Origin: Gimesia benthica
Lineage (GTDB): Bacteria > Planctomycetota > Planctomycetia > Planctomycetales > Planctomycetaceae
DNA length: 64,000 nt
Reading direction: 5' to 3'
Assembly (NCBI RefSeq): GCF_009720525.1
Contig: NZ_CP043930.1
Coordinates: 4,062,501 to 4,126,500 of the forward strand
Part shown: in pieces, positions 1 to 64,000 of the stretch
Layout: every line of letters starts with the position of its first letter
How positions within the stretch are numbered: position 1 is the stretch's first letter
Made by a program: the position numbers and the translations under genes
Notes under the pieces: generated by a model
Told to the model about the DNA's origin: nothing
Seen by the model: only the letters and a program-made list of their open reading frames with translations
Database searches by the model: none

Positions 1-830
1 ACATCTGCATATCCGAGATTGTCCTGAAACGTCACGGTAACGTCGGTTCCCGGAAGTGCCCCACCTGAACAAGAGACCGACCCTGTCGGGATGGTTCCCA
101 GTGCTTCGAGAGCGGTTTCAATCGTAGCGGCACTCGCGTTGTAGGCGATGTTGCCCGTCCACTGCCCACCGTACCCAAGCCGGAAAGTCCCACCCGTAGG
201 GTTGTTTGGGCTGGTGATTGTCTGGACTTCATTGACTCCACCGGTCAGACCAGATACGTCAATGGTCATGATCGAGACGTTCGTCCCGGCCAGCGTCCCG
301 ATGAATTCCACGGTCCACGGTCCACCTGCTGAACCGGTCACTGTGAAGTCTCCAGAGCTGTAACTTGCCAGCCCTTCGAGCGCTGACTCAACAGTCGCCG
401 CCGATGCGTTGTAAGCGATAGGGGTTGTGGTTTCGTCGTTGAAGGTCAGGGTGAAAGTACCCCCCGTCGCTGCGGTTCCCCCGAGTGTGATGACCTGTTT
501 TTCATTGTTACCTGATCCGATCGAAGTGGTGACGGCGAACGGCTTACCAGCTGTTCTCGATGTGAGATTAATAGTTCCGTCTTCCTCGTCGTTGGCATCG
601 GCCCCGACTGAGGCGGTGATCTCCGTGAATTCAGGGATTGTCGAGGCGTTCCAGGCTGCCATCAACTCAGTTACCACGGCGGACTGTGTGGTTCCTGTGA
701 GCGTCACGGATAGCGTTTTGTGGCCGATGGTGAAAGTAACTGTCTGCCCCGCTTCAATGTCCGTGGGTATAGCGACCGTGTCGATTTGAGCCACAGCGGG
801 GGCGCCGCCGATCCAAATTGGTGAAGCCAT
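1..830 (-). CDS. Phage-module structural protein with ~90-residue repeats (3' end beyond window)
   Basis: Open frame read on the minus strand from ATG at 830 and still open at base 1, so the C-terminus is missing; 276 residues are visible. The protein is rich in Thr, Gly and Ala and predicted to be mostly beta. Two tandem copies of a repeat are seen about 90 residues apart: each has a TGGTF segment (residues ~122 and ~212) followed by AYNASAAT and an ALE-containing helix (~139-154 and ~229-244). It follows the distal-tail gene by 15 bp in a leftward virion-gene string, which suggests a tail or fibre component. No family is recognised with certainty; a host surface-type repeat protein is the alternative. 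Confidence 0.6.
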   Translation of the reverse strand, partial: MASPIWIGGAPAVAQIDTVAIPTDIEAGQTVTFTIGHKTLSVTLTGTTQSAVVTELMAAWNASTIPEFTEITASVGADANDEEDGTINLTSRTAGKPFAVTTSIGSGNNEKQVITLGGTAATGGTFTLTFNDETTTPIAYNASAATVESALEGLASYSSGDFTVTGSAGGPWTVEFIGTLAGTNVSIMTIDVSGLTGGVNEVQTITSPNNPTGGTFRLGYGGQWTGNIAYNASAATIETALEALGTIPTGSVSCSGGALPGTDVTVTFQDNLGYAD

Positions 831-845
831 ATAATCATTCCTTTG

Positions 846-1574
846 TTATGGTGCTGCCGGGAATGGCTGGTTGCGTTCGAATGTGTAATTCCAGAAGATT
901 GGGTACTCGATTGTGTTGTTGTTAATGCGTCGCGGGTTCCCCTGACGGATGACACGGCGGTCCAGCTTTTCGAAGTCTGCAAGATGTGCCAGTGGTGAGT
1001 CAGGTGTCGGATATCGCAGCAGGCCGACGCGTCGCCCGCTCTGCTGAATCGTGACGACGCTCGTCTCTGTGAGTTGCTGCTTCTGAAATCGTCCCGTGAT
1101 CGTCGCCAGATGCGCAAACGTTGGTCCACCGGTTCCGGTGGTCGAGAGCTGCGATTCGTAGTCCAGGATGTAGGGGTCGCCGTTCACGCCGACTGACGTG
1201 TCGTAGAGGTATGCAGCCTCCAGCACGATCTGATACTGACGACGGTTCACCAGTTCCCCTGGGGCCGCTCCTCGCTCGAAGCTCGGCGGTTTCACGACGC
1301 GAACACCGTAGAGTGTCTGATCGCTTTGAATGTTGAGAACTTTCGTCGCCCCGGACTGCCAGAGGATGTTTCCGTTCTGTCTCGCGTAAGCATTCGACAG
1401 TGCCGCCTGCTTCGTGAGCAGGTCAGCTAGCGAGTCACCCTGCAGAATACCGGCGATCGTTAAAGTAATGCTCTCACCGTAGACGAAGCCGGACGGGTTC
1501 TCCAAGCCGCGTTTCGCGACGTCAACGGTCACTTCGTATTCAGCGTGGGAGTAGTTGTTGTACGTGAAGATCAT
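846..1574 (-). CDS. Putative distal tail protein, phage module
   Basis: A 242-residue protein, no signal peptide or membrane segment. Its ATG (1574) overlaps the tape-measure stop as ATGA, so it is probably translated by re-initiation. Position directly after the tape measure in the gene order is where siphoviruses keep their distal tail or baseplate-hub protein, and the sequence is beta-rich with a mid-protein segment of the kind VVKPPSFERG. I do not recognise a specific family, so the role rests on position only. Confidence 0.55.
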   Translation of the reverse strand: MIFTYNNYSHAEYEVTVDVAKRGLENPSGFVYGESITLTIAGILQGDSLADLLTKQAALSNAYARQNGNILWQSGATKVLNIQSDQTLYGVRVVKPPSFERGAAPGELVNRRQYQIVLEAAYLYDTSVGVNGDPYILDYESQLSTTGTGGPTFAHLATITGRFQKQQLTETSVVTIQQSGRRVGLLRYPTPDSPLAHLADFEKLDRRVIRQGNPRRINNNTIEYPIFWNYTFERNQPFPAAP

Positions 1575-3829
1575 GGACTATAGTACCCCCGCATCAACTC
1601 ACTGTTATTGACCGCTTCCTTTAGTCGTTCGTTACTTCCATATACTGCGTCGAGTAATCCCAGCAGGGCTTGTTCGACTCCAACTCCGGATTGTGTGACC
1701 TGATCGGTAGCATTCCCTATTTTTTGTTGTGGATTCTGCTCTTTTCCTTGAGCTTCTTGGCTAAGTGAATTGTCAAGAAAGAATGATGCTGCAGCAGTGG
1801 CCGCGCCGCTTGTTCGCAGGAGTCGATGAAGCTCGCTACCTGTAATACTGTCCGAGCTAGTGTACTCTCCCACAACGTCTTTAAAGTGACCGAAAACACT
1901 TTTAGACTCAGGAATATTATCGACCCGGTTTTGCTCAACCTGTTTTTGACGACGATCATCATCAACCTGCTGTTGGGCTGCGATCTGCTCCTGATTCAGC
2001 TCCTTCAGGCGGTTCGATCCGACCAGCAGGTCATCTTCGACCTGTCTCTGTTCCCGGACGACCCGCTGTTTCTGTGCTTCCGCTTCCTGTTTCTGCTTCC
2101 GTGCTTCGGCTTCGGCCTGCTGAGAATCGCGGAACCCGTCGCCGAGACCAGCGGCAACGGCAACTGATCCGGCGGCGATCCCCTGCTGGGCACGGTAGTC
2201 GCGGACAATGTCCGAACCGAATCCGGGTGTCCTCTCCAGGAAGCGGATATCACGATCGGAGAGTTGTTCCCCCGCCTGTCTGCGGCGGTTAATATCTTTC
2301 AGGCGTTCCTGCTTGTAGCCGCTCAGCTCGGCGAACCGCTGATGCACCGATTTCTGGGCATCCTCCGCTGCCTTGATCGCATCCTTGCTCGCCCTAACCT
2401 GATCTTCGGCGACTTTCTTCTGGTCCATCAGAACGGAAAGCCGCTGCCGGTCTGCGTCGATCAAGTATCGGTTCGCCTCTTCGAGTTGCCGGGCGACTCG
2501 GAGCTGACCCTCTGTTGAAGCAAATCCATCATTTGCTATGTGCTCCTTTTCCGCTTCGCGGAATTCGAGCAACTCCTGCTCAGCGGCTTTAACCTCACGC
2601 AGTGCTTCGATGCGTGTCCGCTCTGCTGAATCGAGCGGGTTGTTGTTGTTTTGGGCGAGTTCGTAGTTGATCCGGTCCTGCAGTGCTGCCGTGGCGCGTG
2701 CCGACGAGCGATAACCAGCCTCTTGAGCGGCCCGCTCGGTAAACAGGTCCCGCTGCAGCTCTTTTCGCTGTTTCGCTTCCTCCGCTTTATGGAGATCCTC
2801 GGCAGATTTCGCCGCACTGTCGGCGGCGTTCTTCCAGCCGATCACAGCCCCGGTGAGCGTCTCTGTTTTTTCACTGGCCCCGAATAGGCCAGAGATCAAT
2901 GTCTTCAGCCCCTCGTGTAGTGCAAGACCAGCTGCGACAACAGCAGTGGCCGTTGCTGTGGCCCCGGCGACTGCACCGAGAGAGAGCCCACCGCCCCCGG
3001 CGATCTTTGCCCCGAGTGCACCGCCGACCTCAGACGCAATCTTACCGCCAGCGCCGCGAGTTCCTACGGCACCGCCGGCAACACCACCAGTGACGGCAGC
3101 CGCACCTTGTGTCGCAGCGACACGGGTATTGCTCGCAGAGAGTAGGGCGTTTGCTGTTGCCTGTGCTCGTGTCGCTTCATTAAGCGAGGTCAGAGCCTCG
3201 CGGCCTTTCCAGACCAGCTCGGTGAATCCTTTCAGTGCTTTGTAGCCCGCTTCAACTTTCTGGAAGCCTTGCTCAAATTTCTTGAAATTCTCATCGCTCA
3301 TCAGACCCAGATTCGCCAGGCCTTCCGTGAGGTCCATCACTCCCTGCAGAGCAGCGAGGCCCGCTTCAGTTGCTTTTTGTTGTGATTCAAGCTGTTTTTT
3401 GTGTGCTGCTTTCAGTTTTTCAGAAGCCTTGGCTTCGTTTTCCAGGCATTTCTCACGTTTGTCCGACTCCTTTTTTGTCTTATCAGTCTTCGCGTCTTCC
3501 AGGCTCTCCCAGATCCTTTTCATTCTTTTGGTGATTTTTCGGAGCTGACTGACAACCTTTTTATTCGTTTTCTGATTTTCTTCAAGGCTTTCCTCTCCCA
3601 GGCGACTAATTGAGTTCAAGAGTTCATTATTAAACTGTTCTCTTTTTTTCAGTTCTTTCTCCGAGATTTTAACGCGAATATCTGCGGCAGCCTTTGCCGC
3701 CTTAATTGCCGCTGTTTCTATCTCTTCGAAAGTTTTAATCATTTTCCCGGCAACACTCTTGTTCTTAGGATTTGCGACCAGGCTTAATTGAATAACAACA
3801 TTTCGTTGTGCTTCGGCTGCTTTAATCAT
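1571..3829 (-). CDS. Putative tail tape measure protein
   Basis: A 752-residue, highly charged, Ala/Gln/Glu/Lys-rich protein with long predicted coiled coils (about residues 30-170 and 340-640) on both sides of a hydrophobic Gly/Ala-rich stretch (about 215-320, with GGVAGGAVG and a possible membrane-inserting helix). This layout is what tape measure proteins look like: they set tail length and help DNA pass the host envelope. It sits just after the two tail-assembly chaperone frames, the conserved place in lambda-like tails. Its start overlaps the stop of the preceding frame (ATGA at 3826-3829) and its stop overlaps the next gene's start. At 752 residues it predicts a short tail. No lytic or peptidase domain was seen. 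Confidence 0.75.
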   Translation of the reverse strand: MIKAAEAQRNVVIQLSLVANPKNKSVAGKMIKTFEEIETAAIKAAKAAADIRVKISEKELKKREQFNNELLNSISRLGEESLEENQKTNKKVVSQLRKITKRMKRIWESLEDAKTDKTKKESDKREKCLENEAKASEKLKAAHKKQLESQQKATEAGLAALQGVMDLTEGLANLGLMSDENFKKFEQGFQKVEAGYKALKGFTELVWKGREALTSLNEATRAQATANALLSASNTRVAATQGAAAVTGGVAGGAVGTRGAGGKIASEVGGALGAKIAGGGGLSLGAVAGATATATAVVAAGLALHEGLKTLISGLFGASEKTETLTGAVIGWKNAADSAAKSAEDLHKAEEAKQRKELQRDLFTERAAQEAGYRSSARATAALQDRINYELAQNNNNPLDSAERTRIEALREVKAAEQELLEFREAEKEHIANDGFASTEGQLRVARQLEEANRYLIDADRQRLSVLMDQKKVAEDQVRASKDAIKAAEDAQKSVHQRFAELSGYKQERLKDINRRRQAGEQLSDRDIRFLERTPGFGSDIVRDYRAQQGIAAGSVAVAAGLGDGFRDSQQAEAEARKQKQEAEAQKQRVVREQRQVEDDLLVGSNRLKELNQEQIAAQQQVDDDRRQKQVEQNRVDNIPESKSVFGHFKDVVGEYTSSDSITGSELHRLLRTSGAATAAASFFLDNSLSQEAQGKEQNPQQKIGNATDQVTQSGVGVEQALLGLLDAVYGSNERLKEAVNNSELMRGYYSP

Positions 3830-4221
3830 TGTGATCTGTTAGCTCCCATCAGCGCGACCAATTCTTCAAATCTCTTTTTCTCGCTAGACTGATCAACGGT
3901 CCTTTGGATTAATCGGGCGTTCCTGCGGACAATTGGATCATCTGGAAATGCTCCGACAGCTTTACATTCGAGATAATGCAAGTATGCCTGAATGTTTCTG
4001 TGGGTTAATGTATTCTGTTTCTCTGGTGTTCCCTTCGGACAGCCAGAAGGAGTTTTGCAGAGTGGCAGATGCTTTTGATGCCTGAGATTTGGCCTTCCAT
4101 CTGCCCTGCCATTATGTGTTTCAACTTTTCCATAACCTTCAGTGCCAGGTGTGTCGTTGTAGGCATATTTCAAGCAGTGGATACAGTCGCGCACTGCAAA
4201 CTGCGGGTAGAGTAAAATCAA
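3826..4221 (-). CDS. Tail assembly chaperone, downstream (gpT-like) frame, reached by -1 frameshift
   Basis: This frame has no ATG at its front; the first possible start is TTG at 4221, which lies inside the hairpin of the frameshift signal. The -1 frame is open from the slippery site into this frame with six linking codons (LIAGVE), giving a fusion of about 287 residues with the upstream protein. This mirrors lambda gpG/gpGT, where the fusion recruits tail tube and tape measure. The frame encodes Cys/His pairs (CIHC near its start, HLPLC and a Cys 7 residues on) that could bind zinc. It overlaps the tape measure start by 4 bases. Independent translation from TTG cannot be ruled out. Confidence 0.7.
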   Translation of the reverse strand: MILLYPQFAVRDCIHCLKYAYNDTPGTEGYGKVETHNGRADGRPNLRHQKHLPLCKTPSGCPKGTPEKQNTLTHRNIQAYLHYLECKAVGAFPDDPIVRRNARLIQRTVDQSSEKKRFEELVALMGANRSQ

Positions 4222-4245
4222 CTCTACCCCTGCGATCAGTTTTTT
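4205..4245 (-). promoter_or_regulatory. Programmed -1 ribosomal frameshift signal
   Basis: Read on the minus strand: slippery heptamer A AAA AAC (4245-4239) in the correct phase (gcA AAA AAC), immediately followed by the zero-frame TGA (4238-4236), a 9-nt spacer, and a hairpin whose arms GGGTAGAG (4229-4222) and CTCTACCC (4212-4205) pair perfectly, with one more T-A pair possible inside. The -1 frame leads straight into the downstream chaperone frame without a stop. Confidence 0.85.
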
Positions 4246-4688
4246 GCCTGTTTCGCCGTTTTATTACCCGATCCATCCGACTCACCAGATAACAGTTCGT
4301 CAAAATTCAGGTCGGACTCGTCATTTAACTCCTCTTGAGACCCATCTACATCATCGTCGCTACCATCAAAGCAGGTCACGATATTGAATAGACGGTCTTT
4401 CAGTGGTTTTTTAATTCGTTTTAGGTTTTGAGCGTTGATTGGAAGTGGGGAGCCCTGGTGATCCTGCAGGTCCCACTCAATAAGCTGTCGCATTAAAGTC
4501 TGATCTACAATTTCACCTTGCGCTTTCGCCGATTTTTCGAAATAATTGTGCATCAACGCCCGTACCGATTCCGGAAGTACGGGACGATATTGAAACCGTA
4601 CGGTTTCGTGAACGTTTTTTATCTCTTTGATCAATCCGTTTTCTGTATAACCATCTGGAATATAGGCCCTGGCCTGTGATGTAGACAT
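4236..4688 (-). CDS. Tail assembly chaperone, upstream (gpG-like) frame
   Basis: A 150-residue soluble protein with an acidic C-terminal third (Asp/Glu/Ser-rich, residues ~110-140) and a Lys-rich end at the slippery site. ATG at 4688 has a purine-rich AAGGA about 10 bases upstream. Position between tail tube and tape measure, and the frameshift signal at its 3' end, identify it as the counterpart of lambda gpG: it would coat the tape measure during tail assembly, with a minor share of ribosomes making the longer fusion. No sequence family is recognised directly; the call rests on gene order plus the recoding signal. Confidence 0.75.
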   Translation of the reverse strand: MSTSQARAYIPDGYTENGLIKEIKNVHETVRFQYRPVLPESVRALMHNYFEKSAKAQGEIVDQTLMRQLIEWDLQDHQGSPLPINAQNLKRIKKPLKDRLFNIVTCFDGSDDDVDGSQEELNDESDLNFDELLSGESDGSGNKTAKQAKN

Positions 4689-4745
4689 TTCGTGTTTTTC
4701 CTTTTCTCAGATCAAGAATTGCATGAAATCAATGATGTGCCGAGT

Positions 4746-5639
4746 TCACGCATGTGCGTTGGTAACAATGAGACTGGGAGTGCTGCCTGCTTTGCGAACC
4801 ATGCCTTCCAGAGGCAATCGAGTAACCTGCGCCTTAGTGGTTCCGGGAGTTTTTGAGGGATACTGAATCGTACCGAACGTAAACGTCAGGATGTTGCTCG
4901 TGATTTCGGTGTTCGTAAATACCAGTGATCCACCCGCGCCGGTGAGATCCTGTTTTATTAAGTCCAGGTTATCCGTACTCCAGGGGTGATTAGTTGAAAG
5001 CGTGATGACTCGATCCAGAAGAGGGAGGTCCACTCGCGTGAGATTATTCTCAAATCGTTCTGTATCCAACTGGTTTTCAATCGTGAGGCTGAATTCACTA
5101 AACTCGCGAGTAGTGCTTTGCAAGGTAAGGACACCGTCTTCAAAGCGATATGGACTTTCGGTCGGTGTCGCTAACGTCGGAAAAGTGCCTGCATTTCCTT
5201 CTGTTTCTGTTTCGGCTTCGATGTCGAGCTCGATAAAGACCATCTGCCCTGACGAGCCGGTAAATGTCGCGCGAGCAATTCTACATCCTGAGTATGTGTA
5301 AACTTTTTCGTCTCGATCGACCATCATGTAGAATTCCGGAAGTGAATCTTCCAGGCCGAATTCATTTGAACTCTCATCACCACCTAAGATCAGCGGTAGC
5401 AATGTGTCGAGAGCTAACCGGCTCGCAGCCAGTTTGATAGAGCCGCTACAGCGTTTCTGACCCAGTCTGGTTCGTTCAGCGAGATGCTCGGTCGTACCAG
5501 TCGTGCCTCCTGTTTCGTCGATCGTCTGCGTTTCAATGAGCGATTCTGAATCAATAATTTCGATGGGGATTGAACTAGTGTCGAAAGGAAGGGCAGAGTC
5601 GATCGCCACACGCGTAAAAGTTCCGATTCCTAAAGTCAT
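4746..5639 (-). CDS. Phage tail tube protein
   Basis: A 297-residue beta-rich protein without signal peptide, in the position of the major tail tube gene between the head-tail joining genes and the chaperones. The N-terminal part (SSIPIEIIDSESL, then a TGTTEH segment) and two similar halves of alternating strands fit the tube family (Phage_tube_2-like) that stacks as hexamer rings to form the DNA conduit. ATG at 5639 has AAGGAAAC upstream. Distance to the next gene is 57 bp. Family assignment is by pattern and context, not by a diagnostic motif. Confidence 0.75.
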   Translation of the reverse strand: MTLGIGTFTRVAIDSALPFDTSSIPIEIIDSESLIETQTIDETGGTTGTTEHLAERTRLGQKRCSGSIKLAASRLALDTLLPLILGGDESSNEFGLEDSLPEFYMMVDRDEKVYTYSGCRIARATFTGSSGQMVFIELDIEAETETEGNAGTFPTLATPTESPYRFEDGVLTLQSTTREFSEFSLTIENQLDTERFENNLTRVDLPLLDRVITLSTNHPWSTDNLDLIKQDLTGAGGSLVFTNTEITSNILTFTFGTIQYPSKTPGTTKAQVTRLPLEGMVRKAGSTPSLIVTNAHA

Positions 5640-5656
5640 GGATTGTTTCCTTATTA

Positions 5657-6109
5657 TTAAATAGCGTCTATCACAGTCATTATGTGGTCTCGCAGTTTTT
5701 CGGCCGCGGAATCCTGTAAGTCCTCAGAAATACCAATAAAAGGACGAGCAGGAATTGTTCCAGTTCCGTATTGGTGGAAGGCTGCGTAAAACACACTGGT
5801 TCCTAACAATGTTGAATCCTGTGTCACAGTTTCAATATGTCCTGAGCTGTTTGAGATGACGCTCTGCATCAGCTTCCCGGTATCGATCAGAGGACGCGTG
5901 CCTGGGTTATGCCCGGGAGGTCTGGGATGTTTAGGAGGTGCCCAGGCAATTCCACCAGAGGATTGACTGTCTAAGAAACCCTCACCCAGAGCACTTGCAA
6001 GATCATCATTCCACTTACTCAGGATGTCCGAAGCTTGAGGTTCCGCTAGTCTTTGGACGACTCCATTGAGGAATTCTCTGAGTTCGCTGGTTGTAATTGT
6101 TTCAGGCAT
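5657..6109 (-). CDS. Phage virion morphogenesis protein (gpG / gp10-like tail completion)
   Basis: 150 residues. Carries the typical signature of Mu gpG-like / HK97 gp10-like proteins: PLIDTGKLMQSV (about 74-85), then YAAFHQYGTGTIPARPFIG (about 108-126), followed by a C-terminal helix. These proteins complete the head-proximal end of the tail. ATG at 6109 with AAGGACC 9 bases upstream; the gene overlaps the preceding one by 64 bases, which the strong ribosome binding site supports as real. Confidence 0.85.
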   Translation of the reverse strand: MPETITTSELREFLNGVVQRLAEPQASDILSKWNDDLASALGEGFLDSQSSGGIAWAPPKHPRPPGHNPGTRPLIDTGKLMQSVISNSSGHIETVTQDSTLLGTSVFYAAFHQYGTGTIPARPFIGISEDLQDSAAEKLRDHIMTVIDAI

Positions 6110-6315
6110 CGTGAATGGTCCTTGATTTTTTTAATATTGAACCCTGCCAGGCTTTGCACATCGCTGCTTGAGAAGTGATTCCGATTCGTACTGATCTGAT
6201 CGGCATAGAGTTCGACTGCCTCTGAAACATTGCTGGTTTTAAAACGCAGGCCACCAAAGACATTCGTGCTGACTTTGATAAATTCTGCTGCTTTCACTTC
6301 AATTTCATAACTCAT
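6046..6315 (-). CDS. Small phage-module protein, unknown function
   Basis: 89 residues from ATG at 6315, which overlaps the stop of the preceding gene (ATGA), so this start is preferred over an upstream non-ATG start at 6342. Soluble, charged, no recognised motif. Its 3' end overlaps the morphogenesis gene by 64 bases. Its place between the tail terminator candidate and gpG-like protein suggests a head-tail interface role, but nothing in the sequence proves this. Confidence 0.6.
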   Translation of the reverse strand: MSYEIEVKAAEFIKVSTNVFGGLRFKTSNVSEAVELYADQISTNRNHFSSSDVQSLAGFNIKKIKDHSRCLKQLQPANSENSSMESSKD

Positions 6316-6764
6316 TCGCGTGTCTCCCAACTGATAAACCACAGAGTAATTCCTGCATGAAATTCTCCCGCTTCGAACCAGCTGGGGTCGACCACCAGCC
6401 CGGGAGCGACATAACTGTTTACGATTGTGTCGACGCCTGCCAGACGAGGTGTGCGAAACTGTTTCAGAATGGCTTCATACCAACTCAGGTACTTGTTTCG
6501 ATTGGCTGTCTGATTCTGGTTGTCTGTATCAACGATATAGATTCCTACCTGGTATTCGATCTGATCCCTCAAATTTGTACCTTGTGAAGGATTATGCCTG
6601 GGTGTTCCAGCTACAATCAGAATCGCAGGAAAATCGGTAACCAGAAAATTTCGAGTCGAAGGAACTTTTTGGATATGCACATGGTCATTGGCGATGTCAG
6701 TCAGATTTAGATTCTGTATTTCTGACCGGACTGTCGTGAGGATACTTTCAATAATCGCAGTCAT
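6312..6764 (-). CDS. Putative tail terminator / minor tail protein
   Basis: 150 residues from ATG at 6764, coupled by ATGA to the gene before it (stop at 6761-6763) and in turn coupled to the gene after it. An earlier start at 6791 exists in frame but lacks the coupling. The layout (N-terminal helix, ILIVAGTPRHNP strand turn, YQVGIYIVDTD strand, then helix and a C-terminal strand) resembles tail terminator proteins, which have a similar length and gene position. No diagnostic motif; call by context. Confidence 0.6.
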   Translation of the reverse strand: MTAIIESILTTVRSEIQNLNLTDIANDHVHIQKVPSTRNFLVTDFPAILIVAGTPRHNPSQGTNLRDQIEYQVGIYIVDTDNQNQTANRNKYLSWYEAILKQFRTPRLAGVDTIVNSYVAPGLVVDPSWFEAGEFHAGITLWFISWETRE

Positions 6765-7102
6765 TTCGCCCTCCGGCAGATACATCGCCAATGTGTTCGT
6801 AGACGGACACGGGTGACTGACATCACGCTGTAGACTACGCTATTCTGATCGGTGATCGTGTCCCCGGTTTCAATCTCTGCCCCATTCAATAACACGTTGG
6901 GGATATTCCAGACGATCCCCTCATGAGCAGAAGTCACCAGGCCTTTGGCTACGTCATTCCGAGTAAGATCTCTCATCCAGGCATGAGAGACTGTGGCCGA
7001 AGTAATCGAGTCATTATTCACTCCACGCCTGGTTGTTAGAGTGATCGGTTCTGTGCACGGAACTTTAAGGTAGAGCAAGTCCATTTGCTGGATAGACACC
7101 AT
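6761..7102 (-). CDS. Putative head-tail joining (stopper) protein
   Basis: 113 residues, beta-rich, starting at ATG 7102 which overlaps the connector gene's stop (TGATG). The segment LNGAEIETGDTITDQNSVVYSV is typical of small beta-barrel stopper proteins that plug the portal after packaging. It follows the gp6-like connector, as in HK97-type gene order. The Arg-rich end (RVRLRTHWR) is unusual but within range. Confidence 0.6.
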   Translation of the reverse strand: MVSIQQMDLLYLKVPCTEPITLTTRRGVNNDSITSATVSHAWMRDLTRNDVAKGLVTSAHEGIVWNIPNVLLNGAEIETGDTITDQNSVVYSVMSVTRVRLRTHWRCICRRAK

Positions 7103-7764
7103 CAGAGCACCACCTTCCGGTATCGCGAGAGGGATCCTTTGATGGAATCCAACAAACTGGCTTCAGCTTCAGATCCAGAAAGGGTGTAGCTGAAATCCTC
7201 GATGGACTCTGAATGAATACGCCCTGCATGATTGCGTGATTCCAACATCGCAGTGACCAGCCTGTTTGTTGCAAACTGGATATCCGCTGGCACGGTTTCC
7301 CATCCTGCGATATAAACGACTTTGATATTTCCTTTTCCTATTCCAGGAGAACTGGCAAGTTGTCCTCTTTGAGTCCTTTGAGGACGATTCCAGTCTGTAC
7401 CCAGTCGGTAGAGAATTCCGCTGTCACTCACTTCTGTTGCTGAAGCATTATTCTTTCTTAGAACATAATCCGTCCCTGGTACCAGCAAACTGGATTCTGG
7501 AAAGGCATCTGTACCATCTCCGTAATACCCCTTGGGATCTATATAAACTGATGTAACAGACTGTACCGGACTCTGGTTCAGAACCAGGACTGGGGTTCCG
7601 GTCCCGCTGTAATACTCGGTATAACTTGCCTGTTCAATTTCCCGCTGCAGGTAGCCTTTGACCAATTCCTCTGACTGAGAAATCAGCAGGTCTATCACAG
7701 AGTCCAACGATGAATCACTGATTCCCTGCAATGTTTTAATTGTGGTCTTAGTCGTCCAGGTCAT
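7102..7764 (-). CDS. Phage gp6-like head-tail connector protein
   Basis: 220 residues. The N-terminal half is the helical connector fold seen in HK97 gp6-type proteins: a short helix pair (LQGISDSSLDSVIDLLISQS, about 13-32) leading to a helix with GYLQREIEQ and then a beta insertion (YYSGTGTPVLVLNQSPVQSV). The C-terminal part has the VVYIAGWETVPADIQFA turn followed by the closing helix, another family hallmark. It would form the ring below the portal. ATG at 7764; stop overlaps the next start. Confidence 0.85.
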   Translation of the reverse strand: MTWTTKTTIKTLQGISDSSLDSVIDLLISQSEELVKGYLQREIEQASYTEYYSGTGTPVLVLNQSPVQSVTSVYIDPKGYYGDGTDAFPESSLLVPGTDYVLRKNNASATEVSDSGILYRLGTDWNRPQRTQRGQLASSPGIGKGNIKVVYIAGWETVPADIQFATNRLVTAMLESRNHAGRIHSESIEDFSYTLSGSEAEASLLDSIKGSLSRYRKVVL

Positions 7765-7842
7765 ACTTCACAGCCTTCTGTGGGTCTACTGAGAGTATTT
7801 GCTTATCAATTTCAATTTGGTGTGGAAGGATGAAAAAACAGT

Positions 7843-8061
7843 TCATTCCTCTTTCGCCGTTTTAGTTGTCGATGAAGTGTGAGATGTCAGTTTGGTCTCA
7901 TTTCTATTTTGGAAGAACGCCTGAGCGAACTCATATGATTTTCTGACATAGTGTGTTGCATCAAATCCATGATGCGTCGTTGCACACATCTGTATGAAAA
8001 TCTGCTCTGCCAGACTGTCTATTTGAGTGTCTCTGACAGATTGCCTGGTACTGCGCGCCAT
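7843..8061 (-). CDS. Small phage-module protein, unknown
   Basis: 72 residues, basic at the N-terminus, Thr/Ser-rich at the C-terminus, no membrane segment. ATG at 8061 with AGGAG 8 bases upstream, so translation is well supported. Lies between a possible decoration protein and the connector. Not recognised; no homologous family is claimed. Confidence 0.6.
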   Translation of the reverse strand: MARSTRQSVRDTQIDSLAEQIFIQMCATTHHGFDATHYVRKSYEFAQAFFQNRNETKLTSHTSSTTKTAKEE

Positions 8062-8107
8062 GGAGATCTCTCCTTAAAGAAAAATGACGAAACTGGTATG
8101 AAGAGAA

Positions 8108-8620
8108 TCAGGCAATTGCAGAATCCCTGATTTCATTCACGTATCCGGCTCCCTGCAGAATGTAAAAGCCCGTTCCAAGCTGTGCATTACTTCCGACATC
8201 TGTAACATCGAACGAAACGAAAGTGAAACCGTTATCTGTGTCCAGATCGGAGGCCTGGACTTCGATGGCGATTAACGACTCATTTTCTGCACTATCAATG
8301 GTCGCTGAGTCATAACTGGCGTCTGCTGCTTGCTCGACCAGACTGAACTGGCCGATGGCGTCGATGTCAGTCGCACCGACTTTGTGCCGGATGCGTGTGA
8401 AATTCAGGGCTTTCGAATTACCGGAAGAGGCCGCATCATGTTGTTGCGCTGATATAACCGGGTCATCGCCGGCAGTTCCGATTGAAGCCAGCATGACAAA
8501 AACGCAACGTTCATAGTTTTTAAGATTCACCCGATCTCCCGTATTGACAGCCGTAGAAAGGTCAACCGGCATGAAGGCGGGGATGATGTCATGCGATTCT
8601 AAGAATTCCTGATTGAACAT
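8108..8620 (-). CDS. Possible capsid decoration protein
   Basis: 170 residues, beta-rich, directly downstream of the major capsid gene, where decoration or head-stabilising proteins are often encoded. Contains short strand-turn segments such as CVFVMLASIGTAGDDPVI (about 40-57) and ends in a Gly/Tyr-rich GFYILQGAGYV. ATG at 8620 with AAGGA about 10 bases upstream. No family is recognised; the role is inferred from gene order. Confidence 0.55.
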   Translation of the reverse strand: MFNQEFLESHDIIPAFMPVDLSTAVNTGDRVNLKNYERCVFVMLASIGTAGDDPVISAQQHDAASSGNSKALNFTRIRHKVGATDIDAIGQFSLVEQAADASYDSATIDSAENESLIAIEVQASDLDTDNGFTFVSFDVTDVGSNAQLGTGFYILQGAGYVNEIRDSAIA

Positions 8621-8679
8621 TTAATTAAATCCTTTTATCTAAGGTAGAAAATTATGAATGTGCAGTGTGGAAGGCCGGA

Positions 8680-9954
8680 TTAAGCTCGCGTAGCCAGAGT
8701 GACAAAGCTGGACTGCGTTGCGGTCCCTTTGTAGGGAGTCAATGGCTGAGTTTCCCAGGGTTTGCCATCAATACGCATAATAAACCTCAGTGCCAGCTGG
8801 TCAGTCAGGAACTCGACGTGCATCGATTCTGCCTGTTCGATGCCTCCTTTGCTGATGGTGATGTAATCATCAAGACTGGCGAGCATGATGTCTCCTTCGG
8901 TACCGAGCGTCTCATTAAACTCAGTGGGAATCACGGGCCGTCCCATTAAGGTCGCGTAAGATGCCTCTGACAGACCGGAAGGCGGCATATAAACTAACTG
9001 GCCTCCAGCGGTAGAAACTCCCAGGCTCATTTGATGAAGTTGCGGTTCAGTGTCCTGATTGATGAACCAGGCAGAATTTTTGCGAGAGGAAGCCCGCATT
9101 CTGCTCCACATATGCAGGATGTTCTCAGCGACGATACTGTTCGCTGCCTGTCCTGACTCTTTGGGAACCGTCACCCGGGCAGATGATTGCATGATTCCGA
9201 GTGGTTTTCCAACTCCGTTTCCGTTGAAGATGGATTCCCCGAGCATGAATTCCATTTCTTCAGTCACTTTTTTATTGACATACGCTTCGAGTGCCAGGCC
9301 GTTATCGTTGATAAGCTCTTCCGTAAGATAAACAAGAACAGCCAGCTTATTGAGTTTTAATGTCGTCTCACCGAGCTTGGGAGCCGCACCCGTGAGGGGA
9401 TCTCCCTCTCCAACCCAGTAGGCACGCAGACCACCAGCGCGCGAACCATCGGATCGACTGGATTCTGGATCCGTTGGAAAGGTCATATTATTACCGGCTA
9501 CCTGGTAGTGGTCGGTGCGACTGAAAATGTCGTTCTGGTAGATGTGGGTCAAAATCTCCTGATGAAATTCAGGTAAGATTGCGATTCCACCATCCGCTCC
9601 AACAACTTCCGACATTCCCTGGATCGCTTTGCACTTACCCCAGGAGTTCTTTGTTTTTGAGATCAGCTCGCTTCGATCTTTGAAACCGCAGCGAATAAAT
9701 TCTCCGAAAGATTTAAATTCGGAATAAGGTTGATATCCGCTGGGAAAAGTACGCATTGATTTGATACGTTGTTGCTTTACATTTTTCGAGCTGGTGGAGT
9801 TTTCTTCCTCCTGTTCCCAATAGCTGGTCAATCTGCCCTGTGCATCATGTCGAAGGCCACTGATATCGGGGGCGTTTAACTGATCGACACTTTTGGTGAG
9901 ACTTTCGATGTTGGAAGAGAGGGACTTTACTTTTTCCTCAAGAGTATCAGACAT
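8680..9954 (-). CDS. HK97-family major capsid protein
   Basis: 424 residues with the HK97 capsid layout: an N-terminal coiled-coil delta-like region (about 1-95, starting SDTLEEKVKSL), then the shell domain beginning near GGIAILPEFHQEIL (about 122-135) and containing the spine-helix region VYLTEELINDN (about 208-218), the segment FNGNGVGKPLGIM (about 241-253) and a C-terminal A-domain/spine end RFIMRIDGKPWETQ. The delta region is about 95 residues and probably removed by the protease encoded next. ATG at 9954 with AAGGA 7 bases upstream. Confidence 0.92.
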   Translation of the reverse strand: MSDTLEEKVKSLSSNIESLTKSVDQLNAPDISGLRHDAQGRLTSYWEQEEENSTSSKNVKQQRIKSMRTFPSGYQPYSEFKSFGEFIRCGFKDRSELISKTKNSWGKCKAIQGMSEVVGADGGIAILPEFHQEILTHIYQNDIFSRTDHYQVAGNNMTFPTDPESSRSDGSRAGGLRAYWVGEGDPLTGAAPKLGETTLKLNKLAVLVYLTEELINDNGLALEAYVNKKVTEEMEFMLGESIFNGNGVGKPLGIMQSSARVTVPKESGQAANSIVAENILHMWSRMRASSRKNSAWFINQDTEPQLHQMSLGVSTAGGQLVYMPPSGLSEASYATLMGRPVIPTEFNETLGTEGDIMLASLDDYITISKGGIEQAESMHVEFLTDQLALRFIMRIDGKPWETQPLTPYKGTATQSSFVTLATRA

Positions 9955-10042
9955 ATGAATGTCCTTTCTAATAGAACGAAGGGTGAAGATGGTGGTTTAC
10001 AGAAAGCAGCGACTGCGATTTCGCATAAATGAGACTGTCAAA

Positions 10043-11407
10043 CTACTTTTTCTGAGCAGGTAGTAGATCGCAGATCTTTTGTTGAAGCACCGCTAGTGAT
10101 TTCGAAAGTGACTCAACATGCTCTTCAAGTTTCTGATTACTGATGCTGACTGGTGCGTCATTTTGTAACTGGATTTCCTTCAGGATTTTCTCCATCAACT
10201 GACGCTGATCGCTTGAACCTCTCAGTGTTTTGTAATTCTGAAGTTGAGGTGATCCCATACTATTTGCGAATCTGTTTAGTTGTGTCTCCTTAACCAAAAG
10301 TGGAAACTCTGAGTGGAGTGGGCTTTTCATTGAATCAGGACTCTGAGGAGTGTGCTCAGAGTCACTCTGGGAAGGGAGATGCTTATATATTTTCTGATAA
10401 AGTTGGTTCAGATCATTCTGTTCGTCTTGAAGTGCCTGAAGAAAAGGTTTCAGACGTTGTTGAATTCGTTCGTTTTCCAGAATTGCTTCTGTAGAACTCA
10501 CCTGATCTGTTAACTGACTGATCGAGTCTGAAATGAATCGAAGCAGTTGAGCGCCTAATGGTATCCGCTGGTTTTTGTCTTTAACCTCTATTTCCGCTTC
10601 ACAGGTTTCATTAGATGCAGACTTAAATGAGATGCTCTGTGCTTCTTTTGGAGAATCGGAAAGTGGTGGATGATGAGCCTGTTGAGAGGCAGTCGATTTA
10701 ATGGATCGACTGATTTCGACATTCGTCTTATTCGCAGCAGACCAACCTGGAATTGAGATCTGGTCAGCAGGTAAAACTGCCTGAAGTGACTTCAAGAGCG
10801 GTGCGGTGATTTTCCGGCCTTCAATAGTCCCTCGATCAAGTGTTCGAGCGATCGCATCGGGGTTAACTCCCAGTGCCCCCCAGGACCACTCGATCAATTC
10901 CCATTCTTCGAGAATAATCCCCGAACCTGCATTTGATGTCTTTCTAATAGCAGACTTGATGGGCAGGGCCCGCACAGAAGTTGCTCTCACCAGGCCTTCT
11001 GCGATCAGGTGGAATATCTGTAAAGATTCCAGACACTTGTCAGTAAAAAATGAAGTGGCTGTAATTTCGTGATCTGATACATGCAGAGCGAGTTTGCCGT
11101 CGGGCTGCTGACATTTGGCAATCGGGCGTGTGAGTTCTCCCAGACCATGTTCCCAAAGAACGACTGGGTTGTTGCGATAATTTTCGAGATGAACACCTCG
11201 AGGTACGATTACGTCACCTTCTCGGTCTTCGCGTGGAGTGTTGATGACAGCTCGCGCCGACATCAGTCGTACGTCTACGACTGGTTGAGTATGACAAAGG
11301 AGTGAGAGGTCAGACGACTGATCAGCGAAACTGCAGAAGGAACCGAATTTCTGTGTTCGGTCTTTAAGAATCGTCTGTAAAGAATTGTCCGCTTTTGAAT
11401 TATTCAC
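10043..11407 (-). CDS. HK97-family prohead protease with long C-terminal scaffold-like region
   Basis: 454 residues, GTG start at 11407 with no strong ribosome binding site. The N-terminal 200 residues carry the caudovirus prohead protease layout: EDREGDVIVPRG (about 59-70), the NPVVLWEHG segment with the catalytic His (about 79-87), and a conserved Ser in EGLVRATSVRALP (about 136-148). The remaining 250 residues are Gln/Ser/Lys-rich and helical, more like a scaffold than a protease, so this may be a fused protease-scaffold. It would clip the delta domain of the capsid protein. It lies immediately upstream of the capsid gene but is separated from the portal by three non-phage genes. Confidence 0.82.
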   Translation of the reverse strand: MNNSKADNSLQTILKDRTQKFGSFCSFADQSSDLSLLCHTQPVVDVRLMSARAVINTPREDREGDVIVPRGVHLENYRNNPVVLWEHGLGELTRPIAKCQQPDGKLALHVSDHEITATSFFTDKCLESLQIFHLIAEGLVRATSVRALPIKSAIRKTSNAGSGIILEEWELIEWSWGALGVNPDAIARTLDRGTIEGRKITAPLLKSLQAVLPADQISIPGWSAANKTNVEISRSIKSTASQQAHHPPLSDSPKEAQSISFKSASNETCEAEIEVKDKNQRIPLGAQLLRFISDSISQLTDQVSSTEAILENERIQQRLKPFLQALQDEQNDLNQLYQKIYKHLPSQSDSEHTPQSPDSMKSPLHSEFPLLVKETQLNRFANSMGSPQLQNYKTLRGSSDQRQLMEKILKEIQLQNDAPVSISNQKLEEHVESLSKSLAVLQQKICDLLPAQKK

Positions 11408-11801
11408 AGTTTGCCCCGTTGAGTAGAACTATTTATTTGCGACAGGGCAGTGTTTTAAGATTCGGCTCCGCGGGGTCAATAAGATTCGATTCGGTTTTTT
11501 CTTTTTTTATACCAAGTCAGTTGGTGAATGATCAGTGCCTGGTTTGGCCTGCGCCGTGTGCAGGAATCGATAGGCGAACGAGATGCATGGCATTCGAAGA
11601 GTCTCTCTGGCAGCAAGATCATTATGACTCTGAACTCTTTCAATACTTTAAGAGAATTCAGAGTAGTCGTCTTGAATCTGAGAGTGTTGAATAAGATGGC
11701 TCAATCTGCAAACTAATCGGACTGAATAGCAGAGAGCCGGATGAAAGACTCAGCTTAATCGGGGCTGACGCACCTGATAAAGCGAGGGAGTTACGGAGCG
11801 A
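11408..11801. other. Intergenic stretch between prohead protease and YkgJ-like gene
   Basis: 394 bases with no convincing gene. Two short overlapping frames exist on the plus strand; one gives a 35-residue acidic peptide from ATG at about 11589, without a ribosome binding site, and I do not call it. A T-rich run (about 11499-11514) could be part of the leftward promoter region. This is the left border of the cellular-type gene insert. Confidence 0.4.
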
Positions 11802-12494
11802 TCAAGCTGCACGTTTATGGGATTCAGAGTTGTCAGAGACTCCAACTGTATCAGCTGAGGTGTCCTCTTGTGTCTCCGAGGCAATTCGATTTGAATAAAT
11901 ACGGTCAATAAAATCTGGAAATTGATTCCATGCGCCGGGGGCCTGATTCCAGATCATAGCGATTTTACTGAAGAATGTCATTTCGTATCTGGCAATCACC
12001 AGGCTCTGGATCGTGTCATTGGGATCCAGGTCAGAAGCCGTCCATTGTCGAGAACAGAGGTCATAGGCAGGTTCGCCATCTCGACCATTAGAAGGAATAT
12101 CATACAGGATCGCCAGCTCATTAGAGGCATTCAATTTAGCCGGAAAGCAGCGACAGGTTTGAGGGCGATTTTGGTAGATTCTGCAGCGGCCCAGCCCTTT
12201 GGGATGCTCATCATCAGGAAGGCATTCCATCAGAAATCGGCATTTTGTAGTTCCGGGGAATGAACTGCTGGGGATGTGTTTCAGGCAAATCACGAAAGGG
12301 GTTTCAGGATCGTCCTCAAACAGAAAATGAGGTGCCAGGTTACGTGAGATGAGTCCTTCGGTGTCTTCCCAGCGACAGGCGAAATCCCAGAAATTCAAGT
12401 TCTGGCGATGAGTGAAATGATGGATGTCTGCACCGGATATCGGAACTGCAAAAGAGCGACAACAACCAGAATGGCAGGAATCACAAATGCCCAT
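11802..12494 (-). CDS. YkgJ-like cysteine cluster protein
   Basis: 230 residues. Starts with a dense Cys motif, CDSCHSGCC (residues 4-12), and has a second cluster in CRIYQNRPQTCRCFP (about 103-117) and a Cys about 85; this is the CxxCxxxCC zinc- or iron-sulphur-cluster family (YkgJ). Biochemical role of the family is unsettled, with links to flagellar motility and to Fe-S handling. It lies in the same direction as the prohead protease but is a cellular-type gene and part of the insert between portal and protease. ATG at 12494 has only a weak ribosome binding site. Confidence 0.7.
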   Translation of the reverse strand: MGICDSCHSGCCRSFAVPISGADIHHFTHRQNLNFWDFACRWEDTEGLISRNLAPHFLFEDDPETPFVICLKHIPSSSFPGTTKCRFLMECLPDDEHPKGLGRCRIYQNRPQTCRCFPAKLNASNELAILYDIPSNGRDGEPAYDLCSRQWTASDLDPNDTIQSLVIARYEMTFFSKIAMIWNQAPGAWNQFPDFIDRIYSNRIASETQEDTSADTVGVSDNSESHKRAA

Positions 12495-12674
12495 TCGTTT
12501 TCTAACTTACCAAGAAGGAGCTGGCGAAATTGAATAACGACACAAGACGCATGTCTTTGAACTGAAAATAACGCTATCGCTATAATCGGCGTAATCAGCA
12601 AACTCGCTTGAGTTTATTCCTGATTCAGTACTCTTTGGAAAAAAAACTGACTAAAAAATACTGCGTAACTGCTA

Positions 12675-12771
12675 TCAGGAAAAAGACTTAACGGCGTTGG
12701 ACAGCCGCTGCATGCCTTCCCGGATTCCTTCCGGGTTTTGAACACCAAACGTTAACCGCATGTGATTTTTT
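12675..12771 (-). other. Frame-shifted C-terminal tail of the aminotransferase
   Basis: In the -1 frame past an A6 run (12771-12766 on the minus strand) the sequence reads NHMRLTFGVQNPEGIREG and continues to a TGA at 12675-12677. This is the conserved end of class I/II aminotransferases of the 2-aminoadipate type, including the Arg expected to bind the substrate carboxylate. One extra A would join it to the main frame, giving about 433 residues. Either a sequencing or mutation indel in the homopolymer, or a true inactivation. Confidence 0.75.
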
Positions 12772-13975
12772 GTGGGGCCAGCTGTTCATCGGGCGGGAGA
12801 CCTTGGTCAACAGCATAAAATAATTCGCCGGGAACATACATTACTTTCTCTGTATGTACAGCGCGTTCGAAGAGAGGACTTTGGAACCCGGTTTCAATTG
12901 ACTCGGGCAGGGTCATCCAGACGTAGAGTCCCCCATTTGGATGTACCCAATGAACACCAGGAATATCTGAAAAATATTCATCGGCGGCTTCCAGCATGCA
13001 GTCTCGTTTTTCGCGATACACATTTCGGAGGGTTGCAACGTGGTCGTAGTATAAATGATCGCTCATCACGCGAGTTAAAATATGCTGACTCAGATTCGTA
13101 GATCCAAAGTCATCATTTCCTTTCTTGTCGCGTATGGCAGCGCAAACTTCAAGCGGGGCAACCCCAAAGCCCACTCTTAAACCGGGGGAAAAACTTTTGG
13201 AAAAAGTTTGTGTGAGAATGACATTATCGCCGGAAGGATCGAAGCTACGTATACTCGGTGTTACGGGGCCGTCATAACAGAGTTCACGATAGGCGAGGTC
13301 TTCCAGGATGAAGATACGTTGTGACTTTGACCACTTGCGTGCGATGTCGACAATCTGCTGTCGCCGATCAATCGACAGGGAGAGACCGGAAGGATTTTCA
13401 TAATCGCTTACTACGTAGATCATCTTGACTTTTGCCAGATCCCCCTGGGACTCCAGCATGTCGAGCGTTGATTCGAGTGAGTCCATTCGCATACCGAATT
13501 CATCTGTTTCGACAGATACGATGCGCGCTCCCAGTCCTTGGAGTACACCCAGAAAGACAAAATAGGTAGGAGCTGCAACCAGGCAGATGTCACCGGGATC
13601 GAGCAATATCTCACCGACCAGAGACAGATACTGCTGTGAGCCTGTGGTGGCAATGATATTATCCAAAGTGATTCCCAGCTCGTCAGCTGGTTTTTGTTCC
13701 AGATTAGATATATGGGACAGCAGCAATGTTCTTAAAGCGACTGATCCAGCCGTCGTTCCATACTGTAATGCTTCCAGTCCCATTTTGGGGGTGGTGAACA
13801 GGCTCTCCAGGGCCTGCCTGGTGGATTCTATCGGGAGGCTACTCTGGTCGACCAGGCCTGCTGCCAGAGACAGAACCCCCGGATTTTCTACACCCTGCTG
13901 CATGAGAAAACTGATGGGTAAATCGTGGCTCCAGGTTCTTTTTTTACTGAAACTGATATTACTGCGCGTGGACAT
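12752..13975 (-). CDS. PLP-dependent aminotransferase, 2-aminoadipate/LysN type, truncated by frameshift
   Basis: Class I/II aminotransferase of the LysN / MocR-catalytic type (amino acid plus 2-oxo acid exchange; substrate unknown). Seen: GVLSLAAGLVDQSSLP near the N-terminus, QYGTTAGSVALR, TGSQQYLSLV, YVVSDYENPSGLSLS with the PLP-contact region, and VILTQTFSKSFSPGLRVGF, whose Lys in TFSKSF is the expected PLP Schiff-base residue. ATG at 13975 has AGAGG 9 bases upstream and is preferred over a TTG at 14017. The frame stops early at 12752; the missing 26 residues are present one frame over (see separate entry). Divergent from the symporter gene and probably regulated with it. Confidence 0.8.
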   Translation of the reverse strand: MSTRSNISFSKKRTWSHDLPISFLMQQGVENPGVLSLAAGLVDQSSLPIESTRQALESLFTTPKMGLEALQYGTTAGSVALRTLLLSHISNLEQKPADELGITLDNIIATTGSQQYLSLVGEILLDPGDICLVAAPTYFVFLGVLQGLGARIVSVETDEFGMRMDSLESTLDMLESQGDLAKVKMIYVVSDYENPSGLSLSIDRRQQIVDIARKWSKSQRIFILEDLAYRELCYDGPVTPSIRSFDPSGDNVILTQTFSKSFSPGLRVGFGVAPLEVCAAIRDKKGNDDFGSTNLSQHILTRVMSDHLYYDHVATLRNVYREKRDCMLEAADEYFSDIPGVHWVHPNGGLYVWMTLPESIETGFQSPLFERAVHTEKVMYVPGELFYAVDQGLPPDEQLAPQKITCG

Positions 13976-14215
13976 GGTGCATGGCCTCTGGGAAATGGAA
14001 CTTGCTTTTACCCGCAAATAAAGTTTGAATCAGCACATCGGTATAGAATTCAGCATAATCTTGATCCTCCTGATTTACCATGAACTTTGAGGTGACTGAA
14101 TTGAAATCAGGGTTCATTGTCAGCATACTGAAATATAAATTTGCCTGAAGACAGGTCTGCTGCAGCTCACTCCACCCATGATACTTAATTCGTATTCAGA
14201 GCAGGAAACCACATC

Positions 14216-15850
14216 TTGAAATTGTTTATTTCCATTGCGACTCTGTCCATCGTCTTTTCTCTGAATACTCCACTTTCGGCAGCAGAATCAGCTGCTGAGC
14301 CCTTGCCTATAAACACGGGTCTGCATCCGGTCGACTGGATGATCATAGCCGTTTACGCAATTCTCACGATATTTCTGGGCTGGTACTTCAGTCGAGGGCA
14401 GGAAGATACTTCTGAATATTTTGTGGGCAGCGGTCAGATGAATCCGTTTCTGATCGGTGTTTCTCTCTTTGCCACACTCCTGAGTACAATCACTTATCTC
14501 TCTACTCCAGGAGAAATTCTGGGAAAAGGGCCCGTCTATCTGGTCAAAGACCTGGCAATGCCTTTCATTTTCATCATTGTTGGTTATGTGATGTTGCCGG
14601 TATATATGAAAAGTCGGGTTACCAGTGCATACGAACTTCTGGAAGAAAAACTGGGGCTCGGTATTCGTATGCTGGGAGCAGTCATGTTCCTGGGCTTGCG
14701 ATTAATCTGGATGTCGTTGCTGGTCTATTTGACAGCAAAAGCGATCACGACAATGTTGAATGTCGGAGAGGAGTGGATTCCCTATATCGTTCTGGGTACA
14801 GGGTTGGTGGCCATTATTTATACCTCCCTGGGGGGCTTACGTGCTGTGGTCATCACCGATTTAATCCAGACGATTCTATTGTTTGGTGGAGCCTTGCTGG
14901 TGATTGCCACCATTACTTACCACCTGGGGGGCTTCAGCTGGTTTCCTACGCAGTGGGACTCTAACTGGGATACACAGCCATTTTTCAGTACTGATCCGGC
15001 GACACGCGTGACATATGTCGGCACATTTTTGTCTATTCTGATCTGGTATGTCGCTACCATGTGTGGAGACCAGGTTTCCGTGCAGCGATTCATGTCGACC
15101 CGGGATGCAGTAGCAGCACGACGATCTCTGGCTATCCAACTGACCGTTTCAGTGGTTGTGTCATTGACGCTGGCGATGGTTGGTTTTGCGTTGCTGGGGT
15201 ATTTCAATGCGTTTCCGAGTGAAATTCCTGCCGGTATGGAGCTCAAAAAAGACGCGGATAAATTTTTCCCGCATTACATTGCAAATCATCTTCCTGTTGG
15301 AATCTCAGGGTGTGTAGTTTCAGCGATGTTTGCAGCAGCCATGTCCAGCATCGATTCCGGCGTGAACTCCATCACAGCAGTCGTAATGACAGACTTTTTG
15401 GATCGATTTGGTTTCAAGCCTAAAACAGAACGGGGTCATGTTTTATCAGCACGTCTGCTGGCCTTGGGAATTGGAGTCATCGTGGTTCTGTCCAGTTCAT
15501 TGATGGGAAGTATTCCAGGAAACATCACTGCTGTGACGAATAAAACCGCGAACTTATTGACCACCCCTATTTTCTGCCTCTTCTTTTTTGCTCTTTTTAT
15601 CCCTTTTTCCAAGCCCGCCGGCGTACTGGTCGGGGCAGTATTGGGAACGACGACTGCCGTGTTGATTGCTTTTTCAGGACCTATTTTTATCGAAAATTAC
15701 ACCTCTGATATGCCTGATCCGATCAGTTTTCAATGGATTGCACCGGCCGCGGTTTCAGTAAATATCGCCAGCGGTTGCCTGGTCAGTTATCTCATCGCCA
15801 GTGCACAACAAAAGAAGTCGGGAGTAAAACGGGATCTGACTTCCGATTAA
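14216..15850 (+). CDS. Sodium:solute symporter family (SSS) transporter
   Basis: 544 residues. A signal-peptide-like N-terminus (to about residue 25) is followed by about 13 membrane helices. Family hallmarks: DWMIIAVYAILTIFLGWYF (TM1), a LYDG-like EDTSEYFVGS, LLSTITYLSTPGE, and Ser-rich AAAMSSIDSGVNSIT, a region that in SSS proteins binds Na+. The substrate cannot be told from the sequence. TTG start at 14216 with AGGA upstream; an ATG 123 bases downstream would lose the first helix. Its stop TAA (15848-15850) overlaps the stop of the convergent portal gene in a TTAA. It is a cellular gene inside the phage head module. Confidence 0.88.
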   Translation: MKLFISIATLSIVFSLNTPLSAAESAAEPLPINTGLHPVDWMIIAVYAILTIFLGWYFSRGQEDTSEYFVGSGQMNPFLIGVSLFATLLSTITYLSTPGEILGKGPVYLVKDLAMPFIFIIVGYVMLPVYMKSRVTSAYELLEEKLGLGIRMLGAVMFLGLRLIWMSLLVYLTAKAITTMLNVGEEWIPYIVLGTGLVAIIYTSLGGLRAVVITDLIQTILLFGGALLVIATITYHLGGFSWFPTQWDSNWDTQPFFSTDPATRVTYVGTFLSILIWYVATMCGDQVSVQRFMSTRDAVAARRSLAIQLTVSVVVSLTLAMVGFALLGYFNAFPSEIPAGMELKKDADKFFPHYIANHLPVGISGCVVSAMFAAAMSSIDSGVNSITAVVMTDFLDRFGFKPKTERGHVLSARLLALGIGVIVVLSSSLMGSIPGNITAVTNKTANLLTTPIFCLFFFALFIPFSKPAGVLVGAVLGTTTAVLIAFSGPIFIENYTSDMPDPISFQWIAPAAVSVNIASGCLVSYLIASAQQKKSGVKRDLTSD

Positions 15851-17301
15851 TTTGCCCCATTCATCAATGTGGGATCAGCACGCAGGTGTAACGCATCCAT
15901 CAGGCTTTTTCCCGGTGGTAGACTGGGGGCCGTAGTATGATCTTCTGTTTGTGATTCAGAGTGAACAGGTTGCTTTCGGTCGGCGCTGACAATTTGGTCC
16001 CCCCCATTTTCTGGACCAAGAGGCGGTAGCCCACGAATCGCCCGCAATTCGTCTACTTTGATAATCTGGGCTCGAATATCTGTCGCCAGACGCTTTTCCA
16101 GCAGATCTGGATCATCAATTTGGGTCGCTTCGATTTCAATGGTCAGGTTCCTCCCGAACTGAGGGGCGAGATGCTCCGTATCATCTTCTGCCAGTAAATC
16201 CAGAATGGGTTGAACAGTCAGAGAAATGAACTGCTTTAAACTGGCGTAAAAAGCGGCATAACTTCCACCATCTGAGATTCCTGCAGCAATTCCAGGGACC
16301 CCATGTAAAGCCAGAATCGCATCTCTAAATTCGACGAATGAAGCGTTGTAGTCCATCTCCCGGGGAGTGGCCGTAAGTGAGACGACTTGCTCACCGGTTG
16401 TAAAGATCGCCTTGCCTGTATTTTCAGTACCCCCATATTTTTGATCAAACATCGCGGCTGCGGCTTCAAGTTCTTCTCTGGTTGGGCGCATATCCTTTCC
16501 GCAGGTGACGACAATTGATGGATCGGCTCCATTATTCATCTGAGCCCAACGAGCTGCATCGATCTGATTGGCTGAGTCGATCCAGCGGGCACCCGCGCTG
16601 ACAGGAGATTGTCCGTCGTCCTGGTAAAGTGGATGGGGCCATCGCGTGATCTGTAGCTGTGAGAGTGGGATGACTTTTCCCAATACCTGCTGCAGTAGAT
16701 GGTGTGAACTGGAGTAACTTGAAAAGTAGTCAAGATCATAGCGCGACGAAGGTGTCTGTATCCTATAGCCGCCTTCAGGCATATCTGTTGAAGGGGCAAC
16801 TGGCGACGCGATCGCGGTGGGAATTACATAACGGTGGACAGTCTTCCCAAACTGATTGGGCACATTCCAGACGATACTTGTCCCAGTCAGTTGGAGTTGT
16901 AAGACACGCTCATAGCGGAAGGCTGCACCCGATTGAGTGGGATTGGGGTGTTTGAGAATCTGGCAAAGCGCATGATCGTTCGACAGAGGAATGGACGCAC
17001 CGGCTTCACCGGCATACAAGCTTCGTGTAAGTCCATATCCAGCGTCCATTCTCAGGTGGCGTCGGAACAATTTTTGATTGGAATTATTTACAGTGTCATC
17101 GTAGACAGCCACCGAAGCTTGCATAGCCTGCAGGCAAATTGCCCGAATTGCAACAAACGTCCAACCAGTGAACTGTTCTGACTCCTCTCGATGGTCACTG
17201 TGCCATCTGCCTGGTTGGCCAGTCCCGAGTGCGGTTCGCAGTGCGACTGCGAACCGGTTTGATTTGAATCGTGCGGCAAGCTGTTTGAAGGGGTTCCACA
17301 T
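15847..17301 (-). CDS. HK97-family portal protein
   Basis: 484 residues, the ring at the capsid vertex through which DNA is packaged. Evidence: N-terminal core NRFAVALRTALG, FVAIRAICLQAMQASVAVYD helix region (about 49-68), ILKHPNPTQSGAAFR (about 113-127), the clip/wing region, and ILALHGVPGIAAGISDGGSYAA (about 338-355) typical of HK97 portals. ATG at 17301 with AAGGA 9 bases upstream. It follows TerL by 56 bases, as in HK97-type order. The next gene on its strand is not the protease; instead a convergent symporter gene shares its stop region. Confidence 0.9.
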   Translation of the reverse strand: MWNPFKQLAARFKSNRFAVALRTALGTGQPGRWHSDHREESEQFTGWTFVAIRAICLQAMQASVAVYDDTVNNSNQKLFRRHLRMDAGYGLTRSLYAGEAGASIPLSNDHALCQILKHPNPTQSGAAFRYERVLQLQLTGTSIVWNVPNQFGKTVHRYVIPTAIASPVAPSTDMPEGGYRIQTPSSRYDLDYFSSYSSSHHLLQQVLGKVIPLSQLQITRWPHPLYQDDGQSPVSAGARWIDSANQIDAARWAQMNNGADPSIVVTCGKDMRPTREELEAAAAMFDQKYGGTENTGKAIFTTGEQVVSLTATPREMDYNASFVEFRDAILALHGVPGIAAGISDGGSYAAFYASLKQFISLTVQPILDLLAEDDTEHLAPQFGRNLTIEIEATQIDDPDLLEKRLATDIRAQIIKVDELRAIRGLPPLGPENGGDQIVSADRKQPVHSESQTEDHTTAPSLPPGKSLMDALHLRADPTLMNGAN

Positions 17302-17357
17302 GTTTTACTATCCTTAGATTGATAAAGGAGTATATTTCATTTTGTCTGCTGAATTTA

Positions 17358-19055
17358 TCAGGCAACAATCAGTCTTCGCCGGGATTGATCACGTAGCGCA
17401 CAGAGACAGTAGACGACTGCATCAGCCCGATCGGGAGAACGTCCCAATGTCTCCCTCAACGTTTTGCCCTGATAGTTTTCGTCAGACCCTCGCCGTCCTT
17501 TGGGGGTGATATAAAATTTTTCACCGTCATGCCCGGAGTATATTTTCTGAGGTGCTATCAGTTCTGCCCGCAGGCGTTCATTATCAGGCAAAGCGAATGG
17601 TATCATGCGGAAGTCCCCCGCCGGGTCAAGGCGTCTTGCAGCCTCTCCGTAGAGTTCGGCCCGTTTGTTGGCATATTTTTGAGTATCGATATCACTTGCT
17701 GAATTACTGTGAATTTCGATCACATGTACGTTTCGATTTTTTAGAGGATCACCGACTGCGTTCCCATAACCCCCTCCCCAGTCGATGGCCAACGGAACAA
17801 TTCCCTGTTCTAGATCAACTCCGTATGTCATTGCGGTTTCGATTACCCACTCGAGCGTCTGCTGTGTATCTGCGAACTGGCATTCATGGATGGCTCGGAT
17901 ACCGTACCTGCCACCGACGGCAAGGACTGAGGTATCTCCAAATCGGGAAGCGGCGACATCCAGTCCAAAACCCTCAACTGGAATAATCTGATTCAACAGA
18001 TGAATTGCAGACTTGTGTTGGTTTTCCGTAGCACGTCGCCAGAGATGATGCCAGCGTGTCCAGAATGAGACAGGTTCTACCAGCCAGTCTGAGAGAATGA
18101 CCTGTTTCTCAGGATCCTGATCCGGAAACTTGCCTAGTGCATATACATTACGAATGAGTGGATCCGGATCGTTTAATAAGGATATAAATTCGTCGTAGCA
18201 CGTCTGTCCGGGAATACGGGGCTTACATTGTTCGAAGTCTTTGGTTTCAATCGACGTACCATGCGAATAGAACCTGCTTCCGATTTTGATACCACCCAAG
18301 GGGGCGACTGGTTGTTCCAGGCAGGTCTCTTTCACATTTGTGCATTCCCAGCCACTGACGGTGATACAGCGTGTTTTACCATATTGGTCCACAATAGTTT
18401 GGGTGCGATCTGGTTCTATACTCGGAAAGGCATCTCGAAATGATCCCGAAAGTGTGGATGGATTGGAGAGAGCCAGAAATTTTTTTGCCTGAGTGTTGGC
18501 TAGTTTATATTTGTCTTCGAGATTCGGGGCCGTTGCCTCATCAAACCAGAAAAGAACATGTGGCGAGTGTGCGCCTCTGAAACCTTCAATATGCTTAGGG
18601 TTAGCCAGGGAAATAGAATGCTGTTGATGATCATAAATTCCCGAAGTCAACAATTTCCCTGGTGGCTTTACCGTCATCCGTCTCCACCATTTATCGACTT
18701 CCCCGTAGGCAATTTTCTGAGCCATCCTGAGTGAGTCTCGCGTAATTACAATTTTGGCATCGTCCCAGATATGAAAGTAAGTGCAACAGGCAATTCCTGC
18801 AGCAGCTCCCTTACCACAACCGGTGTTACCTTTGACGAATACGCGGCGAATAGTGGGATCGAATAGAGACTCCAGAATGTCCCATTGCCATTCATCCAGT
18901 TGGACACCAGGCCATTGTATTTCAACGTAGTGGCGAATCTGACCTGTTCGGGCTTGTTCAATGGCGGAATCCAAATTGGTGTCATCACCATTCTGTGTAC
19001 GTTTTCTATGTTGCTGCTCGCAGGCTGCAAACTGATTCTGCTCAGAAGAATTCAA
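17358..19055 (-). CDS. Terminase large subunit (TerL)
   Basis: 565 residues. N-terminal packaging ATPase: Walker A-like KGNTGCGKGA (75-84), the adenine/motor region FHIWDDAKIVITRDS, and Walker B VLFWFDEA (167-174) with the catalytic Glu. C-terminal RNase H-like nuclease: GFGLDVAASRFGDTSVLA (about 366-383) with metal-binding Asp, and RADAVVYCLCAL near the end with the final Asp. It cuts and pumps DNA into the capsid. The start is TTG at 19055; the frame closes 24 bases upstream. No small terminase gene was found beside it, on either strand, within the window. Confidence 0.9.
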   Translation of the reverse strand: MNSSEQNQFAACEQQHRKRTQNGDDTNLDSAIEQARTGQIRHYVEIQWPGVQLDEWQWDILESLFDPTIRRVFVKGNTGCGKGAAAGIACCTYFHIWDDAKIVITRDSLRMAQKIAYGEVDKWWRRMTVKPPGKLLTSGIYDHQQHSISLANPKHIEGFRGAHSPHVLFWFDEATAPNLEDKYKLANTQAKKFLALSNPSTLSGSFRDAFPSIEPDRTQTIVDQYGKTRCITVSGWECTNVKETCLEQPVAPLGGIKIGSRFYSHGTSIETKDFEQCKPRIPGQTCYDEFISLLNDPDPLIRNVYALGKFPDQDPEKQVILSDWLVEPVSFWTRWHHLWRRATENQHKSAIHLLNQIIPVEGFGLDVAASRFGDTSVLAVGGRYGIRAIHECQFADTQQTLEWVIETAMTYGVDLEQGIVPLAIDWGGGYGNAVGDPLKNRNVHVIEIHSNSASDIDTQKYANKRAELYGEAARRLDPAGDFRMIPFALPDNERLRAELIAPQKIYSGHDGEKFYITPKGRRGSDENYQGKTLRETLGRSPDRADAVVYCLCALRDQSRRRLIVA

Positions 19056-19361
19056 CCCGTCACCAATTATTTTCAGGTAAAATGTAAGAAAGAGACGTGG
19101 TGGGAAACTGATTCTTTTTCATTCAGCCAGTATCACAGCGATGAAAGCTCTCTGGAGAACAGCATATTGACCCACGAATTATTTTCGTAAATCCTTGCGA
19201 TCTGCGGGGGTAAGTCAAGATAATCAAACAACACGTGAATAAAGTGAACAGCTGAAGTTTTACCTTATTCTTTTAAGGTTTAATGCAACTTCGCTTAGAG
19301 TGAAACAAGTGGAATTCACCTCAACCTCAAATGGGTATGAATTGCCTGAGGAAACCAACAT
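19056..19361. other. Divergent intergenic region at the right edge of the phage module
   Basis: 306 bases between TerL and a rightward esterase gene. It contains a short inverted repeat (ACCTTA 19262-19267 and TAAGGT 19274-19279) and an AT-rich region likely to hold promoters for both sides. No gene, tRNA or obvious attachment-site repeat is seen. Confidence 0.4.
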
Positions 19362-20225
19362 ATGAAAATCTTATTCGCTACCTTAGTACTCTTTTCACTA
19401 GTTATGCCTGCGCAGTCAGTTGCTCAGGCGGAAGAAGAAGTCAAAATAATTCCGGACGTCGTTTATGGGCATAAATTTGGAATGGCACTGACATTCGATG
19501 TGTTCCAACCCGAGAAGCCGAACGGCGCTGGCGTACTTTTCATGGTTAGTGGCGGATGGTATTCGCGCTGGACGGAGCCTCAAAATATGTTGTCGTGGTT
19601 TAAGCCATTATTAGATAGCGGTTTTACAGTATTTTGTGTCAGGCATGGCAGCAGCCCTAAATTCAAAATCCCGGAAGTGGTCGAGGATGTGAGAAGAAGT
19701 GTGCGGTTCATTCGTCTGCATGCGAAAGAATACGGTGTGGATCCCAACCGACTGGGGGTTTGGGGTGGAAGTGCCGGAGGGCATTTATCACTGATACTTG
19801 GGACGACATCGGATCAGGGGGAACCGGACGCAAAAGATAAGGTGTTACAACAGAGTGATCGCGTGGCTGCAGTTGCTGCCTATTATCCTCCTACTGACTT
19901 GCGTGAGTTCGTTGAAGAAACATCTCCCTATTACCAGCGGTTTCCTGCACTACAGTTTGACAAGGAACTCGCTGATGATTTCTCCCCGCTTCTGCAAGTC
20001 ACTCCCGATGATTCGCCGACTCTGTTGATTCATGGTGACCAGGACAAACTGGTTCCCATCAGCCATAGTGAAAACATCATGCAGCAGTTTAAGGAGAAAA
20101 ACGTCCCGGCTGAGTTACTGGTTATTGAAAAGGCGGCTCATGGTTTTAAAGGGGATGATCAGACGCGCGCCAGCCAGGCTGTCGTTGAGTGGTTCCAAAA
20201 ACATCTACAGGGGCAGTCTAAATGA
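19362..20225 (+). CDS. Secreted alpha/beta hydrolase (BD-FAE / esterase-lipase type)
   Basis: 287 residues with an N-terminal signal peptide ending near residue 23. The catalytic triad of the esterase fold is visible: nucleophile Ser137 in GGSAGGH, the Asp in HGDQDKLVP (about 228-236), and the His in KAAHGFKGDD (about 263-272). The oxyanion region MVSGGWYS replaces the usual HGGG. Likely hydrolyses carbohydrate esters or similar substrates outside the cytoplasm. ATG at 19362 after TGAGGAAA. It is the first cellular gene right of the phage module and convergent with asnS. Confidence 0.85.
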   Translation: MKILFATLVLFSLVMPAQSVAQAEEEVKIIPDVVYGHKFGMALTFDVFQPEKPNGAGVLFMVSGGWYSRWTEPQNMLSWFKPLLDSGFTVFCVRHGSSPKFKIPEVVEDVRRSVRFIRLHAKEYGVDPNRLGVWGGSAGGHLSLILGTTSDQGEPDAKDKVLQQSDRVAAVAAYYPPTDLREFVEETSPYYQRFPALQFDKELADDFSPLLQVTPDDSPTLLIHGDQDKLVPISHSENIMQQFKEKNVPAELLVIEKAAHGFKGDDQTRASQAVVEWFQKHLQGQSK

Positions 20226-20235
20226 TTTTGCCGGA

Positions 20236-21627
20236 TCAGAATTCCGCGTTTTTAGGAGTTCTGGGGAAGGGGATACAGTCACGGATATTTGTCATTGAGG
20301 TCAGTAGCTGAATCAAACGCTCAAACCCGAGTCCGAAGCCTGAATGAGGGACTGTACCGTACTTCCGTAAGTCGGTGTACCACCAGTAGTCTTCGGGGTT
20401 TAGATCACCTTCCCGCATACGATCAATGAGAACATCGTAGCGTTCTTCGCGCTGACTTCCTCCGATTATCTCACCAACACCTGGAACAAGTACGTCCATA
20501 GCACAGACGGTTTTACCATCGTCATTGCAACGCATGTAGAAGGGTTTGATCGTTCGGGGGTAATTGTAAACGATGACGGGTTGTTTAAAGTGTTCCTCAG
20601 TTAAGTATCGTTCATGTTCGGACTGCATATCACTGCCCCAGTCGATGGGGAAGTCAAACTGCTTTCCGCAGGATTTGAGAATCTCGATGGCTTCGGTATA
20701 AGAGAGCCGAATGAATTCGTTTTCGGTAATGTTGTGCAGTTTTTCTAATGTAGTCTGATCGATACGCTGGTTGAAAAACTCCATGTCTTCAGGACAGTTC
20801 TGCAGAACATCCCCAATGACAGTTCTGACAAAACTTTCTGCGAGTGCCATGTTGTCTTCAAGATCATAGAAGGGCATTTCAGGCTCAATCATCCAGAATT
20901 CAGCGAGATGACGGGATGTATTTGAATTCTCTGCACGGAATGTTGGGCCGAAGGTATAACACTCACCGAGTGAGGTGGCAAAAATTTCTGCTTCCAGTTG
21001 ACCGCTGACTGTCAGAGAAGCTGGTTTACCGAAAAAATCCTGAGAAAAGTCGATTTCGGTCTGAACTTGCGCCAGACGTTCCAGGTTGAGTGTAGTGACC
21101 TGAAACATTTCGCCTGCTCCCTCGCAGTCACTGGTGGTAATAATCGGAGTCTGAATATAGACAAACCCTCTGGACTGAAAGAAGCGATGAATTGCATATG
21201 CAGCTTCATTGCGGACGCGGGTAATGGCTCCAAAGGTATTGGTGCGGGGACGCAGGTGGGCAATTTCTCTGAGAAACTCGAAGCTGTGTCGTTTCTTCTG
21301 GAGAGGGTAACTTTCAGCGTCTGCAGTTCCATATAGAATAAACGATTCAGCATGCAGCTCTATTCGCTGATTCTTACCCGGTGATTCATTCACTATTCCA
21401 GTGACTGCGATACTGGAACCGGTGGTGACATCTTTGATCAACGTTTCATAGTCTGGAACGCTTTGATCGATGACGATTTGTAAATTAGACATGCAGCTGC
21501 CATCATTGAGCTCAACAAAGGAAAAGCCACTCTTCGAATCTCGGCGTGTGCGGACCCACCCGGATACCTTGATTGTTTCGCCGGGCTGGGATGTATGCAG
21601 TGCTGCTTTAATTTTGGTACGAATCAT
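20236..21627 (-). CDS. asnS: Asparagine--tRNA ligase
   Basis: 463 residues, the normal length. N-terminal OB-fold anticodon-binding domain ([18 protein letters not shown], about 22-39), then the class II catalytic core with motif 2 [12 protein letters not shown] (about 230-241) and motif 3 GFGLGFERL (about 432-440). It charges tRNA-Asn. ATG at 21627. Its 3' end faces the esterase gene with only 10 bases between the two stops. A housekeeping gene, so it marks chromosomal background directly next to the phage module. Confidence 0.95.
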
Positions 21628-22026
21628 GTGGAGGTCTTTCCGTAATACAAGCCTGTGAGCTGGCTGTCATCCTGATCGATATTTAATAACTCCAGTGCGG
21701 TCTGGAAGTTATTCCTCTTTGTAATCTGCGGTCTTCAATCTGTAAACTGTAATCGAGCCGGGTACTTGCTCTCGTAAATCAGAATTATAGTTTTATGGGG
21801 GGGCCCAGAGACTCTGGTGACAGAAAATGGTGTATTTTCGATGTTTATAGACAAAATCCTTTAGAGACAGGGTCATCAGAGGGAAATAGGTCCGAGGTAG
21901 TACTGACATTTCAGATGATTTGTTTTGATCACATCTGGCGGTCTGCGCTGGCGGGTCGGACCATTTCAGCCTAGAATGGACACAGGAACACATGTTGTCG
22001 TGGTGGCCGGTGAGATAACAACATTC
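21628..22026. other. Divergent intergenic region between asnS and the secretion-like operon
   Basis: 399 bases, no gene supported; an in-frame upstream extension of the next gene exists but starts with poor codons. A near-perfect inverted repeat CCAGAG-A-CTCTGG lies at 21805-21817 beside a G-rich run and could be an operator or hairpin. Likely holds the promoters of asnS and the rightward gene string. Confidence 0.4.
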
Positions 22027-23133
22027 ATGATGAACTCGAAACAACCCAAATCCCAGAGCGTATCAGCTGAAAGTTTAGCTGATCTCAATGATGAGTTGGC
22101 TGCGATGGTCCGTACTGGGATTCCGTTAGATGAAGGGCTCAGAAATGCCGCAAAATATTTGAAAGCGGATTCGCAGAACTTCATCAGGCATCTGCTGCAA
22201 AAAATTGAGGAAGGAGCTTCTCTGGATGAGGCTGTCCAGTCCGAAGCGATCCAGTTACCGTCTACCTACGTCGCGCTCATCAAATCAGGAATCAAAATGG
22301 GGCGTTTGCCGGAAGCGCTGACATCCTTTGCTTCATTTGCTCGCGCCAGGATGGATTTGCGGCGCGAACTCGGATCAGCATTGATCTATCCAGTGATAAT
22401 TTTGATTATCGCCTTTATGCTTTCGCTGTTTGTCTGTTTCATTATTTTTCCAGAACTGGTCACCGCGAATGAGATATTTCAGCTCAAAAATACTTTAGTG
22501 ATGAACACGCTCATGAGCCTGTTCGGATTTTACCAGAACTGGTTCATACTGATTCCAGCGGTATTTCTGGTCTTGCTTTTCAGCTGGAAATTCAGTCGGC
22601 ATTCATTCATGTTGTCTCGAGAAGTCAATCAGTCTGGTTTGAAATCTCTGGCAGCCAACATTGCATATGGGTGGGTCCCCGGCTATCGCAGGTTGGTGCT
22701 CGATATGAACTATTCCACTTTTGCGGAAATGGCCGGAGTTTTGCTTTCATATCATATTCCTTTATCTGATTCACTCGTACTCGCAGCAGAATGTACAGGC
22801 AATTCGAAAATGATCAATCAGGTCCGTGCAGTGGCGGAAAAACTTGAACAGGGTGAGGGAATTAAAGGCAGTATTCAGTCTGCAGCAGAATTACCTGGAT
22901 ATATTCAATCCATGTTGATGAATCCCGCACATCAAAATCGCCTGCCGGATATCATGTCCGAAATTGCCCGTGTTTATCAGACGCGCGTATTAAACCGTAT
23001 TGAATGGATCAAAAACATCGTCCCTGTGGGATTAGTCGTATTAGTCGCAGGTGGTATTACAGTCTGTTATGCACTGCTAGTATTTTTACCCTTCGTCGAG
23101 ATTTTGAAAATGCTGGGAAGTCCTTCGGTCTAA
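22027..23133 (+). CDS. GspF/PilC-like inner membrane protein 1
   Basis: About 368 residues from ATG at 22027 (a second ATG follows directly at 22030). Two type II secretion F domains: a cytoplasmic helical bundle (AMVRTGIPLDEGLRNAA, then SGIKMGRLPEALTSFA) followed by membrane helices (IYPVIILIIAFMLSLFVCFI; LIPAVFLVLLFSW), a second bundle (FAEMAGVLLSYHIPLSDSL) and a final helix. Such proteins form the membrane platform on which a cytoplasmic ATPase drives pseudopilin assembly. Its stop overlaps the next start (TAATG). First of three F-type genes in a row. Confidence 0.82.
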   Translation: MMNSKQPKSQSVSAESLADLNDELAAMVRTGIPLDEGLRNAAKYLKADSQNFIRHLLQKIEEGASLDEAVQSEAIQLPSTYVALIKSGIKMGRLPEALTSFASFARARMDLRRELGSALIYPVIILIIAFMLSLFVCFIIFPELVTANEIFQLKNTLVMNTLMSLFGFYQNWFILIPAVFLVLLFSWKFSRHSFMLSREVNQSGLKSLAANIAYGWVPGYRRLVLDMNYSTFAEMAGVLLSYHIPLSDSLVLAAECTGNSKMINQVRAVAEKLEQGEGIKGSIQSAAELPGYIQSMLMNPAHQNRLPDIMSEIARVYQTRVLNRIEWIKNIVPVGLVVLVAGGITVCYALLVFLPFVEILKMLGSPSV

Positions 23134-24401
23134 TGAAAAAGTATTCCTATCTCTGTATTAATTCTGATGGTCAGGAAGTCAGCGGCTTTGTAAATGCACG
23201 CAGTGATGAGTCTGCCCGTATCAAGCTGATGGAGCAGGGACTGAAAGTTGTTCGAGTTGATTTGATCGAGTCAAGTCAGACTTCAGAGTCAGAATTCAGC
23301 GATGGTGATGCTGTTGATATTATTGAATTTGAGGGAGAGTCATTAGAGGACTACGGTAAAGCTGTTTGGGACGTTAGCACTGATTATCTAGACTCGATCC
23401 GAAACAAAAAACAGCCTCAAATAGAGGGGTTGCCATTGTCCGCCAGTTTACGAACACTGGCGGAAGAATCGCCATCAAGCAACCTGGCACAAACTTTTCA
23501 GAAGATGGCATTAGACCTGGAGCAGGGGAGATCTCAAGAAGATACCTTCCAACGGCATTTGCAATCGGTACCACAAAACCTTGCGACCTTGATTCATGTC
23601 TCCGCTGGTACAGAAAAACTAGAGTCTGTGATTGAAGATTATATTGCCAGCGAGAGACAGCGCAGACAGGCAAGGCATAAATTGCTGACATCTTTTTTCT
23701 ATTCAATCGTATTAATTCTTGGTTCTTTGATTTTGTTCTACTTTCTGATGACGATCATCGTTGGGAATTTCAAATCACTTTTTGAAGACTTCGGCACTGA
23801 GCTTCCCAGGCTGACAGTTCTGATGATCAGTTTCGCTGATCTGTTAACAAAGCACGGATTCAAGATTGCGCTCATTATTATTGGCGGGATGTTACTAATC
23901 TGGTTCAGTTTTGATTTTCTGAAGAAGCGTGCCTTGAGACGCCGGCTACTGAATCAAATACCCGTGTTTGGTTCTATTTTGAGTAATACTTCGATCTCTC
24001 AATTCTGCCGCATGCTGGCTGGCCTGATTGATGCCAGGGTGAAATTACCCGAAGCACTCATGTTGGCGGCTCAGATGACGCGTGATCCAAACCTGATCGC
24101 GGGGTGTGAAGTTCTGATTAAACGGACCAATGCGGGGTTCAGCCTGATGGAATCCGCTCAAAGTTCTCCACATTTTACGAAAAGTTTTATTCATATATTT
24201 CGCTGGCAGGACCACCCACAGGTCTTCGTTGAGTCTTTGCGTGCCAGCAGTAACATCTATCAGACCAAAGCAGATTTGAAAACAGGCACACTGATATTCA
24301 TCCTGCAGCCTGTGCTGATATCTGGAATGTTGTTTTTATTGGGCATTCCGATCGTGGCAGTCTATTTACCAATGATCAAATTATTAAATGATCTCTCATA
24401 G
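23133..24401 (+). CDS. GspF/PilC-like inner membrane protein 2
   Basis: 422 residues, starting at ATG 23133 that overlaps the previous stop, which suggests translational coupling; a longer frame upstream is not used. A variable N-terminal part (YSYLCINSDGQEVSGFVNA, the kind of segment found in front of GspF/PilC) precedes two F domains: LAEESPSSNLAQTFQKMALDL, a membrane helix pair (YSIVLILGSLILFYFLM; KIALIIIGGMLLIWFSF), then FCRMLAGLIDARVKLPEAL and a C-terminal helix. Role as for its neighbour, possibly a hetero-oligomer partner. Confidence 0.82.
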   Translation: MKKYSYLCINSDGQEVSGFVNARSDESARIKLMEQGLKVVRVDLIESSQTSESEFSDGDAVDIIEFEGESLEDYGKAVWDVSTDYLDSIRNKKQPQIEGLPLSASLRTLAEESPSSNLAQTFQKMALDLEQGRSQEDTFQRHLQSVPQNLATLIHVSAGTEKLESVIEDYIASERQRRQARHKLLTSFFYSIVLILGSLILFYFLMTIIVGNFKSLFEDFGTELPRLTVLMISFADLLTKHGFKIALIIIGGMLLIWFSFDFLKKRALRRRLLNQIPVFGSILSNTSISQFCRMLAGLIDARVKLPEALMLAAQMTRDPNLIAGCEVLIKRTNAGFSLMESAQSSPHFTKSFIHIFRWQDHPQVFVESLRASSNIYQTKADLKTGTLIFILQPVLISGMLFLLGIPIVAVYLPMIKLLNDLS

Positions 24402-24415
24402 TCCATTTTGAAAGT

Positions 24416-25951
24416 TTGACGACCGTGGAATTTCTGGGCGTGATATTCAGTCTGGCTTTCTTTGTCTATTTCCCAATAGCAGGAATTACATCGGTCATGC
24501 TTGCGCGGCGCGTGCAGGATTTTGGTCATCAGGGAGTCAATCAGCTGATCAAGGTCTGCTGGAAAGCGTTTACTCTGTTCATGCTGGCTCTATGTGTGAT
24601 ATTTCTTCTGCTTAATATTATTGCTGTGGTAACCAATCAAGTAACTATTCTCGGAACTGCCCTGGTCGCTCTGCCAACAATCTTGATTTATATCTTCACA
24701 ATCTATCTGGAATGGCAGTGCTTACAGTTACTGCGTTCTATCAATCAGGAAGATGAGTACAGTCTCTCAGAAGTTATGCAAAACCGCTTGCATATTATCC
24801 GGACTGGAGGTTGGATTTTGCTGGGTTTACCTCTATTGATCTTCATTCCAGTATTAATTTACATCATTCCTTTTTTTATCCTGATGATTGCTGTCTTCTG
24901 CTGTGTGTTAAATATCCTGTCATTAAACAAGCGGTCTCGGGAAACAGAACTGCTCTGGCTGATGACGTTTTGCGTTGAGAAGAATATTCCCCTGGCGGCA
25001 GAAATCGATCGTTATTCTCAAACGAAGAAAGGCAGATACCGGGACCGATTGTTAAGGTTCAGCAGCAGATTGCATTCCGGTGAGTCCCTTTCCGAGGCAC
25101 TGGCAGAAAATTCAGGTTTGCTACCCCAGTCAGCAATTGTGGCATTAAATATCGGTGAGAAGACTAACAATCCGGGGATTGCTTTACGGGATTCGGCGGT
25201 CAGAGCGACAAGAAAACTCGGTACCAGTTCTGATAAATCGAATTTTGCAAATCTGATTCTATACCTCACAATCATTCTTTCGCTGCAGTTTATTATCACA
25301 GGGTTTATCATGTACTGGATTGTTCCGAAGTTCAAAAAGATCTTCCTGGATTTCGGTTTTGAATTACCATCAATTACACAGTCACTCATGACTGCCAGCG
25401 ATGTGATCTTCTCATACTTCTATCTGTTCTTTCCAATATTCTCATTGCCACTGGTAGTACTGGCAATTTTACATTTTGGTAATTACTTCGGTTGGTCGAA
25501 CCTCAATATTCCATTTATTACGGGCTGGTTTCCCCGTCTGAATACCCCCCAATGTTTACGACAAATTGCGCAAACCGTGGTGATCGAGAGGCCTCCTCTT
25601 CTCGCCCTGGATTCTATTGGTAATTATCACCTCTGGTCTGATGTAAGAGTGCAGACGCAGTCAGCTGCGCAACGAGTTCGTCAGGGTAATGATTTCTGGG
25701 AATCGTTACGTGAGGCGAAAGTTCTCTCCAGTGCAGAGGCAGGTCTTTGTATGACTGCTGAAAAAGTGGGTAATCTTCCCTCAGTATTGCGTTCCCTGGC
25801 TGATACGATTGAGCAGCGCAGATTTCGCAGAATCAGATACTTCACAGAAATCTGTAAACCGGTTCTGGTTTGTACTCTCGCGGTACTGGTCGGTTACTTT
25901 GTCATAGCTCTGTTTATGCCTTTAGTTTATCTGTTGTTCCAAATTTCCTGA
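24416..25951 (+). CDS. GspF-like inner membrane protein 3, with extra membrane N-terminus
   Basis: 511 residues from TTG at 24416 (a GTG at 24425 is possible). Unlike its neighbours it begins with four or more membrane helices (about 5-30, 45-70, 80-100, 125-165) before the first F domain (LLWLMTFCVEKNIPLAAEI; NIGEKTNNPGIALRDSA), two helices (LILYLTIILSLQFIITGFIM; FYLFFPIFSLPLVVLAIL), a second F domain (LRQIAQTVVIERPPLLALD; TAEKVGNLPSVLRSLAD) and a final helix. Third of the tandem F-type genes, 14 bases after the second. The additional membrane part is unusual for the family. Confidence 0.75.
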   Translation: MTTVEFLGVIFSLAFFVYFPIAGITSVMLARRVQDFGHQGVNQLIKVCWKAFTLFMLALCVIFLLLNIIAVVTNQVTILGTALVALPTILIYIFTIYLEWQCLQLLRSINQEDEYSLSEVMQNRLHIIRTGGWILLGLPLLIFIPVLIYIIPFFILMIAVFCCVLNILSLNKRSRETELLWLMTFCVEKNIPLAAEIDRYSQTKKGRYRDRLLRFSSRLHSGESLSEALAENSGLLPQSAIVALNIGEKTNNPGIALRDSAVRATRKLGTSSDKSNFANLILYLTIILSLQFIITGFIMYWIVPKFKKIFLDFGFELPSITQSLMTASDVIFSYFYLFFPIFSLPLVVLAILHFGNYFGWSNLNIPFITGWFPRLNTPQCLRQIAQTVVIERPPLLALDSIGNYHLWSDVRVQTQSAAQRVRQGNDFWESLREAKVLSSAEAGLCMTAEKVGNLPSVLRSLADTIEQRRFRRIRYFTEICKPVLVCTLAVLVGYFVIALFMPLVYLLFQIS

Positions 25952-25963
25952 GTCATAGTTCAA

Positions 25964-26404
25964 ATGAGAATTCGCAATAAAAATCATCCAGAACGAAAGG
26001 TCCTCTTAAATCATCGAGGTGGATTTACCCTCTTTGAAGCCTTTATTTCAATGATTCTGGTGGGGGCAACGATGGCAGTGGCACTTCCCGCGTTTAAGGC
26101 TATTGGCCAGCAGAGGAAAGACATCGATCAAAGGTATCTGGTTGTCACAGCTGTCGGAAATCTGTCTGAACGAATTCGTGCAGAAAGTTCCGGGAAGGAC
26201 TTGAGTCAGGAGCGTCTCAATCACTATCAGTCAGCGCTGATTGGGGAGTTAGATCTCAATGATCCTCAAGTAGAACTCTCTTTAGTCAACACAGATGATG
26301 AGGAAGTATCTGGAGTCCGTCAGGTTGCTATCAAAGTCTCCTGGAGAAATATCTACGGGGAAAATGTTGATCCTGTTACGCTGACCCTCTGGTTATATGA
26401 ATGA
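25964..26404 (+). CDS. Pseudopilin-like protein 1 (type IV pilin N-terminus)
   Basis: 146 residues. After a short basic leader the prepilin-type sequence GGFTLFEAFISMILVGA appears (about 18-35), with cleavage expected after the Gly before Phe and Glu at +5; the hydrophobic helix continues to about 42. The rest is a soluble domain with helix and strands, like GspI/GspH minor pseudopilins. ATG at 25964, 12 bases after the F-type gene. Confidence 0.75.
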   Translation: MRIRNKNHPERKVLLNHRGGFTLFEAFISMILVGATMAVALPAFKAIGQQRKDIDQRYLVVTAVGNLSERIRAESSGKDLSQERLNHYQSALIGELDLNDPQVELSLVNTDDEEVSGVRQVAIKVSWRNIYGENVDPVTLTLWLYE

Positions 26405-26993
26405 ATGTTTCATGATCATATCAGACAAAAGAAGAATACAACGACGTTCTTATACGAAGATACGACAGGGATATTCGTTGATCGAAATGCTGGCAGTAAT
26501 GTCGGCGATGTCAATTCTGTTCACTGCCGCGGTGACCACTCTGGCATTCCTGATGCGAGTGGAGATGAAGGGAACAGAACGCCTTGAGAATAAACTGGTG
26601 CTTCAAAAGATCGCGCACAAGTTCAGAGAAGATGTATCTACAGCTCAGAACGCAGAGATATCCAAACAGAATAGCCAGCAAATACTTAAGCTGGCACTGC
26701 GCCAAAACACATCTATCACTTATTTGACAAATTCCCCGGGTGAAGGAATTCGTCGCGAATATCACAGGGAAGGTAAACTTGTCTCACAGGATGAATATTT
26801 ACTCCCGCTGGCAGGTGTTACTTTTCAGACAGAAATATTCAATCAGCAGGAACTGGTTTCTATGGAGCTGAATATTCCAGATAAGACAGGACATGAGAAT
26901 AAAACTCTGCAAGCTTATTTCCAGTTGTTCCGGTGTGAAGCACAGTTGAATCGAGTCGGCCAGATTCAGAAACAGTCAGAGCAGACAGAGTGA
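26397..26993 (+). CDS. Pseudopilin-like protein 2 (GspJ-like)
   Basis: 198 residues. Leader of about 25 basic residues, then GYSLIEMLAVMSAMSIL (about 25-41), a prepilin cleavage/methylation motif with Glu at +5. The soluble part contains GspJ-like beta segments (ILKLALRQNTSITYL; LLPLAGVTFQTEIF). It overlaps the previous gene by 8 bases, ATG at 26397, with an alternative ATG at 26412. Confidence 0.72.
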   Translation: MNECFMIISDKRRIQRRSYTKIRQGYSLIEMLAVMSAMSILFTAAVTTLAFLMRVEMKGTERLENKLVLQKIAHKFREDVSTAQNAEISKQNSQQILKLALRQNTSITYLTNSPGEGIRREYHREGKLVSQDEYLLPLAGVTFQTEIFNQQELVSMELNIPDKTGHENKTLQAYFQLFRCEAQLNRVGQIQKQSEQTE

Positions 26994-26996
26994 AGC

Positions 26997-27455
26997 ATGA
27001 ACTCATATCGAAAAACGACAAATCGGTATTTGAATAGCGTTAGAGCACAGAAGACACATGTGCGGCGTGGATCTTTTGTGCTCATTCCCATGCTGTGTCT
27101 GATTCTGGCGTTAGCAGTCGTGGGGCAAATATTGCAACAGAGTCAAGTCGAGGCCAAGCAGCTCAAGCAGCAACAATACCTGCTTCAAGCTTCCTCATTG
27201 GGAGATGCTGCTGCTCAGAGAGCTGTCAGAAGATTGATTCAAAATACAGACTACGATGGCGAAACCTGGAAAGTAGAGATCGAGTCGATGGGAAAAGTTA
27301 ATTCAGGTGAAGTCGTCATTAAAGTAAAGAAAAACAGACAAATGGAAGACTCACATATCATCACAACAGAGGCGAGTTATCCCGCTGATGATATTTACCG
27401 CGTGCGTGTCATCAGAGAATGGCCAATTACTGTTAAGAGTCAAAACTCAGAATAA
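26997..27455 (+). CDS. Pseudopilin-like protein 3 (GspK / PilX-like)
   Basis: 152 residues. Basic leader, then RRGSFVLIPMLCLILALAVVG (about 23-43), a hydrophobic helix that starts like GspK/PilX proteins (Gly-Ser-Phe, but with no Glu at +5, as is known for K). A helix with LLQASSLGDAAAQRAVRRL follows, the usual PilX/GspK pattern. ATG at 26997, 3 bases after the previous stop. Much shorter than GspK of proteobacteria, so PilX-like is more likely. Confidence 0.62.
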   Translation: MNSYRKTTNRYLNSVRAQKTHVRRGSFVLIPMLCLILALAVVGQILQQSQVEAKQLKQQQYLLQASSLGDAAAQRAVRRLIQNTDYDGETWKVEIESMGKVNSGEVVIKVKKNRQMEDSHIITTEASYPADDIYRVRVIREWPITVKSQNSE

Positions 27456-27499
27456 TAATACTCTACCCCCGCAGGAAAGTCTGATTTAAAGGGAAGATC

Positions 27500-28402
27500 A
27501 TGCCACATTTAGATTTGTTGCCTAAGCTGAAGCTCACGCATAAAAAGAGTGGTTTCACCTTAATTGAGTTGCTGGTCGTGATTGCCATTATCGCAATTCT
27601 CATCGCATTACTCTTGCCAGCTGTGCAGCAGGCAAGAGAGGCGGCCCATCGTGCGTCCTGTAAAAATAATCTGATGCAGATCAATATCGCAATTCAGAAT
27701 TATGAGATGGCGCATAACGTACTGCCTTCCGGGACAATCAATCCTACGGGGCCTGTGCGAAGTGAATCAAAGGGTTATCACGTCAGTTGGATCCTTCAGA
27801 TTCTACCGTATCTCGACGAACGAGTTGCATTCAATAAGTTCAATTTTAAAGAGAGTGTTTATGCCCCGGTGAATAAGCAGGTTGCCGAGTATCAGATTCC
27901 GTTGCTCAGTTGCCCTTCGAACCCTTCTCCGGGAAATACCTATGCAGGGATGCAGAATGACATCGAAGCACCAATCGATGTGAATAATAATGGAGTTCTG
28001 TTTCTCAACAGCAGCGTGCGGTACGACGAAATTCTGGATGGGTCTTCAAAAACAATCTTTGTTGGTGAATTCGCTGGCGGTAATCAACGAGGCTGGGTCT
28101 CAGGAACACGTTCCACATTGAGGAATGCTGGCACCAGTATTAACGCCAAAGGGTTGAACTACTATCCTGGTAAAGCTCAGTTCGATGCACGAACTTCAGA
28201 AGGTGAGTCTACTGAGGCAGCTGGGGAATCGAAGGCAGCCGAAAACCCACTTAGTGTTGGTGGTTTCTCCAGTTATCATACAGGGGGCGCTCAGTTTGGA
28301 CTGGGAGACGGAAGTGTTCGTTTCCTTAGTGAAAACATCGACGAGACCGTCTATCAGGCATTGGCCAACCGACATGATGGTCAATTGCTTCCGGAGTTTT
28401 AA
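27500..28402 (+). CDS. DUF1559 prepilin-like protein A
   Basis: 300 residues of the planctomycete-typical DUF1559 family. N-terminal prepilin motif GFTLIELLVVIAIIAILIAL with Glu at +5, then LLPAVQQAREAAHRASCKNN, then a C-rich/strand domain and the C-terminal GGAQFGLGDGSVRFLSENID that marks the family. Probably a pseudopilin or surface protein processed by prepilin peptidase. ATG at 27500 preceded by AAAGGGAAG. Closest relative is the next gene. Confidence 0.85.
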   Translation: MPHLDLLPKLKLTHKKSGFTLIELLVVIAIIAILIALLLPAVQQAREAAHRASCKNNLMQINIAIQNYEMAHNVLPSGTINPTGPVRSESKGYHVSWILQILPYLDERVAFNKFNFKESVYAPVNKQVAEYQIPLLSCPSNPSPGNTYAGMQNDIEAPIDVNNNGVLFLNSSVRYDEILDGSSKTIFVGEFAGGNQRGWVSGTRSTLRNAGTSINAKGLNYYPGKAQFDARTSEGESTEAAGESKAAENPLSVGGFSSYHTGGAQFGLGDGSVRFLSENIDETVYQALANRHDGQLLPEF

Positions 28403-28469
28403 GTCAGCTGAATCAAGGTGATGAAAGTTTTTTCTTTGACGGGCATTTCCTGCTAATGGGTTCTTATTG

Positions 28470-29438
28470 ATGATCTCTCTACCAGTTAAGAAATCACACT
28501 CTGCAGGCTTTGTATTGATGGAGCTGTGGTGTGTGATTGCTGTCATCGCGATACTGATTGCGCTCCTGCTTCCTGCAGTTCAGTCAGCTCGCGAAGCGGC
28601 ACGAGCGACAACCTGTAAAAATAATCTGATGCAACTCGGAATTGCATTGCAGAATTATCAGATGGCACATCTGGTGCTTCCCTCAGGGACGGTTAATTCC
28701 CAAGGGCCCATTTTGAATCAGCCACAAGGCTATCATGTTGGTTGGGTGATTCAGATACTTCCTTTACTGGACGAGCGGGTGGCGTTCCAGCGTTATGATT
28801 TTGCGAAAGGTGTTTATGACCCGGTCAATTCAGAAATTGCGAACCATAGACTGACCTGTTTTGTGTGTCCTTCCAGTTATCTGGGGGGATATAATTATGC
28901 CGGCTGTCAGAATGACGTTGAGGCCCCGATTGACTCAGATAATCAGGGAGTCTTTTTTTTGAACAGTAGCATTCGCGAAAAGGATCTGAAAGATGGGCGT
29001 GCCTACACCATTTATGTAGGTGAAACGGCCGATGGTGGTTTTTTAAGCTGGACTTCGGGGACATCCTCTACGCTGCGTAATATGGGCACCAAAATTAATC
29101 AGTCCCTGAAATCTCGTATCTCATCACGAGTGGCATTTCCCTATGGTGATTCACGTGAGTATCAGTTCCAAAATGATCCGATGTCCGATAGTTACTTCGA
29201 TGAATATGAAGAGATGACGACAGACGGCAATTCGGATGGAATACGTGAAACGGAAGAACTGACCGCGGAGGAACGCAAATCTTTGCTTCGTGTGGGAGGC
29301 TTTTCAAGTTTCCATGCTGAGGGAGCGCACTTTAGCATGGGAGATACATCCGTGCGTTATATCAGCCAGAAAACCGATTACGAAATTTTAAAACGTCTGG
29401 CCAATCGCCAGGATGGAAATCTGGTTGGGGAGTATTAG
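28470..29438 (+). CDS. DUF1559 prepilin-like protein B (divergent)
   Basis: 323 residues, a tandem copy of the preceding protein. The prepilin motif differs ([20 protein letters not shown]: Trp and Cys inside the helix), but the Glu and the [13 protein letters not shown] block are kept, as is the C-terminal [21 protein letters not shown]. An insertion rich in Asp/Glu (about 235-275) is extra compared with copy A. ATG at 28470 directly follows an in-frame TTG at 28467. Duplication followed by divergence is likely. Confidence 0.8.
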
Positions 29439-29447
29439 ATTTCCAGT

Positions 29448-31307
29448 ATGAAGGCGCGAATTATTAAATTCAGATTCAGATGGAAGAACATTATGGTCCT
29501 TCCTCTGCTCTTGATTACGTCACGGGCTTTCGCACTGGAAATACATGAAATTCGCTGGTCATTCCAGGACCGTCCTGTAGCGTATCATTTTAACCCTGTT
29601 ACTTTTCTGATTGAAAATAATCAGGAATCTCCGTTTGAAGGCGAGCTGCGCTTTCAGCCGGAGTCATTTCGGGGACAGCCGATCGGCTTGGCGATCTCAA
29701 CTTCGGTTTACATTGCCCCCCATGATACGAAATGGGTGCAGCTCTATCCCTACTTTTCAGAATCGAATGCCAACTGGACAGCAACCTGGCAAGAGGGAGA
29801 AAAGCAGAATTCAAAATCATTTCTCGCGCCTGTACCTGTCAAGACAAAGGCGATCGTACAGCTTATCAGTGCTGGAAGCCTGGAACGGGGACTACCTGGG
29901 ATTAAGCAGTACCCGGAAGAAATATTTCCTCCACTGACTGATGCGGTAGATTCTCTGGAAACCGTTGTATTAGACCATGTCCCCAGGTGGGATAAAGCAC
30001 GCAGAACGGCTTTTATACAATGGATCTATCTGGGGGGAACGCTTCATTTATTTCAAAATACGCAAGGCGAAGATCAAGTATTTCCAGAAACCTTTTCTCC
30101 CTTAAATCAGAGCTCGTCTTTGATCAGATACGGGCAAGGTAGAATTATTCGACATCCACAAAAAATCAACCAGCTTTCGTCGAACGATATTAATACATTG
30201 GTTCAGAGTACACGGAAAAAATCTGAGAATTTATCAGATCAAGCAGATATATTAACTGAAGCATATTACTTCGATTCAGATAGTGGATACTACCCGCACG
30301 CAGATATATTTTATTACCAGATGAGTGATGAAGAAATCCTGACTACCCTGACAGAAATGAGTAAACCGCATCGAATCTGGTATCTCAATTTTTTTCTCGC
30401 GTTTTTGTATTTACTTGTGGTGGGGCCGGGATATTACTTTGCAACCAGACTGTCCCGAAGAATTCACCAATATTATTTATGGTATTTTCTGGGCATTGTG
30501 ATTTTCAGTCTGATTTTCTATGTGAGTGGAAAATATAGTTCGAATCAGAACTCCCAGGTTCACTCCCTTATGCTGGCTTCAGTAATGCCAGATCAGGATA
30601 TGATTCAGAGTGAATGGTCCAGTCTGGGAATGGTGACAGGAGGCACTTACGAGATTACACACGAAGGCGAGGAACATCTCTATGCAGCCTGTAATGAATT
30701 CTCTCGGGTCAATGGGGTCTGTAAGAGTGGATCGCAGGGAATGATGCACCTCGAAATCCCTCCCAATTCTTCACAAGGTTATTTACATAAATTCAGAACC
30801 AGTAAAACGGGATTTGCCGTCTCAGTTGAATCCGTACTAAAAAACGAATCAGGCCTGGAAGCGCTCGCACTGAGAATCGATGATAAGTTTCCGACAAGAA
30901 TCATACAGATTTACTTTCTGGCTGGTTCGAAGTTATATGAACTCAAACAGGAACAGGATCGCCTGGTTTTTCGTGGCAGATCGCTGGATGTCGCCTCTGT
31001 GTTATATTCTTCTCCCCAGTATCAATCTGGCGCCTGGGCAACTTTCAGTTTGACTGGGACCTTCAAACTGAAAGAGAGAGAGGTAGATGATTCGCTTGAC
31101 CAGTTGTTTCCTGTTCTATTAAGCCGTGTGACAGGATTTTCAGGAGATCAATATCTCAATGTGCAACGAGCCGTCGAGAGTACCGGGAAGCTGCTGGTTC
31201 TAGGTGAAACGCCGGAAACCCTCTTTTTAAAATCTCCGCAAGTAACGAAAAAAAAAGGTCATGTTCTATATTCTCTCGATGTTCCGTTGAACGAACAGTT
31301 CGACTGA
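29448..31307 (+). CDS. Large membrane protein with beta N-terminus and GATase-like region
   Basis: 619 residues, function unknown. A signal peptide or first helix (about 15-31), a beta-rich extracytoplasmic region, a segment reminiscent of the glutamine-amidotransferase-like fold (VVLDHVPRWDKARRTAFIQWIYLGG, about 175-200), then a pair of membrane helices (about 310-330 and 345-365) and a beta-rich C-terminus. Such proteins occur in planctomycetes beside ABC-type transport genes. It starts 9 bases after the DUF1559 gene and ends 10 bases before the permease, so an operon is likely. No enzymatic residues are obvious. Confidence 0.65.
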   Translation: MKARIIKFRFRWKNIMVLPLLLITSRAFALEIHEIRWSFQDRPVAYHFNPVTFLIENNQESPFEGELRFQPESFRGQPIGLAISTSVYIAPHDTKWVQLYPYFSESNANWTATWQEGEKQNSKSFLAPVPVKTKAIVQLISAGSLERGLPGIKQYPEEIFPPLTDAVDSLETVVLDHVPRWDKARRTAFIQWIYLGGTLHLFQNTQGEDQVFPETFSPLNQSSSLIRYGQGRIIRHPQKINQLSSNDINTLVQSTRKKSENLSDQADILTEAYYFDSDSGYYPHADIFYYQMSDEEILTTLTEMSKPHRIWYLNFFLAFLYLLVVGPGYYFATRLSRRIHQYYLWYFLGIVIFSLIFYVSGKYSSNQNSQVHSLMLASVMPDQDMIQSEWSSLGMVTGGTYEITHEGEEHLYAACNEFSRVNGVCKSGSQGMMHLEIPPNSSQGYLHKFRTSKTGFAVSVESVLKNESGLEALALRIDDKFPTRIIQIYFLAGSKLYELKQEQDRLVFRGRSLDVASVLYSSPQYQSGAWATFSLTGTFKLKEREVDDSLDQLFPVLLSRVTGFSGDQYLNVQRAVESTGKLLVLGETPETLFLKSPQVTKKKGHVLYSLDVPLNEQFD

Positions 31308-31317
31308 AAGAGGCTCT

Positions 31318-32892
31318 ATGTTTCGCGGATCTTTGATCTTCACCAATTTTGCACTCAAGAAAGATGTACAACTCAGGAAAATACATCTATTTCGATTTGC
31401 GAGCATTGGTCTCGTATTTATCCTTTTTTTTTCTTCGTGGCTCAGCAGTGCACGCATTGGTTCTCCGGGGCTTGATTTTTTTACAAAAATTGTCTGGCTC
31501 AATTTCTGGCTCGTGACTCTTGCTGGAATTGGGATTTTTTCTACCGCGATTACTGAAGAAAAAGAAGAAGAAACACTTCCCTTGCTCAAGCTGGCTGGCA
31601 TTAGTTCTCTGGGATTACTCCTGGGAAAATCGACTGTCAGAGCAGTCCGTATCATTTTACTGATCCTGGCACAGTTGCCGTTTCTGATTCTGGCCGTCGC
31701 ACTGGGAGGAATTACCCCCCTTCAGATATTTGCAACACTTTTGGCGATGGTGGCATATGTCATACTGATTTCAAATCTGGCACTACTTTGTTCTGTATAT
31801 GCCAGACGTTCGGGGACTGCGATTGCCCTCGTAATGATCCTGCTTTTTTTTCTGTTCGTGCTACCAATACTGCTTTCAGAAACGTTTGCAGATCTGCAAT
31901 CTCGTGGATTGATTGATTCTCAGGGGTTTATCGCTCAAGGGGTTGAGTTGATTCATCACCTGAGTCAGCAGATTTCCGTTATTGAACGTTTTCAAACAAT
32001 ACTGCAGGTGGGATTTAAAGAGTCGGTTCTCAGCATGCAGGTTGTAAGTAATATTATGATAGGTGTTGTCGCTTTTTTTGCTGCCTGGGCCTGTTTTGAA
32101 CCCTGGTCCCTTCGTACTGATGCAGGAAGGGTTAGCAATCCAAAGCCAAGTCTGAAAACGCGTCTTCGTAACAGTCGTCCCGGGCAGATGGCATTTGTGT
32201 GGAAAGAGTTTCAGTTTAATTCTGGAGGCAAGCAGGCATTTATTCTCAAACTGGTTATCTATCCTCTACTGGTTGTGCTCATCACAGCGGGAGGGATGTT
32301 TCTGGATGGTTTTTCTTCCGTATCATTTATCTCGTCATACAGTTGGCGAGGAATGATGAGTACATCGCTGTTGTTACTTAGTGCAGGGTTTATAGTCGAA
32401 AGTACTCTATACGTTTCGCAGATGTTTCGAGATGAGCATAGACAAAAGATGCTGCCATTAATGCTTTTACTTCCACATTCTCTCTCGAGGATTATTTATG
32501 AAAAAACTGTGGGGCTAAGTCTGGCACTCATTCCAGTTGCCAGTGGGATCCTTCTGATTGTAATACTGGCACCTGACAGTCTACTGGAAATGGTTGACAT
32601 CAGCTGGCAGATTTACATCCCACTGATCATGGTCCAATATGTCGTCTTTTTACATCTGCTGGCTTACTATTCCCTGGTAGTGCGCTGGGGCGCGCTGGCG
32701 ATTGCAATTGGTAGCTTGATCCTACTGCAGGCCTGTCTGACACCGTTTTTGCAGATAATGTATTTTTTCTTTCATTTCTCAATCGGCGCAAACGGTATTA
32801 TCATGCCAGCGTTTTATCTGAGTCTGATCAGTTGTGTTGTCTTGCAGTTCCTGATTTCAGGTAAACTGCGTCAGATCGCAGCAGAGGAGTAA
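31318..32892 (+). CDS. ABC-2-type transporter permease (no ATPase beside it)
   Basis: 524 residues with about 12 membrane helices. Layout and segments such as ATAITEEKEEETLPLLKLAG-like motif (seen as STAITEEKEEETLPLLKLA, about 79-97) and IALVMILLFFLFVLP are typical of the ABC-2 permease family, with a second similar half (FRDEHRQKMLPLMLLLPHS, about 369-387). A transport ATPase gene was not found next to it. ATG at 31318, AAAGAGG upstream, 10 bases after the previous gene. Confidence 0.75.
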   Translation: MFRGSLIFTNFALKKDVQLRKIHLFRFASIGLVFILFFSSWLSSARIGSPGLDFFTKIVWLNFWLVTLAGIGIFSTAITEEKEEETLPLLKLAGISSLGLLLGKSTVRAVRIILLILAQLPFLILAVALGGITPLQIFATLLAMVAYVILISNLALLCSVYARRSGTAIALVMILLFFLFVLPILLSETFADLQSRGLIDSQGFIAQGVELIHHLSQQISVIERFQTILQVGFKESVLSMQVVSNIMIGVVAFFAAWACFEPWSLRTDAGRVSNPKPSLKTRLRNSRPGQMAFVWKEFQFNSGGKQAFILKLVIYPLLVVLITAGGMFLDGFSSVSFISSYSWRGMMSTSLLLLSAGFIVESTLYVSQMFRDEHRQKMLPLMLLLPHSLSRIIYEKTVGLSLALIPVASGILLIVILAPDSLLEMVDISWQIYIPLIMVQYVVFLHLLAYYSLVVRWGALAIAIGSLILLQACLTPFLQIMYFFFHFSIGANGIIMPAFYLSLISCVVLQFLISGKLRQIAAEE

Positions 32893-32910
32893 AAACTAGT
32901 TGGCCATTGG

Positions 32911-33855
32911 TCAATTGCGAGTAAAAACCTGCTTTAGATGATGACCAGCCAACTGTACGGCTTCATACGCACGGTCGAAGACATCAGAACGCCGGAAAAA
33001 TCCATGGATCATATCTTCAAAATTGATATGGGTCACATCGACTCCCGAGGTCTGCATTTGTTCGACGTACTGTACCACTTCTGTGTAGAGAGGATCGTAT
33101 CCCGCAGTAATCACCAGGGCCTCGGGAAGTCCCGTCAACTCTTTACAACGCAATGGAGAAGCATAGATTTCTCGACCCGATGATTCGTCTGGCAGATATT
33201 GGTCCCAAAACCACTGCATTGCTTTTCTGGTCAGGAAATAATTTGTCGCATATTTATGATAGGACTCAGTTTCAAAGAAATAATTCGTTACTGGATAAAC
33301 CAGCATCTGGTAATTTAAGCTGATGTTCTCTGCTTCCCTGGCTTTGAGGGCCACCGCTGTGGCGAGATTCCCGCCGGCACTATCACCTCCAATCGCAATT
33401 CGACTACGATCGAGATGTAAAGTATCTGCCTGATCTGTAATCCAATGTGTCGCTGTAAAAGCATCCTGAAAGGGAATAGGGTACGGGTATTCCGGAGCCA
33501 TCCGGTAATCAACAGAGATCACTTTACAACCAGCGTTTCCAGCCAGATCCTGGCATAGACCGTCGTAGGCATCGAGGGTTCCCATGACCCAGCCCCCGCC
33601 GTGAAAATATATCAGTGCGGGCCACTTGTCGGGGGGAGTAGCATCAGAGGTAATTGCAGGAGTATATATCCGAGCTTCGATCCGGGAGTCATCGACGGGA
33701 ATAAAAATACTTTCAATCTGAGCAGCTGGTAAATGGGGTTCAGGTGATGGAGTTAATGTTGAGCGTATGAACTCCGGAGTCATTTCTTCAAACGGAGGTA
33801 AATCTATCTGAGCAATTTCATCTAGGTAACGTGCAACCTGGGGATGGACTGGCAT
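32911..33855 (-). CDS. Alpha/beta hydrolase, hormone-sensitive-lipase (HSL) type
   Basis: 314 residues from ATG at 33855 with AGGAAG 5 bases upstream; an in-frame longer start at 33900 is not needed. HSL hallmarks: oxyanion motif HGGGW (85-89), nucleophile Ser159 in GGDSAGGN, and the Asp/His towards the C-terminus (YDPLYTE; MIHGFFRR). No signal peptide, so probably cytoplasmic esterase. Convergent with the ABC permease. Confidence 0.88.
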   Translation of the reverse strand: MPVHPQVARYLDEIAQIDLPPFEEMTPEFIRSTLTPSPEPHLPAAQIESIFIPVDDSRIEARIYTPAITSDATPPDKWPALIYFHGGGWVMGTLDAYDGLCQDLAGNAGCKVISVDYRMAPEYPYPIPFQDAFTATHWITDQADTLHLDRSRIAIGGDSAGGNLATAVALKAREAENISLNYQMLVYPVTNYFFETESYHKYATNYFLTRKAMQWFWDQYLPDESSGREIYASPLRCKELTGLPEALVITAGYDPLYTEVVQYVEQMQTSGVDVTHINFEDMIHGFFRRSDVFDRAYEAVQLAGHHLKQVFTRN

Positions 33856-34128
33856 TAGATCTTCCTGAAATTGATGGCAGTTAGAGGCGGTGCAACTCAA
33901 TAAATGCTATATATAGTCAGAATATAGTGCGGACTGATTATAGCGAATAGGCCGATTGGGCTGCCATGGATTGCTGAATAGATAAAAAAATAAAAGCCCC
34001 TTTCCAAAGGTGAGTTTGTTTGTGACCTATTGTTATTACAGAGAAGCCCGTATCTATATCTAATTCTCCTCAATGCAGCAGGCTCATGCTCTCGCTGATA
34101 TCCGCTGTACCAACAGGTAAGTCTAGTT

Positions 34129-35229
34129 ATGTCCCCACAACCGATTCGTGTTTTAATCGTAGATGATTCAGCTGTCATTCGCGGCCTGATTTCCAAGTCT
34201 CTTGAGCAAGAGCCCGAAATCATCGTTGCTGGTACTGCGATGAACGGGGAACGGGCTTTGAGTTGGATGCGTACGAATCCTGTGGATGTCGTGATCCTCG
34301 ATGTTGAGATGCCTGTCATGGATGGATTGACGGCATTACAGAGAATTCAGTGTGACTTTCCGGATGTTCCTGTGATCATGGCCAGTGGTCTGACCAGTCA
34401 GGGGGCGAAAACTACGGTCAAAGCGCTTTCACTGGGCGCTGTAGGATGTGTTGCAAAACCGCAGACGGCAAGTGCAGCGGAAAGTATTCGAGTACTCTCT
34501 CGCGAATTGGTCATGATGATCAAGGCGGTAGCTGGCAAACGCAGTTCCACAACTCAGACTGTCACTCCTTCTTCTTCTGTGCGAACCGAGGCCCCTGCTG
34601 CTTCTCCCGCTTCAACACCGTTGTTTAAGAGAAATATCAAGTTTTACAAGCAACCAGAGGTGCTCGTGATTGGGACCAGCACTGGTGGGCCTAAGGCTCT
34701 GGCTGAATTAATGCCACAGATACCAGTTGATTTCCCGATGCCGATTCTGATCGTACAGCACATGCCTCCCGGGTTTACAGAAATTCTGGCTTCTCACATT
34801 CAGAAGGATAGCGGGCGAATCACTGTAGAAGCAAAGCACGATCAACCATTGGAGTCGAATAAGACATACGTTGCCCCTGGAGGCAGTCATATGCTTATAG
34901 GTGAAAAGAATGGTCAGAAAGTAACTTTGATCAATCAGGCGCCTCCAGAGCATTTCTGTCGTCCCTCAGTCAATCCTTTATTCCGAACAGCTGCAGAACA
35001 CTATGGAAGTGCCACACTGGCTGTGATGCTGACAGGTATGGGTGAAGATGGAATCGAGGGAAGTCACGAGGTTGCTCGTGTCGGCGGGACAATCATCGCT
35101 CAGGACGAAGCTTCCAGTGTTGTCTGGGGTATGCCTGCCGCTGTCGTCATGGCAGGACTGGCAGACAAGGTATTGCCCCTCTCAGAGATTGCCGCAGAAA
35201 TCAAATCTCACTGCCTGGTCCGTGCCTGA
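34129..35229 (+). CDS. cheB: Chemotaxis response regulator / protein-glutamate methylesterase CheB
   Basis: 366 residues. N-terminal receiver domain with VDD (11-13), phospho-acceptor Asp58 in VVILDVEMP; linker rich in Ser/Thr/Ala (about 138-165); C-terminal methylesterase with Ser184 in GTSTGGPKA, His211 in VQHMPPGFT and Asp307 in TGMGEDG. It removes methyl groups from chemoreceptors and feeds signal adaptation. Here it stands alone: cheA, cheW, cheR and receptors are not next to it. ATG at 34129. Confidence 0.92.
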   Translation: MSPQPIRVLIVDDSAVIRGLISKSLEQEPEIIVAGTAMNGERALSWMRTNPVDVVILDVEMPVMDGLTALQRIQCDFPDVPVIMASGLTSQGAKTTVKALSLGAVGCVAKPQTASAAESIRVLSRELVMMIKAVAGKRSSTTQTVTPSSSVRTEAPAASPASTPLFKRNIKFYKQPEVLVIGTSTGGPKALAELMPQIPVDFPMPILIVQHMPPGFTEILASHIQKDSGRITVEAKHDQPLESNKTYVAPGGSHMLIGEKNGQKVTLINQAPPEHFCRPSVNPLFRTAAEHYGSATLAVMLTGMGEDGIEGSHEVARVGGTIIAQDEASSVVWGMPAAVVMAGLADKVLPLSEIAAEIKSHCLVRA

Positions 35230-35590
35230 GCTGAGCCTGATTGAAAGGCTTCCAGCCACCTGGTGAAATATCGCCATAATCGGTATCTTTGCGACGATCC
35301 GTCCATCGTGGAGAATCACTTTAACAGTCGATTTTCAAATATGGTTGCGGATTTGATCAGGTAGGTTTCGATAACTAAAAATGACCTGATATAGGCTATA
35401 ACCAACTTTAGTGCTAGCCGGTTATTATCAGATTCACGACTAGTTTACCAACCATGAGACAGCATCCCTGATCTTATCTGATTACTGATGAAACAGGTAG
35501 CGGTCTGGTTCTCAGAATTCACTCTTGCCGAACTGAACCAGCTGTAACTTGATCGTTGCAGATTTCATTTTTAATTCAGATTTTGTTGAT

Positions 35591-35634
35591 CGCCAGTATC
35601 GTTCACCCCCCTCTGAACGGTGCTGGCGTTTTTT
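35591..35634 (+). terminator. Rho-independent terminator
   Basis: Inverted repeat with a 6-bp base arm CGCCAG/CTGGCG, one mismatch, then an 8-bp arm ATCGTTCA/TGAACGGT (one G-U) and a C-rich loop, followed by T6 (35629-35634). Oriented for plus-strand transcripts; much further from cheB than expected. Confidence 0.82.
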
Positions 35635-35860
35635 ATTGATTGGTTCATCTCTTCTATATTGCACTTCAGTTTGAATGGCTCGCTTTGCTCAAAGCTGACT
35701 GACTTGTCTGGTAGAAACCTGTTGCGCCTCCCTATAACTGTCATCCTCGTTGAATTCCTCACTCTCCGAATCCTCTGACTCACATTCTTACAATCTCTTG
35801 AGTAATAGTGTTTCTTTGATGACCGGTTTTTATTTAGAAGATACATTTTTAAGGAGGTGA

Positions 35861-35902
35861 ATGCCCCAGTTTCAGGGCGGTGAATCTACTCTTCTCCGGT
35901 AA
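35861..35902 (+). CDS. Possible leader peptide upstream of hybrid kinase
   Basis: A 13-codon frame (MPQFQGGESTLLR) beginning at ATG 35861, with AAGGAGGTGA (35851-35860) directly in front: a 10-base perfect match to the 16S rRNA 3' end. Spacing is short (3 bases after AGGAGG). The frame overlaps the next short frame by TAATG. Could be a regulatory leader of the kinase gene 78 bases downstream, which itself has no clear ribosome binding site. Confidence 0.35.
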   Translation: MPQFQGGESTLLR

Positions 35903-35980
35903 TGACCACAGGCAGCTGACGCAACAGCGCTTCATCTGCAGCTTCTCCATCGAAAACTGAACCAGCGCTGTCTGAATCTA

Positions 35981-38338
35981 ATGCACACTTATAAGCCATT
36001 AACTCGGGTCTCTGCCAAGCTGCGAAAGTGGTCAATCTCTGATCGCCTCAAGTGCGCGTTTGGACTACTGGTGCTGGTTCAGGTAGTCAGTGGAGCCGTG
36101 ACTCTATATCAGCTATCCAACATCAATCATGACATTTCTCAACTGGTGACCGTAGAAGAGCCTCTCGAAGCTTCAATTCTGGAGATGGAAATCGAAGCAG
36201 GCAAGATGGCGCGGGCGGTGCTCGACTATGTCCGTGATAGAGACAAAGAGCATCTAGAGAAACTGATCCTTGCCAGGGACCACTTTCAGGAGAATTACCG
36301 TCGCTATCAGAAACTGGCACTATCCGATCTGGGGTCGGATCTAAACAGGCGGATCGAATCAGATTATGCGGAATACAATCGCATGTCCGCTGAACTTGTA
36401 AGGCTGGTAGACAAACGGGATGCATCCTTGCACGTCTTCGTAAATTATGTCAAGCAGATCGATCAATTAATTGGAAAAGAGCACAGAGAGGCGGATCGGA
36501 TTCCCTCTGAAGCAGAGCTGATAAAAGCAGATGCATCTCATAACATGGAGAAGTATCTCAATATTACGTTTGGCTCAATTGAAGAATATATCGTTCAGCG
36601 AAATCAGAATTTGCTGATGAGGATCTTTGATGCAGAACGTAAATTCCGGATGTTCGAAGCACAATATCTGCTCTCAATCTCCAACCAGTTGGAATTACAG
36701 CGAATGAACGAAATTGATTCGCTGTTTGAAAAGGCAACGACATATGGCAATCAGATCGTAAATGTAACAGATGATATTGATCACCAGTTGGCAGGTTATG
36801 AACAGAAGCTGGAGACGATCAATGAGTTGTTGCACAATCAGATCCATCCGCTGATTCACGCAAATACTGTTAAAGCAACTTATCACGCAGATGCTTCTAT
36901 CCACTCAGCGATACTCGTCATCAGCATCCTCGCGTTTATTGGGACAATTTTTGCCTTATTCTCAGTATGGATAATTTCTCGAGGAATTGTATCTCCCATC
37001 TTAGAGCTCTCCCGAAGTGCGGAAAAAATCGCAGCAGGTGACGTGGACCATCGCATCCAAGTGGAATCACAAGATGAAGTCGGACGTCTGGCCAATACCT
37101 TTAATCACATGGTAGAAGATCTGGTCATTGCACAACAGGAAGCAGAGAACGCCAGTAAGATTAAGACCGCATTCCTCGCAAATATGAGTCATGAGATTCG
37201 GACTCCCATGACAGCTATTTTGGGATTTGCAGAGATAATGCGGCAGCGTAATCAGGATTCGGAGACATTACGTCATCTAGATACCATTAAAAAGAATGGC
37301 GAGTACCTGTTGGAATTGATAAATGACATTCTGGATGTTTCCAAAATTGAAGCAGATAAACTGGACGTCGAAGCAATCGAGTGTTCATTGACAGAGCTGG
37401 TGGATGATGTCAAAACTCTGATGGAAATCCGGGCCATCGACAAAGGACTTGATCTGAACATTCAAGTGGAAGGTCAGGTTCCCAACTGGATTGAAAGTGA
37501 TCCGGTTCGACTACGACAGATTCTGATTAATCTCTTAAGTAACGCCATTAAATTCACCAGAGAAGGCAGTGTTCAGCTGGTACTGAGAGCGGTCGCCCTT
37601 GATTCAAACGAGCAAGGCCTGCAATTCGATGTAATAGATACGGGCATCGGGATGACAGAGACTCAGCTCTCGCGGTTGTTTCAACCTTTTGTGCAGGCAG
37701 ACTGTTCAACCACTCGTAAATTCGGAGGGACGGGACTCGGATTGACGATCTGTAAACGACTGACTTATATTCTGGGGGGCGAAATTTCGGTGTCGAGCGA
37801 ATACGGTAAGGGAACCATATTTACTGTGACAATAAAGGCCGGAAATCTACAGTCTGAAGAATATGTAGATCAGACTACATTCGCACGTCAGGGAAAACAG
37901 AACGTTCTCAGTCAGCCAGGATCAGCAGGCAGCGAAAGCTATCGAATTTTAGTCGCTGAAGACGGACCGGATAATCAGAGGTTGATTCGCTATTTTCTGC
38001 AAAAGGCTGGCCATGAAGTGACCCTGGCTGAAAATGGCCTCATTGCAGTCAGGCTTGCGCAGGAAGCACTAGAAAGAGGAAATGCATTTGATGTGATCCT
38101 GATGGATATGCAGATGCCCGAACTGGATGGTTACGGGGCGACGAAGCAGCTCAGGGCGTCTGGTTATCGACTTCCAATTATTGCTTTAACGGCCCATTCC
38201 ATGTCTGGATCTCGGGAAGAATGCCTTGCAGCAGGTTGTGACAGTTTTGCTACGAAACCGATACAGTTGGAGCAATTGTCTTCAATCATGCGTGAGTGTG
38301 TAACTAACTCTCAGGAACAGGCTCAGTTGAATCTATAG
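35981..38338 (+). CDS. Hybrid sensor histidine kinase / response regulator
   Basis: 785 residues. First helix about 26-45, a long helical extracytoplasmic sensor (about 46-305), second helix 309-332, HAMP (about 334-385), DHp with phospho-accepting His404 in NMSHEIRTPM, HATPase (N box LINLLSNAIKFT about 514; GIGM; GGTGLGL) and a C-terminal receiver with phospho-acceptor in VILMDMQMP (about 705-712). A phosphorelay protein that senses an unknown external signal. ATG at 35981 has no good ribosome binding site; translation might be coupled to a leader frame. Confidence 0.92.
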   Translation: MHTYKPLTRVSAKLRKWSISDRLKCAFGLLVLVQVVSGAVTLYQLSNINHDISQLVTVEEPLEASILEMEIEAGKMARAVLDYVRDRDKEHLEKLILARDHFQENYRRYQKLALSDLGSDLNRRIESDYAEYNRMSAELVRLVDKRDASLHVFVNYVKQIDQLIGKEHREADRIPSEAELIKADASHNMEKYLNITFGSIEEYIVQRNQNLLMRIFDAERKFRMFEAQYLLSISNQLELQRMNEIDSLFEKATTYGNQIVNVTDDIDHQLAGYEQKLETINELLHNQIHPLIHANTVKATYHADASIHSAILVISILAFIGTIFALFSVWIISRGIVSPILELSRSAEKIAAGDVDHRIQVESQDEVGRLANTFNHMVEDLVIAQQEAENASKIKTAFLANMSHEIRTPMTAILGFAEIMRQRNQDSETLRHLDTIKKNGEYLLELINDILDVSKIEADKLDVEAIECSLTELVDDVKTLMEIRAIDKGLDLNIQVEGQVPNWIESDPVRLRQILINLLSNAIKFTREGSVQLVLRAVALDSNEQGLQFDVIDTGIGMTETQLSRLFQPFVQADCSTTRKFGGTGLGLTICKRLTYILGGEISVSSEYGKGTIFTVTIKAGNLQSEEYVDQTTFARQGKQNVLSQPGSAGSESYRILVAEDGPDNQRLIRYFLQKAGHEVTLAENGLIAVRLAQEALERGNAFDVILMDMQMPELDGYGATKQLRASGYRLPIIALTAHSMSGSREECLAAGCDSFATKPIQLEQLSSIMRECVTNSQEQAQLNL

Positions 38339-38339
38339 T

Positions 38340-39314
38340 TCAGTATGCGGCCCGTTCCAGCCGATTATTGATTGTCCTGCCCAGTCCTCTCTCAGGCAAT
38401 CTTAGTGCAACTATGCATTCGACTCCGGATTGATCCAGGTTTCTTAAGGCCGTAAAAAGATTTGCGGCTGCCATTTTTAAATCTCCCGTGGGAGATAAGA
38501 TTTCCTGAGCAGCAAATTCTCGTCCAGCAAGAATTGTCTCAGAAAGTGGATAGAGGCTTAGGACGCCAATCGTCTCGATATCGGGAATTTGATCTAACTG
38601 GTCAATCAGATGCAACCGGGTTCCAGGGGCGTAATGGCGAGGAAGCATTCCCGGGCTGACCTGAGATTTTGTCTCTGCATAATCTTCGATTCTGGCAAGC
38701 CTCACTATTCCTGCACAGGCTTCGATGTCTTCCAGTGAAATTCCCCCAGGACGCAAAAGTACTATAGAATCCTCATTGCATTGGATGACAGTCGACTCAA
38801 CGCCAACCTGGCAGGGGCCACCTTCCAAAATCATGGGAATTTCATCACCCAGTTGTTCTGCTACATGTTGAGCCTGAGTCGGGCTGAGACATCCAAACTT
38901 ATTAGCGCTTGGAGCTGCAATCGGCAGGCCCGCGGCGTTGAGCAGTTCTCGAGCCACAGGATGTGCGGGGATGCGAATTGCGACGGAATCCAGACCTGAA
39001 GTGACCAGATCAGGGATTACAGACTGTTTCGGTAAGACCAGGGTTAAAGGTCCGGGCCAGAACCTCTCGGCGAGTCTTTGTGCTTGAGGCGATAAACCTG
39101 TGGTAAATTCAGCAAGTGAATCGATCTCTGCGACATGAACGATCAGGGGATCAAAATGAGGCCTTTGTTTGACTTCGAAAATTCGGGCGACGGCGTTCGG
39201 GTCTAGCGCATTCGCCCCGAGTCCATAGACGGTCTCTGTCGCGAAAGCGACCAGTTCACCGTTTCGGATCAGTTCTGCAGCTGCAGAAACATCCTGCGTG
39301 ATTCTACATTTCAT
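38340..39314 (-). CDS. tsaC: L-threonylcarbamoyladenylate synthase (Sua5/YrdC type)
   Basis: 324 residues: an N-terminal YrdC domain with FATETVYGLGANALD (about 24-38), RPHFDPLIVHV and the PSANKFGCLSPTQAQHV substrate region, then an extra C-terminal Sua5 domain (about 215-324). It makes the threonylcarbamoyl adenylate used for the t6A base of ANN-decoding tRNAs. ATG at 39314. Convergent with the kinase gene (1 base apart). Confidence 0.9.
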   Translation of the reverse strand: MKCRITQDVSAAAELIRNGELVAFATETVYGLGANALDPNAVARIFEVKQRPHFDPLIVHVAEIDSLAEFTTGLSPQAQRLAERFWPGPLTLVLPKQSVIPDLVTSGLDSVAIRIPAHPVARELLNAAGLPIAAPSANKFGCLSPTQAQHVAEQLGDEIPMILEGGPCQVGVESTVIQCNEDSIVLLRPGGISLEDIEACAGIVRLARIEDYAETKSQVSPGMLPRHYAPGTRLHLIDQLDQIPDIETIGVLSLYPLSETILAGREFAAQEILSPTGDLKMAAANLFTALRNLDQSGVECIVALRLPERGLGRTINNRLERAAY

Positions 39315-39513
39315 GACGAGAGTATATGCAGTTTTACTGCCTGGTTAAATTCGCGGTTGATAGGGGATTAATAGAAAAAGACCCTCGGATCATACTGTTC
39401 TCGACAGCCGGGGCAACCGAAACAGCCTGGGGCTGTCTGTCGATTCGAGTATTAAACGAGAGTCTGTATTTTATCAGGATAAAGTCCCAACGTGATTCAT
39501 TACCCGCTTGAAT

Positions 39514-41526
39514 TTATCCTGAAAACTGAAATCGTTGTGGACTGGCCTGACGATCTGCTGGAATATTGTTTACGAGTTCACCAGGACGCTGGCTCATAAT
39601 GGTATTGATGCCAGCTCGTAAGTCCTGGTCAACGGGACCAATATTCTGCAGTTCTCGTTCAGACATGTTGACTGGGATATCGGGGGTCACACCCGCTCCT
39701 GCCATTTCTCTACCAGTTGGAGAGTAAAATTTCGCAGTCGTCAGCCAGAAAGTGCCGGAAACGGACTGCAGGGGGAAGTGAGTCTGAACTGTTCCCTTCC
39801 CATAAGTCTTTCGACCGACAATCAATCCGCGGCGGTTTTCCTGGACTGCTGCTGCAAAGATTTCACTGGCACTGGCACTGTCGCCATCAACCAGGACAAC
39901 CAGAGGCATCTTCCAGGTCTGATCATGAGTTGCTGTTTCAACAGTGTTGTCACTCTGGTATCTACCACGAGTCGAAACAATTTTCCCACTGGGCACGAAG
40001 CGGTTGGAGACACTGATCGCCTCAGTCAATAATCCTCCCGGGTTGCCCCGCAGGTCAAAAATCAGTGATTGCATACCCTGCTGGTGCAGTTTCCACAACG
40101 CCTGGTCCAGTTCCTGAGAAGTCCCTTCGCCGAATTTCTCCAGGCGGATCAAACCGATTTTCTGTTGGGAATCTACCATTTTTACTTCACTGATATTGGT
40201 GATACGAATCGCCTGACGCTTCAGGTTGACCCGAGCCGTTCGGCTTTCACGACGGACTTCCAGAGCGACGCTCGAACCTGCAGGACCGGTGATCAGATTG
40301 GCGACTTCGTCCAGGGAAAGACCGGCGAGACGTCTCTGGTTGACACCGACGATAACATCACCACGCTGGAGTCCAGCCTGTGCTGCAGAGCCGCCATTCA
40401 AGGTTCGGAGGATAACTGCTCCGTCATCATGGGTTTTCAGTTGTACGCCAACACCGACAATATTATTTCCTCCCGCGTTAACACGTGGACCAGATGTAGT
40501 GGGAGTAAACTCAAACCGCGAGTGCTTATCCAGGGCTTCCAGTGAGCCGTACGCAAATTCGTAAATGACTCCTGTAGCTGGCATCTGTAACTGGCTCCCT
40601 GCGATATCTGCAGCCTGACGCAGTACAGTTACTGCATCCTGAGCAGATCGTGCAGGATTTTGAACCATCAGCTGTTGCCAGCGATTCTGGGCCATGCGGA
40701 TCTGGTCCGGAGAAGCAGACACGCGATTGGTCCTCAGGAAGTTCTGATTTTCAACAGCGAAGATCAGGTTCTGTAACGATTTTTTAGTACGCACATCATA
40801 AGAAGGAGGTTGAACATGACGTGAGTCGATCATTCGGTTTACTTCCAGATAGAAGGAGTAAGCCCGTTGGGGATCCAGAGTCTGTAACGTCCCTACAACT
40901 GACTGGCTGTTATAGCGTTGCGAAATCTTTGCTCTCAGTTCCTGGTTTGGATCCAGTGGGACCTGTTCAGGAAACCGGGTGTCGTATCGTTCCCGGTCAT
41001 ATTGAGGGAGCGATTTCTGCTGTAATTCTCGAATCAGTTCCCGTAATCGCTGGCTATCATAATCAGACTGAAACGAGTCGCGTGTTCGGCGATCTGGAAC
41101 AGAATAATTTTGTTCGGGATACTGGTCACGCATCCGGTTTCGAGTTCGGTCATTGAGGTATTCCTCTCCCGAAAGCAACTGTTTTAATCTGACATCATAA
41201 TCATCCATGCTCAATTCATTGGAGACTGGACGAAATCTCCGATGTCGTTGAGCAGGTTGATAGTCTGAGTCTGATCGATGACGCGGAATAGGCGCGAAAT
41301 CTGAATTTGAAGGGCTTCGATAGCGGTAATCCTCTTCATGATCAAGAGACAGGTCGTAATTACTGCGATAATCGTTCCCCTGGTATGGAGTGTATTCTGC
41401 GGCGTGAGAGAAGGTAGCACATCCTGACAGAAAAACTGCTGTCAGCAGAATTACCATTCCCCAGACCACAAGCCGAGCGGAATTAACAGTTTCAGTTTGA
41501 TTATATTTGCATTGTGATCGATTCAT
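39514..41526 (-). CDS. S41-family C-terminal processing peptidase, lipoprotein
   Basis: 670 residues. Lipoprotein signal with LSGC lipobox (about 33-36), a long Arg/Tyr/Asp-rich, probably disordered N-terminal region (to about 200), a helical region, a PDZ domain (VGVGVQLKTHDDGAVI; GGSAAQAGLQRGDVIVGV, about 355-440), then the S41 peptidase core with nucleophile Ser in GDSASASEIF and Lys in YGKGTVQTHF. CtpA-like proteases trim or degrade envelope proteins. ATG at 41526 with GGAGG upstream. Confidence 0.88.
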   Translation of the reverse strand: MNRSQCKYNQTETVNSARLVVWGMVILLTAVFLSGCATFSHAAEYTPYQGNDYRSNYDLSLDHEEDYRYRSPSNSDFAPIPRHRSDSDYQPAQRHRRFRPVSNELSMDDYDVRLKQLLSGEEYLNDRTRNRMRDQYPEQNYSVPDRRTRDSFQSDYDSQRLRELIRELQQKSLPQYDRERYDTRFPEQVPLDPNQELRAKISQRYNSQSVVGTLQTLDPQRAYSFYLEVNRMIDSRHVQPPSYDVRTKKSLQNLIFAVENQNFLRTNRVSASPDQIRMAQNRWQQLMVQNPARSAQDAVTVLRQAADIAGSQLQMPATGVIYEFAYGSLEALDKHSRFEFTPTTSGPRVNAGGNNIVGVGVQLKTHDDGAVILRTLNGGSAAQAGLQRGDVIVGVNQRRLAGLSLDEVANLITGPAGSSVALEVRRESRTARVNLKRQAIRITNISEVKMVDSQQKIGLIRLEKFGEGTSQELDQALWKLHQQGMQSLIFDLRGNPGGLLTEAISVSNRFVPSGKIVSTRGRYQSDNTVETATHDQTWKMPLVVLVDGDSASASEIFAAAVQENRRGLIVGRKTYGKGTVQTHFPLQSVSGTFWLTTAKFYSPTGREMAGAGVTPDIPVNMSERELQNIGPVDQDLRAGINTIMSQRPGELVNNIPADRQASPQRFQFSG

Positions 41527-41656
41527 GATCCCCTCCGATTTCAGTCGTCTGGCGACTTTGAAGCCCGGCCTATCAACTTCCTCTATGATGGCTTAACGGA
41601 ATAAAAATATGAAAATTAACAGCTCACCTAATGTGTGCCGTTCCACTCTTGCCTTT

Positions 41657-41881
41657 TCAGGCACATTGAGCATTTAAACCCTGGTTGACATTTTCTGAAT
41701 TCATGGCACTCAGGTGCTCTGGTGAATTCTCGGTCTCCAGTAATTCACCCCGAATGACGCGAACGTTCCCGGGAGCTTCAATTCCGATTTTGATTGCCCC
41801 TTTGCCGGTCTTCAAAATCTTGATGACAATGTCTTCACCAATCTGAATTACTTCATCTCGTTTTCTGGTTAATACCAACAT
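41657..41881 (-). CDS. csrA: Carbon storage regulator CsrA
   Basis: 74 residues from ATG at 41881, AGGAG 7 bases upstream; a longer in-frame start at 41911 is rejected. The CsrA signature MLVLTRKRDEVIQIG and the RNA-binding region IGIEAPGNVRVIRGELL are intact; the C-terminus has about 18 additional residues. CsrA binds GGA sites in mRNA leaders to alter translation and decay. Its own ribosome binding site lies in an ACAGGAG context, so self-control is possible. Confidence 0.92.
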   Translation of the reverse strand: MLVLTRKRDEVIQIGEDIVIKILKTGKGAIKIGIEAPGNVRVIRGELLETENSPEHLSAMNSENVNQGLNAQCA

Positions 41882-42584
41882 CGAAATTCTCCTGTTCTGA
41901 TGAAACATCATGTAGATACAAAGATCAGAATGATGTCATGTTGTTGATTTAAAGTGGCTGGTTATACTCTTTAGCATTCAGCGTGCCAATCAATAGTGCG
42001 ACATGTTTATATGTTTGTAACGCGCTGAAATATAGCGGTTTATCGAATGTGATAAAAAACATGCTTCAATAATACTGACTGTGTGCCAGTGTAATATTGA
42101 CAACAACAGAATATACGGTCCCAAAGTTACAAAGGATCAAACTATGGAGCGTCCATTTTATGATTACATGAAACTGGTTTTGCAAGCCTCTATATTCAGC
42201 AAACAGGACGCAGGTGGGAGACTTTGCGTTGTTTTCCCAGTCTTACAGTTGGGCTGGCATGAGAGATGATGGTGAGCCATTTTTGATAACAGTCAGAAGA
42301 CGGGGAACTAAACGCTGGTGGACTCAAAGCATGGTCTTGACGTAATTTCCAAAACCAGTAAACTTCGCCGCCTGATCAGTCTGGTTCAGTCGTCGAGGCC
42401 GAAATGAAAATTTCAGGCTACCTCTCATCAGCAGTTCGTCCTATCTGGAGTTAAGCTGCCAATCTGAACGGGCCCACTGGGTTCAGATGTTGTCATCGGT
42501 GAAACTGACTGAGTCTGATCAAGCGATTGTCATGGAAGGCACATGTTTACCAAGCCAAAGAATTCACGAGAAAGGATTGTGTGA
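41882..42584. other. 703-base intergenic region upstream of csrA and of the helical secreted protein
   Basis: No gene supported. Short plus-strand frames have no ribosome binding sites or family features. Some GGA-containing stretches (for example around 42205-42225) might be CsrA targets, but no clear array of stem-loops is seen. Probably carries divergent promoters. Confidence 0.35.
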
Positions 42585-44234
42585 ATGTATTCCCGCTACC
42601 ACCACACTACTAATCACCACAAGAAACGTAAGGACATGTTGTCTTTTGGACCTCGCGTTCTGTTAATGCTGGTCCTCTCCGGTTTCGTCGTAACCGGTTC
42701 TTATTCGAGTGCATTTGCACAATCACCGAATGACGACAACAGCAAGCTGGTCAATGACCTGCTCCGCTTGCTGGAAAAATCTGAACTCGCAACTCGAGAT
42801 CGAGAGTACAAGCCGTCTGGTCTCGATATGCCTCCTGCTCCGCAACTGAATCTCTCTCGTGTGAACATCAATGAAGTCAGAGATACTCTGAATCAGTTTG
42901 CGAGAGATTCTTCAGATCTGGCCATACAACTGAACCGTGTGATGTATCAGGTGCCAGGAGTAAGAGAATATGTTGCCGATGTTTTGAAAGTACGGGCACG
43001 TGCTTCCATTCTGGCAGATCGCGTTCGTCGGACAAATGATTTAAACCAGATTGCAGCTGAATATGGTGAGATCGATCAACTCTGGAGGGTTGTCTCCCTG
43101 CAACTGGATCAGGTACGTGGCCTGGATCGTCAGTCGCGTAATCTGATTGCCAGTATGAATGCTGCCGAACGAAAACTGGGCGACCTGCTACAGACTGGAC
43201 CACAGCTCAAACGGACAGATCTCCTGCGTCAGACCTCTGCTTTGAGTAATGCACTCGCCATCTTGATTCAAGATGTAGAGTTCGAGCTGTCTCGCGAACC
43301 GCAACGCCTCGAACTGGTAAGGCAGGGGCAGGAAATTGAACAGAGAATGATCCAGGTCACAAATCTAATCATTGATCGGCAGAGCTATGATTCCATCAAG
43401 CGGGAATATCTGGCATTCCGCGATGCGTGGAATACCTATGCCACTCGCCTGCGTTCGTACAATGATCGCATAATAAGTCGTGGTATTCAGCGAGTCATAC
43501 AACAGGATCGTTCGATTCAGGAACTGCTCTGGTTACCACAGGATGGTGCCAATCTCCAGGAAGTAGCGCACTTGACAGAAGCGCTGAAACGCGATGTGGA
43601 CGAATTCTATCGTCGTGCTACTCTGCGTTTGCTGATTAGCTTGCCTCCTGCTAATTATCTGGCTACTTCGGATGAATTCTATGGTACTGTTGAGAATCTG
43701 ATCGACACAGTCAATCATAATGAATCGACGGCGAATCTGATTACTTCTTTCCAGTACATTGAGTCTTCCTGGAAAGATTTCTCCGCAATGTTCCATACTG
43801 TCGAAAGTCCTGCCGCGTTGCAGTTGCTTGATAAGGTGGATAACTCAATCAATGCTCTGAGGGTAGCACTGAGAATTGAAGCACCTTCCGACAGTATTGA
43901 TATGGCCAAACTGGTTGTTGCTCTGGAAACCCAGAGTACTCAGTTGTCGCTCATCGCTGAGCAGTGGCTGGCAACCGAGTCTCCCTCTTTCAGGCAGGCA
44001 ACACAGAATTCCATTCGAAATTTTTCAAACACGGCACATGAACTGCATCGCATCGTACTGATGCAGCCCGTTTCCATGAATCTGGTTCGATCCAAAAGTA
44101 ACGAACTGTTCGAAAAATGGTTTCAGGTGCATGAGAAAATTTCGCGTTGCGAAACTCATGAAAAATATCAGTTGCAGGAAACAGCTGTCCGTATCACTCA
44201 GATGCTGATGGATCTGCGATATGCAACTAAATAA
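42585..44234 (+). CDS. Secreted helical protein, unknown function
   Basis: 549 residues, a signal peptide (about 18-45, ending in SSAFAQ), then an almost wholly alpha-helical protein rich in Leu, Arg and Gln, probably a solenoid or long bundle (repeated helices such as ARASILADRVRRTNDLNQI; ALSNALAILIQDVEFELSRE). No enzymatic motif. ATG at 42585 with AAAGGA 9 bases upstream. Likely periplasmic. Proteins of this sort are frequent in planctomycetes, but no function can be assigned. Confidence 0.7.
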   Translation: MYSRYHHTTNHHKKRKDMLSFGPRVLLMLVLSGFVVTGSYSSAFAQSPNDDNSKLVNDLLRLLEKSELATRDREYKPSGLDMPPAPQLNLSRVNINEVRDTLNQFARDSSDLAIQLNRVMYQVPGVREYVADVLKVRARASILADRVRRTNDLNQIAAEYGEIDQLWRVVSLQLDQVRGLDRQSRNLIASMNAAERKLGDLLQTGPQLKRTDLLRQTSALSNALAILIQDVEFELSREPQRLELVRQGQEIEQRMIQVTNLIIDRQSYDSIKREYLAFRDAWNTYATRLRSYNDRIISRGIQRVIQQDRSIQELLWLPQDGANLQEVAHLTEALKRDVDEFYRRATLRLLISLPPANYLATSDEFYGTVENLIDTVNHNESTANLITSFQYIESSWKDFSAMFHTVESPAALQLLDKVDNSINALRVALRIEAPSDSIDMAKLVVALETQSTQLSLIAEQWLATESPSFRQATQNSIRNFSNTAHELHRIVLMQPVSMNLVRSKSNELFEKWFQVHEKISRCETHEKYQLQETAVRITQMLMDLRYATK

Positions 44235-44262
44235 ACTGAAGTAAGAGTTATGAATTTCAAAG

Positions 44263-44289
44263 CAGGGCCCTCATTCCATGGGGGCTCTG
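44263..44289 (+). terminator. Possible terminator
   Basis: 8-bp stem CAGGGCCC (44263-44270) with GGGCTCTG (44282-44289), one G-U pair, 11-nt loop, followed by a short T-rich stretch. Lies just after the helical secreted protein gene. Confidence 0.45.
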
Positions 44290-44353
44290 TTCTTGCGCAT
44301 TGAAAGTTGCAGAATGGCATATAAGCAGGAATCCAGATGAGAGGGCTCGATCG

Positions 44354-45187
44354 ATGAATTCGCCTCCCACACCAGAGGAACATCCCAGCGGTTCGCCCGG
44401 AAGTCAGGATGAAACTGACTGGGTAGACTCGATCGTTGCGTTCTTTGAAGCAATGCAGCGGTTCTTTCGGATTCGAGTTCTGGCTCTGCATCGTGATCGG
44501 AAAGATCGAATTGAAACACGGAGTACGGCATTGCTTCCCCTGGCAGGATTTACGCTGGGGTTGATAGTCATTGTATTGCTTGCTCTGCTACAGTTTCTCT
44601 GGCCACTGGAAGTTGCCGTACTACTGGTTGCTTCACTGGAGTTATTGTTTTTACGAACCTTTGTGCCAGAATCAATTCCCCAGTGTCGAGAACTTTTGAG
44701 TCAGCGTGGGAATTCTGGTTCAGCTGGTAATCTTTTCGTATTGACGATTGTGTTCATGCTGCTCCGTGTCAGCTTGTTTTATCAGCTCTATGCCGAATCC
44801 GAGTCGTTGCTTCCACCTTCGATTCTGATTCTGATCTCCATTTCACTGGGGACCTGGATTATTCCGTTTTCCATCAGTGTCGTGCAGGCTCAGGATGAAA
44901 CCGCTCGGTGGGTGAACCCCAGATATCCGCTTTCTTTGAAACAGCTGGCTTATGGAAGCTGTTTTCTGATTGTTGTGATTATGGCTGGGAGTTGGTTTGC
45001 GTTGCGTGATCTGGCGCCAGCCCTGGTCGTATCCGGGCTGGTGATTTATTGGGTGATGCGAAAACTGGAAGATCATGATGCAACTGTGACCGACGTGCAT
45101 CTGGAAGGACTGGCTTCATTGTTCCAGATTCTTTTTTTGCTTGCGAGTACGATCGATTTTTCATTTCTGAAAACGGTTTCTGAGTGA
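44354..45187 (+). CDS. CobS-like polytopic membrane protein without catalytic motifs
   Basis: 277 residues from ATG at 44354 (GAGGG about 9 bases upstream; an in-frame earlier start is less likely). About six membrane helices. Helix order and segments resemble CobS (adenosylcobinamide-GDP ribazoletransferase): LLPLAGFTLGLIVI corresponds to the first helix, and LEGLASLFQILFLLAS to the last. But the CobS HLDGLAD motif is replaced by TFVPESIPQ, and the GGxTGD motif by EDHDATVTD, so enzyme activity is unlikely. Alternative: an unrelated membrane protein with similar hydrophobic pattern. Confidence 0.45.
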   Translation: MNSPPTPEEHPSGSPGSQDETDWVDSIVAFFEAMQRFFRIRVLALHRDRKDRIETRSTALLPLAGFTLGLIVIVLLALLQFLWPLEVAVLLVASLELLFLRTFVPESIPQCRELLSQRGNSGSAGNLFVLTIVFMLLRVSLFYQLYAESESLLPPSILILISISLGTWIIPFSISVVQAQDETARWVNPRYPLSLKQLAYGSCFLIVVIMAGSWFALRDLAPALVVSGLVIYWVMRKLEDHDATVTDVHLEGLASLFQILFLLASTIDFSFLKTVSE

Positions 45188-45205
45188 CTTGGCAATCGAT
45201 TGGAG

Positions 45206-45847
45206 TCAGGCACGTCGTCTGAATTCGGCCCGCATTAAGCCATGTGCAAACTGCGTCTGCTGAATGACTCGAAAACCATGCGCTTCCAAGAGCGGTGTGG
45301 GATCGATCAGGGCGGGGGCCTGAATGTTTGAGACCACTTTAAAGAAAAGATACATGGTTTTCAGCCAGAGAGTTGCACGTAGTTGTTGGAGCCTGCTACC
45401 TGCTACCTGAAAGTCTGCATATAACCAGATCGCATCATTGCAGCAGGAATCAGCGATTCTGGTAATGCTCTGACTAAGTGTCGGTTCGTTAAAGACATCG
45501 AGAAAGAAGTTCGTTACGACCAGATTATAGTGATCTTCTGGCATGTTTTCTTTGGAGAGATCACATTTATAAAAGCGAACGCGTGGTCGTGCCTCGGGAA
45601 ACTGTTTGTTTATGCGAGCTTGAGCTAAATCCAGCATGACTTGACTGGAATCGATGTAATGCACTTGAGGGCAGTTTGTCTGTTTCAGGAATTCCAGGAG
45701 AAACCGGCCATCACCCTCACCGATCATTGCTACTTTTTCAACGTGGGATAACTCTGTTAAATACACGGTACGGCAAAGTTGCATCTGATTTCTAAATACA
45801 ATCTTCTCCAATCGCTCAAAGTAGGGAGCGACCCGATTGAAATTCAT
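45206..45847 (-). CDS. SAM-dependent class I methyltransferase
   Basis: 213 residues from ATG at 45847, which overlaps the stop of the membrane protein before it (ATGA at 45844-45847). Motif I VAMIGEGDGRF (about 39-49) with GEGDG, an acidic residue in VHYIDSS (about 58-64), and a motif IV-like NLVVTNFFLDVF (about 108-119). Substrate not evident; coupling to a polytopic membrane protein suggests a lipid or quinone target. The long frame extending upstream to 46360 is not used. Confidence 0.75.
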   Translation of the reverse strand: MNFNRVAPYFERLEKIVFRNQMQLCRTVYLTELSHVEKVAMIGEGDGRFLLEFLKQTNCPQVHYIDSSQVMLDLAQARINKQFPEARPRVRFYKCDLSKENMPEDHYNLVVTNFFLDVFNEPTLSQSITRIADSCCNDAIWLYADFQVAGSRLQQLRATLWLKTMYLFFKVVSNIQAPALIDPTPLLEAHGFRVIQQTQFAHGLMRAEFRRRA

Positions 45848-46782
45848 GATACAATACTCAGGATTAACCAGGGAGTTAGTAGTGCCAGATCTGCTAAAAC
45901 TGGTTTTAAGCGTAAACTGACAGTTCCGCGATCCAGTCCGATCAAGAGTAACGTGCTTAAGAGCAGGGATAGTTCGAACGCTGGTATCTGTTGCTTCCAC
46001 ATCATTAATACAGAAATGACTGACTGAAGAATGAGAAAGACAAACAGTAGATAATGAAACTGCTGTAGCCGTGCAGGACTGCTGGTAAAAAAGGTTACTT
46101 CCCGGGCGTCTAAATCGGAAGTAAACTCCCAGCGGGAGATGGCAAGGCAGTTCAAAGTGCAGATAGCAAAAAAACTGAAGCCGGTCCAGAATTGGTAAGG
46201 AGCCCAGGCTGGTTGTTGGACAACAATAAAAAAATGGGTTGCGATGGAAAAAAACATTCCAACCAGAAATTCTCTCGGCAGTAAACTTCTTGCCAGATGA
46301 GGGAAACAAAAGCAACTCGCGAAATACAATGCCAGTACTGATAACAGGCAAAAGCCCCACTTCAATTCTGTCGAGTTAATTGCCACCAGCAGGAAACAAA
46401 CGGAAAACGTGGCTATAAGTAACCAGAGTCCAAGTAAAAGTATGAAATGCTGAGAGGTAAACCGGTGGCGCGGAGTATTTCTAATGCTCCCAGGGGTTCT
46501 CAGCGTGTCCAGCAGTCGATCTCCGGAATAGGCCAGCCAGGTGACACTAAATAATATGTAGTAGTGGGCTGGAATGACGGAGCAATTGTATATGCGAGAG
46601 AAGCACCAGAGCCAGGTAATGGCAACCAGGGGGGCATCCAGACTGAGGGAATTGATCAATAATAACGCCTTCTTGGGTAGATGGCGGATAGAACCAGTCA
46701 GAGATAATGTGTTTTGCCCCTCATATGTGAGCTCATCGGGGTGTGAGAATCTGTCCAGACTGGTTATTATTTTACTTAACAT
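45844..46782 (-). CDS. Polytopic membrane protein, possibly UbiA-like
   Basis: 312 residues from ATG at 46782 with AGG upstream; a TTG 99 bases earlier (46881) is the alternative. Seven to nine membrane helices. Two Asp-containing loops, AYSGDRLLDTLR and FTSDLDARE, resemble the two aspartate-rich motifs of UbiA-type prenyltransferases, but spacing and residues are not a full match, so the assignment is weak. Translated together with the methyltransferase, which would fit a quinone- or prenyl-lipid-type pathway. Confidence 0.5.
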   Translation of the reverse strand: MLSKIITSLDRFSHPDELTYEGQNTLSLTGSIRHLPKKALLLINSLSLDAPLVAITWLWCFSRIYNCSVIPAHYYILFSVTWLAYSGDRLLDTLRTPGSIRNTPRHRFTSQHFILLLGLWLLIATFSVCFLLVAINSTELKWGFCLLSVLALYFASCFCFPHLARSLLPREFLVGMFFSIATHFFIVVQQPAWAPYQFWTGFSFFAICTLNCLAISRWEFTSDLDAREVTFFTSSPARLQQFHYLLFVFLILQSVISVLMMWKQQIPAFELSLLLSTLLLIGLDRGTVSLRLKPVLADLALLTPWLILSIVS

Positions 46783-47053
46783 GTTACCTGAAAGTGATTT
46801 CTGGAAAACGTCGCTCCCATCTCGAGCAGTTCCTGTAAAAAATGACACGGAAACAGGAATAGGGGTATTAGAGTCAATCAAAACAGATGACCCAAGTGGT
46901 AGTATGTATTGAAGAATCAGAAGCTCTCTGAAAATTCACCTGTTGAAACAAATATAACTCTTCGCATAAAGTATTAAAGACCATATCCGTCTGAATTCCG
47001 GGGCGAGAATCCCTGTTTTCAGGGATCACACAGCTTCGAACAGGAACCTGAAG

Positions 47054-47476
47054 ATGCCGCTAAAAACGGGGACCGTTGAAGAGCCCAAGCTCGATTTGAC
47101 CCCCATGATTGACATTGTATTTTTGCTGATCATCTTCTTCATGGTCGGTACACAGTTCACTGAAATGGAGCGTCAGTATGACATTCAACTCCCTACAGTG
47201 ACTGATGCGAAGCCACTGACCAACCTTCCGGATGATATCATAGTCAATGTAAGCCAGAATGGTGAAGTCACACTTCAGGGAGAAAAGAAGACGCTGACAG
47301 AACTGGAGACAGCCTTGAAAGAGGCCGTCAAGAATTTTCCTGGACAGTCTGTAGTCATCAGAGGGGATTCAACGGGGCCTTACCAGAATGTGATGAATGT
47401 TCTGGATGTCTGTCATCGAGTTAACATCCGGTCTGTCTCCTTAGCGAATAGATTGAGTGACGAATCCTCAAAATGA
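47054..47476 (+). CDS. exbD: ExbD/TolR-family biopolymer transport protein
   Basis: 140 residues. N-terminal membrane helix LTPMIDIVFLLIIFFMVG (about 15-32) with the conserved Asp of the proton channel, then a soluble domain with the TolR/ExbD fold (ESVVIRGD-like QSVVIRGDSTGPYQ, about 100-115). Normally works with an ExbB/TolQ partner, which is not next to it. ATG at 47054; its end overlaps the next start (ATGA). Confidence 0.88.
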   Translation: MPLKTGTVEEPKLDLTPMIDIVFLLIIFFMVGTQFTEMERQYDIQLPTVTDAKPLTNLPDDIIVNVSQNGEVTLQGEKKTLTELETALKEAVKNFPGQSVVIRGDSTGPYQNVMNVLDVCHRVNIRSVSLANRLSDESSK

Positions 47477-49767
47477 ACGATCGACTGCATAACCTCATCG
47501 AAAGAATTCTGTCAGGACGTGCCATCACGTTTGAGCAGATTCTGTGGGGGATCCTTATCCTGGCAGCGTTATTTGCATCCATCCATCTGCTCTCAATGCT
47601 GGTGACGCGCTGGGGAGACAGTAATGCATCATCCAAGGCACTCTTGTTTTCGATAATCGTGCATTTGTCATTGTCCCTGGGGGTCGTCACGCTCTGGCCT
47701 GAACAGGCCCCCCAGTCCCTGAGTAAAGCAGAGTTGGCTGAGGAACGTGAGCGAAAAGAAAAAGATCAGCAGAAATTCACTCTTCAGGCTGAAAGTACGG
47801 AGACCAATAAAAACAAGGAGCCCGGGAACACTCCTGTCTGGGATCAGTTACAACAGCCTGAGAAACAGGAATTATCCCGTATCGAACTCACACGTCCCGA
47901 ATTTGATCCTTTGATGGCACCACCTGAGAAAGAACTTCCCCAGGAAATCTCGGAAATGCCGATGCCTGATCTGATCTCGGAGGCCGATTTACCGATCACA
48001 CCCGCCCGGGTAGAGCGAGAGAGCGTCAGCCAAAAGAAAATTCAGGCAGTCGCCCCCTTGGAGATCACTGACACAACAGCGGAATCCCGGGCAGAGGTCT
48101 CGGTACCTTCGACCTCCCGCGAACGGAGTAGAATGATCCGGATTGGTCAGACGAATCAGGATGTGAAACGTCAATCAGCGCCCGGGGCCGTAGATCGAAT
48201 TCAGCCATCGTTCAGCAGCGAAAAACAGACGCTGGCCTTGAATTCGCAAGTTGATCCGCAATCGAAACTGGAACGGAATGCCAAAGATTCCATGGTTTCC
48301 CGCAGGACTGGACCTGCTCCGTCCAATCTGAAGATTGAACCAACGGGAGTAGAAACTGACTCAGCAAGTCAGACACAGGCGAATTCTGCACCGACCGAGC
48401 CAAGGTTTTCTCGTCGAAGAACCCGATCTACCCGTTCTGTATCGCAGGGGACTGTTAAACGCTCTTCACCTCAGGCTACAGCGGGTAAGGAAAACCCTGA
48501 CGCACAGCGATTGATGGCTGAACGCAGTTCGTTGCCGCTGACAATTAACAGGCCGGGTTTACAACCGGATGCAATGCGTCCCAGTTTTGATGCGGTTTCA
48601 AATCGTACCAAAGCAAATATTCCTGCGACTTATCGATTGAGAAATCTTTCGAAACGCAAGGAAATCGCTCAACGCTTTGGTGGAACGGAAGAATCAGAAC
48701 GTGCGGTGGAAGCGAGTTTGAAATGGCTGGCGACACATCAGGAACCAGCCGGATTCTGGGATGCAGATCGATTTGGCGCAGGTAAAGTGCGTATCGACGA
48801 ACAGGGAATTGACCGTCGTAATGCAGGGATACAGGCCGATTCAGGGCTGACTGCACTCGCGATTCTGGCTTTTCTCGGGGCGGGCTACACCCAGGAAGAG
48901 GGAGATTATTCAGATAACCTCAAACGTGCGATTAGCTGGATGGTCGAGAATCAGCGGTCGAATGGTTTTCTGGGTGGAGAAGCGACACACTATGCACGCA
49001 TGTATTCGCATGCGATGGCGACCTATGCTCTGGCCGAAGCTTATGGATTACAGTCGGATCCGCGGTCAAACCCTCAGCTGCGCGAAGCCGTGGGGCGGGC
49101 CGTTGCCTATATCGTAGAAAATCAGAACCCCTATGATGGAGGATGGCGCTATGTCAAAGGACAGAAAAGTGACATGAGCATGTTTGGCTGGCAACTGATG
49201 GCGCTCAAGAGTGCTGAAATTGCCGGTATCCCTATCCCTTCTGATACCAAACGGCTGATGGTGAAATTTTTAAAGGAACGCAGTCTCGGTAAGAATAATG
49301 GGTTGGCAACCTATCGATTAATGGAGCCTGCCACTCCGCCAACATCGGCGATGACTGCAGAATCCTTATTTTGCAAACAGATGCTGGGAATCAGGAGAGA
49401 TAACCCAGCCTGTCGAGAAGCAATTCAGTTTATTTCAGATCGCCCTCCACGCCTCTCAGAATACAATCTGTACTATTGGTACTACGGCACTCTGGCGATG
49501 TATCAATACGGGGGAGCACCCTGGCGGGACTGGAATGAGGACTTACGAGATCTATTGATTTCAGAGCAGGTCACACGTGGAGAAAATGCAGGTAGCTGGG
49601 ATCCACGCCCCCCTGGGGACCATATGGTGGACGGCTTTATTCCACGACCATCAGCACACTCTGTCTGGAAGTGTACTATCGATTTTTGCCTCTGTATCAG
49701 ATGGGAGGCCGCTACGATGATGAACCATCTCAGGAATGAATTCGAATTTCCGAATGGCAGTGGTTGA
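47473..49767 (+). CDS. Large membrane protein with prenyltransferase/squalene-cyclase-like repeat domain
   Basis: 764 residues. Two membrane helices near the N-terminus (about 23-45 and 55-75), a long Pro/Ser/Thr/Glu-rich linker (about 80-390), then an alpha/alpha toroid: SLKWLATHQEPAGFWDADRF (about 415-434), ISWMVENQRSNGFLGGE, AYIVENQNPYDGGWRY, which are QW-like repeats typical of the terpenoid cyclase/prenyltransferase fold. Such proteins stand with ExbD genes in planctomycetes; they are not terpene cyclases in the strict sense. Coupled to exbD by ATGA. May transmit force from the ExbD complex to the outer layer (inference). Confidence 0.78.
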   Translation: MNDRLHNLIERILSGRAITFEQILWGILILAALFASIHLLSMLVTRWGDSNASSKALLFSIIVHLSLSLGVVTLWPEQAPQSLSKAELAEERERKEKDQQKFTLQAESTETNKNKEPGNTPVWDQLQQPEKQELSRIELTRPEFDPLMAPPEKELPQEISEMPMPDLISEADLPITPARVERESVSQKKIQAVAPLEITDTTAESRAEVSVPSTSRERSRMIRIGQTNQDVKRQSAPGAVDRIQPSFSSEKQTLALNSQVDPQSKLERNAKDSMVSRRTGPAPSNLKIEPTGVETDSASQTQANSAPTEPRFSRRRTRSTRSVSQGTVKRSSPQATAGKENPDAQRLMAERSSLPLTINRPGLQPDAMRPSFDAVSNRTKANIPATYRLRNLSKRKEIAQRFGGTEESERAVEASLKWLATHQEPAGFWDADRFGAGKVRIDEQGIDRRNAGIQADSGLTALAILAFLGAGYTQEEGDYSDNLKRAISWMVENQRSNGFLGGEATHYARMYSHAMATYALAEAYGLQSDPRSNPQLREAVGRAVAYIVENQNPYDGGWRYVKGQKSDMSMFGWQLMALKSAEIAGIPIPSDTKRLMVKFLKERSLGKNNGLATYRLMEPATPPTSAMTAESLFCKQMLGIRRDNPACREAIQFISDRPPRLSEYNLYYWYYGTLAMYQYGGAPWRDWNEDLRDLLISEQVTRGENAGSWDPRPPGDHMVDGFIPRPSAHSVWKCTIDFCLCIRWEAATMMNHLRNEFEFPNGSG

Positions 49768-49869
49768 TTTCTATACCTGCATCTCTCATACAATGTGGTT
49801 AGGATCCCTGATCTTTTAGCGTGTGCTTTATGCACGCTTATCGGAAAAATCTACTAGAAAGACATCTCC

Positions 49870-51384
49870 ATGAATGCTTCCCAGAAAGCATACGATCAAT
49901 TAATCGCACGTCTCAAACAAGCGGCCCTGCTGAGTTCCTGTTCTGCAATTCTGGAATGGGATGAACAGACATATCTACCGGCAGATGGTGCGAGTCATCG
50001 AGCAGATCAGCTTTCCATGATGGCAGGAATGGTTCATCAGGAGGCTACCAGTCCGGAAACCGGGGACTTGCTGAACGAACTGGAAAGTGCTTCGGAGTGG
50101 GAAGAAGATTCGGTAGAGCAGGCCAACATTCGTGAGGCTCGACATGAATATGACCGAATGACAAAACTCCCCCGTCAACTTGTAGAAGAGTTGTCTCGGG
50201 TAGCGACTCTTTCACATCATGCGTGGGTAAAAGCCCGCAAGGAAAATCAGTTCAATGATTTCCTGCCCTGGCTCGAAAAGATGATTGGTCTCAAACGCGA
50301 ACAGGCTGCCGCGCTCGGATCTGAAGGGCAGACTGCTTACGATGCTTTGTTGGACGAGTACGAACCCGGTGCGACTTCAGAAATGATCGAGCAGGCCTTT
50401 ACCCCGTTGCGTAATGAACTGGTCAAACTTGTCTCTGCGATTAAAGAATCCGGAATTGTCCCCGATGTCTCCCTCCTGACCAGAAAATATCCTGTTGCAA
50501 AGCAGCGAGAGTTCAGTCTCTCCGCTGCTGAAAAGATTGGATTTGATTTTAATGCCGGCAGACTTGATATCGCGGCTCATCCTTTCTGCAGTGGAATTGG
50601 CCCGGGGGATTGCCGCCTGACGACACGCTATGATGAACACCACTTTCCGGGTGCTTTTTTTGGAACGTTGCACGAAGCAGGTCACGGTATTTATGAGCAG
50701 GGGTTACTCAAGGAATGCTTTGGCACTCCCGCCGGCAGTTCAACCTCATTGGGTATCCATGAATCTCAATCGCGGATGTGGGAGAACCTGGTGGGGAGAA
50801 GCCGTCCTTTTTGGAATTGTTTCTATCAGTCTGCACAACAGCAGTTCCCAGAAGCCTTGGCAGATGTTGCCCAGGATCACTTTTATCGGGCGATCAATGA
50901 CGTACGTCCTTCGTATATTCGAGTAGAGGCAGATGAGGTGACCTACAATCTGCACATCATGCTGCGTTTCGAACTTGAGCAGGCGCTCATATCCGGAGAC
51001 CTGCAACCTGCCGATGTTGAGGCAGCCTGGAATGAGAAATTTACGAGTTACTTTGGTATTACACCGGACACGCCTGCGAATGGCTGCCTGCAGGATGTGC
51101 ACTGGAGTGCTGGTCTGATTGGTTACTTCCCGACATACGCCCTCGGAAACATGTATGCAGCTCACTTTTTCAATGCTGCAGACAGTGAACTGGGAGGCCT
51201 GGACAACCTCATTGCGCAGGGAGAATTCAGCCCGCTCAAGGAATGGTTGAATCAAAACATTCATCAGCATGGGAAACGCTATCGAGCGAATCGGTTACTG
51301 GAAGTGGTTACGGGAGAAACCCTTTCACACGTTCCGCTTGTCGATCAGTTGTATCGCAAATATGGCGAGCTCTACAACCTCTAA
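49870..51384 (+). CDS. M32-family metallocarboxypeptidase (Taq type)
   Basis: 504 residues, the usual length. Zinc site HEAGH (268-272) in FGTLHEAGHGIYEQG, then IHESQSRMWENLVGR with the third zinc-binding Glu, and the family motif DVRPSYIRVEADEVTYNLHI. It removes C-terminal residues from peptides in the cytoplasm. ATG at 49870. Confidence 0.92.
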   Translation: MNASQKAYDQLIARLKQAALLSSCSAILEWDEQTYLPADGASHRADQLSMMAGMVHQEATSPETGDLLNELESASEWEEDSVEQANIREARHEYDRMTKLPRQLVEELSRVATLSHHAWVKARKENQFNDFLPWLEKMIGLKREQAAALGSEGQTAYDALLDEYEPGATSEMIEQAFTPLRNELVKLVSAIKESGIVPDVSLLTRKYPVAKQREFSLSAAEKIGFDFNAGRLDIAAHPFCSGIGPGDCRLTTRYDEHHFPGAFFGTLHEAGHGIYEQGLLKECFGTPAGSSTSLGIHESQSRMWENLVGRSRPFWNCFYQSAQQQFPEALADVAQDHFYRAINDVRPSYIRVEADEVTYNLHIMLRFELEQALISGDLQPADVEAAWNEKFTSYFGITPDTPANGCLQDVHWSAGLIGYFPTYALGNMYAAHFFNAADSELGGLDNLIAQGEFSPLKEWLNQNIHQHGKRYRANRLLEVVTGETLSHVPLVDQLYRKYGELYNL

Positions 51385-51416
51385 AATATCAAAGTAAAAC
51401 GGCAGAGAGCAGGTAT

Positions 51417-51983
51417 ATGTCCAATTCCAGCGCTAAAAAAGATTTCCTGATTGCCCTGGCTCTGGTTGTCACCGGAGCTGTCATTTTTTCTTCCTGGTTC
51501 GCATTCCGTTTGCCGGAGTCAACCTTACCCGAAGGAGGAATGGCCCAGCTGAAGGTGGGAACCGAGGCCCCTCCCATTCAAGCAGCAGGCTGGGTGAATG
51601 GTGACCCTCATCAGGACGACTACCTCAAGGGGAAAGTGATTGTCGTTGATGCATGGGCGACCTGGTGTGGTCCCTGTCGAATGGCAGCACCGCATCTGGT
51701 GGAGGTGCATGAGAAATTCAAAGATCAAAATGTGGCGTTTGTCGGATTAACCTCCGATGGTGAAGATCTGCTTCCCGTAATTCAGGAGTGGCTGGACGAA
51801 ACGGGAATCACGTGGCCCAATGGATACGGGGCAATCGATTCTCTGCTTGCATTCAAGGCAGAATTTATCCCACAGGTCTGGGTGATCGGTACGGACGGAA
51901 AAGTGGTCTGGAATGTTGACTCGGAGAGAACTGAATCTCTGGAAGAGGGAATCGCACGCGCTTTAAAACTGGCGCAACAGTGA
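51417..51983 (+). CDS. TlpA/ResA-like thioredoxin, membrane-anchored
   Basis: 188 residues from ATG at 51417; a longer frame starting at 51243 overlaps the carboxypeptidase and is rejected. One membrane helix (about 9-28), then a thioredoxin fold with the redox pair CGPC (84-87) in DAWATWCGPCRMAAP and cis-Pro region FIPQVWVIG. A periplasmic disulfide reductase or thiol oxidant candidate. Confidence 0.9.
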   Translation: MSNSSAKKDFLIALALVVTGAVIFSSWFAFRLPESTLPEGGMAQLKVGTEAPPIQAAGWVNGDPHQDDYLKGKVIVVDAWATWCGPCRMAAPHLVEVHEKFKDQNVAFVGLTSDGEDLLPVIQEWLDETGITWPNGYGAIDSLLAFKAEFIPQVWVIGTDGKVVWNVDSERTESLEEGIARALKLAQQ

Positions 51984-52043
51984 TGAATACGCCTCCCAGT
52001 CACGCGGGCTGATCGCTGAATCACCTCCAGGAAGGACAACAAA

Positions 52044-52853
52044 ATGAGCCAGCAGAAGCTAGAGCAAAACGTAAATGGGATTCGCATGCAGGTTAGTATC
52101 GCCGGGGAAGGGCCCCCTCTGCTGCTGGTGCATGGATTTCCGTTAAGTCATCGAATGTGGCAGGCTCAGATTGCACATTTCCAGCAGCAGTATACTGTTA
52201 TCGCTCCTGATCTGAGAGGTTTCGGCGGATCAGATGTCACGGTCGGAACCGTGAGTATGAAACAACACGCTGAAGATCTGAAGGAACTACTTGCGCAACT
52301 GGAAGTCGATGAGCCTGTGAATTTCTGTGGCCTTTCCATGGGAGGGTATATTGCCTGGGAGTTCTGGAGGCACTATCCGGAAAAACTGAAAACATTGATT
52401 CTCTGCGATACACGTTCCGATGTAGATACCGAAGAGGGGGTCAGCAATCGGTTAAAAATGGTCGATCTGGTGTTACGCCATGGCCCCGAAGCTGTCGCTT
52501 CAGCAATGATCCCTAATCTGTTGAGTAAGACATCACGAGACTTGTACCCGGAGATTGCACAGGATCTGATTGCAGAAATCGAAGCAGCAGATCCTGAAGG
52601 GATTGCTGCCAGCCAGCGAGGCATGGCGGAGCGTGATGATTTTCTGGGTGTACTTGATCAGATCCAGATTCCCGCATTACTCATCGTTGGCAGTGATGAT
52701 GTCCTGACACCTCCGGATATCATGCAGGAAATGGCTGTAAGGCTCCCAGAGGCCAGCTGTCGTGAAATTCCTCGAGTGGGGCATATGGCCCCTCTGGAAG
52801 CGGCAGAAGAGGTCAATCAGGCGATGGAAGAATTCTTAGCTGTTGCCAGGTAG
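52044..52853 (+). CDS. Alpha/beta hydrolase
   Basis: 269 residues. HG oxyanion motif LLLVHGFPLSHRMW (about 27-40), DLRGFGGSD, nucleophile Ser98 in FCGLSMGGY, Asp in VGSDDVLTPP and His in RVGHMAPLE. Typical esterase/peroxidase-like family; exact substrate unknown. ATG at 52044 after GGAAGGA. Confidence 0.88.
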   Translation: MSQQKLEQNVNGIRMQVSIAGEGPPLLLVHGFPLSHRMWQAQIAHFQQQYTVIAPDLRGFGGSDVTVGTVSMKQHAEDLKELLAQLEVDEPVNFCGLSMGGYIAWEFWRHYPEKLKTLILCDTRSDVDTEEGVSNRLKMVDLVLRHGPEAVASAMIPNLLSKTSRDLYPEIAQDLIAEIEAADPEGIAASQRGMAERDDFLGVLDQIQIPALLIVGSDDVLTPPDIMQEMAVRLPEASCREIPRVGHMAPLEAAEEVNQAMEEFLAVAR

Positions 52854-52948
52854 ACTTCGATGTTGAGACATGCGATTATCTAGAAGTCTTCATGGCTGAG
52901 AGCCGGGATGGTCAGATTTGTTTTACTCAGAATATAAAGGGACCCACA

Positions 52949-53329
52949 ATGGGTAAAAATCATTCTCAACGTTTTCTGGATATCGTGAATGATGCGAAAT
53001 CAAGAGTGACCGAATGCACCGTGCAAGATGTGCAGACACGTAAGCAAGCGGGCGATGAGTTTCACCTCATTGATGTACGTGAAGATCATGAATTTCAGGC
53101 AGCACGCATTCCCGGCGCTATTCATCTCGGGAAGGGGATCATCGAACGCGATATCGAGCGGGCATTCCCTGATACCTCTACCACATTGATTTTGTACTGT
53201 GGTGGCGGCTTTCGCTCTGCTCTGGCTGCAGATAATCTGCAAAAGATGGGATACACTCAAGTGATCTCAATGGACGGTGGGTTCAGCGGATGGAAGAATG
53301 CTGGATATGAGATCGAGGCAGGTTCATAA
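52949..53329 (+). CDS. Rhodanese-like sulfurtransferase
   Basis: 126 residues from ATG at 52949 (AGGGA 7 bases upstream); an earlier in-frame start at 52892 is less likely. Single rhodanese domain: LIDVREDHEFQAARIPGAIHL and catalytic Cys84 in YCGGGFRS. Transfers sulfane sulfur or acts in thiol chemistry in the cytoplasm. Confidence 0.88.
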   Translation: MGKNHSQRFLDIVNDAKSRVTECTVQDVQTRKQAGDEFHLIDVREDHEFQAARIPGAIHLGKGIIERDIERAFPDTSTTLILYCGGGFRSALAADNLQKMGYTQVISMDGGFSGWKNAGYEIEAGS

Positions 53330-53358
53330 AGAGAGTAGAAACCAGCATTGAAATAAAA

Positions 53359-53392
53359 CAGAGCCCGTCACCAGTAAAGGTGACGGGCTCTG
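53359..53392. terminator. Bidirectional terminator-like hairpin
   Basis: A perfect 14-bp inverted repeat (53359-53372 with 53379-53392) with a 6-nt AGTAAA loop sits between the convergent rhodanese and small membrane protein genes. No long T run on either side, but strong enough to end transcription both ways. Confidence 0.7.
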
Positions 53393-53424
53393 AATCTATA
53401 CTGGTTTATGACTGGCTGCTGCCG

Positions 53425-53586
53425 TTAACCCAGCTCCCAGTTATAAGCGGAGAGCTGCATGAGCAGGAAAATAATTCCTGTCACTAAAGCGGCAAGGGAG
53501 ACGAACAGTAAGCCGACATAAATGTTCGGGCCACCTGATTCTGCAGTGGCTGCTTTTCCTTTAGACTTAGAGCTTCGAGTTGACAT
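53425..53586 (-). CDS. 53-residue single-span membrane protein
   Basis: A small gene on the minus strand: ATG at 53586, TAA at 53425-53427. It gives a Ser/Lys-rich start (MSTRSSKSKGKAA), then one membrane helix (VGLLFVSLAALVTGIIFLL, about 26-44) and a short end. It overlaps the preceding coiled-coil gene by 20 bases, so it is likely co-translated. Function unknown; the composition and context favour a real gene. Confidence 0.6.
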   Translation of the reverse strand: MSTRSSKSKGKAATAESGGPNIYVGLLFVSLAALVTGIIFLLMQLSAYNWELG

Positions 53587-54439
53587 GATCACCTTTCTCA
53601 ATCACACCGTTCTTGGCGGCGTCTATCACAGTCCCGACTGCTGTATCAGGATCAACATATACTAATTCAATTTTACCCAGGTACTTGGGACGATTACCAT
53701 TTTCCTTATTACCAAATCGATAGACATACAGTTGATGGCCTTTGCTGAGTCCGTCATCACTGCCTAGCGAAACTTCTACAAATCTGGTTCCGTTCCGTTT
53801 GTCTTTCTTGGTATTGATAATAACACCCTCGACAGCTGGAGGTGGCGCCTGCATGCCTGCAATCGCGGGGTCATTTGGATCAATGCCCAGGTTGGAGACA
53901 ATTTTATTCAGATAATTCAGTTCTTCGAGAACCTTGTTATGTTTGGCAGTCAGAGTTTTTTCCTGAATACTCTTGGTGAAAATCGTATCTTCCAGGCTCT
54001 TGATGTTAGCCCGCAGGTCATTGATTGTGTCATGCAGGGTTTTGTTAACTACGCGCTGGCGATCTGATTCCTGACGACGAAAGTTCGCTTCTTCACCCGT
54101 AGTTTCAGCCTGGGCTACCGAAGTGTCTCTTTCAGCACGCACAGTCTCCAACTGATTCTGATAGGATTTATTCTGTGCTTTCAGAGCATCATTGGCGGCT
54201 TTAGCCGTTTGCGCCTGACTCAGGGCATCATTCATCTTCTGAGTCATTTCCGTTTTGTAATTGCTGTACTCGGACTCTAGCTCGTTCATGTTTTTCTGCA
54301 TGCTGGCTACATTGTCCTTGAGCTTCAGGCTTTCGTTACGCCAGTTCGTCTGTGCTGTAAAGACTGCTCCGGCGAAACCCATAAAGCAGACGCTGAGGAC
54401 AACTTGAACGACGACCAGTACCTTGCCGACAAACGACAT
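53567..54439 (-). CDS. Coiled-coil membrane protein A
   Basis: 290 residues, an N-terminal membrane helix (about 5-27, VLVVVQVVLSVCFMGFAG), a long coiled coil (about 40-185) and a beta-rich C-terminal domain (VSLGSDDGLSKGHQLYVYRFG, about 223-243). ATG at 54439 with AGGAG 8 bases upstream. Probably located in the cytoplasmic membrane facing the periplasm. Function unknown; partner of the next protein by gene order. Confidence 0.7.
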   Translation of the reverse strand: MSFVGKVLVVVQVVLSVCFMGFAGAVFTAQTNWRNESLKLKDNVASMQKNMNELESEYSNYKTEMTQKMNDALSQAQTAKAANDALKAQNKSYQNQLETVRAERDTSVAQAETTGEEANFRRQESDRQRVVNKTLHDTINDLRANIKSLEDTIFTKSIQEKTLTAKHNKVLEELNYLNKIVSNLGIDPNDPAIAGMQAPPPAVEGVIINTKKDKRNGTRFVEVSLGSDDGLSKGHQLYVYRFGNKENGNRPKYLGKIELVYVDPDTAVGTVIDAAKNGVIEKGDHVNSKL

Positions 54440-54521
54440 CTAATCGCTCCTGATATTGATAAAAATTGAAGTTTGTATCTGGTGAAATCTGAAACCAGTC
54501 TGAGACTGAATTCAGAGGGAT

Positions 54522-55199
54522 TTATTTTTGAGTAAGCTCTTTGTTGTCAGATCCCTTGACTGCGTTTTCCAGCAGCGTTTTCTGTCTCTGGAGCCGATGT
54601 ACTTTTCCTTCGATTCTTGCGATGTAATCACGCAGTGTTTTCTGCTGTTCCTGGGTCAGGTATTTCTCATTGCGGATTTCATCGATCTGATCCTGAAGCC
54701 GGAAGACGTCTGCACGTCGCTCAGCAGCTTCCTGGTTTATTTCCAGGGTCTGCTGGCTGATCTTGATACCTTCATTGGCCAACTGGGTGATCTGTGTATC
54801 CAGCGCCGCGATCTGCTGCTGCAGTTCTGCTGCTTTAGTATCCATGGCCTGTCGATCAACCTGATTGATTTGTTCCCAGTTCTGGATAGCTTTCTCCATG
54901 GGAGCAATCGGTTTGGTGATCTCTGAGAGTTGTTCGTTTTGTTGTTGGATCTGGTGTTTCTGAGCAGCGACGATCACTTTTGCCAGCACGGGGGAGGAGG
55001 AAATCTGCTCACCACCTCTTCTGGTTTTGACAGTCCAGGTCGGATTTTCACCGGGCTGATATTCAAACAGGTAGTTTGTCAGCTTATCTTTTTCCTGAAG
55101 CCAGTTAGGGCCACCTACAGCGGAGGCCGCGGCAAATCCCATAAAGGCGATACTGGATACCAGTACCAGGACCAACAGGATTTTACTGAAACGAGTCAT
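54522..55199 (-). CDS. Coiled-coil membrane protein B
   Basis: 225 residues with an N-terminal helix (about 6-26, ILLVLVLVSSIAFMGFAAA) sharing the SxxFMGFA pattern with protein A, then a Gln/Glu-rich coiled coil (about 85-215). ATG at 55199. With protein A and the 53-residue protein it forms a leftward membrane-protein gene set; no function can be assigned. Confidence 0.68.
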   Translation of the reverse strand: MTRFSKILLVLVLVSSIAFMGFAAASAVGGPNWLQEKDKLTNYLFEYQPGENPTWTVKTRRGGEQISSSPVLAKVIVAAQKHQIQQQNEQLSEITKPIAPMEKAIQNWEQINQVDRQAMDTKAAELQQQIAALDTQITQLANEGIKISQQTLEINQEAAERRADVFRLQDQIDEIRNEKYLTQEQQKTLRDYIARIEGKVHRLQRQKTLLENAVKGSDNKELTQK

Positions 55200-55940
55200 G
55201 GGGTTTTCCTGAGTCTATTTTGAAAGACTTCAATCTGTTCGGGTAGAGATCGCTCTCTTACTTAATATTATTATGTGCTAAGTTTTCGGCCGAATCTATC
55301 CACTTTATTCCTGGAAGAAAATAAGTTGGAAAATTCTCCGGAGTGGCCCTTACAGATGTGTCTTTGGAGCCTGTCAGATCCTGCTGAGTTGAAGCTTTTG
55401 ATACTAACGAGAGCTTGTGCGCAAAAACAACCTATTTTGTCAAATCGGTTGTTTCCCTATTATAAATACGCTCAAAAAGCAGAGTCAAACTGAAATTCAG
55501 CTAACCATCTGGCATTTAACTGTTTGACCTTTCTAACTTGGTTGGCAGACATAATCGCTACCTTCGGAAAACTTGACATAACAGCAACCTGTCAGCATAT
55601 ACTAAGTGCTTATGACCTTAGAGATTCCGAATGGCAGGCGACGGTTTCCTTCCAGCGCTCGAGATTCCGCATGCCATGTGATCGCAGGTGCACTGAAATG
55701 TGCTGGTCGTATAAAGATGATTATCCAAATCTGTTAACTTGTAGTGAAGCAAAGTCGTTTCTCTGAAAATACTTAGTAAATCACGTAGTTTGGTCCAAAT
55801 TGCAATAGGTAAAATCAGGGCACAATGGTATTTTGAAAGTAAGACGACCATTACTTCAAACTAAGCAATCAATGTGGAAGCATTGAGCTGATACTGGGCC
55901 CTCCGATACCAGACGTATCGTAAACAATGGAGATTGGTTC
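55200..55940. other. 741-base intergenic region, divergent
   Basis: No gene supported; an 80-codon plus-strand frame (55524-55766) has no recognised family and no ribosome binding site. An 8-bp inverted repeat (AAACAACC at 55425-55432 and GGTTGTTT at 55447-55454) may be regulatory. Likely contains promoters for both flanking gene sets. Confidence 0.35.
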
Positions 55941-56591
55941 ATGGCTACCGAAGAAGTTCCCTATCATATCACTGCCGTCAATGACCATCTCAAGGTGCAA
56001 TTGTTACCGGAATTGAACGAATCCGCTTGGGATGAGCTGGAATCTCTCGGCGACACATTGCTGACGGAAGTCAAAAATCAGCAGTCCCCCAGCGTCATCA
56101 TTGATCTGACCAGGTTGGATTTTATTAATAGTTCTCTGGTGGCAATCGTGATCCAGGTCTGGAAGCTGGTCGATGAGCAGGGGGGGAAAACCGCCATCCT
56201 GAATACCAGTGAAATGGTTGAAGAGGTTTTAAATATCTCTGGTCTCAAGAAGGTGTGGTTCATCACCGCTTCCGAAGAGGAGGCAGTCGCGCATCTGAGC
56301 CAGGCTGTTAAACAAGAACGAATCGAGCGGCGCCGTACATTTTCAATGCCGATACTGCTGGGCATTGTCGCAGTGCTTTCCGCTGTGGCCTGTTTTGCGT
56401 TATACATCAGCGACACCCTGACCCTGGATCCGAAAATCGCGTTAGGGGCCACGATCTCCTTTTCTCTGGCAGGATTGCTTCTGGGTGCAACCGCACTCAA
56501 AGATCGTCGAAAGAATTTGCGGATTCTCGGGGTGGTTGTCTTGATCAGCAGTCTGGTTCTGGGAGGACTTGGCCTCTTTAAACTGATTTAA
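55941..56591 (+). CDS. STAS-domain protein fused to membrane helices
   Basis: 216 residues. N-terminal STAS domain (about 5-115) with the anti-sigma-factor-antagonist signature LDFINSSLVAIV (about 54-65; phosphorylatable Ser), then three membrane helices in the C-terminal 90 residues (about 137-155, 167-185, 197-215). STAS domains bind anti-sigma kinases; a membrane-anchored form is unusual. ATG at 55941. Confidence 0.8.
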   Translation: MATEEVPYHITAVNDHLKVQLLPELNESAWDELESLGDTLLTEVKNQQSPSVIIDLTRLDFINSSLVAIVIQVWKLVDEQGGKTAILNTSEMVEEVLNISGLKKVWFITASEEEAVAHLSQAVKQERIERRRTFSMPILLGIVAVLSAVACFALYISDTLTLDPKIALGATISFSLAGLLLGATALKDRRKNLRILGVVVLISSLVLGGLGLFKLI

Positions 56592-56666
56592 CGAGCTGGA
56601 TTATCAGCCATTCCCAGTCACATTTCTCTCACCGAAGCTTATTGTTAGGACAGAAAGAGTCGAGTC

Positions 56667-57908
56667 ATGTCAGATACTCCTGCGAATACCGAGAACAAAA
56701 CTGAAGGGCGGCAACAGGCACTCCAGGCCGAGCTGCGGGAACTGATTGACGTAGTAGGGCCCGGCCCGCTGGTTGACTTACTGATGGAGCGTGCTTTTCA
56801 ACTCCAGGCGACCGACATTCATTTAGATCCGCTCGAAGATGGATTAAGGCTTCGATTAAGGGTCGACGGGATGTTGCACGATATCATCCAGCTTCCCAAG
56901 GAAGCGGCGGCATCCGTGATTTCCCGTCTCAAGCTGGCTGCCAATATGGATATTACAGAACGGCGGCTGGCCCAGGACGGACACATTAATAACCAGACTC
57001 TGCAGAACCGTCGCGATATTCGTGTCGGTTCTGGTCCCACCATCCACGGGGAGCGGCTGGTGCTACGGCTCATGCCGGATCACAAACGTTTTACACATTT
57101 TAACGAACTCGGTCTCAGTGAAGCTCAGACTTCTGAAATCACCAAATATTGTACAGCTCCGTATGGGATGATTCTGAGTGTCGGACCGGTCGGTTCCGGA
57201 AAAAGCACATCCATTTACAGTTGCCTGGATTATCTTAACCAGCCGGAAATGAGCCTGGCGACGATTGAAGATCCGGTCGAACGACGTATTGAAGGGGTGA
57301 ACCAGATTCAGATAGATCCCAAAATCGGGTTCAGTTTTGCCGAGGCGCTCCGTGGAGTTTTGCGTCAGGATCCGAATGTGATCATGGTGGGAGAAATTCG
57401 AGATTCCGAGACTGCACATATTGCTGTGCGGGCAGGGCTGACGGGGATTCGTGTCCTCTCGACTTTGCATTCCAACGACGCCGTGGCGGCGATCGATGTT
57501 TTCCGAGAATTCGGGATTCCTTCCATGTTCATCACTGACAGTTTGCAGGGAATTATTTCTCAAAGACTTGTTCGTTGCATCTGCGAGAAATGTCGGGCTC
57601 CCTACCAGCCGGACTCAGGAGCATGTGAATATCTGGGGGTCAATTCAGATCAGCTGGCCGAATCCAAAATCGCAATGGGAGCGGGCTGTGATCATTGTTT
57701 CCAGACGGGGTACCTGGGTCGAACGGGGATCTTTGAAACTCTGGGAGTGCGTGGAGAACTGAGGGAAGCGATCCTGAGGGGGGCGACACAGACTGAAATC
57801 TTGCGACTTGCATCCGAGAATGGCATGACGACGATGGAAGAATCTGGAAAAGCCAAGGTTCTGGAAGGGATTACCACGGTCCAGGAACTGCACCGGGTCC
57901 TCGTTTGA
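56667..57908 (+). CDS. GspE/PilB-type secretion ATPase (short)
   Basis: 413 residues, shorter than typical GspE (about 500) and lacking the long N-terminal domain. Walker [11 protein letters not shown] (172-181), Asp box ATIEDPVE (198-205), Walker [10 protein letters not shown] (238-246), and a Cys-rich zinc site ([30 protein letters not shown]). The usual His-box LTGHLVLSTLH is [11 protein letters not shown] here, with Ile and Arg in place of His and Leu. It would drive pseudopilus assembly; its GspF-type partners are at 22-26 kb. ATG at 56667. Confidence 0.88.
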
Positions 57909-58041
57909 AACGGTGATTTCAGGCTCGACCAGATAGCAGATCGATGAGCTCACGCTCTGTCTGTACACTATTTCGTTGCGGGCTTGTCGGTCTCGCGACT
58001 GTCAGCGAAGGTGGAGTTCTGCAGAAAAAATCATTCAAATC

Positions 58042-58061
58042 TAGTAGTTCTACTATATAAT
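58042..58061 (+). promoter_or_regulatory. Possible promoter with overlapping inverted repeat
   Basis: TATAAT (58056-58061) immediately after the arms TAGTAG / CTACTA (58042-58055). No good -35 box was seen, so this may be an activated promoter. It lies 80 bases upstream of the next gene. Confidence 0.35.
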
Positions 58062-58143
58062 TTGACGTAGAGAGTCTCAGTGAAAAGTTAGCTGAGACGG
58101 GCCGTCTGCATATAATATCATCGAATCATGCAAGACAGAGCCC

Positions 58144-59136
58144 ATGAACATTAGAAATACTCAGCCGTCTGACAATCTGCTAACCCGTGAGAGTCAGACT
58201 GGTTTTTCCCATTCGGCGACGTCGTCCATGTCGAACCAGATCCGGTCCATGAAATCACCAGTGAAGGATACAGCTCTAGTCAATCAACTCAGAGAGCGGT
58301 CATCATCCGCCGCAGAAGATCAGGTTTCGGAAGAGGAAGAACCGGTCCTGTCCGTCAAGGAAAAGATTTTTGTCTGGCTCGCCAGCTTCATGGCAACGGG
58401 TTACCTGTTTTCTCTCCTGTTACACTCAACGATTTTAACCGTCATGGCAATTGTGATTGTGGGCGGGATGCAGGGCAACGATCATCTCTCTACTGTAGTC
58501 ACTCTGGACGATGAAGATCAATTTGCATTTAACGGTCCTCTGGATACGCGTGTTGAGGAAGAGGCTGGAGGCAAAACGACTGAGTTCGATGTAATGCAGC
58601 CCGTCAAGACGCTGACCGGTGAGGCGGAAGAAGCCTTGAAAGAAATGGAAGCGGATGTTTCCCTGCATCTGGGGAAAGGGGATGGTGATACTGATGGGGA
58701 CGGCTCAGGCAGCGGTGGAGGTGAATTCAAATTCAAACCGATGGGTAATGCCGTCACGGCGGGGAGCTTTACTGCCTGGACCGTACCCAAAGACCCTGAT
58801 CTGAATGAAGATTATCTGATCATCATCCAGGTTAAGTTGCCAACCAGTTATAAGTCGACGCGGTATCGTGCTTCAGACCTGATGGGGTTGGTGCTGGGGA
58901 CAGACAGTCATCGGCAGGCTATCCCCTGGGATGTGCGCTGGCCCAATTCGACGTTCACTTCCACGGCTACAGGCGATATCCGCCCGGTGGATAAAGGGGA
59001 CTATCTGCCACTAAAGAAACGGGTGGCTCAGCTGATTGTCAAAGTTCCTGGTTCCAAAATACCTGCGACACGCGACACGATCAGAATTCAGTCCAAAGTT
59101 CTCAAAGAAAAGCAGACTCTGGAAATCGAATTTTAA
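58144..59136 (+). CDS. Membrane protein with extracytoplasmic domain, unknown
   Basis: 330 residues. Ser-rich N-terminus, one membrane helix (about 80-103, FSLLLHSTILTVMAIVIVGG), an acidic Asp/Gly-rich linker (about 180-195, GDGDTDGDGSGSGGG) and a C-terminal domain with beta segments. Layout (helix, linker, C-terminal domain) recalls TonB-like proteins, but no TonB motif is present. Stands after the GspE gene. Function unknown. Confidence 0.65.
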   Translation: MNIRNTQPSDNLLTRESQTGFSHSATSSMSNQIRSMKSPVKDTALVNQLRERSSSAAEDQVSEEEEPVLSVKEKIFVWLASFMATGYLFSLLLHSTILTVMAIVIVGGMQGNDHLSTVVTLDDEDQFAFNGPLDTRVEEEAGGKTTEFDVMQPVKTLTGEAEEALKEMEADVSLHLGKGDGDTDGDGSGSGGGEFKFKPMGNAVTAGSFTAWTVPKDPDLNEDYLIIIQVKLPTSYKSTRYRASDLMGLVLGTDSHRQAIPWDVRWPNSTFTSTATGDIRPVDKGDYLPLKKRVAQLIVKVPGSKIPATRDTIRIQSKVLKEKQTLEIEF

Positions 59137-59156
59137 TCGGGTGAGTCAGGCGAGAT

Positions 59157-59429
59157 TTAGTCGGCCATCCCTTTGACGCAGTCCAGCCAGCCTCTTTCGT
59201 AGATCTCACCCAGACCGGCCCAGTGTGCGGGTGGCTCGCTCAGATTGCCTTTACATGAGGGGCAGGGAAGGTCTGGTTGTTTTGGGAATACAGGGCTCAC
59301 GGATGTGTCACTGGAGATCCACAGTGCATCGCATTCATCACAAAGGATCACGAGGTCCAACTGACTGCTACAGATTCTGAGTCCCAGAGTCCCCTGTTCG
59401 CAAGCGGGGCAGATTCCGGTGTAGTACAT
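59157..59429 (-). CDS. Small zinc-ribbon protein
   Basis: 90 residues from ATG at 59429 (AGGA about 10 bases upstream; a GTG at 59450 is possible). Cys pairs CPACEQG (about 8-11), CDEC (about 30-33) and CPSC (about 56-59) suggest one or two zinc ribbons. Role unknown; lies directly after the nuclease-like gene (start to stop distance 27 bases), possibly one transcript. Confidence 0.6.
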   Translation of the reverse strand: MYYTGICPACEQGTLGLRICSSQLDLVILCDECDALWISSDTSVSPVFPKQPDLPCPSCKGNLSEPPAHWAGLGEIYERGWLDCVKGMAD

Positions 59430-59456
59430 TATCGCGTGATCCTGTTTCACAAGTCG

Positions 59457-60215
59457 TTACATGGGAAATGCTGTAATTACACTGGAGCCTTCCAGTACGA
59501 GTCGGATCTTATTGGCAGGGGGTTTTCCCATCCTGTTTCCTATCTGGCCACCGACGTATCCAACCGGACGTTGCATGTCGACTGTGTAAACAGTGCGTTG
59601 CCCCTCCTGCTTTTTTTGTACGGTTCTGCCTCCCTGTAATGCTTTCAGGTAAGCTTCATCGATCAATGCCAGGACTTTCGCCTGTTCGCCCTCTCCTGCA
59701 AAGACACCGTGTTTGCCAGGGCGGCGAGGCTGGTCGGTTGCGTGACGCATGACATGCTTCAGGCGATGTTTTTCCTGGCTGCCAGGACCATAGGTCAATC
59801 CTGCCGTAGATTCCCAGACTTGATTTCCGGACTTCTGTAGCTGTCCAAGTTCAGGACGCGATTCTTTTGAGTCGCTGCTGGAGCCCGGAGGAGGACGATT
59901 CGAACTGGCTGGAGTCCGCACCGTCTTTCTAGCGGGAGCAGCAGCTTTTCCTGAGGAAGTGGTCTGTGACTCTGGAAGTTCTCGATCGCTTGCAGTTTGA
60001 CGCAGGAGTTCTGCATCGATTTTGGTCGGCTGTGAATCCTGATCTGATCCATCTGTCGCGACAGACACAGAATGGTTGCTTCCGGGGACTTCTGGCTGTT
60101 TCCCCCGCTGCTGTTGCTGGAGTATCAGATAGATCACCAGAAAAACAGCGACAGAGATGACCCAGGCAGGTGACTTGCGCCTACCTGGGGTATGTCGGTC
60201 AGATGGTTGTTGCAT
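59457..60215 (-). CDS. Membrane-anchored protein with possible BECR/EndoU-like nuclease domain
   Basis: 252 residues. One membrane helix (about 18-35), a Ser/Pro/Gln-rich linker (about 45-130), then a C-terminal domain (about 138-252) containing HRLKHVMRH, GKHGVFAGEG, VLALIDEAY, RPVGYVGGQIG and a closing strand VITAFP. Histidines followed by a gIG loop and a final TA(F/Y)P strand resemble BECR-fold / EndoU-type RNase toxins, but I cannot confirm the catalytic set. No immunity gene is recognised. ATG at 60215. Confidence 0.5.
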   Translation of the reverse strand: MQQPSDRHTPGRRKSPAWVISVAVFLVIYLILQQQQRGKQPEVPGSNHSVSVATDGSDQDSQPTKIDAELLRQTASDRELPESQTTSSGKAAAPARKTVRTPASSNRPPPGSSSDSKESRPELGQLQKSGNQVWESTAGLTYGPGSQEKHRLKHVMRHATDQPRRPGKHGVFAGEGEQAKVLALIDEAYLKALQGGRTVQKKQEGQRTVYTVDMQRPVGYVGGQIGNRMGKPPANKIRLVLEGSSVITAFPM

Positions 60216-60241
60216 CTTGAGTGTCCATTCCAGAATCGAAA

Positions 60242-61627
60242 TCAGTCAGTCAGGGATTGTAGATAGTTCTCATAGATCTGCTTGAGTTGTTCGACCTTCT
60301 CTGGATACTGTTTGGCCAGATTCTTTTTTTCACCGATATCCTGGGAGAGATTTATCAGGAAGAGCTGGTCTTCCTTGCTTAAGGGAGCCTGATTGCTAGT
60401 GTCTCGGGGATGGCCCAGCAGTTTCCAGTCACCTTCGCGGATGGCCCAGCTTTTGCCAATCTGCCAGTAGAAATTGTCGTGTGGACTGGGAGCTTCTGCC
60501 GATTCGATTACAGCTTTCAGGCTTTTTCCATCCAGTTTGTGTCTGGGGAGTGGGGCACCGGTCAGGTCAGCAATTGTTGGCAACCAGTCACAGCCAGTCG
60601 CCAGTTGAGAACGAACTTCTCCTTCCGCAATCGTACCCGGCCAGGAAATCATGGCAGGGACCCGGATGCCTCCTTCGAACAGGCTGAATTTGGCTCCTCG
60701 ATACGGGCCCGCATTTCCGCCCCCTCCGAATGTACGCTCTTCAGTAGAATGTCCATGATCGGATTGAAAAATAACAATCGTGTTTTCACGCAAGCCGGTT
60801 TCTTTCAGAGTCTGTAACACCTCGCCGATGCAGTCGTCCATGGTGGAAACGAAGGCCGCGTACTTATCACGGGGGGATTCGAGGTGTGCGTATTTTTTAC
60901 GCCATTTGTCTTTCCCCTGTAACGGGTAGTGGGGCACATTGATGGCCCAGTACAGAAAGAACGGTTTCTCGTGAGGTTCTTTGATGAAATTCTGACATTG
61001 TTTGACCATCAGATCGGGAAAGAATTCACCGTCGTGCCAGACCTCTTTGCCGTTAGCCCAGAGATCATGTCGGTTCGGACCATTCCAGTAGAAGAAGTGA
61101 GAATAATTGTCGATACAGCCACCCATGTGCCCGAATGAACGGTCAAAGCCCTGTCCGTTGGGCATGGTTTCGGGTGTATATCCCAGGTGCCATTTACCGA
61201 CATGGGCCGTCTGGTATCCCGCCTGCCGCATCATTTCTGCAATTGTCACCTGTTCCGGCGGCATACCACTCTTGCCATGATGTGAAGAGACATTTCCTGG
61301 AACGCCGGCGCGTCGTGGGAATCGGCCGGTCAGCATACCTGCCCGGGAGGGAGAACAGACAGGGGCCGAGGCATAGAACTGGGTGAAGCGAATTCCCTGA
61401 TTGGCAATAGAATCCATGTGGGGAGTGATCAGGTCCTTGGAGCCATAGCAGTTTACATCAATTGATCCCTGGTCATCGGTAAAGATGAGGATGACATTCG
61501 GCTTTTGTGACTTTGGCTCGGCAGCCGATGCACTTTCAATGAGCAGACTGAAGTTGGCAGCCGACAGGCAAACCAGAAACAGCCACAGGCGATTGGGTTT
61601 TGCTGTGTCTATCTTCGCTGAGCGCAT
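60242..61627 (-). CDS. Secreted arylsulfatase-family sulfatase
   Basis: 461 residues with a signal peptide (about 13-36). Metal-binding Asp pair DD (51-52) in LIFTDDQGS and the formylglycine motif Cys91 in CSPSRAGMLTG; a formylglycine-generating enzyme elsewhere in the genome would be needed. C-terminal region includes IVIFQSDHGHS and GPYRGAKFSLFEGGIRVP, typical of the family. It removes sulfate from sulfated sugars in the periplasm or outside. ATG at 61627, AGGA 6 bases upstream. Confidence 0.9.
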   Translation of the reverse strand: MRSAKIDTAKPNRLWLFLVCLSAANFSLLIESASAAEPKSQKPNVILIFTDDQGSIDVNCYGSKDLITPHMDSIANQGIRFTQFYASAPVCSPSRAGMLTGRFPRRAGVPGNVSSHHGKSGMPPEQVTIAEMMRQAGYQTAHVGKWHLGYTPETMPNGQGFDRSFGHMGGCIDNYSHFFYWNGPNRHDLWANGKEVWHDGEFFPDLMVKQCQNFIKEPHEKPFFLYWAINVPHYPLQGKDKWRKKYAHLESPRDKYAAFVSTMDDCIGEVLQTLKETGLRENTIVIFQSDHGHSTEERTFGGGGNAGPYRGAKFSLFEGGIRVPAMISWPGTIAEGEVRSQLATGCDWLPTIADLTGAPLPRHKLDGKSLKAVIESAEAPSPHDNFYWQIGKSWAIREGDWKLLGHPRDTSNQAPLSKEDQLFLINLSQDIGEKKNLAKQYPEKVEQLKQIYENYLQSLTD

Positions 61628-61689
61628 GGGAAATCCTGGTCTATTTAGAAACTTGGAATTGATCTGTTAACAAGATAACGATTGAAGAG

Positions 61690-62352
61690 TTATTCGTGGG
61701 GAGTCTCATCCCAGGCATTCTGAAAGACTTTTTCGCCGTGGACCGTATAGGGATTTTGCATGCTGTCCTGATAGACGCCAAGCCCTGCGGTGACGCAGTG
61801 AGCGCCGGCAATGGCGACGTCGGCAATCTGTCGACCATTGCGGATTGCAGCTGCAATGATTTCTGATTCGTACTCGTGACGCTCCAGCATTTCAGCTACT
61901 TCCATGATAAAGGTGGTTGCAGAGTCACCATAGGTTTCTTTCCAACCCATAAAGGGGCTGATAAAAGAAGCTCCGGCCCGGGCTGCATGCCAGGCCTGTG
62001 CCACGGAAAAGATCAGGGTGGCGTTCGTTCGAATGTTCTGGCTGGTCAATTCACGAATCGCTTTGAATCCCCCCTCACTGGCTCCCACTTTAATTACGAA
62101 GTTGGGGGACATCTGCGCCAGCTTAGCGCCTTCTTTGACAATCTGTTCCCAGTCAGTGATATGTGGATTGACTTCGACGCTGACTGGTTTGTCAGTGCCG
62201 GCAAAGAGCTCTGCGATTTCTTCGATCACCTTTAAAAACGGCTTACCCGAACTTTTGATATGTTTGGGGTTGGTTGTCAGCCCATCCAGATCCCAGTATT
62301 CGAGTCCGTGTCTGATCTCCTCTGTGATGGCGCTGTCCAGAAACAATTTCAT
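61690..62352 (-). CDS. Transaldolase-family enzyme (fructose-6-phosphate aldolase-like)
   Basis: 220 residues from ATG at 62352 with GAGGA 8 bases upstream; a longer frame to 62433 is rejected. TIM-barrel aldolase: LFLDSAI with Asp6, LTTNP (25-29), Schiff-base Lys88 in FVIKVGAS, and NATLIFSVAQA. The FSA/TalC type is 220 residues long. It cleaves or forms sugar-phosphate bonds in central carbon metabolism. Divergent from the nagB-like gene. Confidence 0.85.
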   Translation of the reverse strand: MKLFLDSAITEEIRHGLEYWDLDGLTTNPKHIKSSGKPFLKVIEEIAELFAGTDKPVSVEVNPHITDWEQIVKEGAKLAQMSPNFVIKVGASEGGFKAIRELTSQNIRTNATLIFSVAQAWHAARAGASFISPFMGWKETYGDSATTFIMEVAEMLERHEYESEIIAAAIRNGRQIADVAIAGAHCVTAGLGVYQDSMQNPYTVHGEKVFQNAWDETPHE

Positions 62353-62561
62353 TGTGAATTCCTCGGGGGTAGATAAAATGACTAAAACTGCAATTGTGTT
62401 TGATATAAATTGAAAGTTGTCGCATGGAAGCATCTCTCAAGAATGTCTGTTATTATAAAGTGATCAGATTCCATTATTCCATGCTGCGTTTTTGGATTCT
62501 GCCAGAAACCATACCTTCGTAACAACCCAAGTGAACCTCGAGTTAAAGAACCTTCCCCATC

Positions 62562-63410
62562 ATGTCCACACAATTTCCTGATTACCTGCAGGTTACTCCT
62601 GATGAGATCGCCCAGGGAACAAATGTTAAATTCTCCGTGGTCAAGGATATGCCTGCCGTAGCTGAGCATATGGCCCATGCGATGCTGAATGTGATTGAGC
62701 GGGCCCGGGAAGCAGGGCGTCAACCGACATTGATTGTACCCGTTGGTCCCGTTGATCAGTATCCTGTACTGGCTGAGATGATCAATCAGCGGCAGTATTC
62801 CATTCAAGATGTGATGCTGATCAACATGGATGAATATCTGACCGATGATGATCAGTGGGTCGACATCACACACCCCCTGAGCTTTCGCGGTTATATGAAT
62901 CGGAAGTTTTATGATCTGGTGAACCCTGAACTCGCGCCACTGCCCGAGAATCGTATCTGTCCGGATCCAAATGATGTGGCTGCCATTCAGCGGGTTATTG
63001 ACCAGCGGGGCGGTGTGGATGCCTGTTTTGGTGGAATCGGAATCAATGGCCACATGGCTTTCAACGAACCTCCGGAACCGGGTGAAGAGATTTCTGCTGA
63101 AGCTTTTGCTGCCTATCCCACACGGAATCTGAATCTGACACGAGAGACGAGAACCATCAATTCAGTTACCGTGGGGGGCGAGATTTCAATTATTCCCTGG
63201 CGTGCCGTCACGGTCGGGATGAAAGAAATTCTAGCGGCCCGGGAACTGCACTTTTACTGCAACCGTCTCTGGCAGAGTTCGGTCGTCCGCCGTGTTTTAC
63301 ATGGGCCCGTTACCAGTGCCTGCCCTGCTTCGCTGCTGAGAACGCACTCGGATGTATCATTGACGGTCGCGGAGTATGTGTCAGAGTTGCCTGACATCCG
63401 TTTGCGATAA
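62562..63410 (+). CDS. nagB: Glucosamine-6-phosphate deaminase-like protein
   Basis: 282 residues. Catalytic features of the NagB family: MLINMDEYLTDD (about 87-98), GGIGINGHMAFNEPP (about 158-172) with the ring-opening His, and the PVGPVDQYP phosphate-binding loop (about 60-68). Converts glucosamine-6-P to fructose-6-P and ammonia. The GIGxNGH instead of GIGxDGH is a small change seen in relatives. ATG at 62562. Confidence 0.88.
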   Translation: MSTQFPDYLQVTPDEIAQGTNVKFSVVKDMPAVAEHMAHAMLNVIERAREAGRQPTLIVPVGPVDQYPVLAEMINQRQYSIQDVMLINMDEYLTDDDQWVDITHPLSFRGYMNRKFYDLVNPELAPLPENRICPDPNDVAAIQRVIDQRGGVDACFGGIGINGHMAFNEPPEPGEEISAEAFAAYPTRNLNLTRETRTINSVTVGGEISIIPWRAVTVGMKEILAARELHFYCNRLWQSSVVRRVLHGPVTSACPASLLRTHSDVSLTVAEYVSELPDIRLR

Positions 63411-63444
63411 ATATCTCACGTATTCATAGATTGAGTTGTTTCAG

Positions 63445-64000
63445 ATGAAGATTGATTTTGATCAGGAACGTATTCTGGCCGTGGTGGCGCATCCTGACGA
63501 TGCAGAACTGCTCTGTGCTGGCACTCTGGCACGGGCCAATCAGGAGGGGGCCGCAGTTGGTATCTGTGTCATGTGTCAGGGCGATAAAGGTCAGCCTGAT
63601 CCTCCTGTTGAGAATCTGACAGAAGTACGTCAGGATGAAATGCGAGCGGCTGCGGAGTTGATTGGGGCAGAGCTGTTTTTCGGAGGCAGTCCGGATGGGG
63701 CTCTATTCGACAGTCTGGAACAACGTCGTCAACTGACTGAAATAATCCGCCAGTTTACACCAACCCTGGTGCTTGCTCATTCACAGAGTGACTATCATGC
63801 AGATCATCGAGCTGCTTCTGTGATTGCCGAGGCAGCGACCTGGTTCAGTGCATCAGCGGGAAACAAAACCGAGTCTCCTGCTTTAATGCAACCACCAGTT
63901 CTCTGGTGGATGGATACTGTGAATATGTCTCAGTTTGATCCTCATTTTTATATCGATGTCAGTTCTTTTGTTGAAACCAAGGTCGCGATGTTGAATTGTC
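63445..64000 (+). CDS. PIG-L / LmbE-family deacetylase (3' end beyond window)
   Basis: 185 codons visible, frame still open at 64000. Zinc-binding motif VVAHPDDAEL (about 13-22) and a later HADHRAAS (about 119-126), which supplies the third ligand, are hallmarks of N-acetyl-sugar deacetylases. Downstream of a nagB-like gene (34 bases), so probably removes the acetyl group from an amino sugar before deamination. ATG at 63445. Confidence 0.88.
   Translation, partial: MKIDFDQERILAVVAHPDDAELLCAGTLARANQEGAAVGICVMCQGDKGQPDPPVENLTEVRQDEMRAAAELIGAELFFGGSPDGALFDSLEQRRQLTEIIRQFTPTLVLAHSQSDYHADHRAASVIAEAATWFSASAGNKTESPALMQPPVLWWMDTVNMSQFDPHFYIDVSSFVETKVAMLNC

What the first reader, a model, noticed from the sequence alone, without database searches (positions are those of the whole stretch)
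4205..4250. Textbook -1 ribosomal frameshift signal in the tail chaperone genes
On the minus strand the upstream frame ends gcA AAA AAC TGA: the slippery heptamer is in the right phase, abuts the stop codon, and is followed after 9 nt by a perfect 8-bp hairpin (GGGTAGAG/CTCTACCC). The downstream frame lies in the -1 frame with no stop between, and has only a TTG start buried in the hairpin. Known family behaviour: lambda gpG/gpGT. Cys pairs in the extension are unusual for this role.
Basis: partly seen in the sequence, partly recalled or inferred. Interest (0 to 1): 0.75.

Follow-up and report, generated by a model that had tools for sequence, protein, structure and literature searches.

The report
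Frameshift signal in phage tail genes
In a phage-derived gene cluster of a Gimesia-like (planctomycete) chromosome, ribosomes are very probably made to slip back one base at the end of one tail-assembly gene and read on into the next; the slip signal is kept in nearly all relatives, so this is a well-supported new case of a known trick, with a new cysteine-rich extension.

Summary
In detail: A AAA AAC at 4239-4245(-), TGA directly after, a 9-nt spacer, then a hairpin of 9 bp, not 8. Relatives support a programmed -1 ribosomal frameshift. An in-phase XXXAAAC heptamer stands at the junction in 35 of 37 non-redundant homologues, against 2 of 3500 other codon positions. The hairpin is stronger than synonymous recoding gives (mean z -2.57); six later windows average near zero. 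The two homologues without a heptamer, L073 and L092, encode both parts in one frame, and their hairpin signal is gone. No start codon for the downstream frame is conserved. The upstream protein resembles tail assembly chaperones by predicted fold. The extension has four cysteines invariant in 38 of 38 rows. Two points stand out: 53 of 53 heptamers end in AAC, a class reported as weak in E. coli; and the cluster lies at one locus in its genus, with host genes inside it, terminase in 16 of 17 genomes, and terminase, portal and capsid trees matching host genes, so it may be gene-transfer-agent-like. No protein or frameshift efficiency was measured.

The parts
4236..4688 (-). upstream (0-frame) gene, 150 aa, tail assembly chaperone-like 'G' protein
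   Evidence: ORF; homologues in 12 of 40 genomes searched, its own included; AF2 model pLDDT 72.7 matches viral proteins named tail assembly chaperone
4239..4245 (-). slippery heptamer A AAA AAC in -1 phase
   Evidence: XXXAAAC at this place in 35 of 37 non-redundant homologues
4236..4238 (-). 0-frame stop TGA directly after the heptamer
   Evidence: adjacent in 26 of 35 non-redundant heptamer-bearing homologues
4205..4229 (-). stimulatory hairpin, 9 bp stem and 7-nt loop, 9 nt after the heptamer
   Evidence: pair counts; synonymous-codon test z -4.41 for this sequence
3826..4242 (-). -1 frame extension ('T-like'), 137 aa after the junction, Cys20/23/62/68 invariant; its stop overlaps the next start (ATGA)
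   Evidence: dN/dS 0.157 (G000/G008) and 0.130 (G001/G002)
1571..3829 (-). 752-aa probable tape measure protein (by place and length only)
   Evidence: no PHROG or Pfam family at E 0.001 or better; in NCBIfam only an SMC model at E 3e-4, far under its cut-off
4746..5639 (-). tail tube protein
   Evidence: Pfam PF18906 E 4.5e-18
5657..6109 (-). tail completion / neck protein
   Evidence: phrog_26 E 5.7e-18
8680..9954 (-). HK97-type major capsid protein
   Evidence: TIGR01554 E 3.8e-66
10043..11407 (-). probable head maturation protease
   Evidence: phrog_80 E 0.0019; better-scoring head family phrog_617 E 1.2e-9
15847..17301 (-). portal protein
   Evidence: Pfam PF04860 E 1.6e-28
17358..19055 (-). 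terminase large subunit
   Evidence: phrog_2 E 2.4e-11; no Pfam or NCBIfam match at E 0.001
11802..15850 (.). three host-type genes between portal and protease: CxxCxxCC protein (-), aminotransferase (-), sodium/solute symporter (+)
   Evidence: Pfam hits; same order in relatives, symporter not found at this place in G003 and G010

Best explanation
This is a programmed -1 ribosomal frameshift that makes a short and a long form of a tail assembly chaperone (lambda gpG/gpGT logic). Most ribosomes stop at TGA and release the 150-aa G protein. Some pause at the hairpin while tRNA-Lys and tRNA-Asn sit on AAA AAC, both slip back one base onto AAA AAA, and translation goes on in the -1 frame to a 287-aa G-extension fusion that reads K-N-L at the junction. 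Shown here: site, phase, hairpin, their conservation beyond coding need, purifying selection on the -1 frame, lack of a conserved start, natural in-frame fusions. Inferred: that slippage happens, its efficiency, tandem rather than single-tRNA slippage, that G binds the tape measure and the extension binds the tail tube protein, and that the four Cys bind a metal.
For: Heptamer: 12 of 13 first homologue loci have A AAA AAC directly before the stop; the miss is a degraded second copy. Wider set: 53 of 55 distinct and 35 of 37 non-redundant regions have XXXAAAC in phase (31 AAAAAAC, 3 GGGAAAC, 1 CCCAAAC); background 2 of 3500 codon positions. GGG and CCC variants keep re-pairing but shorten the A run, which speaks for ribosomal, not transcriptional, slippage. 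Hairpin: permuting synonymous codons gives mean z -2.57 over 37 at this place (60 permutations each) and -0.46 to +0.22 in six later windows; with 500 permutations 27 of 37 have p<0.05; z +0.83 and +0.30 in the two homologues without heptamer. Covariation 0.275 against 0.169 +/- 0.020, 0 of 500 shuffles. L073 and L092 carry G and extension in one frame, with R-N-L and K-N-L at the join. dN/dS of the -1 frame 0.157 and 0.130 in the two pairs of four where dS was not saturated. Start codon plus SD-like site in the first 25 extension codons in 3 of 35. G model matches phage proteins named tail assembly chaperone, best of these E 2.6e-3.
Against: No protein evidence. RNAalifold found no consensus structure on all 36 sequences, and 21.9% of the named pairs' cells are unpaired; two of the five pair measures are only weakly above shuffles (pairs changed on both sides 6 against 4.8, reached in 62 of 500; pair types 21 against 17.4, 22 of 500). 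AAC-ending heptamers shift less well in E. coli (passages of PMC5009743 and PMC4066793), so efficiency may be low. No chaperone family of Pfam, NCBIfam or PHROGs is reached, apart from one member of 35 at E 0.062 to Phage_TAC_4. The tape measure gene is identified by place and length only. The G000/G008 dN/dS rests on few changes (dS 0.08). The sequences are related, so the combined p-value printed is not a true probability.
Confidence: 0.94

Rival explanations
1. The extension is a separate protein, translated from TTG 4221 (or another start) by re-initiation after the TGA stop.
For: TTG begins 14 nt after the stop with an AGGGG upstream; AGGGG was not among the SD-like strings counted.
Against: A start-type codon at this place (codon 8) occurs in 8 of 35; the commonest early candidate (codon 6) is GTG or ATG in 23 of 35 and GTA in the window; SD-like plus start in 3 of 35. 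Gly5, before both, is invariant in 38 of 38. Two relatives encode a fusion.
Confidence: 0.03
2. Transcriptional slippage on the A6 run gives mixed mRNAs that encode the fusion.
For: The run is six A, ended by C.
Against: GGGAAAC and CCCAAAC stand in for AAAAAAC in 12 of 53 distinct cases, and a selected hairpin follows; both are features of ribosomal slippage.
Confidence: 0.02
3. The extension is a decayed or chance open frame and the signal is coincidence.
For: Degraded or cut copies do exist: L011 in the same genome, L038, L040.
Against: dN/dS 0.13-0.16, invariant Cys4 in 38 of 38, heptamer in 35 of 37.
Confidence: 0.01

Closest known systems
phage lambda gpG/gpGT and the tail assembly chaperone frameshifts of many long-tailed phages (described in PMC5009743, passages seen)
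   Same: place after the tail tube gene, -1 slippery heptamer at the end of the first gene, no conserved start for the second, moderately similar fold of the first protein to named chaperones
   Different: no detectable sequence family link; heptamer ends in AAC (lambda's GGGAAAG is recalled); Cys4 extension; stop directly after the heptamer in 26 of 35
[quoted passage not shown] quoted in PMC5009743)
   Same: two of the three use the same heptamers in the same gene role
   Different: archaeal hosts; extension sequences not compared here
HK97-like chaperone fs-gene cluster and the A-rich consensus heptamers, A_AAA_AAC among them, of prokaryotic fs-gene clusters (PMC3711429, passages seen); chaperone frameshift measured at 7%
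   Same: gene role and recoding; A_AAA_AAC is already on that list
   Different: no link to the proteins of this window was found or sought there
Gene transfer agents such as RcGTA (recalled)
   Same: phage head-tail cluster at one chromosomal place, terminase, portal and capsid inherited with the host
   Different: no DNA packaging or transfer shown; tail genes exchanged; cluster incomplete in several species

Membership tests
lambda-type tail assembly chaperone -1 frameshift (G/GT) | two frames between tail tube gene and tape measure gene | tested here: met
   tail tube by PF18906; order kept in relatives; tape measure by place and length only
lambda-type tail assembly chaperone -1 frameshift (G/GT) | in-phase -1 slippery heptamer at the overlap | tested here: met
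   35 of 37 non-redundant
lambda-type tail assembly chaperone -1 frameshift (G/GT) | second frame lacks its own start | tested here: met
   no conserved start; SD-like plus start in 3 of 35
lambda-type tail assembly chaperone -1 frameshift (G/GT) | first protein has a chaperone fold | tested here: inconclusive
   Foldseek: eiAU Gp15 7.7e-4, Gemini TAC E 2.6e-3, 019DV002 TAC 2.8e-3; TM-scores about 0.4 by query length
lambda-type tail assembly chaperone -1 frameshift (G/GT) | sequence membership in a known chaperone family | tested here: not met
   PHROGs, Pfam, NCBIfam
lambda-type tail assembly chaperone -1 frameshift (G/GT) | both products made in a fixed ratio; G binds tape measure, T binds tail tube | not testable with these tools
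   needs protein work
gene transfer agent | vertical inheritance at a fixed locus | tested here: met
   met for terminase, portal and capsid only: terminase close to asparagine-tRNA ligase in 16 of 17 genus genomes; their trees have the AsnRS splits for 8 taxa. Connector trees differ in part and tail trees clearly
gene transfer agent | structural genes under purifying selection | tested here: met
   dN/dS capsid 0.02-0.04, terminase 0.06-0.10, portal 0.05-0.08; weaker for protease (0.14-0.43) and the tape measure candidate (0.33-0.50)
gene transfer agent | no integration or replication genes of its own | tested here: inconclusive
   none among the ORFs scanned, but not every ORF was scanned
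gene transfer agent | packages and transfers host DNA | not testable with these tools
   needs particles

The most novel reading that the evidence does not exclude
The frameshift serves a domesticated, gene-transfer-agent-like particle that was fixed in the ancestor of this Gimesia-like genus beside the asparagine-tRNA ligase gene. Terminase, portal and capsid have since been inherited with the host, the tail module has been swapped with phages, and the slippage uses eukaryote-type AAC heptamers, which planctomycete ribosomes may tolerate better than E. coli ribosomes do.
Probability: 0.3. Interest if true: 0.75.

Novelty: new member of a known kind. Interest (0 to 1): 0.5.

Why it matters
It adds a chaperone/extension pair that reaches no described family in the three libraries searched, with unusually full comparative support, including natural in-frame fusions that point to the fusion as the wanted product. 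It offers a test of whether the E. coli rule on heptamer endings holds in a distant bacterial phylum. Its setting suggests a long-kept phage-derived cluster in a genus for which the paper searches made here showed no gene transfer agent.

Tried and rejected
RNAalifold on all 36 signal regions gave no structure; pair counts and a synonymous-codon test were used as well, and all outcomes are reported. Rfam: no match in 3500-5000. Extension: PDB by fold, 0 of 32 listed hits at E<=0.001; BFVD by fold, 1 of 140 at E<=0.001, an uncharacterised uncultured phage protein; PDB by sequence, none at E<=1; 50,697 phage and 72,556 plasmid records, no match at E<=0.01 with the window's extension alone. Scattered weak family hits were taken as chance: for G, PF25345 in 2 of 35 (best 3e-4), phrog_12068 in 1 of 37 (6.9e-4), phrog_9046 in 6 of 37 (best 0.0049, unknown function); for the extension, phrog_10223 in 1 of 38 (0.0052) and DUF6472 in 3 of 38 (best 0.024).

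Idea that AAC heptamers are used because AAG cannot slip where a tRNA-Lys with CUU anticodon exists: the host does have tRNA-Lys CTT and TTT, but in IS3-type elements of the genus, 15 distinct in-phase sites were found in the 30 loci handed out of 97 matches: GGGAAAG 6, GGGAAAC 6, AAAAAAA 2, GGGAAAA 1. Many of these are near-copies of few elements. So AAG is not excluded and the idea is not supported; the same count shows AAC sites in other elements there. Idea that tRNA-Asn lacks queuosine: a tRNA-guanine transglycosylase is present, so no support.

Rows dropped before counting: L038 and L040 (start of the extension missing or degraded) were left out of the 55; identical regions were merged; 37 were kept at under 90% identity. 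The first 13 loci overlap with later ones.

Full report
What is there. On the minus strand a 150-codon gene (4688-4236) ends gcA AAA AAC TGA. Nine bases after the heptamer begins a perfect 9-bp hairpin with a 7-nt loop (4229-4205). The stretch folds better than all 200 shuffles (z -3.87). The -1 frame is open from before the heptamer to the stop at 3826-3828 and overlaps the start of the next gene by ATGA. TTG 4221 is its first start candidate; a GTG and a TTG follow within 30 codons. The heptamer by itself is common in the window (18 against 12.6 expected); only its place is remarkable.

Relatives. A search with the upstream protein matched 12 of 40 genomes, the window's own included. Thirteen loci were read: 12 have A AAA AAC directly before TGA, TAA or TAG and an open -1 frame; the thirteenth is a degraded second copy in the window's own genome. 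With the extension as an alignment, 14 of 392 phylum genomes matched, its own included (at most 10 candidates per genome were scored, so this is a lower bound), 6 loci came from genome contigs and 49 from viral contigs; the window's extension alone found nothing in 50,697 phage or 72,556 plasmid records. A contig record (L042), with the same length and match as G010:C316, is titled uncultured Gimesia sp., so the genus is Gimesia or very near it.

Heptamer statistics. One search read 82 loci, with many repeats. After leaving out L038 and L040 (the beginning of the extension is missing or degraded) and merging identical regions there were 55 distinct and 37 non-redundant regions. XXXAAAC in the -1 phase at the same residue: 53 of 55 (41 AAAAAAC, 10 GGGAAAC, 2 CCCAAAC) and 35 of 37 (31, 3, 1). 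The 0-frame stop is adjacent in 36 of 53 and 26 of 35. In the same upstream frames, 2 of 3500 other codon positions carry any in-phase heptamer of the type searched.

The two exceptions point to the product. In L073 and L092 the G domain and the extension lie in one continuous frame, with R-N-L and K-N-L at the join. K-N-L is the junction that tandem slippage on A AAA AAC followed by CTN would give; this inference rests on two cases. In both, the hairpin is no better than synonymous recoding (z +0.83, +0.30).

Hairpin. The stem is written largely by codons for Gly-Val and His/Tyr-Pro of the extension, so coding could fake it. Permuting synonymous codons within each extension gene gave, over 37 sequences, mean z -2.57 for the window 13-52 nt from the heptamer start and means between -0.46 and +0.22 in six later windows (60 permutations per sequence); with 500 permutations 27 of 37 had p<0.05, and the window's own sequence had z -4.41. 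Pair counts on 36 sequences: 78.1% of cells paired against 72.3 +/- 1.3 shuffled, 32 cells with both sides changed against 14.3 +/- 3.1, covariation 0.275 against 0.169 +/- 0.020 (0 of 500 each); slid versions score lower on these three. Two other measures are weak: pairs with a change on both sides 6 against 4.8 (62 of 500; two slid versions also reach 6) and further pair types 21 against 17.4 (22 of 500). RNAalifold on the whole set returned no structure, and about a fifth of cells are unpaired.

The proteins. G (150 aa): no chaperone family in PHROGs, Pfam or NCBIfam at a convincing level (best hint one member of 35 to Phage_TAC_4 at E 0.062). Its model (pLDDT 72.7, 35 rows) matches best two unnamed or uncharacterised viral proteins (E 3.3e-11, 2.1e-8), then Edwardsiella phage eiAU Gp15 (E 7.7e-4), and further down proteins named tail assembly chaperone from Bacillus phages Gemini and 019DV002 (E 2.6e-3 and 2.8e-3); TM-scores near 0.4 for the named ones make this support moderate. 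Extension: Cys 20, 23, 62 and 68 are invariant in 38 of 38 rows; the spacing suggests a metal site (inference). Its model (pLDDT 76.8, 12 rows) has no PDB match at E<=0.001. dN/dS of the extension is 0.157 for G000/G008 (few changes, dS 0.08) and 0.130 for G001/G002; in the other two pairs tried dS was saturated.

Why AAC. [quoted passage not shown] coli; [quoted passage not shown] Passages of PMC4066793 state that in E. [quoted passage not shown] All 53 heptamers here break that rule. A_AAA_AAC is not unheard of in prokaryotes: it is among the consensus heptamers of PMC3711429 (passages). Either a low level is what tail assembly needs, or planctomycete ribosomes differ. IS3-type elements of the same genus use both GGGAAAG (6) and GGGAAAC (6) among 15 distinct sites in 30 of 97 matches, so AAC occurs in other elements there, and AAG is not excluded.

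The setting. The cluster runs terminase, portal, then three host-type genes (symporter, aminotransferase, CxxCxxCC protein), then protease, capsid, connectors, tail. Terminase lies close to the asparagine-tRNA ligase gene in 16 of 17 genomes of the genus; the symporter was not found at this place in G003 and G010. Clear capsid orthologues occur in 11 of 17; the tally of 12 counts one 22%-identity match (G015), one capsid is truncated (G016) and one is split over two contigs (G010). Intact G and extension with this cluster: 9 of 17 (G000, G001, G002, G003, G007, G008, G009, G010, G014; in G010 on a contig apart from terminase); G011 lacks them, G016 has a deletion, and the G013 copy lies elsewhere. 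For eight taxa the terminase, portal and capsid trees have the same five splits as AsnRS, the lipase and the aminotransferase; the CxxCxxCC gene and the connector genes p170, HTC220 and TT159 keep the deep split but differ in inner ones; the neck, tail tube, G, extension and following genes have another topology. Capsid, terminase and portal are under strong purifying selection, protease and tape measure candidate less so. So the front part is inherited with the host and the tail part, frameshift included, has been exchanged. This fits a domesticated, gene-transfer-agent-like cluster, but absence of the capsid part from G004, G012, G013 and G005 (G005 is 76% complete) and a gap of about 43 kb within the portal gene of G008 fit slow decay as well. 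No paper holding both 'gene transfer agent' and 'Gimesia' was found; the listings for Planctomycetes (20 of 26 shown) and Planctomycetota (6 of 6) held none with a gene transfer agent in its title; only titles and abstract starts were seen.

Verdict. The finding is right. It is a new member of a known kind, with an extension that reaches no described family and an unusual heptamer preference; the setting is the more surprising part and remains unproven.

Noticed in passing
window 1571-19055: Phage head-tail cluster with three host-type genes between portal and protease; terminase at the same chromosomal place in 16 of 17 genomes of the genus; looks domesticated.
   Followed up: partly
L020, L016, L022 against window 846-6109: Sharp drop in identity from the neck gene on (G009: capsid 92%, G 39%) and a changed tree topology: the tail module was exchanged.
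   Followed up: partly
L158:6939-7898 and L135:1503-2006: Portal gene of G008 is split by about 43 kb, with residues 317-320 matched on both sides.
   Followed up: no
L144:10125-11126: In G016 a deletion joins capsid residues 1-250 to the extension from about model position 32 on.
   Followed up: no
L011:6207-6476: A degraded second G-like copy in the window's genome, with a stop inside, lies about 0.3 kb from a tRNA-Val gene.
   Followed up: no
L097, L098, L104: The same 27-bp stretch of tRNA-Lys(CTT) occurs three times (near 16.6 kb, 26.4 kb and 8.025 Mb of the chromosome), but ARAGORN finds a whole tRNA at only one: possible attachment sites of integrated elements.
   Followed up: no
L099:1486-1557: A tRNA array (near 1.57 Mb of the chromosome) contains a tRNA that ARAGORN reads with a four-base anticodon ttta.
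   Followed up: no
L021:2488-6262: After the tail genes come a Gly/Tyr-rich 597-aa protein and a 657-aa glycosyltransferase with a Cys-rich N-terminus.
   Followed up: no
L166, L168, L169, L170, L177, L181: IS3-type elements of the genus have an in-phase GGGAAAC heptamer at the orfA/orfB junction.
   Followed up: partly
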